Assembly: GCF_027912455.1 (NCBI RefSeq)
Contig: NZ_CP115446.1
Coordinates: 310,001-374,000 of the forward strand
DNA length: 64,000 nucleotides
Direction: 5' to 3'
Source: Aurantiacibacter sp. MUD61
Lineage (GTDB): Bacteria > Pseudomonadota > Alphaproteobacteria > Sphingomonadales > Sphingomonadaceae
Below the pieces are notes generated by a model that saw nothing but the letters and a program-made list of their open reading frames with translations, made no database searches and had not been told where the DNA came from. Both the position numbers and the translations under genes were made by a program. This document shows positions 1 through 64,000 of the stretch, one piece after another (within the stretch, counting starts at the first letter, position 1; every line of letters starts with the position of its first letter).

Positions 1-2
1 AG

Positions 3-737
3 GGAATGACCTTCGGCGTCCTTTTCGGGGCCGCCATCCTCACCTTGCTGTCCGTAATCAGGACGCGCTCATTCAAGAACGGGTTCGCCAATGCGGCGCT
101 GGGTGCGACGATCGGCGCCCCGCTGGGAGTGTGCGTGAACTGCGCCGCACCTATAGCGCTTGGCCTCCACATGGGCCGGATGCGTCTCGAAACGACACTC
201 GCCGCGTTGATCGCATCACTTACGCTGAACGTTATTGTGGTGACGATGAGCTTCGCGCTCCTTCCTCTGCATGTCGCGGCGACGAAGCTCCTGCTGTCAC
301 TGCTGCTAATTCTCCTGATCGCGCCGCTGCTGTGCCGGTCCTACGACTATGTCAGCTTCGATTATGACCGGGATGGCGACATCGACATCGTGCGCGACAA
401 TGGTGCAATCCGCATGATCGTCCATCGCAACGACAGGCCAGCGGGCAATGGTCTGTGGGTTTCGCTACGCGACGCAATGGGCAACAGCATGGGGATCGGC
501 GCACGCGTTATCATCTGCACAGGAGAGCCGGAAATCGCGCCCGGCAACGGATGCCAGATGCGACAAATCAAGGCGAGCGGAGGCTACCAGTCCTTCGACC
601 CGATCGCGGCGCATTTCGGCATTGGCGAGGCGCGAGAAGCGACCCTCATCGCCGTCACATGGCCCGATGGGAAGATCACCGAAATACGCGGTGAAGAGGC
701 GCTTTCCGGCGAAATTATCATGCCCCGAGCCTCATGA
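3..737 (+). CDS. Permease-like membrane segment fused to FG-GAP and ASPIC/UnbV domain (5' partial)
   Basis: The frame is already open at the left edge, so the true start lies outside the window. Counting from the Met at 6, about 110 mostly hydrophobic residues contain several membrane spans and a Cys-bearing turn (GVCVNCAAPIA, about 41-51). An acidic FG-GAP-like repeat follows directly (DYDRDGDIDIV, about 119-129), then an ASPIC/UnbV (CRTAC1-type) domain (about 145-235, with GIGARV and HFGIG). The stop overlaps the next start (ATGA), so the gene is translationally coupled to the RiPP tailoring genes downstream. The role is unknown. A transport or binding function for the peptide product would fit the context but is only inference. 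A deletion-born fusion cannot be excluded. Confidence 0.6.
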   Translation, partial: GMTFGVLFGAAILTLLSVIRTRSFKNGFANAALGATIGAPLGVCVNCAAPIALGLHMGRMRLETTLAALIASLTLNVIVVTMSFALLPLHVAATKLLLSLLLILLIAPLLCRSYDYVSFDYDRDGDIDIVRDNGAIRMIVHRNDRPAGNGLWVSLRDAMGNSMGIGARVIICTGEPEIAPGNGCQMRQIKASGGYQSFDPIAAHFGIGEAREATLIAVTWPDGKITEIRGEEALSGEIIMPRAS

Positions 738-1345
738 CCTTTCCCCCGACCTCCAGCCTGCCGCCGCTTTTCATCAAGGGCGACTGGCTGCCAGAGAGCC
801 TGTGCACCCGCCTTTTCGAGGAAAGCCTTGCGAGCGAAAACGACTATGTCGAAGCCAAGGTGGCGTACAACAGGAAACGCGGCATTTTAAAACCCAGCAT
901 CGTGGAGCCGAGAATTCGGCAGGCGTCCAAACGCAAATTGCCCGGAGAGTGGACGAAAATCTTTGCAGATCGCGTGCTGGCAGAGAAAGACGATATCGCA
1001 GAGGCACTGGGGTTCCGCTTTCCGGCGCAACCACATTTTCAGGTCGAGGCAGTCCACACGGGCGACGGTGGGCGTTTCGATATTCATATCGACACACTGC
1101 GCGGGCGTGAAAAAGCGCGCGTTATCACGGGGGTCTACTATTATTCGCGCGCGCCCCTGCCCTTCACTGGCGGCGAGTTGAACCTCTTCTCGCTGGACCG
1201 TCGGTCGAGCCGAGGTGTCGCGCCGACGCGCAATTCGATAGTCTTCTTCTCGTCGATTTTCCCTCACGAGATTGCGCCTGTGCGCGTACCGACCGGAGAG
1301 TTTGCGGATGGTCGATTCTCCGTGAACATCTGGCTGTCCGTGTGA
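734..1345 (+). CDS. 2-oxoglutarate/Fe(II)-dependent oxygenase (prolyl-4-hydroxylase-like)
   Basis: This 203-residue protein has the double-stranded beta-helix iron site: HxD at H118 and D120 (FDIHID), a distal His at H178 (IFPHE), and R194 as the likely 2-oxoglutarate-binding Arg (DGRFSVNIW). The family hydroxylates or otherwise oxidises amino-acid side chains with 2-oxoglutarate, O2 and Fe(II). It overlaps the upstream gene by 4 nt and the downstream kinase by 4 nt (GTGTGA), so it belongs to one operon with the kinase and the PqqD-like protein. Tailoring of the cluster's peptide is the natural inference; the substrate residue is unknown. A second, unrelated-length member of the family lies at 5217-5963. 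Confidence 0.82.
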   Translation: MTFPPTSSLPPLFIKGDWLPESLCTRLFEESLASENDYVEAKVAYNRKRGILKPSIVEPRIRQASKRKLPGEWTKIFADRVLAEKDDIAEALGFRFPAQPHFQVEAVHTGDGGRFDIHIDTLRGREKARVITGVYYYSRAPLPFTGGELNLFSLDRRSSRGVAPTRNSIVFFSSIFPHEIAPVRVPTGEFADGRFSVNIWLSV

Positions 1346-2277
1346 CGCTGCCATTCCCCTTCACCGTCTCGTGCGACATCGACCTCTCATCGCAAGTGAC
1401 GTTTCCGTTTGTCAGAGAGGGTGCAGACGTCTCCGTTGCGGAAGGAGAGGTGCCCGCAACGCTTCTCGAAAGCCCCACGCAATCGCCATACGAAATCGTC
1501 GATGGACAGTTCCTGCACCGCTTGCCTGACGGATCGCGTATACTCGTGCGAAACGGGACGCAGATCACCTACAGCCGCGGTTCGCTCACAACGGACCGGG
1601 ATCTCCTGCTCGCGCTGACCGGGCCGGCATGGAGCGCGCTTTGCTACCAGCGAGGGCTGATACCCCTGCATGCGAGTGCCAACATTTTCGGCCGAAGGGT
1701 GGTCGCTTTCGCCGGCCATTCGGGAGCAGGAAAATCGACGTTGGCAGCCGAGCTTGCGGCGCGTGGCCATAGGTTCTTCACCGATGATACGCTGATCTTC
1801 CCCGCGACCTCGAGCGAAGAGAACCTCCTCTGCTACCCGGGACAAAGGAGGCTCAGGCTCTGGCGCGATGCCTTGGACCGAATGGGATTGCCCGTGGGCG
1901 AGGCCGTGAGGGAAAATCGAAACACGAACAAACACTACGCCGATGCTGAAAATCGGGCTCCGGTGAGCATGGCCCCGCTAGCCACTTTAGTGATACTGCG
2001 GAAAGCGGAGGAGAAACAGGCCGCGCCAAATTCCTGGCGGACGCTATCCGGGCCAGAGGCCGTGCTGGCCGTCGCCGAACATCTGAGCAAGCCGGAATTC
2101 GCAGAAGAATTGCTCGGGAAGGAGCGATTACTCTCCGCGCTGAAACGGCTGCTGGAGAAGGTGACAGTCTGCGAATTTACGACGCGGCGCAGCGAAAACG
2201 ATCATGATGCAGCAATTGAATTCGTCCTAGACCACGTGCAAGATCATCAATCGGAGCAAATCCTTGAAGAAGATTAG
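1342..2277 (+). CDS. HPr-kinase-like kinase of RiPP (lasso peptide) cluster
   Basis: This 311-residue protein has an HprK-type C-terminal kinase core: a P-loop GHSGAGKST at residues 125-133, a preceding LHAS (109-112), and the acidic pair DD at 148-149. The first 90 residues are not recognisable. In paeninodin-type lasso clusters an HprK homologue phosphorylates the C-terminal Ser of the precursor peptide. The precursor candidate at 2716-2877 ends in Ser, which fits. The start is GTG, overlapping the stop of the upstream oxygenase. The alternative HPr-related systems of alphaproteobacteria (HprK-rel-A) also pair such kinases with PqqD-like chaperones, so the family-level call is firmer than the lasso assignment. 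Confidence 0.8.
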   Translation: MTLPFPFTVSCDIDLSSQVTFPFVREGADVSVAEGEVPATLLESPTQSPYEIVDGQFLHRLPDGSRILVRNGTQITYSRGSLTTDRDLLLALTGPAWSALCYQRGLIPLHASANIFGRRVVAFAGHSGAGKSTLAAELAARGHRFFTDDTLIFPATSSEENLLCYPGQRRLRLWRDALDRMGLPVGEAVRENRNTNKHYADAENRAPVSMAPLATLVILRKAEEKQAAPNSWRTLSGPEAVLAVAEHLSKPEFAEELLGKERLLSALKRLLEKVTVCEFTTRRSENDHDAAIEFVLDHVQDHQSEQILEED

Positions 2278-2339
2278 AAAACACATAAGAGTCGACAGTG
2301 CGCGGAACAAATCCTGACGCTGCCGGAGAGGAACTACAA

Positions 2340-2633
2340 ATGGATAATGCCGCAATCGAGAAAGACAAAGCAAGCTACCGAAAAACGGATGTGTTCGTCG
2401 AAAGCAATGTCGATGACACCCTCATTCTCATGCATCTCGAAGACAGCAAGTTCCTCACGCTCGAGAAGAGTGCGCGCCGGATCTGGGAACTGTTGGACGA
2501 AAATCCGACGGTATCGGAAATCTGCGACAAGTTAACCGACGAGTTCAATGTCGAGGGATCGACATGCCGCGATCAAACGAGTGAATTTCTGGAGTCTTTA
2601 GCAGCGCGCGGACTTGTTGAACGCTGCACATAA
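2340..2633 (+). CDS. PqqD-like RiPP recognition element (lasso B1-type)
   Basis: This 97-residue protein has the PqqD fold pattern: an N-terminal beta region, then LTLEKSARRIWELLD (about 39-53) followed by helices with TVSEICDKL. These small proteins bind the leader of a precursor peptide and present it to the modifying enzymes. I chose the ATG at 2340 because GGAGAGG sits about 8 nt upstream; a GTG at 2298 would add 14 unlikely residues. It is the last gene of the first half-operon. The convergent precursor gene ends 83 nt downstream. Length and fold match stand-alone B1 proteins of lasso clusters, where B2 (peptidase) is a separate gene; no B2 is seen here. Confidence 0.8.
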   Translation: MDNAAIEKDKASYRKTDVFVESNVDDTLILMHLEDSKFLTLEKSARRIWELLDENPTVSEICDKLTDEFNVEGSTCRDQTSEFLESLAARGLVERCT

Positions 2634-2707
2634 CGCCACGAGCCGCCCGCTGACAGCAGGACCGGGAGAACAATTCTATCAAGCGGCAATAGGCGCGCTG
2701 TAAAGAA

Positions 2708-2721
2708 AGCTAATCTTAGCT
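2708..2721 (-). terminator. Small palindrome at end of precursor gene
   Basis: A perfect 14-bp inverted repeat (AGCTAA, 2 nt, TTAGCT) spans the stop codon of the precursor gene. On the minus strand it is followed by TTTCTTTA. It may act as a weak terminator for the peptide transcript running towards pqqD; the stem is short, so this is tentative. Confidence 0.3.
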
Positions 2722-2877
2722 GAGGGAGGTATCAGGCGGTCCCGGAAGATCACCATCCGATCCGGGAGCATAACCATTCTTCACATCCGAAAGGTTCAGC
2801 TCAAATTCGGAGAACTCAGGCTTGGACCAATTCTCTTTCGAGGCGTTGTCACCTTTGCCATTCGCCATCTGATCCAT
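2716..2877 (-). CDS. Putative lasso-type RiPP precursor peptide
   Basis: This 53-codon ORF lies on the strand opposite to all its processing genes. Its start ATG follows GGAG by 8-9 nt and a TATAAT -10 box by about 43 nt. The leader carries WSKPEF (residues 17-22), matching the YxxPxL/F motif that B1 proteins of lasso systems bind. The remainder is acidic and Gly/Pro-rich, with GYAPGSDGD at 35-43 and PGPPDTSLS at 45-53. If the core starts at Gly35, Asp41 or Asp43 would close a 7- or 9-residue macrolactam. The usual Thr at leader position -2 is absent, so the cut site is uncertain. The C-terminal Ser53 is the expected target of the HprK-like kinase. The family call is inference from motif and context. 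Confidence 0.66.
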   Translation of the reverse strand: MDQMANGKGDNASKENWSKPEFSEFELNLSDVKNGYAPGSDGDLPGPPDTSLS

Positions 2878-2926
2878 GCCCTACTCCATCAATGTCATAC
2901 TGGCGTTTTGCCAATAGGCTTGTCGT

Positions 2927-2953
2927 ATTATACAGAAATTCAAAACTTATCAA
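2927..2953 (-). promoter_or_regulatory. Sigma70-type promoter of the precursor gene
   Basis: Read on the minus strand, TTGATA (2953-2948) and a perfect TATAAT (2932-2927) are separated by 15 bp in a locally AT-rich stretch. Transcription would start near 2920 and give a leader of about 43 nt. The spacer is shorter than the ideal 17 bp. The same 226-bp gap (2878-3103) must hold any promoter for the divergent cyclase gene, for which I see no clear boxes. Confidence 0.5.
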
Positions 2954-3103
2954 TCGCTAATGATGCGTCGGGCTTGAGCGATTAGCCGAGGATATGTTTT
3001 AAGGTTTCGCACAGCTTGCCGCGTCGATTTCTTGTTACAGGCATGATGATCACCGCCAATTAAGAAATGTCGGAACGAACCAGGGCGGATTTGGGATGCG
3101 GAA

Positions 3104-5080
3104 GTGAGCGCCTTTGCGATCGAATTCAGGAGGGATGGTTCAAACGCTCGTGCCGAGGATGCCGAGCGAATGTGCCGCGCAATGCGCGAGCTTGGCCTGC
3201 GCAACCAGTCGACGCTGGTGACGGGGCCCTTCGCACTGGCCTTTGTCGAGAGTGCCGGTTGCCTGGACTACGATGAATACGAAAGTCAGCCCGCTCTGCT
3301 CGATGAGCGTTGGGTCGGACTGTTCCTTGGCCGCCTGAACCACCGGGAGGATTTGCACGCCGGGCTGAACCTGTCCTCAGCCGAGGGCAGGCGACTACCG
3401 GACAGCGCCCTTGCCCTCCGTGCGTGGGGCAAATGGGGCTCGGACTGCGTCGATCACCTGTACGGCCCTTACAGCTTCGCGGTTTGCGACAAACGCACGA
3501 ACAGCATCGACATTATGCGCAGCTTCGAGGGCTCACAGCACATCTATTTGCACGAGGGGCGTGAACGGATTGTAGTGGCCAGTTCGGTCAAGGCGATTTT
3601 CGCTTTCCCCGATATCGAACAGGAACTCGATGATGTGAAACTGGCCGACTGGCTGGTCCTGAACCACGAGGATCACACCCGATCCTTTTTCAAAGGCGTC
3701 AGTATTCTCGGTCAATCGCGTTCGCAGCAAATAGATCGTGGCGGGATAAAGACCTCGGTCTTCCGCGACTTCCTTTCAGCAGAACAGCTAGATCGAAACT
3801 CCAGTACTCAATCGGTGATCGAAGCCGTTCGAGAGGTTCTCAACAGCTCGATCAAGCAATGCTACGGCAGCTCTTCAGCGCCCGCAATTGCGCTCAGCTC
3901 AGGGCTCGACTCAACGCTGCTGGCGGTTTTGATGATCGAACACTTGCGTGAGGGCGAGAACCCCGCAGGATCAAGCCTGTCTAGCTACACCGGCGTGCCG
4001 GGAGCGGATTGGGACGGCCTCGTTCGCGAAGGCTGGACCGGAGATGAAAGAGCACCGGTGGAGGCTCTTGCATCCATGTATCCGGAATTGCGGCCAAACT
4101 TTGTAAGCGATCAATCCATTTCGCTCGCCCATCATGTTGATGAATTCCAGAAACTGGGCGATATGCCCGTGCGCGGAGTGAACAATATCGGCTGGGGAAT
4201 GGCGATAAGGCGCAAGGCGAAAAGCGATGGCCATACTGCCGTAGTGAATGGTTCCGGCGGGAACTATTGCGTGAGCTTTGCCGCCGCGAGAAGCCTGTTC
4301 GGCCAATGGATGCGGCAGGGCCGATGGGGCAAACTTACTAGAGAGACGCATCAATTCGCCAGCAATTTGCCGAATACCTCTCAAACACAGGTGATAGGGC
4401 AAGCCGCTATCACGAACCTGCCTAGCGCGCTTTTCGACCTGTACATGCAGGCTCGGGGACACCAGCAAACAGTCGGCTTCGGCTTCTTCTCCGCGATCAA
4501 TCCCGACTATGCTCGGCGCATGCACTCTGCTGAACGGATCGATGACTTGGGGTGGGACGATCGCTATCGCATGCTGCCCAACCGTCGGGACATGATGCGC
4601 CTGATGATGGAGCGCGGGGCGCGGAACGACAATGGCGGAATGGCGGAAGCAGCCAAAGTCGTGACCGGCACCGAAACGTTTTCACCGCTTGCGGATCGCA
4701 AGCTTTTCGCCCTGTGCCTCAATCTGCCGGACGAAACCTTTTACGCCAATGGCCGTGACCGACTGCTCGTGAGGCGTCTGCTCGAAGGCAAGGTTCCGTC
4801 TGTATATGAAAGGCGGATAAAGGGCGAGCAATCTGCCGATTGGCACACCCGTCTGAAAGCGAGCTCCGGCAATCTTCTCGAAGAGATCGACCGCTTGGAA
4901 GACCTCCCCGACGTAGCGGAAAAAATCGATCTGCCACGCATGCGCAGGGCATTGGAAACACTTCCTGAAAAGACGCCGGTTTCGGCGAAAGAATATCCCG
5001 ATTACGCCATTGCGCGCTATGGAATTGGAAGGGCCATCGCCGCCGCGCGCTTCATCAATCACGTGAAGAAAAGAAATTGA
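3104..5080 (+). CDS. Asparagine-synthetase-like protein (lasso cyclase type)
   Basis: This 658-residue protein has a degenerate N-terminal glutaminase-type domain and a C-terminal synthetase domain with the PP-loop signature LSSGLDST near residue 265, which activates a carboxylate by adenylation. The nucleophilic Cys2 of true glutamine-dependent asparagine synthetases is absent (the protein begins MSAFAIEF), as in lasso cyclases that condense an Asp/Glu side chain with the N-terminal amine. The start is GTG, preceded by a weak GCGGAAG. It opens the second half-operon (cyclase, oxygenase, methyltransferase). A housekeeping asnB role is less likely given the missing Cys and the PqqD/kinase neighbours. 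Confidence 0.82.
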   Translation: MSAFAIEFRRDGSNARAEDAERMCRAMRELGLRNQSTLVTGPFALAFVESAGCLDYDEYESQPALLDERWVGLFLGRLNHREDLHAGLNLSSAEGRRLPDSALALRAWGKWGSDCVDHLYGPYSFAVCDKRTNSIDIMRSFEGSQHIYLHEGRERIVVASSVKAIFAFPDIEQELDDVKLADWLVLNHEDHTRSFFKGVSILGQSRSQQIDRGGIKTSVFRDFLSAEQLDRNSSTQSVIEAVREVLNSSIKQCYGSSSAPAIALSSGLDSTLLAVLMIEHLREGENPAGSSLSSYTGVPGADWDGLVREGWTGDERAPVEALASMYPELRPNFVSDQSISLAHHVDEFQKLGDMPVRGVNNIGWGMAIRRKAKSDGHTAVVNGSGGNYCVSFAAARSLFGQWMRQGRWGKLTRETHQFASNLPNTSQTQVIGQAAITNLPSALFDLYMQARGHQQTVGFGFFSAINPDYARRMHSAERIDDLGWDDRYRMLPNRRDMMRLMMERGARNDNGGMAEAAKVVTGTETFSPLADRKLFALCLNLPDETFYANGRDRLLVRRLLEGKVPSVYERRIKGEQSADWHTRLKASSGNLLEEIDRLEDLPDVAEKIDLPRMRRALETLPEKTPVSAKEYPDYAIARYGIGRAIAAARFINHVKKRN

Positions 5081-5216
5081 TCTTCGTGTTGCTTTTCACC
5101 AGCCTCAACGAACTAATGGATCAGCGGCCTATGGGCAGTTTTTGCACCTCAGCTTGCGCAGTGTTTAGGGCACTGTGGAACTGTAGATTTTTCCGATAGG
5201 CGGATTGCAGCAACTC

Positions 5217-5963
5217 ATGGCCCTCAGCCCGATCCATCGCGTTCAACTCGCCACAGCAATTAATCCCAGCTATCTCGCTCCGCCACGCATTGGCGAGATC
5301 AAGCAGGCGCTCGATCGCGATCCGAACCGGCACGTCGTTCTCGACGATTTCCTTTTAACAAATCATATTTCCGCATTGAACGAGCTGATTACCCGGACTG
5401 GCGAGTTCGAACCCAATCTAAAAATCACGCCAGGTGCAAAGCGCGCTGAACACCTCACCGAAGCGCAACGCCGGTCGACAGTCGACCGCGACACTTTCGA
5501 ACGCGTTGCGCCGGCTGACAGGTTTATCTCGCAGGAAACTTATGTCGGCGCGCCCTCCGCCACGTCGCAAACCCGCCCTGCGCGGACCGATGCGTTGGTT
5601 CGCTCGGTTTTTGCCTCCGAAGCGTTTCATTCGCTGATGGGAGAGCTATCGGGCATCCCCGTTCAGGAAACCCTCCCAATCAAATTGAAGAGGCACCGGA
5701 AAGGGCACTTCCTTCGCAGGCACAGCGACTCAACAGGGGGGCGGAAATTGTGCAGCGTTCTGTATGTCCATGAGCGATGGCTTCCCGAATTCGGAGGCAG
5801 GTTCGAGCTCTTCCGGCCGGATGGAACTCGCTATGAAATCGATCCGCTTCCCAACCGCCTGATCCTGTTCGATGTGACAATCGGGAATGAGCACGCAGTC
5901 CAGGATTTGGAACAAGTGCCGGATGACTGGTACCGCGCGAACTACAGTGTCTGGTTCCGATGA
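5217..5963 (+). CDS. 2-oxoglutarate/Fe(II)-dependent oxygenase
   Basis: This protein of about 248 residues has HxD in RRHSDSTGG, a conserved FGGRFELF strand, a distal His in GNEHAVQ, and an Arg in WYRANYSVWF, the layout of 2-oxoglutarate/Fe(II) dioxygenases of the 2OG-FeII_Oxy class. I give the ATG at 5217. A TTG at 5205 with GATAGG upstream would add four residues and cannot be excluded. The stop overlaps the methyltransferase start (ATGA), so the two are coupled. It differs in sequence and length from the oxygenase at 734-1345, which suggests two separate oxidation steps rather than a recent duplication. Confidence 0.8.
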   Translation: MALSPIHRVQLATAINPSYLAPPRIGEIKQALDRDPNRHVVLDDFLLTNHISALNELITRTGEFEPNLKITPGAKRAEHLTEAQRRSTVDRDTFERVAPADRFISQETYVGAPSATSQTRPARTDALVRSVFASEAFHSLMGELSGIPVQETLPIKLKRHRKGHFLRRHSDSTGGRKLCSVLYVHERWLPEFGGRFELFRPDGTRYEIDPLPNRLILFDVTIGNEHAVQDLEQVPDDWYRANYSVWFR

Positions 5964-7087
5964 TCGACGACGCAGCAACCAAAGGAATTGAGATGCCGCA
6001 CGGCTTGTCCCCCTCATCGGTCCTCGAAGCCATGGCAAAAGCTGCTCATGGCGATGTAGCCAAGTCATTATCTGTCGCTCGCGCCTGCCTTTCAGCGGGG
6101 AACACGCAACTGGCCCATTCCCTCTTGGGAGATGCGCGAGAGCTTGCTCCTGAACACCCTGAAATCCGACTGTTGCAGAGGCAGATCGAGAGCCAGACGG
6201 CTCCGGCATGGCATTTCCGTATCGTTCAGGACACCGCGCGCAACGAAATCTACCAGCAGGCCATTGAACGCGCAGTCACTCCGTCCACGCGCGTCCTCGA
6301 TATCGGAGCGGGCAGCGGCCTGCTGTCGATGATGGCTGCCCGCGCCGGAGCGAAAGAGGTCATCGCGTGCGAGCAGGATCCGATCGTCGCCGAAGCAGCG
6401 CGCTCGGTTATCCGTGCCAACGGCCTTGCAGACCGAATACGTGTCGTTGCGAAGTCGTCAAAGGACCTCGACGTTGACGCTGATTTGGGCGGCCCGGTCG
6501 ACCTGATCGTATCCGAAATTTTGACAAACGATCTGCTCGGCCAGGATGTGCTGGCGGTCATGGACGACGTGCGGACCCGATTATTGGCACCGGGCGGTGC
6601 CATGATACCCCGGTCAGCCAAGGTGCTTGCAGCGCCCGTCTACTGGCCTGGCCTTTCATCACGGCAAATGGATATGATCAGCGGTTTCGATCTTTCCGCG
6701 TTCAATCACCTGATGAGTGCACCAATCGCCTTCCGTGCGAACGAGCCGTTTGAAATGAAAAGCGTGCCGATCGAGACCCTCGCTTTCGACTTCGAGCGCT
6801 CCGATGGAGTGCCTCCCCGCAAAGTGCAATTCGATGTAGGATCCAAAGGCGGCTCGATAGATGGCGTTCTTCAGTGGATGCGCATCGTCCTCGACGGAGA
6901 CTCCACCTACGACGTGCTGGATGAGCACAAGGGAAGAGGCGCGTGGACACCTCAGTTCTTTCCCTGCATCCCGCAGCTTTCCAGCGAGCCGGGCGACATC
7001 GTGCGACTCTACTCGCTTCACGACAATTCGAGCGCCAGCAGCTGGGTACTGAGTGACACTGCTACCAACGAGAGCCTTCAGGATTGA
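5960..7087 (+). CDS. PRMT-like SAM-dependent methyltransferase
   Basis: This 375-residue protein has a TPR-like helical N-terminus (about 30-75), then WHFRIVQDTARNEIY (84-98) typical of protein arginine methyltransferases of the PRMT7-like branch. SAM motif I is VLDIGAGSG (112-120), with acidic E138 after strand 2. The double-E loop reads SEILTNDLLGQD (185-196): the first Glu is kept, while the second position is Gln. It is coupled to the upstream oxygenase (ATGA overlap) and ends the cluster. Methylation of the peptide product or precursor is the likely role, but the acceptor is unknown and the precursor candidate contains no Arg, so the target may not be an arginine. Confidence 0.75.
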   Translation: MIDDAATKGIEMPHGLSPSSVLEAMAKAAHGDVAKSLSVARACLSAGNTQLAHSLLGDARELAPEHPEIRLLQRQIESQTAPAWHFRIVQDTARNEIYQQAIERAVTPSTRVLDIGAGSGLLSMMAARAGAKEVIACEQDPIVAEAARSVIRANGLADRIRVVAKSSKDLDVDADLGGPVDLIVSEILTNDLLGQDVLAVMDDVRTRLLAPGGAMIPRSAKVLAAPVYWPGLSSRQMDMISGFDLSAFNHLMSAPIAFRANEPFEMKSVPIETLAFDFERSDGVPPRKVQFDVGSKGGSIDGVLQWMRIVLDGDSTYDVLDEHKGRGAWTPQFFPCIPQLSSEPGDIVRLYSLHDNSSASSWVLSDTATNESLQD

Positions 7088-7134
7088 GTTTAGCTTGCGT
7101 CGAACCGATTGCTGAAAATGAGCATTGGAATGGC

Positions 7135-7385
7135 GGTGCTGTCAGTCCAACTACAACTCGTCTCCGATTGGCGTAGCTGTATCCTTCCCCGGCGAGGTTC
7201 AGGCCATGAGGTTTTGCCACTCGGCCAGGGCGGCCGAGCGGTTTGCTTCGTAGGTTTTGGGGTCGGTGAGGTGGCGATCGAGGTTGAAGTGGTTATGGAC
7301 TTTGACGTGAAGTGAGGTAAAGTTCTGTAAGCTCTTCACATGGCGGAACCGCAGCATCGCCTTTCCCCAGTTCAATGCGTCTGCT
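7135..7385 (-). pseudogene. IS6-family transposase remnant (C-terminal end only)
   Basis: The minus strand encodes about 57 residues ending at 7199 (from AMLRFRHVKSL to AALAEWQNLMA) that match the C-terminus of the IS6-type transposase at 16898-17614. An IS end (GGTGCTGTCAGTCC) lies at about 7135-7148, matching the left end near 16835. Everything upstream of the E-containing catalytic region is missing. Another IS-end-like sequence (GGTGCTGTCAGGCC) lies at about 7443. The remaining gap 7386-7563 holds a 52-bp dispersed repeat and no gene that I can support. Confidence 0.75.
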
Positions 7386-7387
7386 TG

Positions 7388-7439
7388 TTCAGCGGGCTCG
7401 CGCCGAAGCCCTGATAACAGAGACGAGTGCTGCGGGTGA
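7388..7439. repeat. 52-bp dispersed repeat, copy 1
   Basis: This sequence contains GAAGCCCTGATAACAGAGAC and recurs in direct orientation at 28355-28406 with about four mismatches. This copy sits beside an IS6 remnant and the other beside tRNA-Ser. Both copies lie next to degraded mobile DNA, so it is probably a mobile or recombinogenic element. Confidence 0.6.
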
Positions 7440-7563
7440 ATTGCGGTGCTGTCAGGCCAACAGGAATTCAGCTCCACACAGGCTGGCTTAGCTCGCCCTT
7501 ACCTATGAGCGCCAACTTGCGAAAAGGTACTCTTGTGTCTGCCCAAACTCGCTAGGATCGCAA

Positions 7564-10500
7564 TCAGAAGCGCAGTCTAATCCCGATGCTTCCACCCAAG
7601 CTGGAATACTCGCCCGAGAAATCGCCATCCAATTGGATAAACCCGTTCAAGGGTCCACTGCCGATGATGTTCAAACCAGCCTCAATGCGCGCATAGGTGT
7701 CTATCGAGTCATTCGTGAGGGCGAAGCTATCGCCTCCAGACACGAACAGCACCTGACCTTCACCCTGGAACTCATGGACAGCGCTTGCGCTCGCATAGTA
7801 GACAAGTCTCGTACCGCTTCCAATGTCACTTTGGCCGCCGATCCTGAGGCCCGCTTGGCCCCTGAGGCCATCAAAACTGTCCAATTCAAACTGACTTGAA
7901 GCAAGTTCGATCGTGTCCAAGTCGGTGGCTTGATATTCAATACTGACCTGTGGTTCGACGAAGAATTCAGTACCGGATGTCCGGTATCCAAATTGGCTAC
8001 GCGCACCAAAGGCGCTGCCATCCGTACTTCCGTTCAACCCCTCAGCCGCAGTATCGCTCAGGTTTCCAGAAATAAAATCGTATTTGACCAGAACATCTGC
8101 GTAAAAGCCACCGGTACGATAGGTTATCGATGCCCCGACATTAAAGACGTCATAATCTGCTTCGTTTTCGCGCGCATCGAAGCTGACACTTGATGTCAGA
8201 TAACCAGCAGTCAGGCCGAGGCCGAGCCCCTCGTTGTCAGCGCCCGCCCAGTCATAACCAAGTTGCAGACCAAAGAAGTCCTGCTCGTAATCCAACAGCG
8301 CATTTTGCGTCGCTGACGCGGTTGTGAATTCGACAGTGTTCTCGCGGTCAGCGACACTACCCGAAAGCGTCATCCAAAGCGGATTTGCAGCTTCTGGCGA
8401 AAAACGTGTGGCCTCGCGTTGCTGGGCCCAGATATCGGAACTGCGATACCAGAGAGACTGCGCAGTTTCACCAAGCTTGGATGCCTCAAACACGGCTGCC
8501 TCGACTTCGCTGCTCAAGGAGAAATCACCGTCTGCCGCATCAAACGCCAAGGTAACGGCCACAAATGGTGAGCTGTCGAGATCATCGACGCCCAAGGTGA
8601 ATGCCCCTGCATCACTGCCAGCTCCAGCATCGACAAGCAGGATCGATTGGCCCAACCGTAGCCGCGTCATGGTATCAGAGACGGCAATTGTCGTCGCACC
8701 GGTGGCAGCGCCCTCGACTACCAGCAGATCACTTGCTCCCGTAAGATCAACGTCCAAGGCGAGGACGCCGCCTTCGCCAAGAAAATCGCCTGAGAGATTT
8801 AGCTGATCGCCGACAGTTCCATTCGCCATATCGATCAAGCCAGCATTTCTGGTCTGTTCAAGCGCGACAAAATCAACCTCTCCTGACACCGCCAATATGC
8901 CGGCATCAGCGATGGTGAATACGTCAGTGCCGCCGCCAAAGTCACTTGTACCGCTGGCAAGGAAAATTCCGAGATTCGTCAGAGTGTCGTCGCTGTCGGC
9001 GAAAGCCAGACGTCCTGCCAGCATTCCGCTATTGGTGAACGAAATGGGTCCCGTGGTGGTCGAAGTTGCTTCGAACGCTAGCGCTCCGCCGGTAAGCGTA
9101 CCGGAACTGGTGACGTTCACCGCTCCACCATCGGTTGCCACTGAAACGCCATTCTCGACGCCGTAGGTCGTGCCAGCCAAATCGAGAGTAATGATCCCAG
9201 CGCCGCTTGTGGTGACGGCAATACCGGAGCCCGAGCCCATGATATCGCCGTTGCCTGCTACGGTTATGTCGCCGCCCGCAGCATCTGCAAGGATGCCATT
9301 CCCGCCAATGCCCATGATGGCATCGACGTCAGAAACAGTGATCGCTCCGCCCGACGATTCAAGGTCCAGGCCGTCGCCGGCGTTGCCCTGAACCAGATCG
9401 AGGTTTTGAATGACAATAGCTCCGCCGCCAGATCGGACATAGGCACCATCGGTAGCTCCAATGATCGTCCCAGACTGGCCTACGATCGTAATGTCACCCC
9501 CGCTCGACATTGACGCGATACCAGGACCACCGGTGCCCGTAACGACGGCGCTTGAGGCCAACGAGATACTGGTCGGGCCGGCTTCTGCCATTGTCACGAT
9601 GCCAATGTCGCCAGTCACCTGATCGACAAATAGTGACAGAGTGCCCGTTCCATTCTGGTCAGCAAAAATCCCGCGACTGAACCCAGTGACCTCGCCAGCG
9701 CTCGTATCAATAAGTAAATCTGTGCCGGAGTTCTGTGCGAAGACGCCGTCATTCGCAGTTCCAGTCACATCAACCGCTGTGATGCTCAGCGCCCCGGCAC
9801 CATTGTTGATGGCCACAATGCCCGAGAGGCCCGTGACAGTGCCCGTGGTGGTGACCGAAAGATCTGTGCCCGTCGGCGCAGAAAGCAATGCATTCGCCGC
9901 GAAAATGCCGGCATTATTCGCGCCGCTCACGTCACCGGCGATGATTGTCAAAGCGCCAGTTCCATAATTGCGCGCATCAATACCAGTGTTGAAACCAGAG
10001 ATCAGTCCCTCTGTCGTTATCGTCAGGCCACTTCCGGAAGTGTTGGCGAAAATCCCGGCATTTGCTGTTGCAGTGATGTCGCCTGCCACAGTTATATTTT
10101 GCGCTCCCGCCCCGTACTGACGCGTGAGAATTCCGTACTGCGTTGCGAAGACGTCTTGGGCGGCAATTGAGACGTCGCCATCGCCATTTTGCTCAACTAC
10201 AATACCCCGGCTCCCGCCAGTGATTGTTCCGGCATTGGTATCGATCGCAATGTCGCCGCCTTCTGACATGGCGACAATGCCATAATCCATGCCGCCGGTA
10301 TTCGTAACATCGGCCGTGGAGATCGTTATTGCGTTACTACCAGACGCAGTTGCGACTATCCCGCTCAATGCGCTGATGACTGTTCCTGCAGTGCTATCGA
10401 TCACAATGTCGGCAATTGAGCTATTCGCAACAACCCCGCTACCATCCGACGAAGCAACATCGCCTGCGGTGATCTGCAGCAGTCCTGTGCCGACAGAATT

Positions 10501-13500
10501 CGCGATAATCGCATTGCCTACACTGGTGACTGTGCCGAGGCTGGTGTCGATGGAAGTGCCGGCTCCCGCACTGTAAGCGCTTATGGTTCCATTCACATCC
10601 GCCGTGACAATGCTGAGCGCACCCAGGCCCAGGTTGGACGCGTAAATACCATAGTTTGCGCCGGAAACGGTGCCGGCGCTGGTGTCAATCGCGAGTACAC
10701 CGCTGACAGCGCTGCTTGTAGCGACAATACCTGCTGAATTGGCGCTCGTTACGCTCGCAGTCGTAATCGAGAGATCTCCCGATCCCTGCTGGACCGCTTG
10801 GATGCCCTCACTGGCGGCGGCTATCTCCCCAGCCGTGCTGTCAATTGTCAGAGATGTGCCGGAGTTCTGAGCGTAAATGCCGTCATCGGTTATCGCAGTA
10901 ACGTCTCCTGCGATGATTGATGCCGAACCAGTTCCGCCGTTGAAGACTTCTATTCCGTCTACTTGAGCGGTGACTTCGCCTGCGCTGGTATCGATTGCTA
11001 CGCCGGTGCCAGATCGCAAGCGTGCAAAAACCCCATCCCCTTGAATGGCAGTGACGTTGGACGTTGTGATAGCGACTGCGCCAGCTGCCTCATGCACAAC
11101 CAAAATGCCGCGAGCGTCTCCTGTTACATCAGAGGTGAGTACGGTTGTATCGCCGTCGCCGAAATTGCCGACCTCGATTCCATCATCGCCGCCGATAACC
11201 GTTCCGGCACGGGTATCAATAAAGATGCTACCAGCCGTTGGAGCAGCTCCTGCAGCGATGCCTTCCTGACTGCCGCCAGTGACATCGCCGGTTATAATAG
11301 AGGTAGACCCCGACCCAAAATTGTTGACGACCATTCCGGTAAGACCGCCGGTTACCGCACCAGCTACGCTATCGATTGAAATGTCAGTGCCGAAATGAAT
11401 GACCGAAATACCGTGACCGTTGCTACCAGCTACCGCGCTCGTGCTAATCGAGGTTAAGCCGCTGCCCGTGTTGGCCAATTGTATTCCATCGTCACCACCA
11501 GAGATCGATCCCGCGGTCGAATTGACGAACATATCTCTTCCAGAGCCGGAAACGCTTAACCCGTCAACATTCGTCCCTGTGACGTTAGCCGTAGTGAGCA
11601 TCAGCGAACCACTGCCGGAATTGCCTGCAACTATCCCGTTTCTATCGCCGAGAACCTCACCCGCCGAAGTATTGACGATCAGGTCAGTGCCAGCCGAAGA
11701 GTTGCTCGCAAATATCCCGTCGGATGACTGCCCGGTCACGTTGCCGCTGATAATCTCGAGGACACCGTTTCCCGCATTGGAAGCGAAAATTCCACCGAAT
11801 GTTCCAACGACACTGCCCATCGACGTATTAATCGTGAGGTTGCTTGTAGACGCCCCTCTATTCTCCGCCCTTATACCTCTGCCATTGACCCCTCTCACAG
11901 CTCCGAGAGACGTAATCTCGAGTGCATCCCCGTCGAAATTGAGGGCCACAATTCCATCGTTGCCATTTCCAACAACATCGGCCGTCGTGATGCTCAAATC
12001 ACCGCTGCCATATTGGCGCGCGTCAATGCCGAAGTCGGCACCAGATACGCTCCCTGCGCTCGTGTCGACAGCAAGCGTCGTTCCATAGTTCTGTGCAAAA
12101 ATGCCTGAGGCACCCATCGCGACAACATCCGCAGTGGTTATCGAAAGAGCTCCGCTGCCGCGATTTCGCGCATCGATACCTTCGCTACCGCCTGTCACCG
12201 TGCCTGCTGTGCTGTCTATTGTAAGGCTGGTTCCACTAGTAGTCGCAAATATACCGTCAAATCTTGTACCAGTTACGTCAGCGCTGGTGATGATGAGGGA
12301 GCCAGACCCGCGATTCTGCGCATCAATCCCTTCATTTCCGCCGACAACCGTACCGGATGTTGTGTCGATGGCGATGCTGCCAGCACCATCGGTCAAGGCA
12401 AGGATACCGTCGCCCGTCCCGGTGACATCTCCAGTCACATCGCCAAGCGGCGTGACTGTCCCGATTGCGATATCACCGCCAGCACCACCGCGTGCATCCG
12501 CCAGGATACCTGCAGCACCTGTACCGGTAACTCCGCCAACCAGGCCAACCCCTTGGATCGAGATATCACCGCCATCACTGTCGGCCAGAATGCCGTTGCC
12601 GCCTGTACCGGTGATTGTCCCAATACCAGCGACTGTAATCGCGCCGCCAGCCGAACCCAAATCAAGCCCATCGCCAGCATTGCCGGTTACGCTGTCGAGA
12701 TTTTGGACTGTGAGCTCAGCTCCCGCGGAGCGCGAGTAGATGCCGTCTGTCGCTCCGACGATATCGCCAGAAGAGCCCTGAATCAGGATATCGGCGCTGG
12801 CTTGTGTACTGGTCGCAACAATGCCGAAGCCTGCCAACCCGGTGACATCATTCACTGTAATCGAAACCTGGCCGCTGCCGTACTGCAGCGCTTGAATGCC
12901 GTCCCCGCCACCAGACACGGCGCCTGCGCTACTGTCTATCGAAAGCCCAGTGCCGTCATTGCGCGCGTAGATGCCGTCATCCGTCGCCGCCGACACATCC
13001 GCTGTAGTGATCGATACTGCGCCACTGCTATAATTAAACACTTCGACGCCATCGACTTCGGCTTCGACGACGCCCGCGCTAGTATCGACGGCTACGCCGG
13101 TGCCAGACCTCAGGCGCGCAAAAACGCCGTCTCCACGGACCGCGTTGACGTTGGACGTCGTAATTGCGACGGCACCCGCTGCATCGTGTAAAACCAAAAT
13201 ACCGCGAGAAACGCCCGAGACATCGGCGGCCAGTACAGTGGTATCGCCATCGCCGTAGTTGCCGACCTGAATACCATTATTCCCGCCATTCACGCTGCCT
13301 GCGCGAGAATCGATTAGAACGTTGCCTGTGCCTAGGAATGTCGAGACAAATACACCATTCGATCTGACGCCAGTAACATCACCGGTAATGAGCGAAAGCG
13401 ATCCGCTTCCACCGTGAAAGATGTCAATCCCTACCAATCCACCACTGACGGTCCCAGAAGTGGTGTCAATGTCGATATCGGAGCCGCGATGAAACAACGA

Positions 13501-15420
13501 GATTCCATCACCAGAGGTGCCTGTAATATCAGCCGCTTCGATTGACGTAATCCCAGTGCCTTGTTGGCTCAATTGAATACCATCATTGCCGCCAGAAATT
13601 GATCCTGCCGTCGAATTGACGAACATATCTGTTCCCGAGCCGGAAACGCTTAAACCGTCAACATTCGTCCCTTTGACGTTAGCCGTAGTGAGCATCAGCG
13701 AACCACTGCCGGAATTGCCTGCAACGATCCCGTTTCTATCGCCCAGAGCCTCACCCGCCGAAGTATTGACGATCAGGTCAGTGCCAGCCGACGAGTTACT
13801 CGCAGATATCCCGTCGTATGACTGCCCGGTCACGTTGCCGCTGATAATCTCGAGGACACCGTTTCCCGCATTGGAAGCGAAAATTCCGCCAGATGTCCCG
13901 ACGACACTACCTAACGAGGTATCAATCGTAAGATCAGTTGTAGAAGACCCCAGGTTCTGCGCCCTAATCCCTCTACCATTGAGCCCTCTAACTGTACCGG
14001 TAGATGTAATCTCCAATGCACCTGTGCCGCCATTGCGGGCGAGAATCCCGTCATTGCCATTCCCGACGACATCAGCAGTTGTTATGATCAAATCGCCATC
14101 ACCATTTTGGCGCGCGTCGATACCGTAGTTTGCGCCAGATACGCTGCCTGCGCTCGTATCGACAGTAAGCGTGGTTCCGGAGACATAGTTGTAGGCAAAA
14201 ATGCCTGAGCCGCCCGTTGCTGTAACATCCGCGGTGGTTATCGACAGCGCTCCACTGCCAAAATTGCGCGCATCCAACGCTTGGTAAGCTCCCGTGACAG
14301 TGCCACGGGTGCTATCAATTGTAAGGTTGGTCCCAAGATTTCTCGCATAAATGCCAGCGAGCATAGACCCCGCTGCATCAGCGCTGGTGATCTCAAGAGA
14401 ACCGGACCCATTATTGCGCGCAAAAATGCCTCCAGCGCCCCCAGCAACACCGCCTGCGCTGGTGTCTAAATCCAGCGTTGTGCCATCGTTTCTTGCGTAG
14501 ATGCCAGAGAAGCTGGAACTCGTTACATCGGCGCTGGTGATCGCGAGAGAGCCAGACCCGTAATTTCGGGCATCGATCCCTTCCGCGCCGCCCGAAACCG
14601 TGCCTGAACTTGAGTCGATGGCAATGCTGCCAGCACCACCGGTAACTGCAAGGATACCTTCACCAAAACCACTGACGTTACCGGTTACATCGCCGATCGG
14701 CGTGATGGTCCCGATCGCAATAACACCGCCACCGCGGGCGTTGGCCGAGATCCCGGCCGCACCAGTCCCGGTGACTCCACCAACAAGGCCAACGCCCTGA
14801 ATTGAGATATCGCCGCCGTCGCTATCGGCCAAAATACCAAAGCCGGTTGCACCAGTGATAGTACCGATATCAGCAACCGTAATCGCACCGCCGAAAGAAC
14901 GCAGATCAAGCCCGTCTCGGGAATTACCGGTGACGCTATCGAGACCTTCGACACGAATAGGACCACCAATAGCACTCAGGCGAAGTCCATCGGCCGACCC
15001 GATTACAGTCCCTGAGATGCCTTCAACAGATACCCCCAATGCACCAGCCGACGCTTGAATGCCTGAGCCCGTAAGATTGTTGATCGTCGTCGGGGTAGCC
15101 ACTTCGCCGACAACAATCGTCAGGTCATCAGCCGTAGTAGAGACGCCATCAATCTCCGCCGGCGCTGCGGCCACGCAGGTGATCGTTTCACCGTCTTCGG
15201 CGATGCCATTGCCGTTTGTATCTTCACATTCTGCCGGGATTGCTTGTGCGAAAGCCGGGCTGCTTGCCGCGAGCAAGGCGACGGGCGCCACTCCCCACCG
15301 AAGCAATGCCATCGCGTGTTTGGCAATGACCGAACCGGTGCCCGGCTTTTCCGCAACCACATGTTCGGTGATCGCGAGATCGGGCGAATAACTTGCGGCC
15401 TGACCTTGCACCTTGGTCAT
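7564..15420 (-). CDS. Giant autotransporter adhesin-like protein
   Basis: About 2,618 residues from the ATG at 15420, which has GGTGGG upstream; a TTG further upstream is less credible. The signal peptide is long: about 35 polar residues, then ALLRWGVAPVALLAASSPAFAQA. The passenger is almost wholly short beta-helix repeats built around DTSAGxVxGxxxGI and GxGxLxITTADVxG. The last 280 or so residues form an autotransporter beta-barrel ending in Phe (RLRF), which inserts in the outer membrane. A block of about 698 residues is duplicated in tandem (see findings). No protease domain is visible. Adhesion or biofilm function is inferred from the class only. IS6 sequences flank the region on both sides. 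Confidence 0.88.
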   Translation of the reverse strand: MTKVQGQAASYSPDLAITEHVVAEKPGTGSVIAKHAMALLRWGVAPVALLAASSPAFAQAIPAECEDTNGNGIAEDGETITCVAAAPAEIDGVSTTADDLTIVVGEVATPTTINNLTGSGIQASAGALGVSVEGISGTVIGSADGLRLSAIGGPIRVEGLDSVTGNSRDGLDLRSFGGAITVADIGTITGATGFGILADSDGGDISIQGVGLVGGVTGTGAAGISANARGGGVIAIGTITPIGDVTGNVSGFGEGILAVTGGAGSIAIDSSSGTVSGGAEGIDARNYGSGSLAITSADVTSSSFSGIYARNDGTTLDLDTSAGGVAGGAGGIFARNNGSGSLEITSADAAGSMLAGIYARNLGTNLTIDSTRGTVTGAYQALDARNFGSGALSITTADVTATGGSGIFAYNYVSGTTLTVDTSAGSVSGANYGIDARQNGDGDLIITTADVVGNGNDGILARNGGTGALEITSTGTVRGLNGRGIRAQNLGSSTTDLTIDTSLGSVVGTSGGIFASNAGNGVLEIISGNVTGQSYDGISASNSSAGTDLIVNTSAGEALGDRNGIVAGNSGSGSLMLTTANVKGTNVDGLSVSGSGTDMFVNSTAGSISGGNDGIQLSQQGTGITSIEAADITGTSGDGISLFHRGSDIDIDTTSGTVSGGLVGIDIFHGGSGSLSLITGDVTGVRSNGVFVSTFLGTGNVLIDSRAGSVNGGNNGIQVGNYGDGDTTVLAADVSGVSRGILVLHDAAGAVAITTSNVNAVRGDGVFARLRSGTGVAVDTSAGVVEAEVDGVEVFNYSSGAVSITTADVSAATDDGIYARNDGTGLSIDSSAGAVSGGGDGIQALQYGSGQVSITVNDVTGLAGFGIVATSTQASADILIQGSSGDIVGATDGIYSRSAGAELTVQNLDSVTGNAGDGLDLGSAGGAITVAGIGTITGTGGNGILADSDGGDISIQGVGLVGGVTGTGAAGILADARGGAGGDIAIGTVTPLGDVTGDVTGTGDGILALTDGAGSIAIDTTSGTVVGGNEGIDAQNRGSGSLIITSADVTGTRFDGIFATTSGTSLTIDSTAGTVTGGSEGIDARNRGSGALSITTADVVAMGASGIFAQNYGTTLAVDTSAGSVSGADFGIDARQYGSGDLSITTADVVGNGNDGIVALNFDGDALEITSLGAVRGVNGRGIRAENRGASTSNLTINTSMGSVVGTFGGIFASNAGNGVLEIISGNVTGQSSDGIFASNSSAGTDLIVNTSAGEVLGDRNGIVAGNSGSGSLMLTTANVTGTNVDGLSVSGSGRDMFVNSTAGSISGGDDGIQLANTGSGLTSISTSAVAGSNGHGISVIHFGTDISIDSVAGAVTGGLTGMVVNNFGSGSTSIITGDVTGGSQEGIAAGAAPTAGSIFIDTRAGTVIGGDDGIEVGNFGDGDTTVLTSDVTGDARGILVVHEAAGAVAITTSNVTAIQGDGVFARLRSGTGVAIDTSAGEVTAQVDGIEVFNGGTGSASIIAGDVTAITDDGIYAQNSGTSLTIDSTAGEIAAASEGIQAVQQGSGDLSITTASVTSANSAGIVATSSAVSGVLAIDTSAGTVSGANYGIYASNLGLGALSIVTADVNGTISAYSAGAGTSIDTSLGTVTSVGNAIIANSVGTGLLQITAGDVASSDGSGVVANSSIADIVIDSTAGTVISALSGIVATASGSNAITISTADVTNTGGMDYGIVAMSEGGDIAIDTNAGTITGGSRGIVVEQNGDGDVSIAAQDVFATQYGILTRQYGAGAQNITVAGDITATANAGIFANTSGSGLTITTEGLISGFNTGIDARNYGTGALTIIAGDVSGANNAGIFAANALLSAPTGTDLSVTTTGTVTGLSGIVAINNGAGALSITAVDVTGTANDGVFAQNSGTDLLIDTSAGEVTGFSRGIFADQNGTGTLSLFVDQVTGDIGIVTMAEAGPTSISLASSAVVTGTGGPGIASMSSGGDITIVGQSGTIIGATDGAYVRSGGGAIVIQNLDLVQGNAGDGLDLESSGGAITVSDVDAIMGIGGNGILADAAGGDITVAGNGDIMGSGSGIAVTTSGAGIITLDLAGTTYGVENGVSVATDGGAVNVTSSGTLTGGALAFEATSTTTGPISFTNSGMLAGRLAFADSDDTLTNLGIFLASGTSDFGGGTDVFTIADAGILAVSGEVDFVALEQTRNAGLIDMANGTVGDQLNLSGDFLGEGGVLALDVDLTGASDLLVVEGAATGATTIAVSDTMTRLRLGQSILLVDAGAGSDAGAFTLGVDDLDSSPFVAVTLAFDAADGDFSLSSEVEAAVFEASKLGETAQSLWYRSSDIWAQQREATRFSPEAANPLWMTLSGSVADRENTVEFTTASATQNALLDYEQDFFGLQLGYDWAGADNEGLGLGLTAGYLTSSVSFDARENEADYDVFNVGASITYRTGGFYADVLVKYDFISGNLSDTAAEGLNGSTDGSAFGARSQFGYRTSGTEFFVEPQVSIEYQATDLDTIELASSQFELDSFDGLRGQAGLRIGGQSDIGSGTRLVYYASASAVHEFQGEGQVLFVSGGDSFALTNDSIDTYARIEAGLNIIGSGPLNGFIQLDGDFSGEYSSLGGSIGIRLRF

Positions 15421-15653
15421 CCGCCCACCACGCAGAAGAGCAAACTGCTGCAAACGCGATTGGTCATGATCTACATCAATGCGCCGTGCCTGTGTTACCT
15501 GTAGTTCCGAAGCCTTTGCCCGATTGCCCAAAATTTGCCCCCATCGCTCGCCTCAATCAGGCGCGATTCAATGAATCCGCGCGAGCCAATCTCAGCGCGG
15601 TGCATTTAGAATGCTGGCAGGATTCAATTATCAATGCAATGCAATAGCTTAGA

Positions 15654-16751
15654 TTAAAGTGGCTCATGGGTAATCAGAGTTGCAGCATCGGCTGAATTTG
15701 GTGAAACTGTCATCGGACAAAGAAAGCCTTCGACCAGCTCCACATCGTATAATTCGCCGATATCTCCATCGATCCGGAACCAGTCGACGCAAGCTCCGCT
15801 TTCCAGATCGATTACCTGTACGCCGCACCAAGGCTCGCTGTCCGTATCCTTGAGCCGCTGCTCCAGCTCCAGCCCTTCAAACCGATCATAGCGAGGCCGA
15901 GAAAGGCCAACAAACGCGGATTTGCCGTGAAAAACCATGCCGCGAAGGAACCCCGGGCAAAATGTGAGCGGCTTGAAGGAGCCGAGGCCTTGCTGTTCGT
16001 CGGAAAATTCGACGCTGCCAAGCTCACCGGTACCGGCGTTAAGGACCCACAATTTGCCCTCATGCCAACGCGGTGAATGCGGCATCGAAAGCCCTTCGCA
16101 AACCACAGTATTCTTTTCGACATCGATCACAACACCGCCATTTGCGCGCCGATCGCGCCAGCCGTCGATCGTGTCGGACTTGGAAACAGCCGTTACAAAG
16201 GCAGGCTTGCCATCTCGCATCGCAAGGCCATTCAAATGACAACGATCCTCATCGACGATGTCACTTATGAAGTGGGGCTTCCAGATGGGCGCAAAAGAAT
16301 GCCGCTGCGACGGCTTGGACAAGCAATTGAACCGTGTGTTGACGAAAACGATCTCACCTGAAGAGTCGATTCCAACATCATGCGCATCGAGCAATCCGGT
16401 TACCACTTGTGTGCGCGGCATGAAGCAAGCGTCATACAATTGATTGATGCGTTGATCAGGCTCCAGCACATTCTCAAGCCGAATGATCTGAGCTCCGGCA
16501 GACAGCACGAATCGACCTCTGCCGTCAGAACACAGCCCCATAGGCTTGGGCATGGCAGACTGATGCAGCTGTGGCTTTCCCTGAGGGCCGGCGCCCAGCA
16601 TGTAAAGAAAGCCAGATTGGTAAGACGTGAAAGCAAGCGACACGTTCATCTGTGCCAAGCGCGAAACGATCCCACCTGAAAGCGAGTAACTAACCTTCGG
16701 CGGTGCGGCACCGGCTTGGCTGGCGGCGACCTGCTGAGCATCGACTGACAT
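15654..16751 (-). CDS. TIGR03032/DUF4915 family protein
   Basis: This 365-residue protein carries the family's conserved stretches in order: LLDAHDVGID (about 118-127), FVNTRFNCL, DRCHLNGLAM, KSDTIDGWRD, GLSMPHSPRWH, PGFLRGM, VGLSRPRYD and GELYDVELV. The pattern of short repeated motifs suggests a beta-propeller. The family has no established biochemical role. It is often near surface or carbohydrate-related genes. Here it lies upstream of the autotransporter on the same strand, 233 nt away, with both between IS6 sequences. Sharing a role at the cell surface is speculation. Confidence 0.8.
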   Translation of the reverse strand: MSVDAQQVAASQAGAAPPKVSYSLSGGIVSRLAQMNVSLAFTSYQSGFLYMLGAGPQGKPQLHQSAMPKPMGLCSDGRGRFVLSAGAQIIRLENVLEPDQRINQLYDACFMPRTQVVTGLLDAHDVGIDSSGEIVFVNTRFNCLSKPSQRHSFAPIWKPHFISDIVDEDRCHLNGLAMRDGKPAFVTAVSKSDTIDGWRDRRANGGVVIDVEKNTVVCEGLSMPHSPRWHEGKLWVLNAGTGELGSVEFSDEQQGLGSFKPLTFCPGFLRGMVFHGKSAFVGLSRPRYDRFEGLELEQRLKDTDSEPWCGVQVIDLESGACVDWFRIDGDIGELYDVELVEGFLCPMTVSPNSADAATLITHEPL

Positions 16752-16834
16752 TGGAGTGGCACCTTTAACTTGAATCGCTTGGGCTTAGGGCGGTGTCAGG
16801 CCAATCGCAACTCGTCTTTAATTGGCATAGAAGA

Positions 16835-17674
16835 GTGCTGTCAGTCTAACTGCAACTTGTCTCTGATCGGCGCGGCAATCCCTTACCCGCTGTCAGCTTA
16901 GGCCATAACATTCTGCCACTCAGCCAGTGCGGCTGAGCGGCGGGCCTTGTAGGTTTCTCTGTCGATCAGGTGGCGTTCGAGGCTAAAGTGGTTGTGGACA
17001 TTGGCATGGACCGAGGCGAACTTCTAAAGAGACCGCATCTGCCGGAACCGCAGCATCGCCCGTTCCCGTCGTCGGAACGGAAGGTGGCTGTTCTCGACCC
17101 TGTTGTTGGCCCAGCGACCTACCTCCTGCTTCTCTTGGTTGCCAAGCTCACTCATCGCCGCCCTGTACGAGCGCAGGCCATCGGTGGTGATCTCCGCCGG
17201 CGAACCGTGACGCTTCAGCGCCTTCTTCATGAACCTGAGCGCTGCTTTCTCGTCTCTCGTCTTCGTGACGTAGCTCTCGAGAACCTCGCCCTCCTGGTCG
17301 ACTGCTCGCCACAGATAATGCATCTCGCCGTTGATCTTCACATACACCTCATCGAGGTGCCATTTCCAGTGGCGGAAGCCCTTCATCCGGCTCACTCGCT
17401 GGCGCCTGACATCAGCGGCGAACAGCGGCCCGAACCTGTTCCACCAGTGCCGCACGGTCTCGTGGCAGATGTCGATCCCACGTTCGGCCAGCAGGTCTTC
17501 CACGTTTCGCAGGCTCAGTGGAAAACGAACGTACATCATCACCACCAAGCGGATCACCTCCGGTGACGAATTGAAATAGCGGAACGGGCTGGCTGGTTTT
17601 CTAGGACGAGGCACCGCCCTGCCCTACCCCGCGCTCTTCATTCGTCAATCAGGTGCATTTGGTCTGACAAGGCC
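16835..17674 (-). mobile_element. IS6-family insertion sequence with inactivated transposase
   Basis: The element is about 840 bp, with imperfect terminal inverted repeats: GTGCTGTCAGTCTAACTG on the left and, read inwards from the right, CCTTGTCAGACCAAATGC. It contains one transposase gene with a premature stop. A second partial left end (GTGTCAGGCCAATCGCAACT) lies just outside at about 16794, pointing to nested or repeated insertion. The right end interrupts a hydratase gene at about 17674. Confidence 0.78.
16898..17614 (-). pseudogene. IS6-family DDE transposase, internal nonsense mutation
   Basis: A 239-codon frame encodes the DDE transposase with catalytic positions visible: D in HLDEVYVK, D in ITTDGLRSY and E in NNRVENSHLP. 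After residue 196 a Gln codon has become TAG (17024-17026, in MRSL-stop-KF), and the frame then stays open through the conserved end (AALAEWQNVMA) to a stop at 16898. The remnant at 7.2 kb has Gln (SLQN) at this point, which supports a CAG-to-TAG change. The truncated 196-residue product retains all catalytic residues, so loss of activity is likely but not proved. Confidence 0.85.
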
Positions 17675-18171
17675 ATCGAGAGGGTTTTGGCGCAGCGGAG
17701 GCAGAGTTTATGCTAAAGCTCGCCCCGCAAGCCGGCCCCTTGCCGCAGAGCAACACCGACACGATGGCTTGGGTCAGCGAAATCCGTATCGGTATCGAAG
17801 TTGCCTCTTCACCCTACCCTGGCATCAACACCGACGGGCCTTGGGTTACTGTTTCCGATCACGGGAACAATGCCGGCATCGTGCTAGGTGCCGTCGTCAA
17901 GCCTGCAAACTGGGGTGAGCTCGATGAAATCATGGTCGAGATGTTCATAGACGGTCATTCTGTTGGCAAAGCAAGTACGGCGTCGATGCTCGACGGTCCA
18001 TTCGGCGCAGTGCGTTTTGCTCTCGCCAATCTCAAATCGCGCGGGATCGCACCGCAAAATGGCTTATGGATCTCGACCGGCGCCATCACGGGCGTTCATG
18101 AAATCGCTTTGGGACAGAGCGCAACCGCGAGATTCGCGGGGCTCGGAGCAATCAGCGTCAACATTGATTGA
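17675..18171 (+). pseudogene. 2-keto-4-pentenoate hydratase / FAH-family gene, 5' end deleted by IS
   Basis: An open frame runs from the IS boundary into GFGAAEAEFMLKLA, the typical EAEFA core of 2-oxopent-4-enoate hydratases, and on through NNAGIVLGAVV, EMFIDGHSVGKAS and WISTGAITGV to the stop at 18171. About the C-terminal 165 residues remain of the usual 260 or more. An internal ATG at 17710 could still be translated but would lack much of the fold. The family adds water to 2-hydroxypentadienoates in aromatic meta-cleavage pathways. No other pathway gene is in the window. Confidence 0.8.
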
Positions 18172-18276
18172 GAAAAAGCCGCAAAGTTTCTCTCGTACGA
18201 TACATTGGAATGCGTTCGGTTTCACGAAAAGCATATGCCCTGCGATCATCAGGCATGTCGCAGGTTTCAGAGCCGC

Positions 18277-18302
18277 AATTGGGCCGGTAGCGGACTGTCC
18301 GG
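18277..18302. repeat. 26-bp GGGCCGG repeat, copy 1
   Basis: AATTGGGCCGGTAGCGGACT and following bases recur at 25583-25608 and, more diverged, at 27442-27467. This copy lies 34 nt beyond the 3' end of rtcR. The copy at 25583 lies 8 nt beyond the 3' end of rtcA, so the pair brackets the RNA-repair locus. Part of it can fold as a hairpin. Confidence 0.6.
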
Positions 18303-18335
18303 TTTTGGCGATGAAAGTGCGGATAGCTGACTCTG

Positions 18336-19922
18336 CTATCTTGCGACTATGTCCCAATCCAATCCAAACTTGGCTAGGTATTTCCGCAGTCGATCAGAGT
18401 CATTGGTCGATTTGCGTTTTTCTCGAGAAGCAGCGAACAATGTGCGTCCTGCGTCAGAAAGGCTGGCTGAGCGTCGGCACACTTCAACCACATATTCCAG
18501 CTGTACCCGGTCGAAAGGGTCGATCGCCTCCACGCGATCCTTTCTGAGCAAGTCGGTCAACACGCCTATCTCTCCCTTGTCGCCCGACCAGAGCCGTGCG
18601 AGGCGACCAGTTTCGAACTCCACAGCCTCGCGGTCGATCCTGCCGGTCGGGCAAAGTGTCGCCATGCGGGTTACGCTGGCGGCGAGGTCGCGGAAATTGC
18701 CTTGCCACCGTGCAGACGGGCTCTCGGCAAAAGCGAGATAGCGGTCGCGCGCTTCCTTGTTGAATGTAACGCGCGTGCCTTCGCGTTCTGCGAAGCGTTC
18801 GAGTTCGTAGTCGAGGTTGGGTTCGATATCTTCGCGCCGCTCGGCGAGCCCGGGCAATGCGAAGGTCCAAAGATTCAAGCGTGCGAACAGGTCTTCGCGG
18901 AAATTTCCGGCGGCAACTTCATCCATGAGGTTGCGGTTGGTCCCGGCGATCAGTTGGAACTCGCTCTTGGCCTCGCTGTCCGCACCAACCGGAAGGAAGC
19001 GCCCTTCCTCGATCGCGCGCAGGATCATCGCCTGTTCGTCAAGGCCTAGCTCACCAATCTCGTCGAGGAACAGGAGGCCCTTGTCGGCACTCTTGAGCAG
19101 GCCGGGCCGGTCCTGCACCGCACCCGTGAAAGCTCCCTTCTTGTGGCCGAACAGGGCTGACATTGCGCTGTCGCCCTTCACGGTTGCGCAGTTTACCTCC
19201 ACAAATGGCCCTTCGACCTGATGGCGCAGTTTCTTGAGCTCGTAGACCTTGCGCGCGAGCTGGCTTTTGCCTGCGCCGGTCGGGCCCATCAGCAGGATCG
19301 GCGCGCGGCTGCGGACAGCGACCTGTTCGATCTCCTCGATCATGCGGTTGAAGGCCGCGTTGCGGGTTTCGATCCCGCTCTTGAGGAAGCTGGTGCTTTC
19401 CGCGCTCGCCTCGGCAAAGCGACTGGCGATGGAATCGTAGCGGGAAAGGTCGAGATCTATCGAGGCCCAAGTGCCGATCGGCTGCGGCGCTCCCTTGTGA
19501 GGCTGTGTCTGCAAGAGCTTACCGGGCAGATAGCGCGCCTCTGTAAGCAAGAAGAGGCAGATCTGCGCCACATGCGTGCCGGTGGTGATGTGTATCAGGT
19601 AATCATGGGCGTCTGGATCGAATTCGAACTCACGCGCGAAATCGAGCAGCTTTCCATAAACCTCCTCGAAGTCCCATGCGTCTTCAAAATCCATGACGTG
19701 GGGGACGACCTCGGTCTCGGGTGAGACGTCGCGGATATCCTGCATCACGAATTCTGCGAGGCGGCGGTGATAGCTGCCGTGAATCAACACAAACCGATCC
19801 ACCCGCAGGTCCTCCTGCATGCAGATGCTGACCGTGGGGCGCCACTTGTTCCAGCGTGACGGACCAAACTTTGCGGCATCGAGCGTTGAGCCGAGAAAAC
19901 CAATGACAGTGGTGGGCCTCAT
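18336..19922 (-). CDS. rtcR: RtcR, sigma54-dependent activator of RNA repair genes
   Basis: This 528-residue protein has an N-terminal CARF-type sensory domain (about 1-180, starting TTVIGFLGSTLDA), a central AAA+ domain with Walker A GPTGAGKS (about 216-223), the sigma54-contacting GAFTGA loop and Walker B LLFLDEIGEL, and a C-terminal helix-turn-helix region (SLSDAGRTLFAAS). Known RtcR proteins sense RNA damage products and open sigma54 promoters for rtcBA. It is divergent from rsr, with the sigma54 promoter and palindromes between them. Length and domain order match characterised RtcR, so the call is firm. Confidence 0.95.
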   Translation of the reverse strand: MRPTTVIGFLGSTLDAAKFGPSRWNKWRPTVSICMQEDLRVDRFVLIHGSYHRRLAEFVMQDIRDVSPETEVVPHVMDFEDAWDFEEVYGKLLDFAREFEFDPDAHDYLIHITTGTHVAQICLFLLTEARYLPGKLLQTQPHKGAPQPIGTWASIDLDLSRYDSIASRFAEASAESTSFLKSGIETRNAAFNRMIEEIEQVAVRSRAPILLMGPTGAGKSQLARKVYELKKLRHQVEGPFVEVNCATVKGDSAMSALFGHKKGAFTGAVQDRPGLLKSADKGLLFLDEIGELGLDEQAMILRAIEEGRFLPVGADSEAKSEFQLIAGTNRNLMDEVAAGNFREDLFARLNLWTFALPGLAERREDIEPNLDYELERFAEREGTRVTFNKEARDRYLAFAESPSARWQGNFRDLAASVTRMATLCPTGRIDREAVEFETGRLARLWSGDKGEIGVLTDLLRKDRVEAIDPFDRVQLEYVVEVCRRSASLSDAGRTLFAASREKRKSTNDSDRLRKYLAKFGLDWDIVAR

Positions 19923-19930
19923 GCTCTCGG

Positions 19931-19973
19931 TGATAAATTTTTATCATAAGCGATACAAGAGAATAGATTTCTC
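19931..19973. promoter_or_regulatory. Palindromes in rtcR-rsr intergenic region (candidate RtcR or autoregulatory sites)
   Basis: Two inverted repeats lie 93-135 bp upstream of the sigma54 box: TGATAAA-TT-TTTATCA at 19931-19946, eight bases before the rtcR start codon, and GAGAA-N5-TTCTC at 19959-19973. Bacterial enhancer-binding proteins usually bind palindromes 80-150 bp upstream of sigma54 promoters, so both are candidates. The first could also regulate rtcR itself. Confidence 0.45.
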
Positions 19974-20065
19974 GCAACTTCACGATGTGCTGTCGAGAAG
20001 ATCGAGCCCAAAGAATCGTATATATTTCAGTGTACTATGCGAAATTCGCAGCGCGCGACTCAAAA

Positions 20066-20082
20066 TTGGCACGCCTCATGCT
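20066..20082 (+). promoter_or_regulatory. Sigma54 promoter of rsr-Y RNA-rtcB-rlaP-rtcA
   Basis: TTGGCACGCCTCATGCT has the invariant GG (20068-20069) and GC (20080-20081) separated by exactly 10 nt and closely follows the TGGCACG-N4-TTGCW consensus. Transcription would start near 20093, about 100 nt before the rsr ATG. The position between rtcR and its expected target genes supports function. Confidence 0.85.
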
Positions 20083-20190
20083 CTATCCAAACCGTCGGGT
20101 AAGTCGAACACCCGGCGAGACGCGGGAAACGGGCGGTCGGAATGGGCCGGCCGCCCAAAGCCCGATGAAGTTTCATGATGGAGTTGGACT

Positions 20191-21750
20191 ATGGCCAACA
20201 AAACGCTTTTTTCCTCGGCGCTGGCGAATTTCCGGCCGCGCACGGACACTGTAAACCAGGCAGGCGGCAACGCCTATGCCTATGGCCCCGAAGCCCTGCT
20301 CGCGCAGCTAGCCGCAACCGGCACGTTGTCGGACGGTTTCTACGCCGATGCGCAGGACCAGCTTGCCAAGGCGCTTGAAGCAGCCTGGGCGGTGGACGCC
20401 GAATGGGTTGCCAAGTGTGCGATGTACGCTCGCCAGTCGGGCGCGATGAAGGATATGCCAGCATTGCTGACTGCAGTGCTATCGATGTCCGATCCGGACC
20501 TGATGGTCCCGGTGTTCAAGCGCGTGATCGATAATGGCCGCATGCTGCGCAACTTTGTGCAGATCATGCGTTCAGGCCAGACTGGGCGCACTTCGCTCGG
20601 CTCGCGTCCGAAGCGGCTGGTGCGCGAATGGCTGGAAAATGCCTCGCCCCGCCAGCTGATGCAGGCGGCGACGGGCAATGATCCGAGCCTGGCGGATATC
20701 GTGAAGATGGTTCACCCGGCTCCGGCTTCGGCCGAACGGCGTGCCTTCTACGGCTGGCTGATCGGCAAGCCCTACGATGTAGCGGCGCTGCCGAAGGAGA
20801 TCGCCGATTTCGAAGCATGGAAGGCGGACCGTTCGCGGCCCCTGCCCGATGTGCCCTTTGAATGGCTGACCGCCTTCGAGCTGACCGCAAAGCAGTGGGC
20901 TGTGCTGGCAGAGCGCATCGGGTGGCAGGCGTTGCGGATGAACCTCAACACGCTGTCGCGTAAGGGAGTGTTCCAGATCGACGGAGTGACCGAGATGGTT
21001 GCTGCGCGGCTGGCCGATCCCGATGCAATCGCCCGCGTGAAGCCGATGCCCTACCAGTTGATGACTGCACTGACCCAAGTCGGTGACGGCGTCCCGCTGG
21101 CGGTGCAGGCTGCGCTTGAGAGGGCTCTGGACCTGTCGCTTGCGAAGGTCCCGGTGCTGGAAGGCAATGTCGTAGTGTGTCCGGACGTGTCGGGCTCGAT
21201 GGGCTCGCCCGCGACCGGCTACCGCAAGGGCGCGACTTCGGTTGTGCGCTGCATCGACATCGCCGCGCTGGCTTCAGCCGCGATGCTGCGGAGCAATTCG
21301 CAGACCCGTGTGCTCCCGTTCGAAGTGAACGTGGTGGAGCTCAAGCTTGATCCCAAGGCTCGCGTAGCGGTGAATGCCGCAAAGCTGGCGGGGGTTGGCG
21401 GTGGCGGAACCAACGTCTCGGCCCCGCTTGCCTTGCTGAATCGCGAGAAGGCGATGGTCGATTGTGTAGTCATCGTTTCGGACAATGAGTCCTGGTTCGA
21501 TGCGCCGCGTCCGTGGTCCTATGGCGATGCTTCGGCGACGATGAAGGAGTGGAACAAGCTGAAGGCCCGTAACCCGGGTGCGAAGCTGATCTGCATCGAC
21601 ATCCAGCCTTACGGCTCGACGCAGGCGAAAGATCGCAAGGACATCATGAGTGTCGGTGGTTTCACCGACGCGGTGTTCGACGCAATGGCACGCTTCGCAA
21701 ATGGCGATGCGAAGGATTGGGTCGAGATCGTCAACGAAGTGGAGGTTTGA
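20191..21750 (+). CDS. rsr: Ro60 orthologue (TROVE plus vWA domain)
   Basis: This 519-residue protein has an N-terminal HEAT-like TROVE ring domain (about 15-320) and a C-terminal von Willebrand A domain with an intact metal-binding MIDAS: DVSGSM (about 332-337), the Thr in GGGTNVSAP and the Asp in VIVSDNES. Ro60 proteins bind misfolded RNAs in the ring and Y RNAs on its outer face. In bacteria Y RNA tethers Ro60 to exonucleases such as PNPase for RNA decay. The start is ATG with GGAG 9-10 nt upstream. It is the first gene after the sigma54 promoter and is followed within 5 nt by the Y-RNA-like array, as expected for its RNA partners. Confidence 0.95.
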   Translation: MANKTLFSSALANFRPRTDTVNQAGGNAYAYGPEALLAQLAATGTLSDGFYADAQDQLAKALEAAWAVDAEWVAKCAMYARQSGAMKDMPALLTAVLSMSDPDLMVPVFKRVIDNGRMLRNFVQIMRSGQTGRTSLGSRPKRLVREWLENASPRQLMQAATGNDPSLADIVKMVHPAPASAERRAFYGWLIGKPYDVAALPKEIADFEAWKADRSRPLPDVPFEWLTAFELTAKQWAVLAERIGWQALRMNLNTLSRKGVFQIDGVTEMVAARLADPDAIARVKPMPYQLMTALTQVGDGVPLAVQAALERALDLSLAKVPVLEGNVVVCPDVSGSMGSPATGYRKGATSVVRCIDIAALASAAMLRSNSQTRVLPFEVNVVELKLDPKARVAVNAAKLAGVGGGGTNVSAPLALLNREKAMVDCVVIVSDNESWFDAPRPWSYGDASATMKEWNKLKARNPGAKLICIDIQPYGSTQAKDRKDIMSVGGFTDAVFDAMARFANGDAKDWVEIVNEVEV

Positions 21751-21754
21751 AACA

Positions 21755-21857
21755 TCAAAGGTCGCGGCGAATGCCGGGAAGGACTACATCCTGTCACGAT
21801 GGTGGTCTCTGAAAAGGGGCGCCGGTCTTTCCCAAGCCTCGTCGCCGCGACCTTTGA
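21755..21857 (+). ncRNA. Y-RNA-like unit 1 (no tRNA-like module)
   Basis: The 103-nt unit is closed by a perfect 16-bp basal stem (21755-21770 with 21842-21857). Next come the motif shared by all five units, ATGCCGGGAAGGACTACAT (21771-21789), and an upper stem of 9 bp (GGGAAGGAC 21776-21784 with GTCTTTCCC 21825-21833). An asymmetric internal loop with AAGCCTCG on the 3' side corresponds to the Ro-binding region of Y RNAs. The 40-nt terminal loop has no T-arm or D-arm signature. It starts 5 nt after the rsr stop codon. Confidence 0.8.
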
Positions 21858-21867
21858 ATAGATTGAT

Positions 21868-22044
21868 TTTGGAAAGGGCCGGGGCAAATGCCGGTGGGAC
21901 TACATCTCCCACATGATAGGCCCGACGAGTAAAGCGCCCCATGGGAGCAATCCTGCGGGGAGATGTGGGTTCGAATCCCGCCGCTGGAGCGTTGCTTAAG
22001 GGTCGATTGTCTCACCAACACTCGTTGCCCCGACCTTTTCCAAA
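21868..22044 (+). ncRNA. Y-RNA-like unit 2 with large tRNA-like module
   Basis: The 177-nt unit has a 20-bp basal stem (21868-21887 with 22025-22044; one G-U and one C-A). The shared motif ATGCCGGTGGGACTACAT is at 21888-21905, with the upper stem GGTGGGAC/GTCTCACC. Inside is a canonical T-arm (GTGGG TTCGAAT CCCGC, 21965-21981). Around it I read a D-loop-opened permuted tRNA: D-stem halves AAGC (21932-21935) and GCTT (21994-21997), an anticodon-arm mimic CCCC...GGGG (21937-21960), a 4-nt variable loop, and an acceptor remnant of 3 bp capped by UGGA (21982-21991). The T-arm is certain; the rest is a manual folding. Confidence 0.78.
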
Positions 22045-22183
22045 TTCACGGCGAATGCCGGAAGGACTACATCGAATTGTAATCGCCAGGTCGCGGGTTC
22101 GAATCCCGCCAGGTCCACCAACTATGGGCCTGTAGCTCAGCAGGTAGAGCAGGAACGTCTTTCCAAAACCTCGTCGCCGTGAA
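22045..22183 (+). ncRNA. Y-RNA-like unit 3: circularly permuted tRNA with CCA on a Ro stem
   Basis: The 139-nt unit has a perfect 10-bp basal stem (22045-22054 with 22174-22183), the shared motif at 22055-22072 and the upper stem GGAAGGAC/GTCTTTCC. The inner part is a nearly canonical tRNA in permuted order: variable loop AGGTC, T-arm GCGGG TTCGAAT CCCGC (22093-22109), 3' acceptor strand CAGGTCC, discriminator A and CCA (22110-22120). A 5-nt linker follows, then 5' acceptor strand GGGCCTG (22126-22132), UA at the 8-9 positions, and D-arm GCTC AGCAGGTA GAGC (22135-22150). The 7-bp acceptor stem pairs with one G-U. A mini-hairpin with loop ATTGTAA (22076-22082) may be a relic anticodon arm (UGU). 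Confidence 0.85.
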
Positions 22184-22197
22184 CCTGAATACAAATC

Positions 22198-22323
22198 GCT
22201 GGCGGATGCCGGTGGGACTACATGGATAGAGCGCCTTCGAAAGAAGGAGGTCGGCGGTCCAAATCCGCCCCCGGGCAACCGGAGTAGCTCAGTAAAACGT
22301 CTCATCAATCACTCGCCGCCGGC
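22198..22323 (+). ncRNA. Y-RNA-like unit 4: D-loop-permuted tRNA capped by GNRA tetraloops
   Basis: The 126-nt unit has an 8-bp basal stem (22198-22205 with 22316-22323). The shared motif starts at 22206, and the upper stem GGTGGGAC/GTCTCATC uses G-U pairs. The inner order is D-loop 3' half with GAGC (22229-22232), anticodon-arm mimic CCTTC GAAA GAAGG (22234-22247), variable loop AGGTC, T-arm GGCGG TCCAAAT CCGCC (22253-22269), a 4-bp acceptor CCGG GCAA CCGG (22271-22282), UA, then D-stem GCTC (22287-22290). Thus the Ro stem replaces the D-loop, the anticodon loop is a GAAA tetraloop, and the acceptor end is closed by GCAA with no CCA. Confidence 0.82.
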
Positions 22324-22368
22324 ACCCTGCGCTCACGCAGCGAAGCGATAGAGCAGAATTACATCAGC

Positions 22369-22468
22369 GCTGGCGAATGCCGGTCGGGACTACATCGGTA
22401 ACCAGGCGGTTCGAACCCGCCCCTGCATGGCAACATGCGGAGAAGTCTCGCCAAAACTTGTCGCCAGC
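22369..22468 (+). ncRNA. Y-RNA-like unit 5: minimal T-arm plus GNRA-capped stem
   Basis: The 100-nt unit has an 8-bp basal stem (22369-22376 with 22461-22468), the shared motif at 22377-22395 with one extra base, and the upper stem GG(U)CGGGAC/GTCTCGCC. The inner part has a T-arm GGCGG TTCGAAC CCGCC (22405-22421) and an acceptor-like hairpin GCATG GCAA CATGC (22425-22438). No D-arm is recognisable. It ends 28 nt before the rtcB start codon, so the rtcB ribosome binding site begins just after it. Confidence 0.8.
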
Positions 22469-22496
22469 ACCTATGAAGAAGCATGAGGAGGTCGCC

Positions 22497-23723
22497 ATGA
22501 CCCAGACGACGTATGAATATCAGGACGTGGAGGGCGGGTCGCCGATCAAGATGTGGACCCGCGGCGTTCCCGTTGACGACAAGGCGCGTGAGCAGCTGAC
22601 CAAGGCGGCGAAGATGCCGTTCATCTTCAAGCATGTTGCGGCCATGCCCGACGTACATGTGGGGATCGGCGCGACCGTGGGTTCGGTAATCCCGACCAAG
22701 GGCGCCGTGATCCCGGCTGCGGTCGGCGTCGACATTGGCTGCGGCATGATGGCCGCGCGTACCTCGCTCGTGGCGAGCGACCTGCCGGACAACCTTGCCG
22801 GTATTCGCTCCGCGATAGAGGCGGCGGTGCCGCATGGCCGCGATGTCGGCCGGGGTAAGCGCGACAAGGGTTCGTGGGGCGATCCGCCTCCGGCCGTGGT
22901 CGATGCCTGGGCAAAGCTCGCCGAACGCTTCGGACAGATCGTCGCCAAGTATCCGCGGCTCAAGAACACGAACAACCTCGTGCATCTGGGGACGCTGGGA
23001 ACCGGCAACCACTTCATCGAGCTGTGCCTCGATACCGAGCAGCGGGTGTGGGTCATGCTCCACTCGGGCTCGCGCGGGGTGGGCAACGCGATCGGCACGT
23101 TCTTCATCGAGCTGGCCAAGCAAGACATGCGCAAGTGGCATATCAACCTGCCTGACCAGGACCTCGCCTATTTCCCCGAAGGGACCGACCATTTCGACGA
23201 CTATGTCGAAGCGGTCGAATGGGCGCAGGACTTCGCAGCGCTCAACCGGCGGGTGATGATGACGCATGTGCTCGACGCGGTGCGCAACCAGATCGCCAAG
23301 CCATTCGATGCCGAATGCGAAGCGGTGAACTGCCATCACAACTATGTGACGCGGGAAAACCACTTCGGCGAAAACGTGCTCGTTACCCGGAAGGGTGCGG
23401 TGCGGGCGGCGAAGGGCACGATGGGCATCATCCCCGGATCGATGGGGGCGAAGAGCTTTATCGTACGCGGGCTCGGCAATGCCGAGAGCTTCGACAGCTG
23501 CTCGCACGGTGCGGGTCGGGTCATGTCCCGGACGCAGGCGAAGAAGCTGGTGACGCTCGACGAGCATATCGCCGATACCGCTGGTGTCGAATGCCGCAAG
23601 GACGAGGGCGTGATCGATGAAACGCCCAAGGCCTACAAGCCGATCGAAGCCGTGATGGCCGCGCAGGCCGATCTGGTTGAGATCGTCCATACGCTGAAAC
23701 AGGTGGTGTGCGTGAAGGGGTAG
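22497..23723 (+). CDS. rtcB: RtcB, RNA-splicing ligase
   Basis: The 408-residue product has the same length as E. coli RtcB. Landmarks in order: VGVDIGCGMMAART with the metal-binding Cys82, LGTGNHFIEL, MLHSGSRGVGN, CEAVNCHHNYVTREN, GSMGAKSFIV, and SCSHGAGRVMSR with the guanylylated His. RtcB joins 2',3'-cyclic phosphate or 3'-phosphate ends to 5'-OH ends using GTP and Mn. The ATG at 22497 has GAGGAGG 5 nt upstream. The open frame extends upstream through Y unit 5, but that part is RNA, not protein. It lies in one operon with rlaP (43-nt gap) and rtcA. Confidence 0.96.
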   Translation: MTQTTYEYQDVEGGSPIKMWTRGVPVDDKAREQLTKAAKMPFIFKHVAAMPDVHVGIGATVGSVIPTKGAVIPAAVGVDIGCGMMAARTSLVASDLPDNLAGIRSAIEAAVPHGRDVGRGKRDKGSWGDPPPAVVDAWAKLAERFGQIVAKYPRLKNTNNLVHLGTLGTGNHFIELCLDTEQRVWVMLHSGSRGVGNAIGTFFIELAKQDMRKWHINLPDQDLAYFPEGTDHFDDYVEAVEWAQDFAALNRRVMMTHVLDAVRNQIAKPFDAECEAVNCHHNYVTRENHFGENVLVTRKGAVRAAKGTMGIIPGSMGAKSFIVRGLGNAESFDSCSHGAGRVMSRTQAKKLVTLDEHIADTAGVECRKDEGVIDETPKAYKPIEAVMAAQADLVEIVHTLKQVVCVKG

Positions 23724-23766
23724 CACCCTTCACGCCGCTACCTCCAAGAGACCAAAGATAATTTCT

Positions 23767-24561
23767 ATGCAGGATACACGAACCATCGCGCCCGATGTGC
23801 GCGCCGATATCGAAGCTCGTCTCGCCCGTGTGGCGAGCGAGGATGGCGTGCGCCTGCTGATGGCAGTGGAATCCGGTTCCCGCGCATGGGGTTTTCCTTC
23901 GCCTGACAGCGATTACGACGTGCGCTTTCTCCATATACGGCCTCGACGTGACTATCTCGCGCTCAAGCCGGTCCGCGATGTGGTCGAACGGCCCATTGTC
24001 GATGAGATCGATCTGAACGGCTGGGATCTTCGCAAGGCGCTTGGCCTCATGCTCAAGCACAACGCAGTGCTGTCGGAGTGGATCGAAAGCCCGATCCGAT
24101 ACATTGCCGATGATCCGGTGGTGGAGCAGCTTGCAGCCCTTGCAAACCGCCACTTTAATCCTCGTGGGTACGCGTTGCATTACGCGAGCCTTGGCAAGGG
24201 TACAGTGGGACGCTGGCTTGGCCCGGACGGCGAGATCGCCGTGAAGCGCTATTTCTATGCGCTGCGACCGGCGCTGTCCGTTCGTGCGCTGCGCCTCGAT
24301 CCGTCGAGGCGCCCGCCGATGAGCATGGTGCCGCTGATGCAGGCGGCTGACTTGGATCGGGTTCTGGTGGATCAGGTCGATGAACTGATCGCCCGAAAGG
24401 CGATAACCAAGGAAGCGGGAAACACCATCAGGCTGCCCGATATCGAGCGACTGGTAGTAGGTGAGCTCGAACGCGCTGGCGAAGTGCCAGAGCGCAAGGA
24501 GAACACGAACTTTGCGGAAGAGGCGGAAGCGCTCTTCATTGAATTGGTAGAGAAAGAATGA
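23767..24561 (+). CDS. rlaP: RlaP-type pol-beta nucleotidyltransferase (RNA repair associated)
   Basis: This 264-residue protein has the nucleotidyltransferase core near its N-terminus: ESGSRAWGFPSPDSDYDVRF (about 37-56), where GS and the DxD aspartates bind the metal and NTP. The rest matches the RlaP (PF10127/COG3541) group, which has been reported as neighbours of RtcB and other RNA ligases and proposed to modify or end-heal RNA. Its stop overlaps the rtcA start (ATGA), so it is coupled to rtcA. The enzymatic product, for example nucleotide addition to a tRNA-like end, is unproven. The CCA-bearing Y unit 3 in the same operon is an obvious candidate substrate. Confidence 0.85.
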   Translation: MQDTRTIAPDVRADIEARLARVASEDGVRLLMAVESGSRAWGFPSPDSDYDVRFLHIRPRRDYLALKPVRDVVERPIVDEIDLNGWDLRKALGLMLKHNAVLSEWIESPIRYIADDPVVEQLAALANRHFNPRGYALHYASLGKGTVGRWLGPDGEIAVKRYFYALRPALSVRALRLDPSRRPPMSMVPLMQAADLDRVLVDQVDELIARKAITKEAGNTIRLPDIERLVVGELERAGEVPERKENTNFAEEAEALFIELVEKE

Positions 24562-25574
24562 TCACAATTGACGGCTCTGAAGGCGAAGGCGGTGGGCAGG
24601 TCTTGCGGTATTCCGCAGCCCTGTCGCTGCTGACCGGCGAGCCATTCACCATCCAGAACATCCGCGGGGGCAGGGCCAAGCCCGGCCTGATGCGCCAGCA
24701 TGTTACCGCGCTGGAAGCGGCCTGCGCCATCGGCGGAGCGGAATGCTCCGGGCTGACTGTTGGTGCCAGCGAGCTAATCTTTCGGCCCGGCAGCGTTACG
24801 CCCGGCGAATACCATTTCGCGGTCGGCACCGCCGGTTCTACCGGGCTGGTCCTGCAGGCCGTATTGGTTCCACTGATGCTGGCCGATGCGCCGTCGCGGC
24901 TGGTGATTGAGGGCGGTACCCACGCGATGGCCGCGCCGCCTTTTGAGTTCCTCCAAAAAACGCTGCTGCCGGTCATGGAGCGGATGGGACCACAGATTTC
25001 CATCACGCTCGAGCGTCACGGCTTCTACCCGCGCGGCGGCGGGCGCATTGTCGTGGACATCGATCCAGCGCCGCTGCGCCCGATCGAATGCGTGACGCGC
25101 GGCGAGTTCAAGTCTGGCAAGGTAGAAGCACTAGTTGCCGGAATTCCGTTCGACATCGCTGACCGCGAACTGAAGGCGGCGCGCAAGGTGCTGGCCGATT
25201 GGCCCGACGAGGTCTTCGCGCCCGTGCAACTCCCGGCTGAAAATGGCCCGGGGAATGCCCTGCTCATGGTAGCCGAATTCGAACATGTTACCGAAGTCAC
25301 GTCTGGCTTCGGCAAGCTTGGCGTGCCTGCAGAACGCCTGGCAAAGACAGCGGCGAAGCGGATGGCTGGCTATCTGGCGTCGCAAGCCTTTGCCGGGCCT
25401 TACCTGCAGGACCAGCTCTTGCTGCCGTTCGCGATGGCAGGCCGTGGAGCGTTCACAACAGTCAAGCTCAGTGAGCACACCCGCACCGCAGTGAACCTGA
25501 TCGAACGATTTTCGGGAAGAGGTTTTCGCTTCTCGGAAACCACTGATGGAGCGCATCTTGCAGAGGTTTGCTGA
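24558..25574 (+). CDS. rtcA: RtcA, RNA 3'-terminal phosphate cyclase
   Basis: This 338-residue protein begins MITIDGSEGEGGGQVLRYS, the family's N-terminal signature. HGFYPRGGG follows mid-protein, and KLSEHTRTAVNLIE near the C-terminus contains the adenylylated His. The enzyme converts RNA 3'-phosphate to 2',3'-cyclic phosphate with ATP, making the end that RtcB can use. It is the last gene of the operon. A hairpin-forming repeat follows 8 nt after the stop and could end the transcript. Confidence 0.96.
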   Translation: MITIDGSEGEGGGQVLRYSAALSLLTGEPFTIQNIRGGRAKPGLMRQHVTALEAACAIGGAECSGLTVGASELIFRPGSVTPGEYHFAVGTAGSTGLVLQAVLVPLMLADAPSRLVIEGGTHAMAAPPFEFLQKTLLPVMERMGPQISITLERHGFYPRGGGRIVVDIDPAPLRPIECVTRGEFKSGKVEALVAGIPFDIADRELKAARKVLADWPDEVFAPVQLPAENGPGNALLMVAEFEHVTEVTSGFGKLGVPAERLAKTAAKRMAGYLASQAFAGPYLQDQLLLPFAMAGRGAFTTVKLSEHTRTAVNLIERFSGRGFRFSETTDGAHLAEVC

Positions 25575-25582
25575 CCGGCGCG

Positions 25583-25608
25583 AATTGGGCCGGAAGCGGA
25601 CAGTCCGC
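25583..25608. repeat. 26-bp GGGCCGG repeat, copy 2 (hairpin after rtcA)
   Basis: This is the same sequence as 18277-18302 with two changes. AAGCGGA-CAG-TCCGCTT within it forms a clean 7-bp hairpin. There is no U-tract after it, so intrinsic termination is doubtful. It may mark the end of the operon or be an interspersed repeat. Confidence 0.55.
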
Positions 25609-25794
25609 TTATAGAAGAAAATCACGGGAAGCTGCTCTGAGTTGTCAGGCTGCAAGCTACTGCCAATCAGAAGTTAGAGCTTGCGAAAACCGTAGACCTA
25701 ACCCACATGGACAACCTGCTAAGGGAGCAAGACAACAATGAACAACTGAGCAACCAGCGCGTCTCTTCCGACAACTGATTGCCATGGTGTTCTC

Positions 25795-27381
25795 ATGCCA
25801 CATCTTACGCTGGATGCCCTGTCGTTTACGACACCCGACGGTACTCCACGTTTTTCCGATCTTTCCCTGTCCGTTGAACATGAAGCCGTCGGTCTCTTCG
25901 GTCGTAACGGATCGGGTAAGACCACGCTCTTGAAAGCTATTGCAGGCCATGCGCATCTTCCGTTGGGCGGAACGATCGTCACGGATGGCAAGGTCGGCCT
26001 GCTGCGCCAGGACGGATCGACGCCAAGTTCCACGGTTGGCGACATGCTTGGGGTCGCGGACCATCTGGCACGCATTGCGCGCATCGAGGCAGGTTCGCCT
26101 GTTGGAGACGACCTCGATCTTGCGGACTGGACTCTCGCTTCCAGGCTGGAGAACCTGTTGGCCCGGTTCGGCCTGGCATCAATGGAAACGTCACGCGCAA
26201 TTTCCAGCCTGAGCGGTGGAGAGCGGATGCGCTTGAAGCTTGCGGCGCTACTCTTGCCCGCGCCCGATATCTTGCTGCTCGACGAGCCGACGAACAATCT
26301 CGACTCCGACGGACGCGAAGGCGTGGCCGATCTGATCGAGGGCTGGAACGGTCCGCTGCTTGTCGCCAGCCACGACCGCTGGCTGCTTGAACGGGTCGAA
26401 AGAATTGTCGAACTTTCGCCCGCAGGCGTTACCATCGTCGGCGGGAACTGGTCTTCATTCAAGGCCGAACGGGACGCAAACCGCGCACGCGCGATCGAAG
26501 CGCTTGAAAAGGCGCGCGAGGGCCTCGATGCGGCAAAGCGATCTAAGCAACGCGAAATGGAAAAGCAGGCGAGACGGGACAAGCGCGGGCGCGCCGTCGC
26601 GGCCAAGGGGGCCGATCCGAAACCATATCTTTTCCAACAACAGCAGCGGGCGGAAAAGACCGCCGCGCGATATGGCGTAGTTGGGCAGGAGATCGTCGAT
26701 CAGGCCGATGCAATGCTACGCTCGGCCCGGGCGGACGTCGAGCGGATCGTGCCGATACGCATCGCACTTCCCCGATCTGGCCTGTCGTCCCGCCATACCT
26801 TGGTGGATGCGCATGACCTTGTCTGCGAACGGAATGGGCGTGTGCTTTTCGATTCTATGGATCTCGTCGTTCGCGGACCAGAGCGCATCGCAATCACCGG
26901 GCCGAACGGCTCCGGCAAGACCAGCCTGGTCAGACTGCTGCTCGGGCTCGACACGCCGGCATCCGGCAAGATAGCCTCCGATCAAAAGAGTATGGCCGTG
27001 CTCGACCAGCATCTGGCGATGCTCGATAAATCCGAAACTCTCCTCGACACGATGAAGCGACACAATCCAGCGCTTGATCAACAGTCGGTCCACGCATCGC
27101 TTGCCGCATACGGCTTTCGTGGACAGTGGGCAGACAGGACCGTGACCGGCATTTCTGGTGGCGAACAAGTGCGACTTGCACTCGCCTGCCTGTTCTCGCG
27201 GCCGGAACCTCCACAAATGCTGATCTTAGACGAGCCAACAAATCACCTCGATATCGAGGCGATCGAACTTCTAGAGAACGCGCTCACCCACTATGATGGC
27301 GCGATAATCTGCATCAGTCATGACGAAGCGTTTCGCAATGCACTCGGATTGACGCGTGAGATCACGATGGGTGACACATAA
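25795..27381 (+). CDS. ABC-F family ATPase
   Basis: This 528-residue protein has two ABC domains in one chain and no membrane segments: Walker A GRNGSGKTT (about 41-49) and GPNGSGKTS (about 369-377), signatures LSGGERMRLKLA and ISGGEQVRLALA, and Walker B ILLLDEPTNN and MLILDEPTNH. The linker is basic and helical (KRSKQREMEKQARRDKRG). ABC-F proteins act on the ribosome, easing stalls or giving antibiotic protection. The subgroup cannot be told from sequence alone. It lies 220 nt downstream of rtcA and is probably a separate transcript. A 23-codon ORF at 25707-25778 precedes it but has no ribosome binding site. Confidence 0.9.
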   Translation: MPHLTLDALSFTTPDGTPRFSDLSLSVEHEAVGLFGRNGSGKTTLLKAIAGHAHLPLGGTIVTDGKVGLLRQDGSTPSSTVGDMLGVADHLARIARIEAGSPVGDDLDLADWTLASRLENLLARFGLASMETSRAISSLSGGERMRLKLAALLLPAPDILLLDEPTNNLDSDGREGVADLIEGWNGPLLVASHDRWLLERVERIVELSPAGVTIVGGNWSSFKAERDANRARAIEALEKAREGLDAAKRSKQREMEKQARRDKRGRAVAAKGADPKPYLFQQQQRAEKTAARYGVVGQEIVDQADAMLRSARADVERIVPIRIALPRSGLSSRHTLVDAHDLVCERNGRVLFDSMDLVVRGPERIAITGPNGSGKTSLVRLLLGLDTPASGKIASDQKSMAVLDQHLAMLDKSETLLDTMKRHNPALDQQSVHASLAAYGFRGQWADRTVTGISGGEQVRLALACLFSRPEPPQMLILDEPTNHLDIEAIELLENALTHYDGAIICISHDEAFRNALGLTREITMGDT

Positions 27382-27441
27382 ATGCCAATGCCGCGGACGG
27401 CGGCGAAAGCTTAAATCCGCTTTCAGTTTCATTCGTTCAGC

Positions 27442-27467
27442 AACTGGGCCGATTGCAGACTGTCAGC
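27442..27467. repeat. 26-bp GGGCCGG repeat, diverged copy 3
   Basis: AACTGGGCCGATTGCAGACT and following bases resemble the copies at 18277 and 25583. It lies in the 248-nt gap after the ABC-F gene, in which I see no gene or clear promoter. Confidence 0.4.
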
Positions 27468-27629
27468 TCGTGGGCCCTGAAGTGAAGAATGCAGACGGCA
27501 TCTCCACTCAAGTCTACCACCTAGGGTTGCACGAAGTTTCAATCATTTAGTCGCCGTCTGGCTAGGGCCTTCTATCCGAGCTAAAGAAACACCGAAGCGG
27601 TCGGCATTGTTGGAGCCAGTTTGCAACTC

Positions 27630-27866
27630 ATGATCATTTACCTGACGGGAAGTCCAGCGAGCGGGAAGACTACTATTGCGGAGCGGCTAGCCGAACGAGA
27701 GCATTGCTTAGTGCATTTTCGATTTGGACGAGTCCTCACCGAACTTATTCAGCAGAACTGCACATCCGGACAACACGCTCATCGCTGCACTCCGCAAAGC
27801 CCACACCATGCTTGCGACCGAGCACGGAATGCCGCTAATGCGCTCCGCTCCGGTCTCGCCATATGA
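27630..27866 (+). pseudogene. Truncated P-loop kinase-like fragment
   Basis: The ATG at 27630 starts MIIYLTGSPASGKTTIAERL, a P-loop typical of small nucleotide or metabolite kinases. After about 38 residues the frame loses any family resemblance and ends. From about 27755 a different frame carries recombinase-like sequence, so a deletion or fusion joined two gene remnants. The short product is unlikely to work. Confidence 0.55.
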
Positions 27867-28056
27867 TCGCATGATCCTGAGACTTGCCTTCCTTGCACCC
27901 GAGATCCAGCGCGACATCCTGCACGGGCGCCAGCCGCCAGGGTTCCATCTCGAGACTTTCCGCAAGGTCGAGGTCCCGCTAGCGTGGTCCCGTCAGCGAA
28001 AAGCGCTTGGCTGGGACCAGACAAACCTTCCCTGTTCTGCTGAAAAACAGGCCTGA
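27751..28056 (+). pseudogene. Serine-recombinase-like C-terminal fragment
   Basis: In this frame about 100 residues (DNTLIAALRKAH ... ILRLAFLAPEIQRDILHGRQPP ... PLAWSRQRKALGW) match the C-terminal helical part of large phage- or transposon-type serine recombinases. The catalytic N-terminal domain is missing. It lies in a degraded segment near tRNA-Ser, which suggests the scar of an integrated element. Confidence 0.6.
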
Positions 28057-28253
28057 TCACGTCGATATCGGCCCCTGTTATGGCGATTAAGGTCCCTGTT
28101 CCGTCGAATAACAGGGAAACCGCGAAAATGAGGGTTATTATCGCGTGATTACAGAATATTAGCTGCACGCACGAGGCATTCTAATAGTGATTTTTTCCTG
28201 TTTTCGTGTTCAAATTGATGTTTTTCCCTGTTCTTACCTGTTTTACAGGGAAA
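28031..28253. repeat. Three CCCTGTT/AACAGGG inverted repeats
   Basis: Three hairpins share the same arms: CCTGTT...AACAGG (28031-28051), TCCCTGTT...AACAGGGA (28093-28117) and TTTCCCTGT...ACAGGGAAA (28223-28253). They lie in a gene-free stretch (28057-28407) between the recombinase fragment and tRNA-Ser. The regular reuse of one arm sequence suggests protein binding sites or repeat elements of a former mobile element. I see no coding sequence there. Confidence 0.55.
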
Positions 28254-28354
28254 CCGGACCGATGCGGGTACGCCAAGAGACTGGCGCCTGAAATGGCGCT
28301 GGAGACGCGACATATGATGCGCCTGTTACGGTATAGCAGCCGCAAGCGCGCCCG

Positions 28355-28406
28355 TTCAGCGGGCTTGCGGCGAAGCCCTGATAACAGAGACAAGTGCTGG
28401 GGGTGA
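28355..28406. repeat. 52-bp dispersed repeat, copy 2
   Basis: This direct copy of the repeat at 7388-7439 (about 92 percent identical) ends two bases before the 3' CCA of tRNA-Ser. The position next to a tRNA end is typical of element integration sites. Confidence 0.6.
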
Positions 28407-28407
28407 G

Positions 28408-28498
28408 TGGCGGAGACGGAGGGATTCGAACCCTCGATACGGGGTTACCGTATACACACTTTCCAGGCGTGCGCCTTCGACCACTCGGCCACGTCTCC
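28408..28498 (-). tRNA. tRNA-Ser(GGA)
   Basis: A complete class II tRNA with encoded CCA. Acceptor GGAGACG pairs with CGTCTCC, the anticodon loop is CTGGAAA (anticodon GGA), there is a long variable arm, and the T-loop is TTCGAAT. Its 3' end faces the degraded mobile DNA at 27.6-28.4 kb. Confidence 0.97.
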
Positions 28499-28643
28499 GC
28501 ACTCCATCTGCGCTAGCGCTTTGATGCTTTAGCGCGACAGACCCTGCCTGACAGGAAGCGCGCATCTAGCGAGGGTTGTTGCTTATGACAAGCGTGGCAT
28601 GCAGAGCGTTTGCACGCAGTGTTTTGTGTGGCATCTCACGATC

Positions 28644-29606
28644 ATGAAAAAGCTGCTCTTTCTCACCCTCTGCTCGCTACTGTGCACCGCGCCGACCAGC
28701 GCGCAGCAAGGCGAGCCTGAATATGTGACGCCCACATCAATCGTCGCAGCTTCTTCGGCTGACGAATGGGTGGCGATCGATCCTGACGATCTGCTTGTCA
28801 TGCAACTGGCGCCGGACGGAGCGGGCAATCCGCGCACCGTCGTCATCCAGCTCATCCCTGCTCCCTTCAGCCAGCCCTGGGTCGCAAACATCCGCACCCT
28901 TGCCCGCGCAGAGTGGTGGGACGGAACAAGCGTCAACCGCGTGCAAGACAATTACGTCACGCAATGGGGCGATGTGACCGAAGAGAAGCCGCTGCCCGAG
29001 GGGGTGACGGCGCCTGAAGCGAGTTACGCCGTGGGCGCCAGAGATAGTTGTAATTTCAGCAGTGAGCGGGGGCACAGAGTTTTCGCTGATTGCCCCATTG
29101 GACAGTTCATTTTACCAGATGTCGCGGTTGTCGGCGGACATGTCGGCTTTGAAAAAGGGTGGCCTTTGGCGCGCGCCGAGCATTCTCTCTGGCCCATCCA
29201 TTGCTACGGCTACGTTGGCGTCGGACGCGGTTATGCTCCCGATACGGGCACCGGCGCAGAACTCTACACCGTCATCGGACAGCCCCAGCGCCATATGGAT
29301 CGAAACCTTGCCGTCATCGGGCGCGTGATCGAGGGTATGCAGCATCTCTCCAGCCTGCCCCGGGGATCGGGCGAACTCGGTTTCTATACTGAGGAGGAGG
29401 CGCATCTGCGCGTGCCAATCATTTCCATACGGCTTGGTAGTGAGCTGGCAGATGCTCCGTCTTCTGAATATCTTTCGACCGATAGCGAGAGCTTCGCACA
29501 ATATGTGCATGTCCGCGCCAACCGGAATGACAGCTTTTATCGCAGCCCAGCAGGCGGTGTCGACATTTGCAATGTAGAGGTGCCGGTGCGGCGGGTGGGC
29601 GAGTGA
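28644..29606 (+). CDS. Exported cyclophilin-type peptidyl-prolyl isomerase
   Basis: About 320 residues from the ATG at 28644, which gives a clean signal peptide (MKKLLFLTLCSLLCTAPTSAQ); 28599 would add 15 unlikely residues. Cyclophilin landmarks include WWDGTSVNRVQDNYVTQWGD, HCYGYVGVGRG, GTGAELYTVIGQ and LAVIGRVIEGM. It should catalyse prolyl isomerisation in the periplasm. The stretch between about residues 135 and 175 is poorly conserved, and an alternative frame there also looks protein-like, so a pair of compensating frameshifts is possible but not shown. Confidence 0.75.
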   Translation: MKKLLFLTLCSLLCTAPTSAQQGEPEYVTPTSIVAASSADEWVAIDPDDLLVMQLAPDGAGNPRTVVIQLIPAPFSQPWVANIRTLARAEWWDGTSVNRVQDNYVTQWGDVTEEKPLPEGVTAPEASYAVGARDSCNFSSERGHRVFADCPIGQFILPDVAVVGGHVGFEKGWPLARAEHSLWPIHCYGYVGVGRGYAPDTGTGAELYTVIGQPQRHMDRNLAVIGRVIEGMQHLSSLPRGSGELGFYTEEEAHLRVPIISIRLGSELADAPSSEYLSTDSESFAQYVHVRANRNDSFYRSPAGGVDICNVEVPVRRVGE

Positions 29607-29613
29607 ACCGTCC

Positions 29614-31695
29614 CTAGATCCGATCCGCCTGTGCCACGGCATCGCTTGCGCGCAGAGCGCTCATGATCCGGGTGAGGTGTGCGAGATCCTGCACTTCGAT
29701 GTCCAGCTCATAGGTATGAAACGGATCGTCGCGCTGGGTCAGCTCAAGGTTCATGACATTGGCATTGCTGCGCGCGAAAACGCTCGCCATGTCAGCCAAG
29801 GTTCCGGGCCGGTTATACAGAACTACATTCAGCCGCCCGACCGCACCATGTGAGCGTTCGCCCCATGACAGGTCTACCCAATCGGCATCCACGCCATTGG
29901 CAAGCTCAAGACAATCGATTGTGTGAACTTCCACGCCTACCCTCGGACGGCGGAGACCGACGATGCGATCGCCCGGCACGGGGTGGCAGCATTCGGCAAG
30001 GTCGAAAGCGACGCCTGCGGTCAGCCCCTTGATCGAGATTGCGCGCTCCAGCTGGGGTTCTTCCGGCATATCGGCCGTGCTGCCCGGAACGATGGCTTCC
30101 ATCACTTCACGGTCGGTGACTTTGGAAGAGCCGATCGCATACATCAGGTCCTCTTCGTCCTCCAATTCCAGCGCCTGAGCAGCCTGCCGGATCGCTTTCT
30201 TGCCCACCTTCGTTGGCAAGCGATCGCCGATTTCCTCGAAAAGCTTGCGGCCGATCTCGGCCACTTCCTCGCGCTCTTTCAGGCGGACCGCACGGCGGAT
30301 GGAGGCACGCGCCTTTCCAGTGACGACAAAGCTCAGCCAGCTTAGCTGCGGCTCTGCATTGGCGCCTTTGATGATTTCGACCACATCGCCATTATGCAGC
30401 TGGGTGCGCAGCGGCATGTGCCGCCCGTTGATTTTGGCGCCCACCGTTTGCGCGCCAAGATCGGTATGGACGGCGAAGGCGAAATCGACCGGCGTTGCTC
30501 CCTTGGGCAATTGAAACAGCGCGCCCTTCGGCGTAAAGGCGAATATGCGATCCTGATAGATCGCCAGCTTTGTGTGTTCGAGCAATTCCTCGGCATCGTG
30601 GCTCGCATCGACGATCTCGATCAGGTCGCGTAGCCAGCCGACCGCCCCATCGGCCTTGTCATGCTGTTTATAGGCCCAGTGAGCGGCGAGGCCGAATTCA
30701 TTGGTCTCATTCATTTCGCGCGTGCGGATCTGCACCTCCACACGCATCGACTTGTCGTAAAACAGCGTTGTGTGCAGCGATTTGTAGCCGTTGTTCTTGG
30801 GGGTGGAGATGTAATCCTTGAACCGCCCCGGCACGAACTGGAATGCCGTGTGCAAGATACCGAGCGCGCGGTAGCAATCCTCGACATTGTCGGTCAGCAC
30901 GCGAAAGGCCATGATGTCGGACACCTGCTCGAACGGCAGGTGGCGTTCGGCCATCTTCTTCCAGATCGAATAGGGATGCTTCTCGCGGCCCCAGACTTCG
31001 ACTTCGATCCCCGCTTCCGAAAGCGCCTGTTTGATATCGAGCGCAATCCGATCGACCTGTCCATTGTCGGACTGGCGTAACTGCTCCAGCCGCTTGGTGA
31101 TCGTGGCGTAGGCTTCGGGTTCCAGTTGCTCAAAGGCAAGCAACTGCATCTCGCGCATATATTCATACATGCCCACGCGCTCTGCCAGCGGGGCGTAGAT
31201 ATCCATCGTTTCGCGGGCGATGCGCTGGCGCTTTTCCGGCTTCTTGATGTGATGCAGCGTGCGCATATTGTGCAGACGGTCCGCCAGCTTCACGAGCAGC
31301 ACACGCAGGTCTTCGGACATGGCGAGCAGGAATTTGCGCAGGTTTTCCGCCGCGCGCTCGTTCTCCGGCATCTGCTCGATCTTGGACAGCTTGGTGACGC
31401 CATCGACAAGCCGCGCGACTTCAGGGCCGAACTTTTCCTCGACGTCCTCGATCGTGGCGAGCGTGTCCTCCACCGTATCGTGGAGCAGCGCGGTGATGAT
31501 GGTTTCCTGATCCAGTTTCAGGTCCGTCATCAAGCCTGCAACTTCGACCGGATGGCTGAAATAGGGATCGCCAGATGCGCGCATCTGGCTGCCGTGCTTC
31601 TGCACCGTATAAACATAGGCGCGGTTGAGCAGCGCCTCATCGGCGTCAGGGTCATATTCCTTGACCCGCTCAACAAGTTCATATTGGCGCAGCAT
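29614..31695 (-). CDS. rsh: Bifunctional (p)ppGpp synthetase/hydrolase (RelA/SpoT)
   Basis: This 693-residue protein has an N-terminal HD hydrolase (H48; HDTVEDT at 72-78), a synthetase domain (GRFKDYISTPKNNGYKSLHT), a TGS domain (FAFTPKGALFQLPKGATPVDFAF), and a C-terminal zinc-finger/ACT part. Both catalytic regions look intact, as expected for the single Rsh enzyme of alphaproteobacteria that controls the stringent response. It converges on the cyclophilin gene with an 8-nt gap. Confidence 0.95.
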   Translation of the reverse strand: MLRQYELVERVKEYDPDADEALLNRAYVYTVQKHGSQMRASGDPYFSHPVEVAGLMTDLKLDQETIITALLHDTVEDTLATIEDVEEKFGPEVARLVDGVTKLSKIEQMPENERAAENLRKFLLAMSEDLRVLLVKLADRLHNMRTLHHIKKPEKRQRIARETMDIYAPLAERVGMYEYMREMQLLAFEQLEPEAYATITKRLEQLRQSDNGQVDRIALDIKQALSEAGIEVEVWGREKHPYSIWKKMAERHLPFEQVSDIMAFRVLTDNVEDCYRALGILHTAFQFVPGRFKDYISTPKNNGYKSLHTTLFYDKSMRVEVQIRTREMNETNEFGLAAHWAYKQHDKADGAVGWLRDLIEIVDASHDAEELLEHTKLAIYQDRIFAFTPKGALFQLPKGATPVDFAFAVHTDLGAQTVGAKINGRHMPLRTQLHNGDVVEIIKGANAEPQLSWLSFVVTGKARASIRRAVRLKEREEVAEIGRKLFEEIGDRLPTKVGKKAIRQAAQALELEDEEDLMYAIGSSKVTDREVMEAIVPGSTADMPEEPQLERAISIKGLTAGVAFDLAECCHPVPGDRIVGLRRPRVGVEVHTIDCLELANGVDADWVDLSWGERSHGAVGRLNVVLYNRPGTLADMASVFARSNANVMNLELTQRDDPFHTYELDIEVQDLAHLTRIMSALRASDAVAQADRI

Positions 31696-31799
31696 CGTTT
31701 CACAAATGTGCGGTTTCCCGCGCTTTTCGGCAAGTGCTAAGATTCAGGAAAGAAACTCTGCGGCCGCTTCAGGCAACAAGTGTGTCCCAACGGGCTCGC

Positions 31800-32174
31800 T
31801 TATCGCGTCTGATCCCGCTGCCGCCTGCCGAAGATAAGCCAGCCCAACGACGCAATTGCTGCCAGAAAGAGGCTGGAATTCGCAAGCCCCATAGTGCGGG
31901 CCCACGAAAGGTCACCCTCCACCAGAGCCAGCCGGGTTTGCATGAATAGCCAGATGTAGATCGCTACAAGCGCAGCGAAGGCCAGATAAAGGGCGAGAGC
32001 CAGCACGGCTCGGCCCTGTTTGGACAGGAACCGTCCGAAGCTAACCACTCCAACAATCACAAGCACCCACATGCCGATGTAAGCCCAGGTCTCAGGATAT
32101 CCGAGCAGCCACATGATATGCTGACCCCATAGTGGATCACCACCGCCGCCTGTCTCGAAGAAATTCTCTTGCAT
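31800..32174 (-). CDS. Small three-span membrane protein with COX1-like N-terminal motif
   Basis: This 124-residue protein has three predicted membrane helices (about 30-50, 57-77 and 98-115). Its N-terminus, GGGGDPLWGQHIMWLLGYPETW, strongly resembles the GGGDPxxxQHLFWFFGHPEVY stretch of cytochrome c oxidase subunit I, including a His, but no other oxidase ligand is present. Function unknown. It may be an assembly or regulatory protein or an evolutionary fragment. It lies between rsh and the K+ uptake genes on the same strand. Confidence 0.65.
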   Translation of the reverse strand: MQENFFETGGGGDPLWGQHIMWLLGYPETWAYIGMWVLVIVGVVSFGRFLSKQGRAVLALALYLAFAALVAIYIWLFMQTRLALVEGDLSWARTMGLANSSLFLAAIASLGWLIFGRRQRDQTR

Positions 32175-32216
32175 GCAAAAGGCATATCGAAGCGAGTACC
32201 TGACGTAAACGCGCGC

Positions 32217-32873
32217 TCAGATTGCTGCGAAAGCCTCAATATATTCGGTGCGGCCGGAGACGACCAGAAGGTCCCCCGGCAGGATCAGCGTGTCGGGATC
32301 GGCATGGATGAAATCCTCGCCTTCACGCTTGACGCCGATTACCGTTACGCCGTGCTTTTTCCGGCAGTCGCTGGTCACGAGGGGCACGCCGACAATCGGC
32401 TCGGGCGCGGCGAGCTTGGCAATGGCGAACTGGTCATCGAAGCTGATGAAATCGAGCAGGTTTTCGTTGAGTAGCCATGCGACGCGTTCACCCATACGCT
32501 GTTCGGGAAAGATCACATGGTGTGCGCCGGTCTTTTCGAGAATGCGGCCATGGCGTTCATTGTTGGCCTTCGCCCAGATCGACGGCACGCCCAGATCGGC
32601 GAGCGCCAGAACACTCAGCACGCTCGCTTCAATATCATCGCCAATCGCGACGACGGCCGATGTAAACTCACCCCCGCCGAGCCGCTCCAGACATTCCAGC
32701 GAGGTGCAATCAGCCTCGACGACCTGCGTTAGCCTGCCAGTGAAAGCCTGCACGAGAGCCGCATCGGTATCGGCACCAAGCACTTCGTGCCCCATGCGCT
32801 CCAGGGTCTCTGCAACAGCGCCGCCAAAACGGCCGAGACCGACAACGAGAACGGGATGACGTTTAGCCGACAA
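32217..32873 (-). CDS. TrkA/KtrA-type K+ uptake regulatory protein
   Basis: About 218 residues from a TTG start at 32873, which has an ideal AGAGGAGG upstream and overlaps the end of the trkH gene by 11 nt. The RCK_N Rossmann motif is VLVVGLGRFGGAVAE near the N-terminus, with D/A-rich strands after it. An RCK_C domain follows (VKREGEDFIHADPDTLILPGDLLVVSG). Length fits the single-domain Ktr type rather than the double TrkA. It binds nucleotides and gates the TrkH-like channel encoded just upstream. Confidence 0.9.
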   Translation of the reverse strand: MSAKRHPVLVVGLGRFGGAVAETLERMGHEVLGADTDAALVQAFTGRLTQVVEADCTSLECLERLGGGEFTSAVVAIGDDIEASVLSVLALADLGVPSIWAKANNERHGRILEKTGAHHVIFPEQRMGERVAWLLNENLLDFISFDDQFAIAKLAAPEPIVGVPLVTSDCRKKHGVTVIGVKREGEDFIHADPDTLILPGDLLVVSGRTEYIEAFAAI

Positions 32874-34194
32874 TGGGGGCCTCCTCTGGATAGCGGTAAG
32901 GTCGCGCCTTGGCAGCGCCAAGCGCAAGTGCAGTAGCAACGGTGATGGTGCCCACCCGGCCCACAAACATCAGCAGGCATAGAGCGATATGTCCGGCTGG
33001 CGGCAGGTCCGCAGTAATGCCGGTGGAAAGGCCGACGGTAGAAAATGCGGAAATGGCTTCGAACAGGACATCGCGCAGTGGGAGACCGGTGAGGGAGAGC
33101 AGATACATGGCGACGATCACGATCATGCCTGCGCCAAGCACCGTTATGCTGAGCGCCTGCCGCTCCACCCCGCGATCGATACGCCGCCCGAAAACCACCG
33201 CATCGCGCTGACGGCGGATTTCCGACGCGACGATGATCAGCAGCACCACAAAGGTCGTGATCTTGATCCCGCCTGCCGTGCCAGCACTGCCGCCACCGAT
33301 AAACATCAGCATGTAGTTCAGAATGATGGTCTCATCGCGCATTGCGCCCATGTCGAGCGTGTTGAAACCGGCAGTGCGGGGGGTGACCGAATGGAACCAT
33401 GAATTGAGGACTTTCGCGCCTGTGCCCATTGGCCGCAGCGTATCGGGATTGTCCCATTCCATGCCTAGCGTCGCGAAAAAGCCGATCAGCAGCAGCGCGA
33501 TGGTCGCGGTGACGGTGATCTTGGTATGCAGCGTCCACTTGCGCCATTGTCGCGGGCGGGCGCGCAATTCCTGCATCACTGGAAATCCGAGTGCAGTGAG
33601 GATAACCGCCAGCATGATCGGGATCTGGATGACCGGGTCGGTCTGAAACCCCATCAGACTGTCAGAGAAGGTTGAAAAACCGGCATTGTTGAAAGCGCTG
33701 ATCGCGTGGAAAATCCCATGCCAAATCGCCTCGTCCCACGAATAATCGTAAAGCGTGGCGAAGCGGATAGAGAGGATCGTGGCGAGCAGCACCTCAACCA
33801 CAATCGTGATCTTGAGCACCAGCTTCAGTACTGACCCCGCATCGCCAATATCAAGTCGACTGCGCTCGACCTGCGTCGCCATGCGGTCTCGGAGGCCGAA
33901 ACGCCGTCCTGCCACAAGGCCAAGCAGCGTGGCCGCCGTCATAATGCCGAAGCCACCGATCTGGAACAGCACCATGATGGTGATCTGACCGAAGGTGGAC
34001 CAATAGACGGGCGTATCTTCGATAATGAGCCCGGTAACCGCGACAGCCGACGTTGAGGTAAAGAATGCGGTGACGAGTGGTGTCGTCTCACCCGACGCGC
34101 TCGCAAGCGGGGACCAGAGCAGCAGCGTTCCAATAAGGATTGTCGCCGCGAACAGCACAGGGATCAGCCGGACCGGATCGCGAAATGCGCGCAT
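32863..34194 (-). CDS. trkH: TrkH/KtrB-family potassium uptake channel
   Basis: This 443-residue integral membrane protein has the four-fold TrkH layout and selectivity-filter-like turns: STSAVAVTGL, ISAFNNAGFST, VTPRTAGFNT and ISAFSTVGLSTG. It carries K+ (and possibly Na+) inwards. It is translationally coupled to the KtrA-like regulator (TTG start inside its last codons). No separate promoter is evident between the two. Confidence 0.93.
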   Translation of the reverse strand: MRAFRDPVRLIPVLFAATILIGTLLLWSPLASASGETTPLVTAFFTSTSAVAVTGLIIEDTPVYWSTFGQITIMVLFQIGGFGIMTAATLLGLVAGRRFGLRDRMATQVERSRLDIGDAGSVLKLVLKITIVVEVLLATILSIRFATLYDYSWDEAIWHGIFHAISAFNNAGFSTFSDSLMGFQTDPVIQIPIMLAVILTALGFPVMQELRARPRQWRKWTLHTKITVTATIALLLIGFFATLGMEWDNPDTLRPMGTGAKVLNSWFHSVTPRTAGFNTLDMGAMRDETIILNYMLMFIGGGSAGTAGGIKITTFVVLLIIVASEIRRQRDAVVFGRRIDRGVERQALSITVLGAGMIVIVAMYLLSLTGLPLRDVLFEAISAFSTVGLSTGITADLPPAGHIALCLLMFVGRVGTITVATALALGAAKARPYRYPEEAPIVG

Positions 34195-34233
34195 GAAAAG
34201 CCGCTTAAGCGCAGATTTCCCACGATGCCAGCA

Positions 34234-35046
34234 TTACTCTATCTCCGGGCAATCACCCTCGCCCATGGCCCAGCTGATGCCGCCTGCGATCAGGTTGCGC
34301 ATTCCCTCTTCGGAATAGCTTTCCGCAGTGTGCCCCATCGCGCTGTAGAAGCTGCGGCCTTCACCGACACAGCGGTTCCACACGATCGGGTGATCATCTG
34401 CGGCGGGGATGGGATTGCCATCGACCCATGCGCCGCGAACGTAACTTCTCTCGTCCAGCGTGGCCAGGACATGGAACCTGCCGCGCACGCTGGTGTCGAA
34501 AGAATACCATTCGTCCAAGCGATACCAGCGCTCCGGCAAATCTCGTGTGGCGAGATGGCTGCCATCTTCGATCAGCACCGTGCCTGAGCGCACACCGGGA
34601 TTGAGCGGGTGGCCGATAAAGCGCGCGCCGATAAGCTCCTGTGCGTACCAGTCCCACGTATGGCTGGCATCGCCCGCCGAATGCAGGCCCACGAAACCGC
34701 CACCATTCTCGACAAAGCTGCGGAAGGAGGCCTTCTGCGGATCGGAAAGCGTGTCGCCGCTGGCGGAGGCCCATACGACCGCATCGAATTGCGCGAGACG
34801 TTCCGCATCGAACCAGGATGAGTCTTCGGTAAAGGTCACCGACCACCCGCGCCCATGCGCGATTGCCGCGATGGCGGACCAGGCCTCATCAATAGAATCG
34901 TGCCGCCAGCCCTCGGTGCGGCTGTAGACGAGCACTGCGCCCGTTTCTCCATCGGCTGCAGGGCTGGTGGCGTTGACCTGCGCTGCAGCGGGGCTGGCAA
35001 GTGCAGCGAGGCAAAACGCCGCAGCAAGAGCCAGCCCTTGCCGCAC
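34234..35046 (-). CDS. Exported ThuA-domain protein
   Basis: About 270 residues from a GTG at 35046, 4 nt after the upstream peptidase stop, with a signal peptide (RQGLALAAAFCLAALASPAAAQ). The body is ThuA-like: VLVYSRTEGWRHDSI, GGGFVGLHSAGD, ARFIGHPLNPG, WYRLDEWYSF, and HPIVWNR...GRSFYSAMGHT, a glutamine-amidotransferase-like fold linked to trehalose/sugar utilisation. No catalytic function is proved for the family. Longer frames upstream overlap the peptidase and should be ignored. Confidence 0.82.
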   Translation of the reverse strand: MRQGLALAAAFCLAALASPAAAQVNATSPAADGETGAVLVYSRTEGWRHDSIDEAWSAIAAIAHGRGWSVTFTEDSSWFDAERLAQFDAVVWASASGDTLSDPQKASFRSFVENGGGFVGLHSAGDASHTWDWYAQELIGARFIGHPLNPGVRSGTVLIEDGSHLATRDLPERWYRLDEWYSFDTSVRGRFHVLATLDERSYVRGAWVDGNPIPAADDHPIVWNRCVGEGRSFYSAMGHTAESYSEEGMRNLIAGGISWAMGEGDCPEIE

Positions 35047-35050
35047 AGAA

Positions 35051-36994
35051 TCAGCCCTCGCCTGCTTCGTAGCCGACGATCTCGTCAACATTGCCGCGCG
35101 TATAGCTGTGATAGCCACCCCGCGTCCTCGCGTAGAGATCGGTGGCGATGGGCTGTCCCCAATCGCCCGTCTCCCACATTGCGCGGAATAGCGGAGCAAC
35201 GAATTTGTTGCGGCCCACTGTGGCAAGGAAGCTGCGCGCCTGATCCACGGCAGGATCATATTCGTTGCGAAGGGCTGCTTCGAGCCAGAGGAACAGCACT
35301 TCGTTATTGCCGCTTTCGGACAAGCCCAAGGTTTCGTTGAGCGTGGCGAGTTGCTCATCGCTCATCGTCTCGGGCAGGGTTTCGAGGAAGCGACGCTGCG
35401 ATGCGGCGGTCCAACCTTCCCATGCCGAGGCTTCGGGCAGCGTGCCATCGGCTGCATAGGCCTCAGCCGCAGCATCGGCATCCGCAAAGGCTGCTGCATC
35501 GGGCGCGAGAGCGTTTTCGGGAATACCCGTGCCATAGACCCACTCGTCGAGCATGAGTTGCTCTTCCAGCTCGGCATTATCTCCGATCAGGTTTTCGCGC
35601 ATGTCGGCCAGGAACATTTCTGATGTCACCGGCTGGAAAGCGTGATTGTCGAACCAGGCGGTCAGCCAGGCATCGAACTCATCGCGACCGACGATGTTTT
35701 CAACCGTGCGAAGGAAAACCGTTCCCTTGTCGTAGATCGCCGGGCCAACCGTGTCGAAGGGGCTGGTGCCATCGGGCGTGCGCATCGCGGTGGTCGGCGC
35801 ATCGGCCCCTGCACCCTCAACGGCTTCCTCAAGCGAGGCGTAGCTCAGCGCGTATTCCTGTTCGGCACGCTGCTCGCCATAAACTTCCTCGCTGATGCGG
35901 TTCTCGATGTAGCTGGTGACGCCTTCGTTCAGCCAGCCATCGCGCCAGCTCGCGTAGGTGGTTAGGTTGCCTGACCAGCTATGCGCCAGTTCGTGCGCAA
36001 TGAGGCCGTTGTTGGACCGGTCGCCCGCGATGAAAGTGGGGGTGAGAAATGTCATCACCGGGTTTTCCATGCCGCCATAAGGGAAAGCCGGCGGAAGGAT
36101 GATCATGTCATAGCGGCCCCAGCGATACTCGCCGAACAGCTCGATCCCTGCGTCGATCAGTTCTTCCGTATCGCCCAGTTCCTCTGCCGCGGCTTCGATC
36201 ATTTCCGGTTCTGCATAGACGCCGGAACGTGGGCCAAGCTCGGCGAATTCCAGATTACCTGCAGCAATCGCGATGAGATATGGCGGCACCGAATTGTCCA
36301 TGACGAATTCGAACGCGCGGCGATCGCTGTCGGCGTCTTCCACCGGCTCCGGATCGCCACGGCTGATGCCGGACATGACAACCGTGAGCGGTTCGGGAGC
36401 GGTGATGCGCGCTTCCCATGTCTGGCGGATGCCGGGGCTGTCCTGCGTCGGGATCCATGTGCGATTGAGGATCGCCTGACCCTGGCTGAAAACGAAGGGA
36501 TGCTCGCCGCCGGCGGTCTGTTCAGGGCTGAGCCATTGCAGCGCCTCTGCCTCGGGCCCGCTGGCGTAGGAAATCACGATCTGTTGCAATTCCGGCCCGG
36601 TCATTTGGCCCAGTTGCACGGTGATCGGCTCACCCTTTTCGGCATTGTCCGGATCGGCTTCACCCACGGTGAATTCCAGCTCATTGCCAAGCCCGTCGGT
36701 CACACCGCCGATCATCAGACCATTGCTGTCGAGCACGATCTCGGTCGCGTCCTCCGCCGCCTGCACATCGAGCGTAGCGGTGCCCTCGACACGCTGGCCT
36801 TCGAAATCGAGATCGAGATCGAGCGCCACATGCGTTACCCGCGCTTCGAGCGGACGGGCGTAGGTGAATTCGTCGAAAGCCTGCTCACTTGTCAGGATCG
36901 GCGCGACAACGCGCTCCTGATCCGGCAGCTCATCAGCAGTACATGCCGCCAGCAGCGCGGCGGTCGAAGCAAGGGCGATGGTGGTAAAACGCAT
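35051..36994 (-). CDS. M1-family metallopeptidase (lipoprotein)
   Basis: This 647-residue protein has a lipobox LLAAC near residue 18, so it is probably anchored in a membrane. M1 motifs: GGMENP exopeptidase loop, zinc site HELAHSW and the distal NEG(V)TSY Glu about 18 residues on, followed by a C-terminal helical domain as in leukotriene-A4-hydrolase-like aminopeptidases. It removes N-terminal residues from peptides. It is cotranscribed with the ThuA gene. Confidence 0.92.
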   Translation of the reverse strand: MRFTTIALASTAALLAACTADELPDQERVVAPILTSEQAFDEFTYARPLEARVTHVALDLDLDFEGQRVEGTATLDVQAAEDATEIVLDSNGLMIGGVTDGLGNELEFTVGEADPDNAEKGEPITVQLGQMTGPELQQIVISYASGPEAEALQWLSPEQTAGGEHPFVFSQGQAILNRTWIPTQDSPGIRQTWEARITAPEPLTVVMSGISRGDPEPVEDADSDRRAFEFVMDNSVPPYLIAIAAGNLEFAELGPRSGVYAEPEMIEAAAEELGDTEELIDAGIELFGEYRWGRYDMIILPPAFPYGGMENPVMTFLTPTFIAGDRSNNGLIAHELAHSWSGNLTTYASWRDGWLNEGVTSYIENRISEEVYGEQRAEQEYALSYASLEEAVEGAGADAPTTAMRTPDGTSPFDTVGPAIYDKGTVFLRTVENIVGRDEFDAWLTAWFDNHAFQPVTSEMFLADMRENLIGDNAELEEQLMLDEWVYGTGIPENALAPDAAAFADADAAAEAYAADGTLPEASAWEGWTAASQRRFLETLPETMSDEQLATLNETLGLSESGNNEVLFLWLEAALRNEYDPAVDQARSFLATVGRNKFVAPLFRAMWETGDWGQPIATDLYARTRGGYHSYTRGNVDEIVGYEAGEG

Positions 36995-37257
36995 GGTCTC
37001 TCCAGAGGAATCGTCAGGGGCTTTGCCCCTTTCTTATGCGCGGTGACATAGGCCGGGGATGAACGAATGTCATCCGTCCATCGCGGACAGTCCTTCGTCG
37101 ATATGGCAAAGACTGGCGTTCAGCCTCATGTCATCACACGGCTGAAACAATTGTGATGTCAACGCGTTGGGATGAAAGCCCAACCAACTGATCATTCTTA
37201 ACTCGAAGATAGGCCCATGACCTGGTGCATGAGGTCTCGCTTGCAGGAACCAGAAAC

Positions 37258-38172
37258 ATGACGATACGCCGTACTCTCCGCCGCGCTGCCGCCACTGCCT
37301 GTGCGGCGTCCCTGTTCACCGCCACCGTGGCTTATGCGCAGGATACGATCGTCGTGGAGGGCGCGCGTATTGAAACGGCCGATATCCGCAGCACGGCGCG
37401 TGATATTACGTCCGGCGCAAACGCCATGTTCCAGCCCCTCGCCCGGTTTCAGCGTCCGGTCTGCCCGGGCGTCTATGGCCTGAGCGAAGTAAATGCGCAG
37501 GCGGTGGTTGACCGGATTGCTGCCAATGCCATCGCTGCCGGGATCGATGTGAATGAAGAGCCGGGCTGCGGCGCAAACGTCTGGGTTGTGGTCGTCGATG
37601 ATGTCGCCGCCACATTCGACAATCTGGTGGAGGAGGATTCCTTCATGACCCGCCACCTGACGCCATTCCAGCTACGGTCAGTTCGCTCGCAAGAGGGAGA
37701 TGCGCGGGGATGGAACCTCATTACGAGCCGCAATCCGGAAACCGGTCTTGCGCTGCCAGACGGGTTCGAAAGGGCCCAGGCCGCTTATGAAGCGCAGCAG
37801 ACCGGCAACCCGCCGCCCGTCAATCAGATCAACAACATGTCACGTCTCGAGCTGGCAGTAAGGTCGGACATAGAGCTTTCGGTGCTGCTCGTGGAGCGCT
37901 CCGCCATGGCCGATCTGGATGTGGGCGCGCTGGCTGACTATGCGACCATGCGACTGTTCGCCTCAACCGAGACTCCCTCGGGGGACAGCCCCGTTTCGAC
38001 CGTGCTGACGCTCTTCGATCCCGAAGAGGGCGACTATGCGCCGCGCCAGATGACCGCATTCGACAAGGCCTATCTCGCCGCGCTCTATCGCTCCAGCCCT
38101 ACCCGCCCGGCTCGCCTCGCCATGGGCGGCATCGAAGACCTGATGGAACAGATCGGCGATGCTGAGGACTAG
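37258..38172 (+). CDS. Secreted protein of unknown function, tandem paralogue 1
   Basis: About 304 residues from the ATG at 37258, with a signal peptide ending AYAQ. It shares its whole length with the next two genes: DTIVVEGxRIETADIRSxARDIT after the signal, RPVCPGVYG, a Cys in GCGANVWVVVVDD, a variable Pro-rich spacer, ELSVLLVERSAMADLDVGALADYATMRL, and a C-terminal TAFDKAYLAALYRSSPTRPARLAMGGI. Two conserved Cys residues may form a disulphide. I do not recognise the family. The last motif resembles DUF2927-type proteins only vaguely. Divergent from the M1 peptidase gene; 263 nt separate them. Confidence 0.85.
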   Translation: MTIRRTLRRAAATACAASLFTATVAYAQDTIVVEGARIETADIRSTARDITSGANAMFQPLARFQRPVCPGVYGLSEVNAQAVVDRIAANAIAAGIDVNEEPGCGANVWVVVVDDVAATFDNLVEEDSFMTRHLTPFQLRSVRSQEGDARGWNLITSRNPETGLALPDGFERAQAAYEAQQTGNPPPVNQINNMSRLELAVRSDIELSVLLVERSAMADLDVGALADYATMRLFASTETPSGDSPVSTVLTLFDPEEGDYAPRQMTAFDKAYLAALYRSSPTRPARLAMGGIEDLMEQIGDAED

Positions 38173-38245
38173 GAAAATCGTCTAAAATCAGGTATTCTCC
38201 TTACCGCGCGCCTTGTTTTGCGCGTAAAATCGGGGAGATTGCCTG

Positions 38246-39184
38246 ATGTCGCCTTTCCAGAATGTGTTTCGCCGCGGAGCGATTCTCGCTTGCACTGCCT
38301 CGCTTTTTGCCGCCAGCCCCGGCTTGGCGCAGGACACCCTTATAGTGGAAGGCCAGCGGATCGAGACCGCTGACATCCGCAGCATGGCGCGTGACATCAC
38401 CGCCGGATCGCACGCGATGTTCCAACCACTGGCCCGTTTTCGGCGCCCCGTCTGCCCCGGCGTTTGGGGAATGTCCGAAGCCAATGCACAGGCCGTGCTC
38501 GATCGCATAACTTTTAATGCGCTTCAGGCTGGCGTCGAGGTCGCGCAAGAGCAGGATTGCGGTGCGAATGTCTGGGTGATCGTGGTCGACGATGCAGACG
38601 CGACTTTCGAAGCGCTGGATGACGAGGGCTCCTTCCTCACGCGGCACCTTTTGCCATATCAGACCCGCATGGTGCGAGCGCAGCAGGGTTCATTGCGTGC
38701 ATGGAACCAGATCACGACCCGCAATCCGGACGATGGCCGGGTGCAACCGGACGGATTTGAGTTGGCAAGTTATTGGCAGGAAGCCCGGATCAACCCTCGC
38801 CCCGGCGCCTCGGGACGCTTGGAGTATGATTTCCCTGCAAACGAGGTCAGCACGATGTCGCGGCTTGATTTAGGCATCAGGACCGACATCGAGCTGTCCG
38901 TAATTCTGGTAGAGCGTTCCGCCATGGCCGATCTGGATGTGGTCGCCCTCGCCGATTACGCGACAATGCGCCTGCTGCTGGCCACCGATGCCCCTTCGCG
39001 GGAAAGCCCGGTCCCAACCATCCTCACCCTATTCGATCCGGAACAGCGCGATGCGGCGCCGCGCCAGCTGACTGCGTTCGACAGGGCCTATCTCGCTGCG
39101 ATGTATCGCTCCAGCCCCACGAGGCCAGCACGCCTTGCGATCGGCGGGATTCAAGTGCTGATGCAAGAAAGTAGCGACCTGTAA
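38246..39184 (+). CDS. Secreted protein of unknown function, tandem paralogue 2
   Basis: This 312-residue paralogue of the genes on both sides has a signal peptide ending GLAQ and a good GGGGAG ribosome site. It has the same order of motifs and the same two Cys positions (RPVCPGVWG and DCGANVWVIVVDD). The central spacer before the third block is longer than in its neighbours. The three genes are spaced by only 73 and 40 nt, so they are probably one transcript made by gene triplication. Confidence 0.85.
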   Translation: MSPFQNVFRRGAILACTASLFAASPGLAQDTLIVEGQRIETADIRSMARDITAGSHAMFQPLARFRRPVCPGVWGMSEANAQAVLDRITFNALQAGVEVAQEQDCGANVWVIVVDDADATFEALDDEGSFLTRHLLPYQTRMVRAQQGSLRAWNQITTRNPDDGRVQPDGFELASYWQEARINPRPGASGRLEYDFPANEVSTMSRLDLGIRTDIELSVILVERSAMADLDVVALADYATMRLLLATDAPSRESPVPTILTLFDPEQRDAAPRQLTAFDRAYLAAMYRSSPTRPARLAIGGIQVLMQESSDL

Positions 39185-39224
39185 ATTCAAGCGATCGCCT
39201 TAGACAAGCATGGGAGTGTCCTGA

Positions 39225-40136
39225 ATGACTCATTTGAAATCCCTGCTGCGCCATAGCGCGGCTTTGGCCTGCGTGGCCTCGCTGGTCATGACTGGCACCG
39301 CGTCGGCGCAAGACACCATCGTGGTAGAAGGCGAGCGGATCGAAACTGCCGATATCCGCAGCACTGCCCGTGACATCACCTTTGGCGCTCGCTCCATGTT
39401 CCAGCCGCTCGCGCGCTATCACCGCCCGGTCTGCCCTGGCGTTTACGGGATGAGCGAGCTCAATGCGCAGGCGATTGTCGACCGTATCATGACCAATGCA
39501 ACCCTTGCCGGTGTTGAAGTGAGTGAGGAACCGGGATGCGGCGCGAATGCGTGGGTCATCGTCGTGGACGATGCCGACGCGACGCTGGCGAGCCTGCTGG
39601 AAGACGATTCCTTCCTGACCCGTCACCTCAGTCGCTATCAGGAACGCATGCTCCGCGAGCAGGCGGGCGATGTGCGCGCATGGAACATGATCACCGAACG
39701 CAATCCGGACACCGGCAACGTCTTGCCCAGCGGCTTTGAAGCCACCTCGGCCTACATCACCGGCGGCGGTTCCCCGCCCGTCAACGAGGTCTTCGGCATG
39801 TCCCGGCTGGACCTTGCGATCCGCACCGATATCGAATTGTCCGTCGTGCTGGTAGAGCGTTCTGCGCTGGAAGAGCTCGATGTCGGAGCACTGGCGGATT
39901 ACGCGACCATGCGCCTTCTCGCGCGCACCGAAACGCCCCGCCGCGACAGTGGGATTTCCACCGTACTGACCATGTTCGATCCAGAACGCGCAGCGGACGC
40001 ACCGCGGCGCATGACGCCTTTCGACATGGCCTACCTTACCGCGCTCTATCGCTCCAGCCCGACACGCCCGGCGCGAATGGCGATGGGCGGTATCCAGCAC
40101 TTTATGGAGCGCGTTTCACTCCCGCAGGATGAATAG
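39225..40136 (+). CDS. Secreted protein of unknown function, tandem paralogue 3
   Basis: This 303-residue third member of the tandem family has a signal peptide ending SAQ and GGGAG before the ATG. It is closer to paralogue 1 in the first 130 residues (IETADIRSTARDIT, GCGANAWVIVVDD). The conserved C-terminal block includes ADYATMRLLARTET and MTPFDMAYLTALYRSS. Function unknown. Confidence 0.85.
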   Translation: MTHLKSLLRHSAALACVASLVMTGTASAQDTIVVEGERIETADIRSTARDITFGARSMFQPLARYHRPVCPGVYGMSELNAQAIVDRIMTNATLAGVEVSEEPGCGANAWVIVVDDADATLASLLEDDSFLTRHLSRYQERMLREQAGDVRAWNMITERNPDTGNVLPSGFEATSAYITGGGSPPVNEVFGMSRLDLAIRTDIELSVVLVERSALEELDVGALADYATMRLLARTETPRRDSGISTVLTMFDPERAADAPRRMTPFDMAYLTALYRSSPTRPARMAMGGIQHFMERVSLPQDE

Positions 40137-40190
40137 AGCCGCCGCAAGTGGGGGCGTGACAAGCGCGTTTCGTCGCGTTACACCGATGGA

Positions 40191-41096
40191 ATGAGAACGT
40201 TCACATTCCCGCTCGCCGCGCTTACTGCGCCTCTCGCAGCTCTCGCCCTCACCGCTTGTGCGGCCGATGCCCCGGCGCAGGATGTCGCTTCATCATCCGA
40301 TGGCCCTCGCGCGGATCGTGAGCTAATCTTCGCGGACGAGTTCAATTCCGGCGCGCTCGACCGGACCAAGTGGACGCCCATCGGCATGGACTTCTGGGTC
40401 AATGATGAAGAGCAGGCCTATGTGGACTCGCCAGAGACGATCCAGTTCGCTGACGGTGTAGATGGCGCCGATGGCGGCGTCCTGGTGCTCCGCCCGGTGT
40501 ACCAGCCGGGTCAGGACACCAATGCAGAGCGCAATGCCGATTTCCTTTCGGGCCGGATCGAAAGCCTGGAGCACTTCACTTTCACCTATGGCCGCGCCGA
40601 AGCGCGCATCCGCATGCCCGATGCGCGCGGTGTATGGCCCGCCTTCTGGCTGCTCGCCGATGCGCCGTGGCCCTCCGAAGGCGAAATCGACATCATGGAA
40701 TATGTGGGCGAAGCCGACTGGACCGGTGTCGCCGTGCATGGCCCCGGCTATTCCGGCGATATGGGAATTGCCGACCGGCAATATTTCACCGACGGATCGG
40801 ACGTAACCGACTGGCACGTCTACGCCGTCGAGTGGAAGGAAGATGTGATCGAATTCTATGTCGACGACGTGCTCACCTTCCGCATCCCCAAGACCAACAC
40901 CGAATTCTTCGGCGAATGGGTGTTCGACAACCCGCAAGGCGTGATTTTGAACTTCGCGGCAGGCGGCATCTACCCGCGCAAGATCAACGGTATCGAAGAG
41001 CCATACGTCGGCATGCCGCAAGAAACCGCAGACCGCATCGCAGCAGGCGAAATCGCGATGGAAGTGGATTGGGTGCGGGTTTACGGGGCTGAGTGA
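40191..41096 (+). CDS. GH16-family glycoside hydrolase (beta-glucanase-like lipoprotein)
   Basis: This 301-residue protein has a lipobox LTAC (about 20-23) and a GH16 jelly roll. The catalytic EIDIME (nucleophile and acid/base Glu), FADEFNSGALDRTKW, GRAEARIRMP, WPAFWLL and HVYAVEW all match family 16, which cleaves beta-1,3(4)-glucans or related marine polysaccharides such as laminarin. The exact substrate is not clear. Acting at the cell surface fits the lipoprotein signal. Confidence 0.9.
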   Translation: MRTFTFPLAALTAPLAALALTACAADAPAQDVASSSDGPRADRELIFADEFNSGALDRTKWTPIGMDFWVNDEEQAYVDSPETIQFADGVDGADGGVLVLRPVYQPGQDTNAERNADFLSGRIESLEHFTFTYGRAEARIRMPDARGVWPAFWLLADAPWPSEGEIDIMEYVGEADWTGVAVHGPGYSGDMGIADRQYFTDGSDVTDWHVYAVEWKEDVIEFYVDDVLTFRIPKTNTEFFGEWVFDNPQGVILNFAAGGIYPRKINGIEEPYVGMPQETADRIAAGEIAMEVDWVRVYGAE

Positions 41097-41106
41097 GAAC
41101 GACTGA

Positions 41107-41997
41107 TCAGTTTTGCCTATTCAAAATTTGCTCGCCAAAAGGCGGACGCAATTGTCTCCCAAATCTGTTTGAGATGAACCGTGTATGTCGTTCGGTGTCG
41201 GCGACAACAAAATGTCTAGCAGCGCCGACGGTTTGACGATTTATCGCTTCAAATAGAGGCTCTGGACCAATGGAGACCGCCTGATCTGCGAATCCCTTTT
41301 CAAAGAAACCTACAATGAGCGTATTGGGAGATAGAGGGAAGGCGAGATGCCCGTCCTTTTTCTTGAAGCCATTTGTCCTCGCAATCGGATCATCCGACAA
41401 CAGCAAGGGATGCATGCCGTCTACTCGTCGAAAAAGTCTCCAATGCATGTTGGCGAGAAAATCGATTAGATTGTCGTTGACCATGTAATTTGCAAAGCTT
41501 CGATAAAAAGCGCGTTCGGGTGCGTTAGCTGGCTCTAAGCTTTCATATTCTTCGAAGGTCGGCGGATCGGCAGCGGTTCGAAGTTCACCATACTTTTCGC
41601 GAACTTCATCGCGGAGCCCAATATACTGCTTTACAGCTGCCTCGCGAGACGCAGCCAAGCTGTCTGGCGATCGATGCAATAGAGACAATATGAAGATCGC
41701 AAGCGTCGCTGTCTCTTCTCCATCTAGGGTTGGATTTGTCTCTTCATTCAACCGCGCAAACACTTTTGACGCTTTATCATCAAGTGGTTTGAAGAAAAGC
41801 TCTTCCAAACTCACATCCTGCCGGAGTCCTTCAGGTAGGTCATAGAGATTATAAAAGTAGCCAACGGACTTTGGTGGCTCACTGCGAATATCCAATTTGA
41901 GTCCGAATTTGCGATACCTTTTTACGAAACCATTTTCATCAGCCCATCTTTTGATCCAGAATTGAGGAATGTAATGATGACGTCGCGACTTCTGCAT
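41107..41997 (-). CDS. DUF4238 domain protein
   Basis: This 296-residue protein begins MQKSRRHHYIPQFWIKRW, the hallmark HHYIPQFxL of DUF4238. The Asp in LLSDDPI and the region FPLSPNTLIVGF are also typical. The function of the family is unknown. Codon use is visibly more AT-rich than its neighbours, and it separates GH16 from hemF, so recent acquisition is likely. Confidence 0.82.
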   Translation of the reverse strand: MQKSRRHHYIPQFWIKRWADENGFVKRYRKFGLKLDIRSEPPKSVGYFYNLYDLPEGLRQDVSLEELFFKPLDDKASKVFARLNEETNPTLDGEETATLAIFILSLLHRSPDSLAASREAAVKQYIGLRDEVREKYGELRTAADPPTFEEYESLEPANAPERAFYRSFANYMVNDNLIDFLANMHWRLFRRVDGMHPLLLSDDPIARTNGFKKKDGHLAFPLSPNTLIVGFFEKGFADQAVSIGPEPLFEAINRQTVGAARHFVVADTERHTRFISNRFGRQLRPPFGEQILNRQN

Positions 41998-42018
41998 CGG
42001 TCTAGCGAGGTTCGGGTA

Positions 42019-42876
42019 TCAACTCCAAACCGCCTCGGGCGGCAGGCTCATCAGGATCGCGTCGATATTGCCGCCGGTTTTCAGGCCGAACAGCGTGCCC
42101 CGGTCGTAGACGAGATTAAACTCGGCGTAGCGGCCGCGCCATTCGAGTTGTTGCAGCTTCTCTGCATCGGTCCATTCCTGCTCCATCCGTCCGCGCACCA
42201 GCTTTGGATAGATGTCGAGGAAAGCTTCGCCGACATCCTTGGTGAAGGCGAAGTTGCGGTCGAAGCTTGGGTCATCATCGCACTCGAGGTGGTCGTAGAA
42301 TATGCCGCCAACGCCGCGGTGCACGCCGCGGTGGGGGATGTAGAAATAGTCGTCCGCCCATTTCCTGAAGCGATCGTAATAGGTCGGATTATGCGCTGAA
42401 CACGCTGCCCGCAGGCGGGCGTGGAAGCGTTCGGTATCCTCTTCGTAAGGCAGCGCCGGATTGAGATCCGCGCCTCCGCCGAACCATGCAGCCTGTGTTG
42501 TCAGGAAGCGCGTATTCATATGCACATTGGGCACATGCGGATTGCGCATGTGCGCGACGAGTGAAATGCCGGTAGCGGTAAATTCGGGATGCTCCGCACT
42601 CGCGCCATTTACCTGATCGGCGAATTTTTCGGAGAAAGCGCCTGACACGGTCGAGACATTGACCCCGACTTTCTCGAACACCTTGCCCTTCATCAGACCC
42701 TGCGTTCCGCCGCCGCCATCGGTGCCATCCTCGGTCTCGCGGTCCCACTGCTTGTATTCGAAGCTCGCGTCCGAGCCCGCCTCGCGCTCGATCGCCTCGA
42801 ATTCGGCGCAGATCCGGTCACGCAGGGATTCGAACCATTCGCGGGCCTCGGCAGTGTGTTTATTCCACTCGGTCAT
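42019..42876 (-). CDS. hemF: Oxygen-dependent coproporphyrinogen III oxidase
   Basis: About 285 residues from the second of two adjacent ATGs (42876), which has the better distance to GGAG. The frame upstream of this is a hairpin repeat, not protein. HemF motifs: GGGTQGLMKG, NPHVPNVHMNTRF, WFGGGADLNPALPYEEDT, HRGVGGIFYDHL and RGRYAEFNLVYDRGTLFGL. It converts coproporphyrinogen III to protoporphyrinogen IX with O2 in haem synthesis. Confidence 0.95.
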   Translation of the reverse strand: MTEWNKHTAEAREWFESLRDRICAEFEAIEREAGSDASFEYKQWDRETEDGTDGGGGTQGLMKGKVFEKVGVNVSTVSGAFSEKFADQVNGASAEHPEFTATGISLVAHMRNPHVPNVHMNTRFLTTQAAWFGGGADLNPALPYEEDTERFHARLRAACSAHNPTYYDRFRKWADDYFYIPHRGVHRGVGGIFYDHLECDDDPSFDRNFAFTKDVGEAFLDIYPKLVRGRMEQEWTDAEKLQQLEWRGRYAEFNLVYDRGTLFGLKTGGNIDAILMSLPPEAVWS

Positions 42877-42883
42877 CATATCT

Positions 42884-42960
42884 CCGTTCGTGCTGAGCCT
42901 GTCGAAGCATGAATTCGCGGCGGTTGCAATTTCGCCCTTCGACAAGCTCAGGACGAACGG
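42884..42960. repeat. Sphingomonad-type hairpin repeat (REP-like)
   Basis: CCGTTCGTGCTGAGCCTGTC with its following bases (42884-42907) and its inverted partner ending CAGGACGAACGG (42937-42960) form a 24-bp imperfect inverted repeat around a 29-nt loop. This sequence type is scattered in intergenic regions of sphingomonads. Here it fills the divergent gap between hemF and pdeM. Confidence 0.75.
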
Positions 42961-43006
42961 TGGAAAGGGGCTTGCGGATTTTCGTTGCGCGCGCCAATAG
43001 CCTCTC

Positions 43007-43726
43007 ATGGTTCCCGTTTCGTTCGCCTTCCCCTTTTGCGGAGATGAATTCGTGCTCGTGCCGCAGGATGGCGGAGCGCGCGCGTTGTTCTGGCCGCGCG
43101 AGAATGCGCTGCTGGTGGCGGATCTGCACCTCGAAAAGGCGAGCTTTTACGCACGGCACGGGCAGATGCTGCCGCCTTATGACAGCCGCGAAACGCTGGA
43201 GCGGGTGGCCGATGCGATCCGCATTACCGGCGCACGGCGGCTTTATACGCTGGGCGACAATTTCCACGATTCGGACGGCTCGCAGAGGCTGGAGGAGCAC
43301 GCCGCAGGAATGCTGAGCGCCCTCACCCGCGCGGTCGACTGGGTGTGGATCACCGGCAACCACGATCCGGCGATGGAGGCAAAATCGGGCGGCACCGTGG
43401 TCGAGGAGCTGGTGGTGGGCGGCACGGTCCTGCGCCACATCGCCAAGCGCGGGGAAACGCGGCCAGAGCTTTCCGGCCATTTCCATCCGCGCGTACAGGT
43501 AAAAATCCGCCAACGCCACATTCGGCGCCCCTGCGCGGTGGTGGGTCATAATGAGGACGCGACCTGCGGAAGGATGATACTACCGGCATTCGGCGCGCTC
43601 ACTGGCGGCATGAACGCCGGCGATCCGGCAATCCTGAAAGCGCTGCAACCGGCGAGTGCCGTGGATGCGATTGTTCCGGCGGGCGAGAGACTGGCGCGCT
43701 TCCCGCTTTGGAGAGAGGCGGCTTGA
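43007..43726 (+). CDS. pdeM: Ligase-associated DNA damage response endonuclease PdeM
   Basis: This 239-residue calcineurin-like phosphoesterase has metal-site motifs DLHLEKASFYARHG, LGDNFHD, GNHDP and GHFHPR. The overall sequence matches the PdeM group, usually found with a DNA-ligase D-like/helicase set in bacteria. The partner genes (ligase, Lhr-like helicase) are not in this window. Divergent from hemF across the hairpin repeat. Confidence 0.85.
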   Translation: MVPVSFAFPFCGDEFVLVPQDGGARALFWPRENALLVADLHLEKASFYARHGQMLPPYDSRETLERVADAIRITGARRLYTLGDNFHDSDGSQRLEEHAAGMLSALTRAVDWVWITGNHDPAMEAKSGGTVVEELVVGGTVLRHIAKRGETRPELSGHFHPRVQVKIRQRHIRRPCAVVGHNEDATCGRMILPAFGALTGGMNAGDPAILKALQPASAVDAIVPAGERLARFPLWREAA

Positions 43727-44099
43727 TATCTTTTGTTTAGCGAAGCCGCATCCGCGGCTTCGTCCTCGCTAGACGCGCTCCGCTACGCTACGCGCCCGCT
43801 GCGGGCGGCCGTTCGGCCTTGCGGGCTGGTCGCCCGTGCTCCGCGACGCCGATCGAATGGAGCGCTAGTTTCGCTGGCCATAGGTCAGCGACAGCGAGCG
43901 AACGCGAAGCCCGCAGGTTCCGCGCAGGCGGAACGCAGTCCCGCCGGAGCGAATAGCACCGAGGACGCGCCGACGGATGTCGGTGCGCAAAGACAATATC
44001 CTGAAATGGTTTTTTCGCTTGAACCGACACCCTCTAGCGTTCGCTCGCGTTCCTCACTACATAGACCTTGCAAACAACAACCATTTCAGGAGCAGCAAC
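43727..44099. other. GC-rich palindromic intergenic region before infC
   Basis: This gene-free stretch of 373 bases contains several short perfect hairpins: CGAAGCCGC-ATCC-GCGGCTTCG (43740-43762), GTTCCGC-GCAG-GCGGAAC (about 43916-43933) and CGCCGAC-GGAT-GTCGGTGCG (about 43969-43988). The last part is presumably the infC leader. I see no ORF with codon bias here. Confidence 0.5.
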
Positions 44100-44642
44100 A
44101 TACCACGTCCACCCCGCCGCAATATGGCACCGCCGGTCAAATCCGGCCCGAAATACGACAATTTCATTCAGTCCGAGAAGGTCCGCGTCATCGATGACGA
44201 GGGCGAGAATCTCGGCGTGATGTACACCAATGAGGCGATCGAGCAGGCTGCGGACAAGGGCCTGAATCTCGTCGAGGTTTCGCCCAATGCGAACCCGCCG
44301 GTGTGCAAATTCCTCGATGTCGGCAAGTATCGCTACGAAGCGCAGAAGAAGGCGAACGCCGCGCGCAAGACGCAGAAAACGCAGGACATCAAGGAAGTGA
44401 AGATGCGCCCGAACATCGACACGCACGATTACGATGTGAAGATGCGCAATGTGAACAAGTTCATCGACAATGGCGACAAGGTGAAAGTCACCCTGCGCTT
44501 TCGCGGACGTGAAATGGCGCACCAGCATCTGGGCATGGACCTGCTGAAGCGCGTCCAGGACGATGTGGCGGAAATTGCGAAGGTCGAAGCTTTCCCGCGC
44601 CTTGAAGGCCGCCAGATGCTCATGGTGCTGGCTCCGAAGTAA
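44100..44642 (+). CDS. infC: Translation initiation factor IF-3 with AUA start
   Basis: This 180-residue protein is full length for IF-3. IF-3 landmarks: VRVIDDEGENLGV, ALxxA-like EAIEQAADKGLNLVEVSPNANPPVCKFLD, a basic linker (KKANAARKTQKTQ) and a C-terminal domain with FRGREMAHQHLG. The best-placed start is ATA at 44100, 7 nt after AGGAG. infC is known to use rare start codons so that IF-3 represses its own translation. The in-frame ATG at 44124 is an alternative. The 43977 start would add 41 residues of non-IF-3 sequence. Confidence 0.93.
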   Translation: MPRPPRRNMAPPVKSGPKYDNFIQSEKVRVIDDEGENLGVMYTNEAIEQAADKGLNLVEVSPNANPPVCKFLDVGKYRYEAQKKANAARKTQKTQDIKEVKMRPNIDTHDYDVKMRNVNKFIDNGDKVKVTLRFRGREMAHQHLGMDLLKRVQDDVAEIAKVEAFPRLEGRQMLMVLAPK

Positions 44643-44665
44643 GCACTATCCGGCAACCGGATATG

Positions 44666-44698
44666 AAAAGGGCGGCCCCAGCGGGACCGCCCTTTTTC
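44666..44698 (+). terminator. Rho-independent terminator after infC
   Basis: AAAAGGGCGG...CCGCCCTTTTT forms a strong GC stem followed by a run of T, 24 nt after the infC stop. The symmetrical A/T flanks could also serve the converging S9 peptidase gene. Confidence 0.9.
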
Positions 44699-44710
44699 TT
44701 TGTCGCCCGA

Positions 44711-46642
44711 TCACTCGGTGCCGACGTGCTCGTTGAGGAAAGTCAGATAGGCCTCTGACGCGGTGACACGGTTCTCGCGGCGGGCAAAACCGTGGCCTTC
44801 ATCGGGGAAGAGGACATATTCCACCGGCACGCCATTGGCGCGGATCGCCTCGACCAGCTCGTCACTCTCAACCTGCAATACGCGCGGATCGTTGGCGCCC
44901 TGCACTACCAGCATGGGGCTGGTGATGTTATCCGCGTGGAATAGCGGAGAAATGGCGCGTAGCCGCTCGCCATCGGTCGCCGGATCGCCCAGCTCGTCAT
45001 AGAGCGCATCGCGCTGCGGGCCCCACCAGGCGGGGATCGATTCGAGCGTGCGCACCCAGTTCGTCACGCCGAAGATGTTGATGCCCGCATCGAACACCTC
45101 CGGATGGAAAGCGAGCGCGGCGGCGGTCATATATCCGCCGTAGGAACCGCCTGCGATGGCGATGCGATCATCGGCAATCCAGTCGAGGCCCTGCAGGTAA
45201 TCGGCAGAGGCGGTGACATCGCGCAAATCGGCATCGCCGTGGCGCTGGTCATCCATATGGAAGAAAGTCTTGCCATAGCCCGAGGAGCCGCGATTGTTGA
45301 TCGCGTAAACAGCATAGCCATGGTTCACTAAGTGCTGGATCGCCGGATTGTAGCCACGACGGCTCTGCCCGCCCGGTCCGCCATGGACCCAGACCACGGC
45401 AGGTGCCGGATTGTCTGCACTCGCGCCTTGCGGGCGATAGAGAATCCCTGGGATCTCAATCCCGTCATAGCTGGCAAAGCGAAGCACACTGCTGTTCACC
45501 AGATCGCTCTCGTCAATTGCCGGATTGAGCGCGCTCGTCAGACGGCGGGTCTCTCCGGTTTCGAGGTTCGAGATGTAGAGATCGGTGGGCGACGTGTCGG
45601 TATTGGCCGAGAACAGCGCCATGCCTTCGTCCGGTGAGAAGCGGAAACCGCCCATATTGCCCTCGGGCACTCCATCGAGCGAAACCTCGCGGCCTTCCAC
45701 CGTGTCGTAAAGCACCGCGTCGCTGGTGCCATCGCGATTGAAAGAGGTGATGCGATAGCGCCCGCTGTCCGAATAGCCGACATAGGATACGTCCCAATCG
45801 TCCTCGGCAAGCAAGGCACGCTCGCCAGTGCCGATGTCGTACGTCCAGCTTTGCGCGAATTCCCCGAATTCATTGGTGGAATAAATCACCTTGCTGCCAT
45901 CGGCGCTGAAGCCCTGATCGCCATGCGATACATCGCCTTCATGCGGCGTGATGTGGACCGGTGACCGGTCGCCCTCCAGATCGACGAGATAGATATCGCT
46001 GTCCGAATTGGTGCGCACACTGGTGAGCAATTGATAGCGGCCGTCGGGTGATCGCGAGCCAAGGAAATAGCCGCCCGGATTCTCGAAAACGAGCTCGCGA
46101 GAATAATCGCTGGCCGAATAGCGGTAGACATCCGAGACCGACGCGTCGCGCTCATTGGTCTCAATGTAGAAATGGGTGCCTTCCTCGTTCCATCCGGCAA
46201 AGGTGGCGCGGGTTTCTTCACCCGGGGTCAAATCCTCGATCGAGCCATCCTCTTCGCGCACGAAGACATGGTTGCGCTCATTCCCTCCCGCATCGGCGGA
46301 AAAGAGTATCCGGCCATCGTTCGGGAAAGCGCTGGTGGCGCGGTAAGCATCGGTGGTCGAATTGGTCAGCTGCACCGGCTCACCGCCATCCACGGGCAGC
46401 CAATAGGCATTGAGCACGCCGCTCGCATCGCTGGTGATCAGCACGTGGTCGCCATCAGGCGAAAAGGCATGCGCGCTGCCACCGACGGAGCCGTAGCTGG
46501 TCGAGGTGTAGAATTCCTCCGCCGAATAGGTGCGCGCCGGTGCCTCTGCGGACATTTCCTGCGCTATGGCGGGCGTGGTGGCAATTGGCGCGGAAACGGC
46601 AAGTAAGCTGGCGGAAAGCAACAGCTTGAACGAATGCGGCAT
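44711..46642 (-). CDS. Secreted S9-family prolyl oligopeptidase-like peptidase
   Basis: This 643-residue protein has a signal peptide (LLLSASLLAVSAPIATTPAIAQ), an N-terminal beta-propeller (about 40-370) and a C-terminal alpha/beta hydrolase. The nucleophile Ser is in GGSYGGYMTAA, the Asp in VVQGANDPRVLQVES and the His in FPDEGHGFARREN. It cleaves short peptides after Pro or Ala (DPP-like or acylaminoacyl type not resolved). It probably works in the periplasm. Confidence 0.9.
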   Translation of the reverse strand: MPHSFKLLLSASLLAVSAPIATTPAIAQEMSAEAPARTYSAEEFYTSTSYGSVGGSAHAFSPDGDHVLITSDASGVLNAYWLPVDGGEPVQLTNSTTDAYRATSAFPNDGRILFSADAGGNERNHVFVREEDGSIEDLTPGEETRATFAGWNEEGTHFYIETNERDASVSDVYRYSASDYSRELVFENPGGYFLGSRSPDGRYQLLTSVRTNSDSDIYLVDLEGDRSPVHITPHEGDVSHGDQGFSADGSKVIYSTNEFGEFAQSWTYDIGTGERALLAEDDWDVSYVGYSDSGRYRITSFNRDGTSDAVLYDTVEGREVSLDGVPEGNMGGFRFSPDEGMALFSANTDTSPTDLYISNLETGETRRLTSALNPAIDESDLVNSSVLRFASYDGIEIPGILYRPQGASADNPAPAVVWVHGGPGGQSRRGYNPAIQHLVNHGYAVYAINNRGSSGYGKTFFHMDDQRHGDADLRDVTASADYLQGLDWIADDRIAIAGGSYGGYMTAAALAFHPEVFDAGINIFGVTNWVRTLESIPAWWGPQRDALYDELGDPATDGERLRAISPLFHADNITSPMLVVQGANDPRVLQVESDELVEAIRANGVPVEYVLFPDEGHGFARRENRVTASEAYLTFLNEHVGTE

Positions 46643-46730
46643 GATGAAATCTCTCCCGGTTCAGGTCCCGGAAGAAGGGTAAGCACTCATGCGCGAGGCG
46701 GCAATAGCCAGCCGCGCCACGCCGCCAGCA

Positions 46731-47393
46731 TCAGATTATGTCGAAGTCGAGCAGCTCGAAACGCGCAGGGGCCGTCGCATAGACACCGTGACCACGTGCC
46801 CGAACCGACCCGAAAGTCATGCCCACCGTGCCGACACGCGCCAACATGTCGGAGAATTCGCGCGGATTGCGATTGCGGTTCGATCCCATCACCGAAATCC
46901 AGTTCTCGTCGAACATCACCGTCGCTTCGTGAACGCCTGGTGTCAGCTCGATCAGTGCATCGGTGGGCGAATACCAGCGTGAGAATTCCCCGCGACCCCG
47001 GCCACTCCAGTCATCTTCGTTTTCCTGCAGGTAGAGCGACAGCATTGCGGGCAGGTTCGGATGCTCCTGCGGCACGAAGCGTGCTCCGCCCCGCGCATCG
47101 ATGCGAAAGCGGATGCGGATACCCCGCGCCCGGTCCAGCGGACCGCTTTGGCGGGTAATATAATGAACATGGCCATCGCGGCGGCGGGGGCCGGGAAAAT
47201 CGAAATACCAGCCATCGCCCGTCACCGCGGGATGCGGCGGCATTCCAACCGAATAATTGCGTCCGCGAATGACCGGGCCGATTTCCCAATCATAGGCATA
47301 GCCGCGCCCGCCCTGTGCGAGGGCCAGCGAAGGGGCGACGCCAAGTGCGATGGCAGCGGAGCCGGTTGAGGCAAGAAAATGTCTGCGGTTCAT
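46731..47393 (-). CDS. Tat-exported protein of unknown function
   Basis: This 220-residue protein has a twin-arginine signal (MNRRHFLASTGSAAIALGVAPSLALA). The mature part is rich in Trp, Tyr and Arg, with DGWYFDFPGP, RIRFRIDARGG, LYLQENEDDWSG and WISVMG. The beta-rich look suggests a lectin- or concanavalin-like fold, but I do not recognise the family. It lies between the S9 peptidase and the PFK on the same strand. Confidence 0.7.
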   Translation of the reverse strand: MNRRHFLASTGSAAIALGVAPSLALAQGGRGYAYDWEIGPVIRGRNYSVGMPPHPAVTGDGWYFDFPGPRRRDGHVHYITRQSGPLDRARGIRIRFRIDARGGARFVPQEHPNLPAMLSLYLQENEDDWSGRGRGEFSRWYSPTDALIELTPGVHEATVMFDENWISVMGSNRNRNPREFSDMLARVGTVGMTFGSVRARGHGVYATAPARFELLDFDII

Positions 47394-47465
47394 GCCTTTG
47401 TTGTAGACGAAAGCGACTGATCGCAGACTGAACGATGCTGTTGTGAAACAGTCAGCTTCGCAGCG

Positions 47466-48665
47466 TCACCTCTGCCCCAGATCGCGCAGCAATTCGACAA
47501 ACCACTCCTGCCCCGGATCGAAATGTTTGCCGCCCTTGATGCGTGAGAACTCTATTGAGCGAAGCTCATCGCCGCGCTCCTCATCCTGCCCGATTACGCC
47601 CGGCTCGCCGCTCAGCGCCGCATCGACCGCGCGATTGGTGCAGGCCTTGATCAGGGCGAGATCCGCTTCATTGGCAGGTGCCGAACGGGAGAAATAACCG
47701 CTCTTCTGGACCAGCACCTTTTCCGCGCCGACTGCCTCTGCCAGTTTCGTGGCGAACCACTGGCCTGGATTGACCTTGTCCAGCTTCACATGGCCGAATG
47801 CGTCGCGCGGCACCTCTTCTCCGGCGGCTTCCATCGCAGCGACGATTTCCTCGACGCCTGCGCCTTCGGAAATGAACAAATTCACCCCGTCCTGTGCATC
47901 CATCACGCGCTTGAGCCGCTCTGCCTCTGCCGCGATGTCGAATGCGCGCTCGGGAATGTAAACACCGTGCACATCCCAGCGGGCGGCCGCGTTCTCCGGC
48001 CATTCGGCAAAGGGCGCGCTTTTCACCCAGCTGTGGTGGGCAAAGGCTGTGGCAGCCGTCAGCCAGCCGCAATGCCGCCCCATGACTTCGTGCACGATGA
48101 GCATGCGCGGATTGGCCGAGTGTTCGGCGATGATATTGCGCGCATAGACCGCGCCCTGCTCCGCCGCCGTATAGGCGCCGGGCGACTGCTTGATGGGGAT
48201 CACATCATTGTCGATGGTCTTGGGCAGTCCGACCACGGTGAGGTCGTAATCATTGGCTTTGAGATAGGCTGCAAGGTCTGCCGCAGCGGTATTGGTATCG
48301 TCGCCGCCGATAGTGTGGAGCACATCGACACCGTCCTTCGTCAGCTGGCGAGCGGCGACCGCGAGCGGATTCTCGCCTTCCTTCACCAGTCCGCGCTTTA
48401 CGCAGTCTTCGACATTGGTGAGCTTCACGCGGCTGTTACCGATGGGGCTGCCGCCAAAGGCATGGAGCCGCCCGGCCGTCTTGCGCACCTTGTCCGGCAC
48501 CTCGACATAATCGCCCGTCAGCAATCCGGCATAGCCATTGCGGTACGCGATCAGCCGGATGTTCGGTGCAACCTCGGTATAGCGTTCGATCAGCCCGCCA
48601 ACGGCAGAGGAAAGACACGGCGCAAGGCCGCCTGCGGTAAGCATTGCAACGGTTTTGGTAGCCAT
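47466..48665 (-). CDS. Pyrophosphate-dependent 6-phosphofructokinase
   Basis: The 399-residue PFK has GGDD at 120-123 (the Asp that excludes ATP and marks PPi use), PKTIDND at 148-154 with the catalytic Asp, and VMGRHCGWLTA and SEGAG further on. It reversibly phosphorylates fructose 6-phosphate with pyrophosphate. PPi use is inferred from the GGDD signature. Confidence 0.92.
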   Translation of the reverse strand: MATKTVAMLTAGGLAPCLSSAVGGLIERYTEVAPNIRLIAYRNGYAGLLTGDYVEVPDKVRKTAGRLHAFGGSPIGNSRVKLTNVEDCVKRGLVKEGENPLAVAARQLTKDGVDVLHTIGGDDTNTAAADLAAYLKANDYDLTVVGLPKTIDNDVIPIKQSPGAYTAAEQGAVYARNIIAEHSANPRMLIVHEVMGRHCGWLTAATAFAHHSWVKSAPFAEWPENAAARWDVHGVYIPERAFDIAAEAERLKRVMDAQDGVNLFISEGAGVEEIVAAMEAAGEEVPRDAFGHVKLDKVNPGQWFATKLAEAVGAEKVLVQKSGYFSRSAPANEADLALIKACTNRAVDAALSGEPGVIGQDEERGDELRSIEFSRIKGGKHFDPGQEWFVELLRDLGQR

Positions 48666-48711
48666 GGAGTGCGTTGTGCCAAGCGAAGCGGCGCGACGCT
48701 AGGGGGAATAG

Positions 48712-49089
48712 CTATGCAGGCTCCCAGAGCTCGATCGGATTCCCGTCGCAATCCACGATCCGGGCGAAATCGCCGACGCCGTCCATGCTTTCGCGGTGGG
48801 AATGCTCGATGCCAGCGGCGGCGAGACTGGTGAGGATCGCTTCCAATCCCTCGACCCGAAGGTTGAGCATTACTTGCCGGTCGCCCTGCCAGTAATCGCT
48901 ATCGGCCTTGAAGCCGGCAAATACAGTAGGCCCCGCGTCCTGCATCCACACCCACTCGCCTGAAGGCGTGGGCTGTCCGCTTTCGGTCGCGGTAATGCCG
49001 AGGTGATCGCGATACCAAGCCGCCAGTCTTGCGGGGTCTGCCGAGCGGATGAACAATCCGCCAATCCCCAGAACCTTTCCTTCCGCCAT
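48712..49089 (-). CDS. VOC-family (glyoxalase-like) protein
   Basis: This 125-residue protein has two beta-alpha-beta-beta-beta modules: GGLFIRSADPARLAAWYRDHLGI at the N-terminus and EGLEAILTSLAAAGIEH...DFARIVDCDGNPIELWEP at the end, the usual vicinal-oxygen-chelate metal site layout. The substrate is unknown. It is divergent from the DASS transporter gene. Confidence 0.85.
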   Translation of the reverse strand: MAEGKVLGIGGLFIRSADPARLAAWYRDHLGITATESGQPTPSGEWVWMQDAGPTVFAGFKADSDYWQGDRQVMLNLRVEGLEAILTSLAAAGIEHSHRESMDGVGDFARIVDCDGNPIELWEPA

Positions 49090-49160
49090 CGCATCCTCCT
49101 TGCCGCTGGTGCCCGATTGCCTAGAAGGTATCGCAGATTGCGCGGGAGGGACAGCATCGC

Positions 49161-50591
49161 ATGACTGCAGAACGCATAGCCTTCTGGCTTGGCCCGGCGC
49201 TGTTCGCGCTCACCCTGCTGTTGCCTGCACCAGAGGGCATGGGCGATCCGGCCTGGAATGCCGCGGGTCTTGTCGCATGGATGGCGAGCTGGTGGATGAC
49301 GCAGGCAGTGCCGCTTCCGGTAACAGGCCTGCTGCCCTTCATCATCGCGCCGTTCTTTGGCGGCGGGACTGCGCGCGAAGTTGCCTCCGACTATTACTCG
49401 CCCATCATCTTCCTGCTGCTGGGCGGTGCGTTTATCGCGCTCGCCATCGAGCGGACCGGTCTGCACAAGCGCCTCGCCGCTTGGATTCTCGACCGGATCG
49501 GCGGGCGCGGCGGCGAATTCGGGCTGCTGCTCGGCTTTATGATTGCGGCTGCGATCCTGTCGAACATCATCAGCAATACCTCCACCGCGCTGATCATGAT
49601 GCCGATGGCCTTGGCCGTGCTGGCGGGAGGGATCGTGGATGATGAAGACACCCCGCATACCGAAGGCTTGTTCGGGGCTCTGCCGATGGGCCTGGCCTTT
49701 GCCGCGAGTATCGGTGGTCTAGGCACCATCATTGGCTCCCCCACCAATGCCATCGGCGCGGATTTGCTGCGCGAGATTTCGGGTGTCGAGATCACCTTTG
49801 CCCGGTGGGCTCTCTTAGGCGTGCCAATCGTGGTGATCGGCATTCCGATTGCTGCGGCAATCATCGCCAAGGTGCAGCGCATTTCCGCTCATCCCTTCGA
49901 CATACCAGCGGCGCGCGCCGCAATCGATCCACCGGGGGATTGGAGCAGCGCTGAACGGAGGCTGGTGCCCGTGATCGCGATTGCCTTTCTCGCTTGGATG
50001 CTGCGTGGCTTTGCCGCACCTCACCTGCCCGAGGGCGCGATCACCGACGGAACAATTGCCATCGCTGCCAGTCTCGCCCTGTTCGTGCTGCCCGATGGAT
50101 CCGGTCGCCGACTGCTCGAATGGAAAGAAGCGGATCGAGCACCGTGGGGCGTGCTGCTGATGTTCGGGGGCGGACTGGCGCTTGCTGGCACGATGATGCG
50201 CACCGGCCTTGCGGACTGGCTGGGCAATGCCCTTCTTCCGCTTGCAGGGGTCCCGCTTTTCCTGATCGCGCTGGCGCTGGTGGCGATGGTCGTGCTGATT
50301 ACCGAATTTGCCAGCAATGTCGCGACAGCGAGCGGCATCATGCCCGTGGTCGCCGCGCTGGCCGTGGCGATTGGCGGCGATGCGGATACGGTGTTGCTGC
50401 TCGCCATGCCCGTCGCGCTGGCAGCAAGCTGGGGCTTCGTCCTCCCCGCCGGAACGGGGCCGAATGCCATCGCGTGGTCGACCGGTCGCATAGCCCTTCC
50501 ACGCTTGATCAAGGCGGGCCTGACCCTCGATCTCATCGGCATTTTCGTGATCGTTGGCGTGGTTTTCGCAATCGCTCCAGTGCTCGGCTGA
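49161..50591 (+). CDS. DASS/SLC13-family anion transporter
   Basis: This 476-residue membrane protein has about 11-12 hydrophobic spans and the family's duplicated SNT-type motifs: LSNIISNTSTALIMMPMA and FASNVATASGIMPVVAAL, plus GSPTNAIG. These proteins import di- or tricarboxylates (or sulfate) with Na+. The substrate cannot be told. It is probably monocistronic. Confidence 0.88.
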   Translation: MTAERIAFWLGPALFALTLLLPAPEGMGDPAWNAAGLVAWMASWWMTQAVPLPVTGLLPFIIAPFFGGGTAREVASDYYSPIIFLLLGGAFIALAIERTGLHKRLAAWILDRIGGRGGEFGLLLGFMIAAAILSNIISNTSTALIMMPMALAVLAGGIVDDEDTPHTEGLFGALPMGLAFAASIGGLGTIIGSPTNAIGADLLREISGVEITFARWALLGVPIVVIGIPIAAAIIAKVQRISAHPFDIPAARAAIDPPGDWSSAERRLVPVIAIAFLAWMLRGFAAPHLPEGAITDGTIAIAASLALFVLPDGSGRRLLEWKEADRAPWGVLLMFGGGLALAGTMMRTGLADWLGNALLPLAGVPLFLIALALVAMVVLITEFASNVATASGIMPVVAALAVAIGGDADTVLLLAMPVALAASWGFVLPAGTGPNAIAWSTGRIALPRLIKAGLTLDLIGIFVIVGVVFAIAPVLG

Positions 50592-50652
50592 CAAGGCGGG
50601 GAGCAAGACTTGCGCAGAATCGTTACCGCTTATAATTACGCCTGAAACTATC

Positions 50653-50747
50653 GCTACCCGGCGGAGAAGCGTTCCTGCGGAGGTTAGGAACGGGAGCCCC
50701 GGTGGCCGATCCAGCCCCTGCCTTCCTAGGGGTGAGACCAAGGAAGG
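50653..50747 (+). promoter_or_regulatory. Structured leader with RBS-occluding pseudoknot (candidate riboswitch)
   Basis: The leader before the PLP enzyme can fold as a closing helix GCTACC/GGTGGC (50653-50658 with 50701-50706) around a hairpin CGTTCC/GGAACG (50670-50675 with 50687-50692). A second hairpin CCCC/GGGG (50715-50718 with 50729-50732) has the loop sequence CCTTCCT (50721-50727), complementary to AGGAAGG (50741-50747), which is the ribosome binding site. A ligand- or state-dependent pseudoknot could therefore shut translation. I cannot match it to a known riboswitch class. Confidence 0.45.
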
Positions 50748-50755
50748 AGCCAATC

Positions 50756-52087
50756 ATGGCCGACAAGAAGGACGACCCGCTAGGCGCCGTCACCACCCCT
50801 ACCCCGCGCCGCAAGCCAAAACCCGAAATCACCGAAATCGGCGGTCGCCCGATGAAGCCCAGCACGCTGATGATGGGCCACGGTTTCGACCCGGCCCTTT
50901 CCGAAGGTTCGCTAAAGGCGCCGATCTTCCTCACCAGCACCTTTGCATTCGAGAATGCTGCGGCGGGCAAACGCCATTTCGAAGGCATCACCGGCAAGCG
51001 CCCGGGCGGCGCGGAAGGCCTTGTCTATTCGCGCTTCAATGGGCCGAACCAGGAAATCCTCGAAGATCGCCTCGCCATCTGGGACGGTGCAGAGGATGCA
51101 CTGTGCTTCTCCAGCGGCATGACGGCGATTGCCGTGCTGATGCTGGCCGCGTGTAACGCTGGCGATGTGATCGTGCACTCCGGGCCGCTTTATGCAGCAT
51201 CCGAAGGTTTCGTCGCCAAGGTCATGGCGAAATATGGCGTGACCTATATCGCATTCCCGGCAGGCGCGACGCGTGAAGAGCTGGACGATGTGATGGCCCG
51301 CGCCAAGGCTCAGGCGGAAGAGCAAGGCGGCGAAGTGCCGCTCATCTATCTCGAAAGCCCCGGCAACCCGACCAACGCTCTGGTCGATATCGAAGCGGTG
51401 AAGGAAGCGCGCGATGCGCATTTCGACCCCGATCGCTGCCCGATCGCCATCGATAACACTTTCCTCGGCCCGATTTGGCAGCGCCCGCTCGATCATGGCG
51501 CAGACCTCGTCGTCTACTCGCTGACCAAATATGTCGGTGGTCATTCGGATCTTGTGGCCGGCTCCGTCTCGGGCGCGAAGAAGTGGGTCGATGCGATCCG
51601 CGCGCTGCGCAACACGATGGGCGGCATCGCCGATCCACACACCGCATGGATGCTGCTGCGTTCGCTGGAAACGGTCGAACTGCGCATGCAGCGCGCCGGA
51701 GAGAACGCGGCCAAGGTGTGCGAATTCCTGAAAAGCCACCCCAAGGTGGAAGGCCTCGGCTATCTCGGCATGATCGAGGATGAGCGCCAGAAGGACATCT
51801 ACGATCGCCATTGCCTTGGCGCGGGTTCCACCTTCTCGGTCTTCATCAAGGGCGGTGAGGCGGAATGCTTCCGTTTCCTCGATGCGCTGAAAGTCGCGAA
51901 GCTCGCGGTCAGCCTCGGCGGCACCGAGACGCTCGCGAGCCACCCGGCCAGCATGACTCACCTCTCGGTTGCCGAAGGCCGCCGTGCGGAATTGCGCATC
52001 ACCGATAATCTGGTGCGCATTTCCATCGGCATCGAAGATCCGGACGATCTGATCGCCGACTTCGAACAGGCGCTGGAAGCGGTATAA
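50756..52087 (+). CDS. Cystathionine gamma-synthase-family PLP enzyme
   Basis: About 443 residues from the ATG at 50756, directly after AAGGAAGGAG; an upstream frame start at 50702 would overlap the structured leader. Family motifs: YSRFNGPNQE, FSSGMTAIA, ESPGNPTN, AIDNTFLGP, PLP lysine K258 in YSLTKYVGGHSD, and SLGGTETLASHPASMTH. Members make or break C-S bonds (cystathionine synthases, methionine gamma-lyase). The exact reaction is not clear. The structured leader suggests control by a sulfur metabolite, which is inference. Confidence 0.88.
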   Translation: MADKKDDPLGAVTTPTPRRKPKPEITEIGGRPMKPSTLMMGHGFDPALSEGSLKAPIFLTSTFAFENAAAGKRHFEGITGKRPGGAEGLVYSRFNGPNQEILEDRLAIWDGAEDALCFSSGMTAIAVLMLAACNAGDVIVHSGPLYAASEGFVAKVMAKYGVTYIAFPAGATREELDDVMARAKAQAEEQGGEVPLIYLESPGNPTNALVDIEAVKEARDAHFDPDRCPIAIDNTFLGPIWQRPLDHGADLVVYSLTKYVGGHSDLVAGSVSGAKKWVDAIRALRNTMGGIADPHTAWMLLRSLETVELRMQRAGENAAKVCEFLKSHPKVEGLGYLGMIEDERQKDIYDRHCLGAGSTFSVFIKGGEAECFRFLDALKVAKLAVSLGGTETLASHPASMTHLSVAEGRRAELRITDNLVRISIGIEDPDDLIADFEQALEAV

Positions 52088-52287
52088 TCGCTGCGGCACC
52101 TTTCTGAATGGGGCGGACGCCCGCGCGTCTGCCACGGCGCGCGGGATCGCCTCTTCGTCGGCCCAACTTGCCGAACATGGGAAAGAGCGGCAAACGCCGC
52201 TTGCCCCGCCGCTGTCCAGACAGCTAAGGGAAAGCTTCGATAGTGCATGGACACTCACAAACTTTCAGGAATCGGACGGGAAATAGC

Positions 52288-53208
52288 GTGATCCGGAAAA
52301 TCGGTCTTCTCATCGGTGTTGCAGCTTGCGGCGCAATGGTCACTTCATGCGGCGGCGATGATACGCCCACCCCAACGCCGACGGACAGCGGAACGGCAAC
52401 GCCGACACCGACTCCCAGTTCGGGCGTCATCAATTTTGATTTCGCCGCCGATTTCGTCGCGACTTCTGCCAACACCAGCGCAATTGTCGCGTATTTTACG
52501 CCCGATGGCGGCGTCGAATTCTTCAATGATGCGACGCGCATCAACGGCAACAGCGGCATCGACTATGACGCCGACCCCAACAGCGTGACCATCGGCTATC
52601 CGGAGCAATCGACGACCACCACTTTCGATGCCGCCGATCTGGTCAGCAGCTCTGCCACGCAGCGCGTCTATCAGGACGGCGATCTGGGCCTCACGCTTGA
52701 TTTGCCCTTCACCCACATCCTTCGCGCAACGCTGGAAACCGACAACCAGGATTTCACCCGCGATACCGTTGATGGAACCCTGCGTAGCCAGCGCGTGACG
52801 GCATTCTTCCAGGTCTCTGCCGACGATACGGACATCACGTCGAACCTCACGTACACAGGCGATCCGCTGGTCGTTGGCGGCGAGGAAGGCGTGACTGCGC
52901 CTGATGTCCTTTCCGCTCCGCAAGTGACTTTCACCATCACGCCCGGAACCGATGACACCATCACCGGTACGATTACCATTTTTGAGACCGTGAACAATGT
53001 TCAGGTCCAGGTCGCCGAACTCGATTTCAGTGCGACTGTATTAGCTAGCAATACTTTCAGCGGCACGATTGAAGACACCAATTTTGACCTGACGGGTGAG
53101 TTTGCCGGTGCGCTTTCGGGTCCGAACCGGGATGAACTCTTCATCACCTTCGTCGCATTCAATGCGGATGATAATCGCACCTTCCTGGGCAATATCATCG
53201 CTGATTGA
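52288..53208 (+). CDS. Lipoprotein of unknown function with PT-repeat linker
   Basis: About 306 residues from a GTG at 52288: MIRKIGLLIGVAACGAMVTSC is a lipoprotein signal with lipobox VTSC. A short Thr/Pro linker (DDTPTPTPTDSGTATPTP) follows, then a beta-rich acidic domain of about 260 residues resembling transferrin-binding-protein-like barrels (TGEFAGALSGPNRDELFITFVAF near the end). A surface-exposed role is likely; the ligand is unknown. It converges on the histidine kinase gene. Confidence 0.7.
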   Translation: MIRKIGLLIGVAACGAMVTSCGGDDTPTPTPTDSGTATPTPTPSSGVINFDFAADFVATSANTSAIVAYFTPDGGVEFFNDATRINGNSGIDYDADPNSVTIGYPEQSTTTTFDAADLVSSSATQRVYQDGDLGLTLDLPFTHILRATLETDNQDFTRDTVDGTLRSQRVTAFFQVSADDTDITSNLTYTGDPLVVGGEEGVTAPDVLSAPQVTFTITPGTDDTITGTITIFETVNNVQVQVAELDFSATVLASNTFSGTIEDTNFDLTGEFAGALSGPNRDELFITFVAFNADDNRTFLGNIIAD

Positions 53209-53217
53209 TCACGTCTG

Positions 53218-55047
53218 CTAAGCGTCGGATCTCGCGAAGCGGGAAGAGGATCGGTCAGGCGTCAGCCTACCGCCCTCTCGCAGATTGCGGGTGCTGGCGG
53301 AAGGCCAGTGGTCAATCGAATTGATGTCTTCGGCGTAGTGCTCATCGGACTGGGGACTTTCATCCATAGTGCGATGTGGCGCAGTTTCTTCCGCTCCTTC
53401 AATAGCATTCTCGGCTTCGCGGCTAGGAATACTGACGGTAAAGGTTGAGCCTATCGTCTCCTTCGAGACGACCTGAATTGTGCCACCCATCAGGCGCACC
53501 AGATCGGCAGAAATCGCCAGCCCCAGCCCCGATCCGCCGTAGCGCCGTGCGGTGCCCTGATCGAGCTGCTCAAACAGCCCGAAGATGCGCCCGAGATGCT
53601 CCTCCGGCACACCGATGCCGGTATCTCGCACCGAAATCATCAGCCGATCATCGCGCGTGCGCGCGCGCAACTCGACTTCCCCGCGATCGGTGAATTTCAC
53701 CGCATTCCCGATGAGGTTGAGCAGCACCTGCCGCAGCCTGAAGGGATCGCCACGGGCATACTGCCGGACCGAGGGATCAATATCGCAGTGAAGCGCGATC
53801 CCCTTTTTCTGCGCTGTGCCGCGAAACATCTCGGCACTTTCGCGCAGTACGCGGTGCAGATCGAAATCCTGCTCCTCCAGCACCATCTGCCCGCTTTCGA
53901 TCTTCGCAAAATCCAGGATGTCGTTGAGCAGCCGCGTCATGCTGCCGCCCGAATTGGCGATATGCTCGACATATTCGCGCTGTTGCGGGTCAAGCCGTGT
54001 CTGCAACAGGAGGTCGGTAAACCCGATGACGCCGTTCATCGGTGTGCGAATTTCGTGGCTCATGCTGGCGAGGAAGCGCGACTTGGCCTCTGCCGCTTCC
54101 ACCTTGTGCCGCAGCAATGATGCAATGGGCAGACCCACAGCAAAACTGCTGGCGAGGAAGAGCTGCAACACCATCGCCTTTTCACTGACCGACCCGTCGA
54201 CGAGATTGATCGGCCCCCTGCCAAGGCTGGTGGCAATCACCGCGACGAGGGCGAGATTGATGATGGCGATGGCGTTGCCAACAGGCCCCAGCCGCACCGC
54301 ATAGAGGATCACCAAGGGCGCATCGAGGAACAGGAAGGGATAGTCCGTCTGCCAGAAGGTGTAGAAGCTGACCGCGGTTCCGAAAGCGATGATCAGCATG
54401 GCCTCGCCCAGCTTGGCACGTGTCAATTGATCGCGGCGCTTCCATGCCTTGATCAGGATCGAACTGGCAGGGACAATCAGCAGTAGCCCCAAAGCGTCCG
54501 CGCGTGTCCAGACGAGCCACATCGACCATAGGCCCGCCAGGCCATCGGGCGCGATAAACAGGCTCGCCACAAGGCCAGAGCACGATGCTGCGACAATCGC
54601 GGTTCCTGTGTAGATCAGGATCTCCCGCGTTCCGGTGAAGTCGGGATTGACCACCGCAAAGCGCTGCATCCCGTAAAGGACGATCAGCACTTCGATCTGA
54701 TTGGCTACGCCTAGACCGGTCGCGAAGAACAGCGAATCTCCCACGTGAAGGTTGGCCGCAATATTGCCCGCCAAAGCCGACAGCATGAACACAGGGATAT
54801 GCCGTTCGCGGCTATGCAGTAGCAGGACGAGCAAGGCGGCATTGGGCATCCAGACTGCCGCAATCCGCCCGCTTTCCCGGGTCAGCGAAATACCGAAGGA
54901 TGCTAGGAGGCCAAATCCGGCGAAGACCAGCGATGCGATCAGTGCCAGTCGAAGAATGCGCTGCGATGCTTCCACCGGCGACAAACCGACGGGCACGGCT
55001 GACACCATGCCATGCGTTGCGCGGTTGATCGGACTATGCACACCCAT
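53218..55047 (-). CDS. MASE1-domain sensor histidine kinase
   Basis: About 609 residues from the ATG at 55047, preceded by AAGGAG; an ATG nine codons upstream lacks a ribosome site. An eight-span MASE1-like membrane sensor (about 30-310) is followed by a HisKA domain with [16 protein letters not shown] and a catalytic ATPase with [22 protein letters not shown] and [10 protein letters not shown]. The C-terminal 60 residues are polar and disordered. No receiver domain is present, so it must signal to a separate regulator, not in this window. Confidence 0.9.
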
Positions 55048-55144
55048 CGTGCTGATGCTCCTTGGTAAGGGCATCGCCTAGGGTAGTGGCGGAAAATTTG
55101 GGCTGAGCGCGGGCCCTGGTAAAACTGCGTAGGGCCGAGCCTGG

Positions 55145-55708
55145 TCAGCCCTTCCACTCGCGCCGTTCTTCGGCCGCTTTGAGGACTTCATAGGCAAGCT
55201 GCAGCTTCTGGAATTCCTCCGCCGCAGCTTCATCGCCGGGCTTCACGTCGGGGTGGACTTTCTTTGCGCGCGCACGCCATTCGCGCTTGATCGCATCGAA
55301 ATCGGCGTCCGCTTCCAGTTCGAGCACTTCGAGTGCGCGCATCTCATCGGCGCTGCGCGATCCATCGCCGCTCCCGCCCCAGCCGTAATGCTGTGCTTCG
55401 GCATAGCCGGCGTTCTCGGTCTGCTCGGATTTGGCGCGCTTGGCGGCCTCTTCCTTGTCGAGCCCTTCGAAATAGTCCCAGCCCTTATTGTATTCCGCTG
55501 CGTGACGCTGGCAGAAATACCAGCGATCCTTGCTGTTGGGGCTCTTGGGCGCGGGGCAATCGCCCTTTTCCTCGCACCCGTGCCGGTCGCACAGGCGCAC
55601 GGTTGCCGCCTCGCGGCTATCTTCATAGCCACGCCAGCGCGGGAAGCCCCAGTCGTTCGACCGACGCGATCCGACCATTATCGAATAATCCAAGTCATGG
55701 GCATCCAA
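55145..55708 (-). CDS. J-domain protein
   Basis: This 187-residue protein has a C-terminal DnaJ domain (about 125-185) with the essential HPD in KKVHPDVKPGD and a helix IV region LQLAYEVLKAAEE. The N-terminal part has Cys residues (RLCDRHGCEEKGDCPAP ... WYFCQRHAAEYNKGWDYF) that could bind zinc and that are common in alphaproteobacterial J proteins. It should stimulate a DnaK-type chaperone; the client is unknown. Confidence 0.9.
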   Translation of the reverse strand: MDAHDLDYSIMVGSRRSNDWGFPRWRGYEDSREAATVRLCDRHGCEEKGDCPAPKSPNSKDRWYFCQRHAAEYNKGWDYFEGLDKEEAAKRAKSEQTENAGYAEAQHYGWGGSGDGSRSADEMRALEVLELEADADFDAIKREWRARAKKVHPDVKPGDEAAAEEFQKLQLAYEVLKAAEERREWKG

Positions 55709-55836
55709 CGCCTATAGGCCAGCAAAGTGCCCTATGTAACCCGGTCTGTTTGGCCGGGTGGACGGGTTGAGGGAACGATTTGGCAAGCAATATGTTGCAT
55801 TGCAGCAAACCGAGACGACGAAGGACAAGGTACACC

Positions 55837-56010
55837 GTGAGCAAACAGCTGGCCATTTCTGCAACGGCATCGCTTTTCGCGATGATGGCGTTCGTGCTGA
55901 TTGCCACCCCTTCCCACTCGGATCGTGCGAGCATTGCCAAGAACGAAACAGGCGCGACAATCGAAATTGCCGCGCCCGCTTTCGACCGGGCTCTCCCGAT
56001 CAGTCATTAA
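55837..56010 (+). CDS. Small exported protein, 57 residues
   Basis: A GTG at 55837 follows AAGGACAAGG by a good distance. The product has a hydrophobic signal segment (ISATASLFAMMAFVLIATPSHS) and a mature tail of about 30 residues with IEIAAPAFDRAL. It lies in the divergent gap between the J-domain gene and pal, converging on pal with a 9-nt gap. Function unknown. The clean signal peptide and ribosome site argue for a real gene despite its size. Confidence 0.6.
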   Translation: MSKQLAISATASLFAMMAFVLIATPSHSDRASIAKNETGATIEIAAPAFDRALPISH

Positions 56011-56019
56011 TTTCGCCGG

Positions 56020-56541
56020 TCAGCGCGTGATCATCACCGTGACTGCACGGCGGTTGCGCGCCCAGGCGGTTTCGTTGGACCCCGTGGCCACCGGGCGTTC
56101 CTCGCCATAGCTAACCGTGTTGAGGCGCGATTCCGGCACGCCGAGGCTCACTAGATAGTTCTTTGCGGCATTGGCGCGGCGCTCACCCAGGGCGAGGTTA
56201 TAATCGCGCGTGCCACGCTCGTCCGCATGGCCTTCCACGGTCGCGCGGGCATTGGTGTATTGCAGCAGGTATTCGGCCTGACGGCGCAGCGCCGTCGCAT
56301 CCTCTGAATCGATATTATAGCGATCGGTGTCGAAATAGATCGTGTCCGCGCCCATCATCGCATCGGCGAAATGCATTTGCGAGCCGGGTTGCGGGCCGGC
56401 AGGCGTGGTAGCCGTCGGCGTCGGCGTGGGGTTGGTCACAACATCCTGCGGAGGATCGGGAGTGACTTCCGGCGGCTGCCGGTTACAGGCGGCGAGCGCC
56501 AGAGCGCTGGAAACAGTAAGGGCGATAGCAATGCGATTCAT
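56020..56541 (-). CDS. pal: Peptidoglycan-associated lipoprotein Pal
   Basis: About 173 residues from the ATG at 56541, which follows GGAGAG; the longer frame is not translated sequence. It has lipobox ALAAC, a Pro/Thr-rich linker and an OmpA-like domain with IYFDTDRYNIDSED, VEGHADERGTRDYNLALGERRANA and VSYGEERPVA. It anchors the outer membrane to peptidoglycan as the last part of the Tol-Pal chain. Confidence 0.96.
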   Translation of the reverse strand: MNRIAIALTVSSALALAACNRQPPEVTPDPPQDVVTNPTPTPTATTPAGPQPGSQMHFADAMMGADTIYFDTDRYNIDSEDATALRRQAEYLLQYTNARATVEGHADERGTRDYNLALGERRANAAKNYLVSLGVPESRLNTVSYGEERPVATGSNETAWARNRRAVTVMITR

Positions 56542-56605
56542 GTTTTGGCTCTCCTTGAACCTATGAAATGGACTCTTTTCGCGGCCCAATGGGGATATAA
56601 CGCAT

Positions 56606-58009
56606 TTACGGCAAAACCGGTCCCCAGGCCGGATCTGACGCGCCAACCGGCGTGCGCAAGCGGCGTTCGTTGTCACCGGTCAGGTCCACCTGCCAGATGC
56701 TCGTATCGCCGGAATTGCGCTCCGTCCGGAAGAACTGGATGATGCGGCCGTTGGGCGCCCAGGTGGGCCCTTCATCGTGCCATGCATTGGTGAGCTGGCG
56801 CATATTGCGCCCGTTCGGGTTCATTACCGCGATGCGAAAATCGCCTGCGATATGCGTGAAGGCGATCTGGTCTCCGCGCGGGCTCCATTCGGGCGTGGCG
56901 CAGCGCCCGCCGAAGAAGCTGATGCGGCGCTGGTTGGAGCCATCCGCATCCATGACATAGCATTGCTGCGCGCCGGACTGGTCGCTTTCAAACACGATCT
57001 GGCGGCCATCAGGCGAATAAGAGCCACCCACTTCAATCGCCGGACCGGAGGTTAGACGCTCCGGTCGACCTGAACCATCCGAGCGCACGCGGTAAATGTC
57101 GGTATTGCCGGAAACAGCCATCGAATAGAGGATATAGCGGCCATCCGGGCTCCAGCGCGGGGCGAAGGTTGCATTGGGGCTTTCGGTAACCAGCTGCTGG
57201 CGACCGCTATCGATGTCATAGACATAAATGCGCGGGTTGCCGTCCACATAGGACAGATAGGCAATACGCGAATAATCGGGCGAGTAGCGCGGGCTGAGCG
57301 CGGTCGACTGGCCATTGGTGATGAAGCGGTGGTTGGCGCCGTCGCTATCCATGATGGCGAGCCGCTTGACGCGGTTATCCTTGGGCCCGGTCTCCGCAAT
57401 GTAGGCGATACGGCTATCGAAGAACGGGTCTTCGCCCGACAGGCGGGAATAGACGAGATCGGCACAGCGGTGTGCCGCACGGCGCCACTCGGCAGGAGCT
57501 ACAACCCAGCCCTCGCGCACAAGCTCGGTCTGCAAGGCCACGTCGTAAAGGTAGCAGCCGACCGTCAACCGGCCATCGTCATTCGCGCGGACAAATCCGT
57601 GCACCAGCATTTCAGCCGACCGGCCCTGCCACGTGCCGAACGCGGGCGCGGTAATCTGGTCATAGCTGGGGCGCGGCAAAGCGTCTGGGCCGACCGGGCG
57701 GAACAGGCCATTGAAGCGCAGATCGTTGTAAACAACGCGTGCTAGCTCAAGGCCAAGAGCCTCGGTACCGGAAGAATTGGCGGGCGTTGCCACATCGCGA
57801 TTGGTGGCGAACGCAGCAATAGCGATGCCAAGATCCTGCCAAGCAGAGTCGTCGGTCACCGTGCCACGCAGCGGGCCATCATCCTGATCGGCCACCGCTT
57901 CAGGCTCGCCATCCTGCGAGGCCATCGTCGCCGGATCGAGATCGTCCTGCGCCATGGCCGGTGTGCCGAAAAGCAATGCGGCGACGGCAAGTGAACTCAA
58001 GATACGCAT
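56606..58009 (-). CDS. tolB: TolB, Tol-Pal periplasmic protein
   Basis: About 467 residues from the ATG at 58009, which overlaps the tolA stop (TAATG). It has signal peptide LLFGTPAMAQ, an N-terminal domain (about 50-190) and a six-bladed beta-propeller built from repeats such as LSPRYSPDYSRIAYLS, FAPRWSPDGRYILYS and VGGSYSPDGRQIVFES. It binds Pal and TolA in the periplasm. Confidence 0.96.
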   Translation of the reverse strand: MRILSSLAVAALLFGTPAMAQDDLDPATMASQDGEPEAVADQDDGPLRGTVTDDSAWQDLGIAIAAFATNRDVATPANSSGTEALGLELARVVYNDLRFNGLFRPVGPDALPRPSYDQITAPAFGTWQGRSAEMLVHGFVRANDDGRLTVGCYLYDVALQTELVREGWVVAPAEWRRAAHRCADLVYSRLSGEDPFFDSRIAYIAETGPKDNRVKRLAIMDSDGANHRFITNGQSTALSPRYSPDYSRIAYLSYVDGNPRIYVYDIDSGRQQLVTESPNATFAPRWSPDGRYILYSMAVSGNTDIYRVRSDGSGRPERLTSGPAIEVGGSYSPDGRQIVFESDQSGAQQCYVMDADGSNQRRISFFGGRCATPEWSPRGDQIAFTHIAGDFRIAVMNPNGRNMRQLTNAWHDEGPTWAPNGRIIQFFRTERNSGDTSIWQVDLTGDNERRLRTPVGASDPAWGPVLP

Positions 58010-58782
58010 TACAATCTCCGGTCGAAATCCCATTCCAGATCGTCCCACCGACTATAGAACTGGTCTGGCAAGTTGAAAGGTGCAGCAAGCTGGACCGCGC
58101 GAATGGCGCGCTCGCAATGCAACGACGCCTGCGGACGGTTGCTGTCATTTATTCCACGCTGCGTCACACACCTCGGGCGGCCAGAAAGCGAACCATCTCG
58201 GTTGAGACGCCAAGAGACGACTGTAACCAGCTGATCCACATCCACTCCCGACGGCGCGCTCCAATGCGGACGCAATTGCCGCGTGATGGCAGAAGCCAGG
58301 GCAGCGCGCTCCTGCGGGCCAAAGTTGGCAGCAGGTGCTCCGCGGCTCCCCTCACCTGCGCCGGTATTCGGCAGGAAATTGTCGTCAAGCCGGCTGCCAC
58401 GCGGTCGCTGCGATGCTGTCGCGCTGGGCGTTGGTGCGGGTGTCGGGCGCGTCGTCGGACGGGTTGTCGGGGCAACGCGGGGCGTCGTCGTCGGGGCAAC
58501 TCTTGGCTCGGGCGGCGGCACGGTGACCGCTTCCGCCGGTTCAGGAAGATCGGCGATTTCCGGCGCGAGGCTCGCCGCCGATTCAACCGCTGGATCGGGT
58601 GCAGTGGATTCCAGGCTGACTTCTGTCGCAAGCCTCACTTCCACCCGGTCTGCCGGTGGGGGAATATCAAGGTCACGCTGCTGCGCCATCCACATCAGCC
58701 CGCCCGCCAGCGCGATATGCGCCACCACGGCTACACCGATGCCGATGCGTTCTTCCGTGGACTGGTGGGCGAGTGCGGCCAT
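58009..58782 (-). CDS. tolA: TolA-like energy-transducing protein
   Basis: This 257-residue protein has one N-terminal membrane helix (IGVAVVAHIALAGGLMWMA), a long Pro/Thr/Ala-rich periplasmic spacer (about 45-130) with TTRPTTRPTPAPTPS repeats, and a C-terminal domain of TonB/TolA type (LRPHWSAPSGVDVDQLVTVVSWRLNRDGSL). It couples the TolQR motor to TolB-Pal. The spacer is Pro-rich instead of the helical Ala/Lys type of enterobacteria, which is usual in alphaproteobacteria. Confidence 0.9.
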   Translation of the reverse strand: MAALAHQSTEERIGIGVAVVAHIALAGGLMWMAQQRDLDIPPPADRVEVRLATEVSLESTAPDPAVESAASLAPEIADLPEPAEAVTVPPPEPRVAPTTTPRVAPTTRPTTRPTPAPTPSATASQRPRGSRLDDNFLPNTGAGEGSRGAPAANFGPQERAALASAITRQLRPHWSAPSGVDVDQLVTVVSWRLNRDGSLSGRPRCVTQRGINDSNRPQASLHCERAIRAVQLAAPFNLPDQFYSRWDDLEWDFDRRL

Positions 58783-58793
58783 AATCTCTCGGG

Positions 58794-59318
58794 CTATTCG
58801 GCTGCGCCTGAACCGGGCGTTACCGCCACGGCTTCAAGTTCGCCGCCAGCGTCAGCGGGCGCCGTATCCTCAGCCGGAGCCGCGCCGCTGGTGGTGATCA
58901 GCGAGATCGAGTTGAAGCCTGCGCGATTGAGCTCACCCATCACCGCCATTGCCCGGCCCCAGTCGATCGCGCGATCGGCGCGCAGATTAACGAGCGGACG
59001 CTCGGCTCCCTCTGGCCCCGCAATGCTGTCGAGGGCTTGCGGCAATGCTCCGGGTTCGATCTGCACATCGTCGATATAGACAAACCCTGCGCTATCGATT
59101 GCGACGGTCACCTGGTCAGGCTCCTGATCCACCGGATTGGCGCGGCTTTCCGGCAAGTCCACAGGAACGCCGCTGGCGAGCAATGGCGCGGTGACCATAA
59201 AGATAATCAGCAGCACCAGCATCACGTCCACAAACGGCGTGACGTTGATTTCGGCCATGGGCGCGCGGCGCGAACCGCGCCCTCGTCCTTTCCTGCCGCC
59301 GGTCATTCCCATCGCCAT
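58794..59318 (-). CDS. tolR: TolR, ExbD/TolR-family protein
   Basis: This 174-residue protein has a cytoplasmic start, then INVTPFVDVMLVLLIIFMV with the conserved membrane Asp of the proton path, and a periplasmic domain with ADRAIDWGRAMAVMGELNRAGF. An acidic Ala-rich tail is added at the C-terminus. It pairs with TolQ (adjacent, no gap). Confidence 0.95.
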   Translation of the reverse strand: MAMGMTGGRKGRGRGSRRAPMAEINVTPFVDVMLVLLIIFMVTAPLLASGVPVDLPESRANPVDQEPDQVTVAIDSAGFVYIDDVQIEPGALPQALDSIAGPEGAERPLVNLRADRAIDWGRAMAVMGELNRAGFNSISLITTSGAAPAEDTAPADAGGELEAVAVTPGSGAAE

Positions 59319-60026
59319 TTAGACGGTTTCCATTTCGCGGCTCACCTGCGCATGCACACGGTCGGCAAAGCGGGTGAGACGGGCTTCGAAGCCATTCACG
59401 GTGTTCGACAGGCGGTTGTAAGCGATCACCGCAGGGATAGCGGCGAACAGGCCGATCGCAGTCGCAAACAGTGCCTCGGCAATACCCGGAGCGACCACGG
59501 CGAGCGAAGAGTTCTGCTGCAAGCCGATCTGGAAGAAGCTGTTCATGATGCCCCAGACGGTGCCGAACAGGCCCACGAACGGCGCGACCGAACCGACGGT
59601 GGCGAGAAAGTTGAGGCGATTGGCAAGCTTGTCCGATTCCAGCGCGACCTGCCCTTCCATCGCCTGCGCCACGCGGTTGCGCGCCGCTTCCTTGTCACGC
59701 AGGCCAGCCTTGTGGCTGCGGCGGAATTCGCTGATCCCGGCGGCGGCCACGCGGGCAGACGCATTGTCATTCTGGCGGCGCGTATCGAGCAGGCCATCGA
59801 CATCATCGTCGGACCAGAAGCCCTTTTCGAACGCATCGCATTTGCGCTTCGTATTGCCCATTTTCAGCGTGAAACCGACAATGATCGCCCAGACCCAGAT
59901 GGAGGCCAGCACCAGCCCGACGATCACCATCTGGACGACAATATCCGCCTGCATGAAGAGTTCGATCGGATCGAGCCGTGTGGGGGCGCTGGCGGCTCCG
60001 GCGGAGAGAGTATCAAGCAGGCTCAT
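59319..60026 (-). CDS. tolQ: TolQ, MotA/TolQ/ExbB proton channel protein
   Basis: This 235-residue protein has three membrane helices (about 28-52, 140-165 and 175-200). The conserved LFGTVWGIMNSF and LFATAIGLFAAIPAVIAYNRL lie in helices 2 and 3. It forms the stator of the Tol motor with TolR. Its start overlaps the end of the thioesterase gene by 4 nt. Confidence 0.96.
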   Translation of the reverse strand: MSLLDTLSAGAASAPTRLDPIELFMQADIVVQMVIVGLVLASIWVWAIIVGFTLKMGNTKRKCDAFEKGFWSDDDVDGLLDTRRQNDNASARVAAAGISEFRRSHKAGLRDKEAARNRVAQAMEGQVALESDKLANRLNFLATVGSVAPFVGLFGTVWGIMNSFFQIGLQQNSSLAVVAPGIAEALFATAIGLFAAIPAVIAYNRLSNTVNGFEARLTRFADRVHAQVSREMETV

Positions 60027-60478
60027 TCAGTGTCTTTCTGGACAAATGTTTCAAAAGCTTCGCGCCACTGCGCTGGCTGGCGCTTGGGCCGGCCATCGCT
60101 GGACAGGAAAGCGGCGACGATATCGACTTCAGCCAGAAGCTCATCATCGCGGTAGATTTTCTGCACCATATTGCAGCTTGCCGCACGCACGGCATCGCAG
60201 GTGGTGACGACAGTCAGCACATCGTCCAGCATGGCCGGGCGGCGCCATTTGATATTCGCTTCGGAGACGGCATAGAAACCCTCACCCGCGCCATGCGCTT
60301 TACGCTGATCGATACCGAGAAGGCGCAGGATGTCGCTACGCGCACGCTCGCACCATTTCAGATAATTGGCGTGATAGGCGATGCCGGACAGGTCGGTATC
60401 CTCAAAGAAAACACGCACCGGATAAAGGTGTCGTGACCCATCGATAACCCCCGAGGGTGGCTGTATTTGCTCATCCAT
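60023..60478 (-). CDS. ybgC: YbgC, Tol-Pal-associated acyl-CoA thioesterase
   Basis: This 151-residue hotdog-fold protein has YPVRVFFEDTDLSGIAYHANYLKWCERARSD with the active-site Asp and the Tol-Pal-type spacing. It probably hydrolyses acyl-CoA or acyl-ACP at the membrane. It is the first gene of the five-gene tol-pal operon running left; the promoter should lie in 60479-60566, where I see no clear boxes. Confidence 0.94.
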   Translation of the reverse strand: MDEQIQPPSGVIDGSRHLYPVRVFFEDTDLSGIAYHANYLKWCERARSDILRLLGIDQRKAHGAGEGFYAVSEANIKWRRPAMLDDVLTVVTTCDAVRAASCNMVQKIYRDDELLAEVDIVAAFLSSDGRPKRQPAQWREAFETFVQKDTE

Positions 60479-60566
60479 ATCTGAACGGCTGCTTACAAGT
60501 GCGAGCGGCGAAGCAAAAGAGGGTTAATCGCCGAGCCGAGTCATTCCGGCGACAGTCCGACACGAT

Positions 60567-60944
60567 CTACCGCGCCAGCATCGGCCCCAGCGGTCCGCCG
60601 CCAAACAGATGGACGTGCAGATGCGGCACTTCCTGGCCGCCATTGCGCCCAATATTGGCGAGCAGGCGATAGCCGCGCACCACCAGTCCGCGATCGCGCG
60701 CGACATGGCCCACCGCCCTGACGAAGCCCGCGATTTCCTCTGCCGATGCCTTGGCCGAGAAATCATCCCAGCTGACATATTCGCCCTTCGGGATCACCAG
60801 GATGTGCACATCCGCCTGCGGATTGATGTCATGAAAGGCGAGCGCATGCTCATCTTCATAGACTTTGTTGCAGGGAATTTCCTCGCGCAGGATTTTCGCG
60901 AAGATGTTGTCGGGATCGTAATCCGCAGTCGGATCGATTGCCAT
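60567..60944 (-). CDS. HIT-family nucleotide hydrolase (HinT-like)
   Basis: This 125-residue protein has the histidine triad HLHVHLFGGG near the C-terminus and IFAKILREEIPCNKVYEDEHALAFHDINPQA near the N-terminus. HIT proteins split nucleoside phosphoramidates. It is coupled to hisE (TGATG overlap), an arrangement common in alphaproteobacterial his clusters. Confidence 0.94.
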   Translation of the reverse strand: MAIDPTADYDPDNIFAKILREEIPCNKVYEDEHALAFHDINPQADVHILVIPKGEYVSWDDFSAKASAEEIAGFVRAVGHVARDRGLVVRGYRLLANIGRNGGQEVPHLHVHLFGGGPLGPMLAR

Positions 60945-61261
60945 CAGTCAGAGGTCCTCGCAGCTTTTTCTTCGATGCCGGAAACGCCTTCGCGGCGATC
61001 CAGTTCGGCCATTACATCGGATAGGGACACGCCCTTCGCGCCGAGCAGCACGAGCAGGTGGAACAGCAAATCCGCCGCCTCGCCGGTCAGCTCCGCATCG
61101 CTGCCGGTCAGCGCGGCAATTATCGTCTCGGTCGCCTCTTCGCCCACTTTCTCGGCGATTTTGGGCAAGCCCTTGGCGTTCAGTTTCGCGACGTAACTCG
61201 CATCGGGCGACGCGCTGCGCCGCTCGGCAATCGTGGTTTCAAGTCGGGATAGGGTGTCCAT
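60944..61261 (-). CDS. hisE: Phosphoribosyl-ATP pyrophosphatase
   Basis: About 105 residues from the ATG at 61261 (MDTLSRLETTIAERR). The MazG-like metal site EKVGEEATETIIAAL and the helix EAADLLFHLLVLL match HisE. It removes PPi from phosphoribosyl-ATP, step two of histidine synthesis. An upstream ATG at 61297 would add 12 residues without family support. Confidence 0.94.
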   Translation of the reverse strand: MDTLSRLETTIAERRSASPDASYVAKLNAKGLPKIAEKVGEEATETIIAALTGSDAELTGEAADLLFHLLVLLGAKGVSLSDVMAELDRREGVSGIEEKAARTSD

Positions 61262-61309
61262 TGACCGAGCAATGGGGAGACGGCGTGCCTGCGTCAAGCA
61301 GGTATCGGA

Positions 61310-61486
61310 TCAGTCCTCTTCGCCATCCGATTTGCGCATCGACAAACGACGTCCGATGATGACGCCGAGCACACCGAGCGCAAACAGCGTGGCGCTCGAT
61401 CCTTCGGGGATTTGCGCGGGCGTCGCAGCATAGGCCGGAGCACTTGCAGTGAGCGCGAAAATTGCGAGGAAAAGCCGGGTGAGCAT
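61310..61486 (-). CDS. Small PEP-CTERM-like exported protein, 58 residues
   Basis: From the ATG at 61486 the product is a signal peptide (LTRLFLAIFALTASAPAYA), a short linker, IPEGSSATLFALGVLGVIIG and a basic tail (RRLSMRK). The order Pro-Glu-x, hydrophobic span, Arg cluster mimics the PEP-CTERM sorting signal, though nothing is left between the signals. It interrupts hisF and hisE. No exosortase gene is in the window. An alternative is a small membrane protein of unrelated function. The ribosome site is weak. Confidence 0.5.
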   Translation of the reverse strand: MLTRLFLAIFALTASAPAYAATPAQIPEGSSATLFALGVLGVIIGRRLSMRKSDGEED

Positions 61487-61645
61487 GGCGCGCAAAGTCT
61501 GCGCTTTTCGCTTTGCGCACAATGGCCGCGCGGGCCCTGTCCCGTTGCGGGACCGCGCCGCTGCAAAGCGTAAAAACATGTATCGGATAGAGGCTCAAAC
61601 GCGCCTCGGAACAAGCGCCAGTGGCCGGTGATTCAGCGCGCCTTA

Positions 61646-62410
61646 TCAGCTGCTTCGTGCGGGCAAGCCTGCAGCGCGCAGGGCCGCATGCGCCTCCGCA
61701 ATTGTGTGCGTACCGAAGTGAAAAATACTCGCTGCGAGCACCGCGCTCGCACCGCCCTCGGTCACGCCTTCAACCAGATGCTGCAAATTGCCGACTCCGC
61801 CGCTCGCGACGACCGGCACACTCACGGCATCGGCGATGGTGCGAGTGAGCTCCAGATCGTAGCCCGCCTGCGTCCCATCGCCATCCATGCTGGTGACGAG
61901 CAATTCGCCCGCGCCAAGCTCTGCCAGCTTCACCGCGTGCTCCAAAGCATCGATGCCCGTTTCGCGCCTGCCGCCATGGGTAAAGATTTCCCATCGACCG
62001 TCAGCGACCTTGCGCGCATCGACCGAGGCTACCGCGCACTGGCTGCCCATCCTGTCCGCGATATCGGCCATTATCTCGGGTCGCTTCACCGCGGCAGAGT
62101 TCACCGCAACCTTGTCTGCGCCAGCGAGGAGCAGCTTGCGCGCATCCTCAACGCTACAAACGCCGCCGCCCACGGTTAGCGGCATAAAGCACACCTCCGC
62201 CGTGCGCCGCACGATATCGAGCAGTGTTCCGCGCCCTTCATGGCTCGCCGAAATATCGAGAAAGCAAAGCTCGTCCGCTCCTGCAGCGTCATAGGCCTGC
62301 GCCTGCTCCACCGGATCGCCCGCATCCTTGAGATCGACGAAATTGACACCCTTCACAACGCGCCCATCGGCGACGTCGAGACAAGGGATGACACGGATGC
62401 GGACGGTCAT
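61646..62410 (-). CDS. hisF: Imidazole glycerol phosphate synthase, cyclase subunit
   Basis: This 254-residue TIM barrel begins [19 protein letters not shown] with the catalytic Asp, and [26 protein letters not shown] and [11 protein letters not shown] carry the phosphate sites. The second catalytic Asp is in [14 protein letters not shown]. It works with HisH. The start overlaps hisA (ATGA). Confidence 0.97.
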
Positions 62411-63135
62411 TGCCGGTTCGCCATCGCAATGGCCGTCGCCAGATCCAGGCGGCCTTCATACAGTGCCCGCCCCGTAATCACGCCCTCGATGCCCTGGTCC
62501 GCCTGCAGCGCGAGCATGTGGATATCGTCCAGCCCCTTCACGCCGCCGCTGGCAATCACCGGGATGTCCACGCTGCGCGCCAGTTCGACCGTTGCCTGCA
62601 CGTTGCAGCCCTTCAGCAGGCCGTCGCGCCCGATATCGGTGAACAGAAGGCTGGCAACGCCTGCATCCTCGAACCGGCGGGCCATGTCCTCGACCGGGAC
62701 GTCGGAGACTTCGGCCCAGCCCTCGGTTGCAACCATGCCATCGCGCGCGTCCACAGCGACAACGATGCCACCTTCCCACTCGCGCGCCATTTCCTTCACG
62801 AATTCAGGGTTTTTGAGCGCGGCGGAGCCCATCACGATGCGCGCCACGCCAAGGTTGAACCAGCCTTCCACGCCCGCCGCATCGCGAATGCCGCCGCCCA
62901 GCTGCACATAGCCGGGAAAGGCCTCGACAATCGCTTCCACCGCCTCGCGGTTCTTGGTTTCACCGGCAAAGCTGCCATCCAGATCGACGACATGGACATG
63001 CTCGGCTCCGGCTTCTGCGAACAGCATCGCCTGGGCCGCGGGATTGTCTCCATAGACGGTGGCGCGGTCCATATCGCCTTCGGCCAGCCGCACGACTTCG
63101 CCGCCTTTCAGGTCGATTGCCGGAAAAATGATCAT
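62407..63135 (-). CDS. hisA: ProFAR isomerase
   Basis: About 242 residues from the ATG at 63135 ([17 protein letters not shown]), the usual HisA start; three codons upstream are also open. Motifs: [31 protein letters not shown] with the catalytic Asp, and [11 protein letters not shown]. It overlaps hisH by 4 nt. Confidence 0.97.
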
Positions 63136-63761
63136 GGTTTCCACTCCAGGAAGCGGCCGAGCAGGTCCAGCCCATAGCGCTGGCTTTTTTCAGGGTGAAA
63201 TTGCACGCCGAGGATATTGTCCCGCGCCACCGCCGCGACAAGGCCGCCGCCATGATCTGTCATCGCTGCGATGTCTCGGCCATTATCAGGCTGGAAATGG
63301 TAGGAATGGAGGAAATAGGCCTCGCCTTCGTCCACCAGCTCGCTGCCATCGCCGTGATGAGCATGGACCACATCGTTCCACCCCATGTGCGGCACCTTGA
63401 TGTTCGGATCGGTGCGTTCGATGAGTCTGACCTCACCCGGTATCCAGTCGAGCCCCTCATGCACGCCGTGTTCCAGTCCGCGGCTCGCAAGCAATTGCAT
63501 GCCGACACAAATGCCGAGGAAAGGCACGCCGTCTTCGATCACACGTGCATTGAGCGCCTCGACCATGCCAGGGATCGCCCAGAGGCCGTTCCTGCAAGCG
63601 CCGAAAGCACCGACGCCCGGCAGCACGATACGCTTCGCGCCGCGCACGAGATTGGGATCATCGGTAACGGCAATATGCTCGGCCCCCGCCGCTTTCAGCG
63701 CGTTGTGGACCGAATGAAGATTGCCTGCACCGTAATCGATCAAGGCGATGGCTTCAGCCAT
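63132..63761 (-). CDS. hisH: Imidazole glycerol phosphate synthase, glutaminase subunit
   Basis: About 209 residues from the ATG at 63761, with AAGGA upstream. Class I glutaminase: nucleophile C85 in FLGICVGMQLL, and a His/Glu pair in GVQFHPEKSQRYG. It feeds ammonia to HisF. The start overlaps the end of the upstream partial gene by 8 nt. Confidence 0.97.
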   Translation of the reverse strand: MAEAIALIDYGAGNLHSVHNALKAAGAEHIAVTDDPNLVRGAKRIVLPGVGAFGACRNGLWAIPGMVEALNARVIEDGVPFLGICVGMQLLASRGLEHGVHEGLDWIPGEVRLIERTDPNIKVPHMGWNDVVHAHHGDGSELVDEGEAYFLHSYHFQPDNGRDIAAMTDHGGGLVAAVARDNILGVQFHPEKSQRYGLDLLGRFLEWKP

Positions 63762-64000
63762 TGCTATGATCCTTCGCGTACGCATCAGCCAAGGGCTCAA
63801 TCACAGCCGCGTCGCCGCTGAGGCTAGTGCCGAGGAAGCCATCAAAGCAAACCTCTACCCGCTCTCCATTATGCATGGTGAACGTCATCCAAAACTGGTC
63901 GGTGATAGCACCAGCTAAAGTCATGCCTTCCTGCTCGTGATCGCGGCGCGCGCCTTGCCGTCGGAGGAAATCACATACACGATTGAAGCTATATCCATCG
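63754..64000 (-). CDS. Hypothetical protein, C-terminal part (runs off window)
   Basis: An open minus-strand frame enters from the right edge and ends at 63754, overlapping the hisH start. At least 81 residues are visible, with DFLRRQGARRDHEQEGMTL, ITDQFWMTFTMHNGERVEVC and EPLADAYAKDHSNG. It is cotranscribed with hisH by position. The sequence is not recognised; a small conserved protein of the his cluster is the simplest reading. Confidence 0.5.
   Translation of the reverse strand, partial: DGYSFNRVCDFLRRQGARRDHEQEGMTLAGAITDQFWMTFTMHNGERVEVCFDGFLGTSLSGDAAVIEPLADAYAKDHSNG

Follow-up and report, generated by a model that had tools for sequence, protein, structure and literature searches.

What five different structured RNAs are doing between the gene for a Ro60 orthologue and that for an RNA ligase is the question raised by an RNA-repair operon of Aurantiacibacter sp. 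MUD61, which was analysed within a 64-kb stretch of DNA (the window). The locus consists of a divergent gene for RtcR, a sigma54 site, the gene for Ro60 (Rsr), the five structured RNAs, and the genes for RtcB, RlaP and RtcA, all of which were found where a first-pass annotation had placed them. RtcR, a CARF-AAA+ activator of sigma54, is encoded on the minus strand (18336..19922) and scores 819.6 bits against the RtcR equivalog NF038308 (cut-off 650) and 271.7 bits against PF06956 (RtcR); the other parts of the locus lie on the plus strand. The rsr gene (20191..21750) encodes a protein with a match to vWA_Ro60 (53.5 bits, cut-off 27.7), and a profile built from seven sequences aligns with 2nvo, the Rsr of D. 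radiodurans, from profile position 17 to 502 (E 2.7e-24). Residues D332, S334, S336, T407 and D431, which form the vWA metal site and which we take to be a MIDAS motif, are invariant in the seven aligned sequences. A Pfam search gave no TROVE match for the protein, and its score with the NCBIfam Rsr equivalog (65.9) is far under the cut-off of 900; the full-length profile match and the vWA metal site together point to its identity as Ro60/Rsr.

RtcB (22497..23723) matches PF01139 with 428.7 bits, which passes the Pfam cut-off and is the single match in the whole genome; none of the four NCBIfam models that matched reaches its cut-off. The start at 22497 was chosen by eye since it is preceded by GGAGG and lies behind the RNA array; an alternative, longer open reading frame given by the ORF finder begins at 22377, within the fifth RNA. 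The gene for RlaP, a DNA polymerase beta-type nucleotidyltransferase (23767..24561; PF10127, 243.3 bits, above the cut-off), is followed by that for the RNA 3'-phosphate cyclase RtcA (24558..25574; TIGR03399, 358.3 bits against a cut-off of 250.05, with the Pfam cut-off also passed). A 25-bp direct repeat occurs outside rtcR (18277..18301) and just outside rtcA (25583..25607), and there is one more near copy elsewhere in the genome.

The sigma54 -24/-12 site, TTGGCACGCCTCATGC (20066..20081), has no mismatches to a pattern that was drawn up after the site had been seen. A looser pattern, TGGCAY-N5-NTGC, occurs in 85 of 87 leaders between RtcR and rsr (five loci being counted twice) versus a mean of 0.14 in shuffled leaders; a narrower initial pattern had found 70 of the 87. 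RtcR thus adjoins a sigma54 site in nearly all relatives examined, in agreement with the inducible design proposed in the first-pass annotation, and rpoN is present in one copy in the genome. The layout of an RtcR-regulated repair operon (divergent RtcR, sigma54 site, RtcB and RtcA) is found here, and 82 of 88 loci are complete. Downstream of the sigma54 site is a conserved leader hairpin of 10 bp with the loop AAUGGG (20131..20156), at least eight of whose ten pairs are present, as a letter pattern, in 81 of the 87 leaders, with compensatory changes among 28 distinct stems. An HDV-like ribozyme match that overlaps the hairpin (20055-20158) was dropped at 22.5 bits against a gathering score of 44, as were CRISPR, tmRNA and group II matches in the Rfam search that fell far under their gathering scores. 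No terminator-like and no sigma70-like site is listed in the interior of the RNA array.

On the evidence of one covariance model, all five structured RNAs are Y RNAs. The model, R1, was made from class C with Y3 included and the other four excluded, and in the 2.97 Mb genome it ranks the five ahead of all else, with E between 3.7e-37 and 1.2e-7 and the runner-up at 8.9e-4, when 150 of 1239 first-look candidates are scored. The Y stem is present in all five, and their modules truly differ, as had been claimed. Y1 (class A, 21761..21851; R1 E 3.9e-8) has a Y stem, a hairpin with a 7-nt loop (CUGUCAC, 21791-21797, anticodon GUC) and a second hairpin, without a T arm; its register, F1, has 29 occurrences, 19 of them distinct. 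Y2 (class B, 21878..22034; R1 E 3.1e-10) is read as a tRNA mimic whose opening lies in the D loop and which has a GGCCC/GGGUC clamp, a long capped arm on the anticodon side, a T arm, and a minimal acceptor whose loop may pair with the 5' segment. Y3 (class C, YrlA, 22045..22183) has the anticodon loop AUUGUAA (22076-22082, UGU), acceptor strands at 22110-22116 and 22126-22132, and ACCA at 22117-22120. Y4 (class D, 22196..22325; R1 E 4.6e-8) has the plan of a permuted tRNA with the opening in its D loop, its anticodon arm capped by GAAA and its acceptor by GCAA. Y5 (class E, 22367..22470; R1 E 1.2e-7) has a GG-containing start, a T arm and a capped acceptor-like hairpin, without a D arm. For classes A, B and E, the plan is a reading of the letters alone. 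Y3 scores 71.9 bits with the Rfam YrlA model (RF02553, gathering 69), Y5, Y2 and Y4 match it weakly (33.6, 31.1 and 26.1), and Y1 does not match it. Folding z-scores are -5.06, -2.00, -3.76, -2.21 and -3.10 for Y1 to Y5; in the minimum-energy folds of Y1 and Y3 alone, the anticodon hairpin (CUGUCAC in Y1) is absent. The first-pass annotation had missed the permuted order of the tRNA parts, the differing opening points and the anticodon loops.

Permuted tRNA genes, in which the 3' part lies ahead of the 5' part, occur in algae and archaea; the RNAs considered here differ from these in that a Y stem occupies the opening, and most modules are missing elements required of a working tRNA. Circularising the Y RNA modules surveyed led ARAGORN to call a tRNA in 94 of 336, compared with 0/336 uncircularised modules and 0/1680 that were shuffled and then circularised (5 x 336). 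These calls comprise 88/115 modules of class C, 3/50 of class D, 3/64 of class E, 0/65 of class B and 0/25 of class A, so that the test supports class C almost alone; 41 of the 94 lack an anticodon of three letters, and in up to 37 the letters taken as anticodon belong to the junction. In register F2, re-linearisation succeeded for 25 of the 26 modules scored, and all 25, Y3 included, then gave a complete cloverleaf that was called a tRNA, its anticodon being that of the loop, a result not obtained for classes A, B, D and E. Y3 becomes a complete 76-nt tRNA-Thr(UGU)-like sequence. In linear form ARAGORN calls only a tRNA-Ser (28408-28498) in the window; when run on entire loci, it reports linear tRNAs within five of the relatives' Y RNAs.

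Covariation was assessed for two of the plans. Among 21 class C sequences in register F2, 95.6% of cells are paired and 18 of 39 pairs change on both sides, versus 9.3 in shuffles and at most 6 when the alignment is slid; the changed pairs include two of the three in the anticodon stem and five of the seven in the acceptor. Among 32 class D sequences, 97.9% of cells are paired and 20 of 35 pairs change on both sides, the figure for shuffles being 6.7 and that for slid alignments no higher than 6; the helices of class D, to which Y4 belongs, covary, and the class reads as a tRNA whose opening lies in the D loop. A class B pseudoknot between the 5' segment and the acceptor loop is suggestive only, the complementarity within the same RNA having a mean of 3.70 (minimum 3) versus 3.11 across loci (56 distinct).

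The arrangement had been thought richer than any known, which the relatives do not bear out. In 85 gaps between rsr and rtcB (81 distinct) there are 336 Y RNAs of recurring classes, their 3' ends bounded in this survey by the next 5' motif, and two to five per gap is the rule. Class B occurs in 65 and class E in 59 of the 85 gaps, a T arm in 298 of the 336 modules, and RlaP in 31 of 82 complete loci (tblastn). Moreover, the linkage of Rsr, Y RNA and RtcBA and that of RlaP with RNA ligase have both been described (PMC7790460, PMC7824862).

Many modules contain a 7-nt anticodon loop with a constant frame and a triplet that differs between species, with 20 anticodons among 55 distinct modules. 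In four registers, 34-36 varies more than any other of the 35 position triples, and U33 together with a purine at 37 is kept in 55 of 61 distinct modules. At least one loop in a strict register is present in 62 of the 85 gaps, and 23 have none. A free hairpin scan (94/336 modules, against 15.25 on average and at most 23 over 20 mononucleotide shuffles) was set aside in favour of the strict registers because it mixed in wrong ones. Within an operon, 0 of 19 pairs share an anticodon, which does not differ significantly from the 0.79 expected by chance (P 0.42), and 8 of 29 distinct 7-nt loops are identical to a host tRNA loop (33 tRNAs from 30 of 42 tRNA places). Such loops offer an explanation, concrete and open to test, for the presence of several Y RNAs, and the RNAs that carry them look built for enzymes that recognise the anticodon loop.

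Neither the operon nor its regulation is new, and Y RNAs that resemble tRNAs are known as well. The linkage of Ro60, Y RNA and rtcBA that the first-pass annotation mentioned is borne out by the rsr-yrlBA-rtcBA operon of Salmonella Typhimurium, which likewise has RtcR, sigma54, Rsr, Y RNAs, RtcB and RtcA (PMC7790460). That operon has two Y RNAs (yrlB and yrlA, going by its name), whereas here there are five, of five classes, and RlaP; the conserved leader hairpin, and the tRNA-like gene in the leader of some relatives (linear, called by ARAGORN in 20 of 80 named loci), are further differences. Y3 resembles Salmonella YrlA (RF02553) in its Y stem sides, GAAUGC...CUAC and CUUGUCGCC, in the permuted order of T arm, acceptor and D arm, which is absent from the other four, in its position beside rsr and in passing the gathering score. 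It differs in having an anticodon hairpin, and Y2, Y4 and Y5 have other module plans. The Rfam consensus runs from CUAC into the T arm, whereas Y3 has a 15-nt insert that holds the anticodon hairpin, and a review gives YrlA D, T and acceptor arms only (PMC8394870); Y3 departs from such a definition, and the anticodon stem covaries in relatives. Sets of anticodon-bearing Y RNAs may be new: no description of such arms turned up in the literature searched. An RlaP located next to an RNA ligase, with a predicted role in restoring lost nucleotides, has been described (PMC7824862); in the present case the pair is combined with Ro60 and an array of Y RNAs. Among phages, tRNAs that escape tRNA-cutting defences likewise provide tRNA in the face of anticodon nucleases, and what varies is the anticodon loop (PMC10264068), but these belong to phages, whereas the RNAs here are bacterial permuted mimics fused to a Y stem.

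We suggest, with a probability of about 0.4, that the Y RNAs, of which one or more would be complete tRNA-like structures in circular permutation and the others partial or capped, are held by Ro60 and act as decoys against tRNA-cutting enzymes whose cuts RtcB could reseal. The proposal builds on features that can be read in the DNA: the operon order, the five Y RNAs, the permuted anatomy of Y3 and class C, the covarying helices of classes C and D, and the constant-frame loops. Damage or a toxin would cleave tRNAs in the anticodon loop; in Salmonella, cyclic-phosphate tRNA fragments induce the RtcR-regulated operon (PMC7790460). Processing of the transcript would yield the mRNA of rsr, the Y RNAs and an mRNA for rtcB-rlaP-rtcA, Rsr would bind the Y stems, and the tRNA-shaped heads would compete with real tRNAs. 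Y1 and Y3, with open anticodon loops, would be cut as bait, and Y4 and Y5, with the anticodon arm capped or missing, would bind the nuclease uncut. Because the long Y stem would hold the halves of cleaved Y1 or Y3 together, the two ends would stay close and make a favourable substrate for RtcA and RtcB, and RlaP would refill lost nucleotides. We infer that the same machinery repairs tRNAs. A permuted design split by the Y stem would give RtcB a natural substrate, and would join Ro60, Y RNA, ligase and cyclase into one cycle.

Several counts weigh against decoys: the near restriction of the permutation result to class C, the anticodon choice within operons, the few matches to host loops, the loopless gaps and the folds of Y1 and Y3. 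Findings in Salmonella count in their favour: the nuclease there cuts mostly between two adenines after position 36, YrlA fragments are reported as not detected, and competitive inhibition is offered as one possibility (PMC7790460). The same authors state that the roles of Ro60 and Y RNAs in RNA repair operons lay outside their study. A fuller version, that the arrays form an inducible RNA-level shield in which Ro60-displayed permuted tRNAs, whose genuine anticodon loops change fast, bait anticodon nucleases, are kept in one piece by the Y stem once cut and are recharged by RtcA, RtcB and RlaP, capped versions block the nucleases uncut, and anticodons evolve like an immune repertoire directed at tRNA-cutting toxins, is conceivable but doubtful.

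Alternatively, and as a tentative but serious possibility, the heads could be adaptors of the RYPER type that dock Rsr onto PNPase or onto tRNA-modifying or repair enzymes, the modules picking the partners and the anticodon loops being incidental. The D. radiodurans Y RNA, which tethers Rsr to PNPase with no need of an anticodon, argues for adaptors and against decoys (PMC8394870, PMC7790460), as do, for adaptors, the modification of YrlA by DusA and TruB (PMC8394870) and the widespread T arm; left unexplained are the anticodon-stem covariation and the retention of a 7-nt loop, U33 and R37 while the triplet varies. It is improbable that the modules were captured from tRNA genes and that their anticodon arms are decaying, functionless leftovers: the capped or missing anticodon arms of several classes (D, E) and the drifting triplets would fit, but the loop retains its size, U33 and R37, and the stem covaries in the relatives aligned. 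That Y3-type RNAs are permuted precursors which RtcB joins into working replacement tRNAs after damage is very improbable, since, despite every part of a 76-nt tRNA including ACCA in Y3, NCCA (as a letter pattern) after seven letters 3' of the T arm in 28 of the 298 modules that have one and the tRNA-like gene in some rsr leaders, in most of the modules listed the acceptor is shortened, capped by a small loop and without CCA, and some loops would give UCA or AUC anticodons, which to our knowledge no normal bacterial sense-codon tRNA uses.

Beyond the class, CUUUUAA loops occur in two genomes labelled as the same phylum but another class. With RF02553, 112 of 299 genomes of the phylum match at E 0.001, four above the cut-off, and 6 of 14 control genomes match as well. 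R1 matched 113 of 398 genomes of the phylum, and only full-length strong matches were used; most among the matches listed span model positions 29-106 only and are taken to be two tandem real tRNAs that would imitate the permuted order. Two viral contigs with a distant Rsr, 147 phage records and 65 plasmid records surfaced, and four plasmid or phage regions were examined. R1 found nothing in three of these regions (L147, L148 and L210); a scan for Y stems gave none in L148 and L210, and two short Y-like hairpins in L147.

The operon, which the first-pass annotation had described as RtcR, Ro60, an RNA array, RtcB, RlaP and RtcA, is present in full at 18336-25574 on the evidence of open reading frames and family-model matches. 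RtcR is encoded on the reverse strand, while Rsr (Ro60), a non-coding array of about 0.75 kb, RtcB, RlaP and RtcA follow in this order on the forward strand. Rsr is distant from the Pfam and NCBIfam models, and a profile of the Rsr family matches solved Ro60 proteins, the top match spanning nearly the full length. The RtcB gene is the sole rtcB copy detected genome-wide, and rpoN is likewise present in a single copy. Pattern matching places a σ54 -24/-12 site on the forward strand at 20066-20081, and a looser σ54 pattern occurs in 85 of 87 leaders (the RtcR-rsr intervals). A hairpin upstream of rsr, GGGCGGUCGG-AAUGGG-CCGGCCGCCC at 20131-20156, is kept in relatives' leaders with compensatory changes (87 loci examined); an Rfam search of this hairpin gave nothing above the gathering score, only a weak HDV-like match. 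Direct repeats of 25 bp flank rtcR-rtcA at 18277-18301 and 25583-25607. One further near copy elsewhere in the genome differs at a single position of a 21-base core, and a reversed control pattern also matches the genome once. The repeats could be an insertion mark or terminator-like palindromes.

The array between rsr and rtcB contains five Y RNAs, Y1 to Y5, which share a common frame: an outer stem, AUGC, an inner stem running to GAC, UACA, a module, the inner stem resuming from GUC, and the outer stem. Rfam recognises Y3, and a covariance model trained on Y3 together with 20 relatives places the other four directly after it, ahead of all remaining sites of the genome. Across the window and its relatives, 336 Y RNAs were scored in 85 rsr-rtcB gaps (81 distinct), a lower bound as further ones are visible. 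Y1 to Y5 represent classes A to E, respectively. Class C occurs in 75 of the 85 gaps, B in 65, E in 59, D in 50 and A in 25 (72, 61, 56, 48 and 24 of the 81 distinct gaps), and the order A-B-C-D-E is found in five gaps including that of the window. Class plans were read from the module letters, and covariation was counted for class D and for class C modules of register F2, the register of Y3. Class C consists of an anticodon hairpin or shorter lead, T arm, acceptor and D arm, and the Y stem of Y3 interrupts the anticodon stem within its 5' strand. In class D the opening made by the Y stem lies in the D loop. The module starts with the D arm's 3' half, in most cases after a GG, and continues with an anticodon arm that ends in a small cap loop (4 nt in 32 of 48, 7 nt in one), variable AGGUC, the T arm, a short capped acceptor (GCAA being the commonest cap, 23/48) and the 5' half of the D arm. 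Class B reads as the class D plan to which a clamp stem has been added, with the anticodon-side arm lengthened and the acceptor reduced to a minimum. Class E comprises GG, often a capped hairpin, a T arm and a capped hairpin, without a D arm, and class A consists of hairpins alone, the first closed by a 7-nt loop that resembles an anticodon loop. By eye, two relatives' modules (Y3 of locus L110 and Y2 of L047) have a long variable arm and resemble class II tRNA-Leu in permuted form.

A module that is a tRNA with a displaced opening should read as a tRNA again once its ends are joined, and this was tested by doubling each module and applying ARAGORN. None of the 336 unmodified modules and none of 1680 doubled shuffles were called as tRNAs, compared with 94 of the 336 doubled modules. 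The test speaks nearly for class C alone, which accounts for 88 of the calls (88/115, against 3/50 for D, 3/64 for E, 0/65 for B and 0/25 for A). Since ARAGORN looks for an ordinary anticodon loop, a feature missing from class D, the test neither supports nor excludes classes D and B. A three-letter anticodon was returned in 53 of the 94 calls, and up to 37 take junction letters for the anticodon. When F2 modules were trimmed at the junction, all 25 that could be cut (of 26) returned the anticodon predicted from the loop. ARAGORN runs on whole loci called linear tRNAs within the Y RNAs of five relatives (L060, L069, L072, L080 and L084), indicating that letters of the Y stem can complete a false tRNA. 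Re-linearised Y3 is a 76-nt tRNA-Thr(UGU)-like sequence with 79% identity to the host tRNA-Thr(UGU) and 80% to tRNA-Ala(GGC), the latter being the closest of 33 host tRNAs compared.

Four registers place the anticodon loop at fixed positions after UACA. Among 61 modules that differ from one another over the first 28 letters, positions 34-36 form the most variable of 35 triples in every register, and 55 have U33 together with a purine at 37. The triplet takes 20 different forms, most commonly GUC (13). The pattern is shared by Rhizobium etli (loop UCGUUAA, with C33) and by two genomes from another class of the phylum (loop CUUUUAA). A mere leftover would be expected to drift at all seven positions. 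Working tRNAs are not known to bear a UCA or AUC anticodon. The kept frame, the changing triplet and the occurrence of UCA and AUC indicate that the loop frame is probably selected for as an anticodon loop and not for a single codon. Counting against this, Y1 and Y3 folded alone by energy favour other small hairpins at this site, and formation of the anticodon loop may depend on the tRNA fold, on modification or on protein.

The operon, its regulator, the RlaP linkage and tRNA-like Y RNAs of permuted order are already described (PMC7790460, PMC7824862, PMC8394870 and PMC11472068). The literature searched, outside which key Y RNA papers lie, reported no Y RNAs with anticodon arms, no differing opening points within one array and no changing Y RNA anticodons; these three features are provisionally regarded as new.

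In Salmonella, RtcR is activated by cyclic-phosphate 5' fragments of anticodon-cleaved tRNA, and in the same study cutting of the Y RNA YrlA was not detected and a role as competitive inhibitor was suggested (PMC7790460). Y RNAs of the type in the window would supply the bait missing from that picture. The array and genes would be transcribed as one unit and the transcript processed; Rsr would then bind the Y RNAs, which would compete for tRNA-cutting enzymes, a nuclease would bind them, and those that were cut would be resealed. Class C anatomy, conservation, covariation and operon context are the steps demonstrated, at the level of sequence comparison. A probability of roughly 0.4 is assigned to this decoy function, a figure that takes into account that the permutation test backs class C almost alone. 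Alternatively, the heads of the Y RNAs could act as adaptors that dock Rsr onto PNPase or other enzymes, a reading only slightly less probable.

The comparison covers 88 loci (the best 80 of 523 Rsr-protein relatives, seven from a family search, and the window), five of them counted twice. In this sample, which is skewed to close relatives (Rsr identity of at least 63%), the order RtcR'-Rsr-gap-RtcB-(RlaP)-RtcA is found in 82 of 88 loci; the other six each lack a gene, and most sit at a contig end. RlaP was detected in 31 of the 82 complete loci. Distribution of the operon is patchy: counting the host genome, the Rsr gene occurs in 8 of 199 genomes of the family and 22 of 396 of the order, and it is absent from all 12 other genomes of the genus among those listed. 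The operon is also plasmid-borne, and one such plasmid, with five Y RNAs, is typed as conjugative. Horizontal movement is therefore likely. Sphingobium sp. SYK-6 and Novosphingobium sp. THN1 are among the strains with the operon.

ARAGORN calls a linear tRNA-like gene between the promoter and rsr in 20 of 80 named loci (14 Pro UGG, 3 Trp CCA and 3 others), for example at L098:5907-5984 and also in L080, L083, L088, L091, L099, L100, L104, L117, L121, L125 and others; that of L085 seems degenerate by eye. In L087 a Pro tRNA-like gene closes the Y array. The R. etli plasmid pRetIE4771c (L208) carries rtcR, rsr, Y RNAs and an RtcB family gene, with rtcA not annotated in the stretch. In Myxococcus phage Mx1 (L210), Rsr (45% identical) is followed in the annotation by tRNA-Gly and a peptidyl-tRNA hydrolase gene. 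A stem scan of a viral contig (L147:4504-4701) found two short Y-like hairpins upstream of a distant Rsr (42%); the class C-based covariance model R1 does not match these hairpins. Two reverse-strand reading frames of the window were judged by eye: that at 17024-17614, adjoining the operon, resembles an IS6-type transposase, and that at 7564-15531 encodes a highly repetitive, autotransporter-adhesin-like protein of 2655 residues. A plasmid locus of Methylosinus trichosporium likewise adjoins annotated IS6 transposases.
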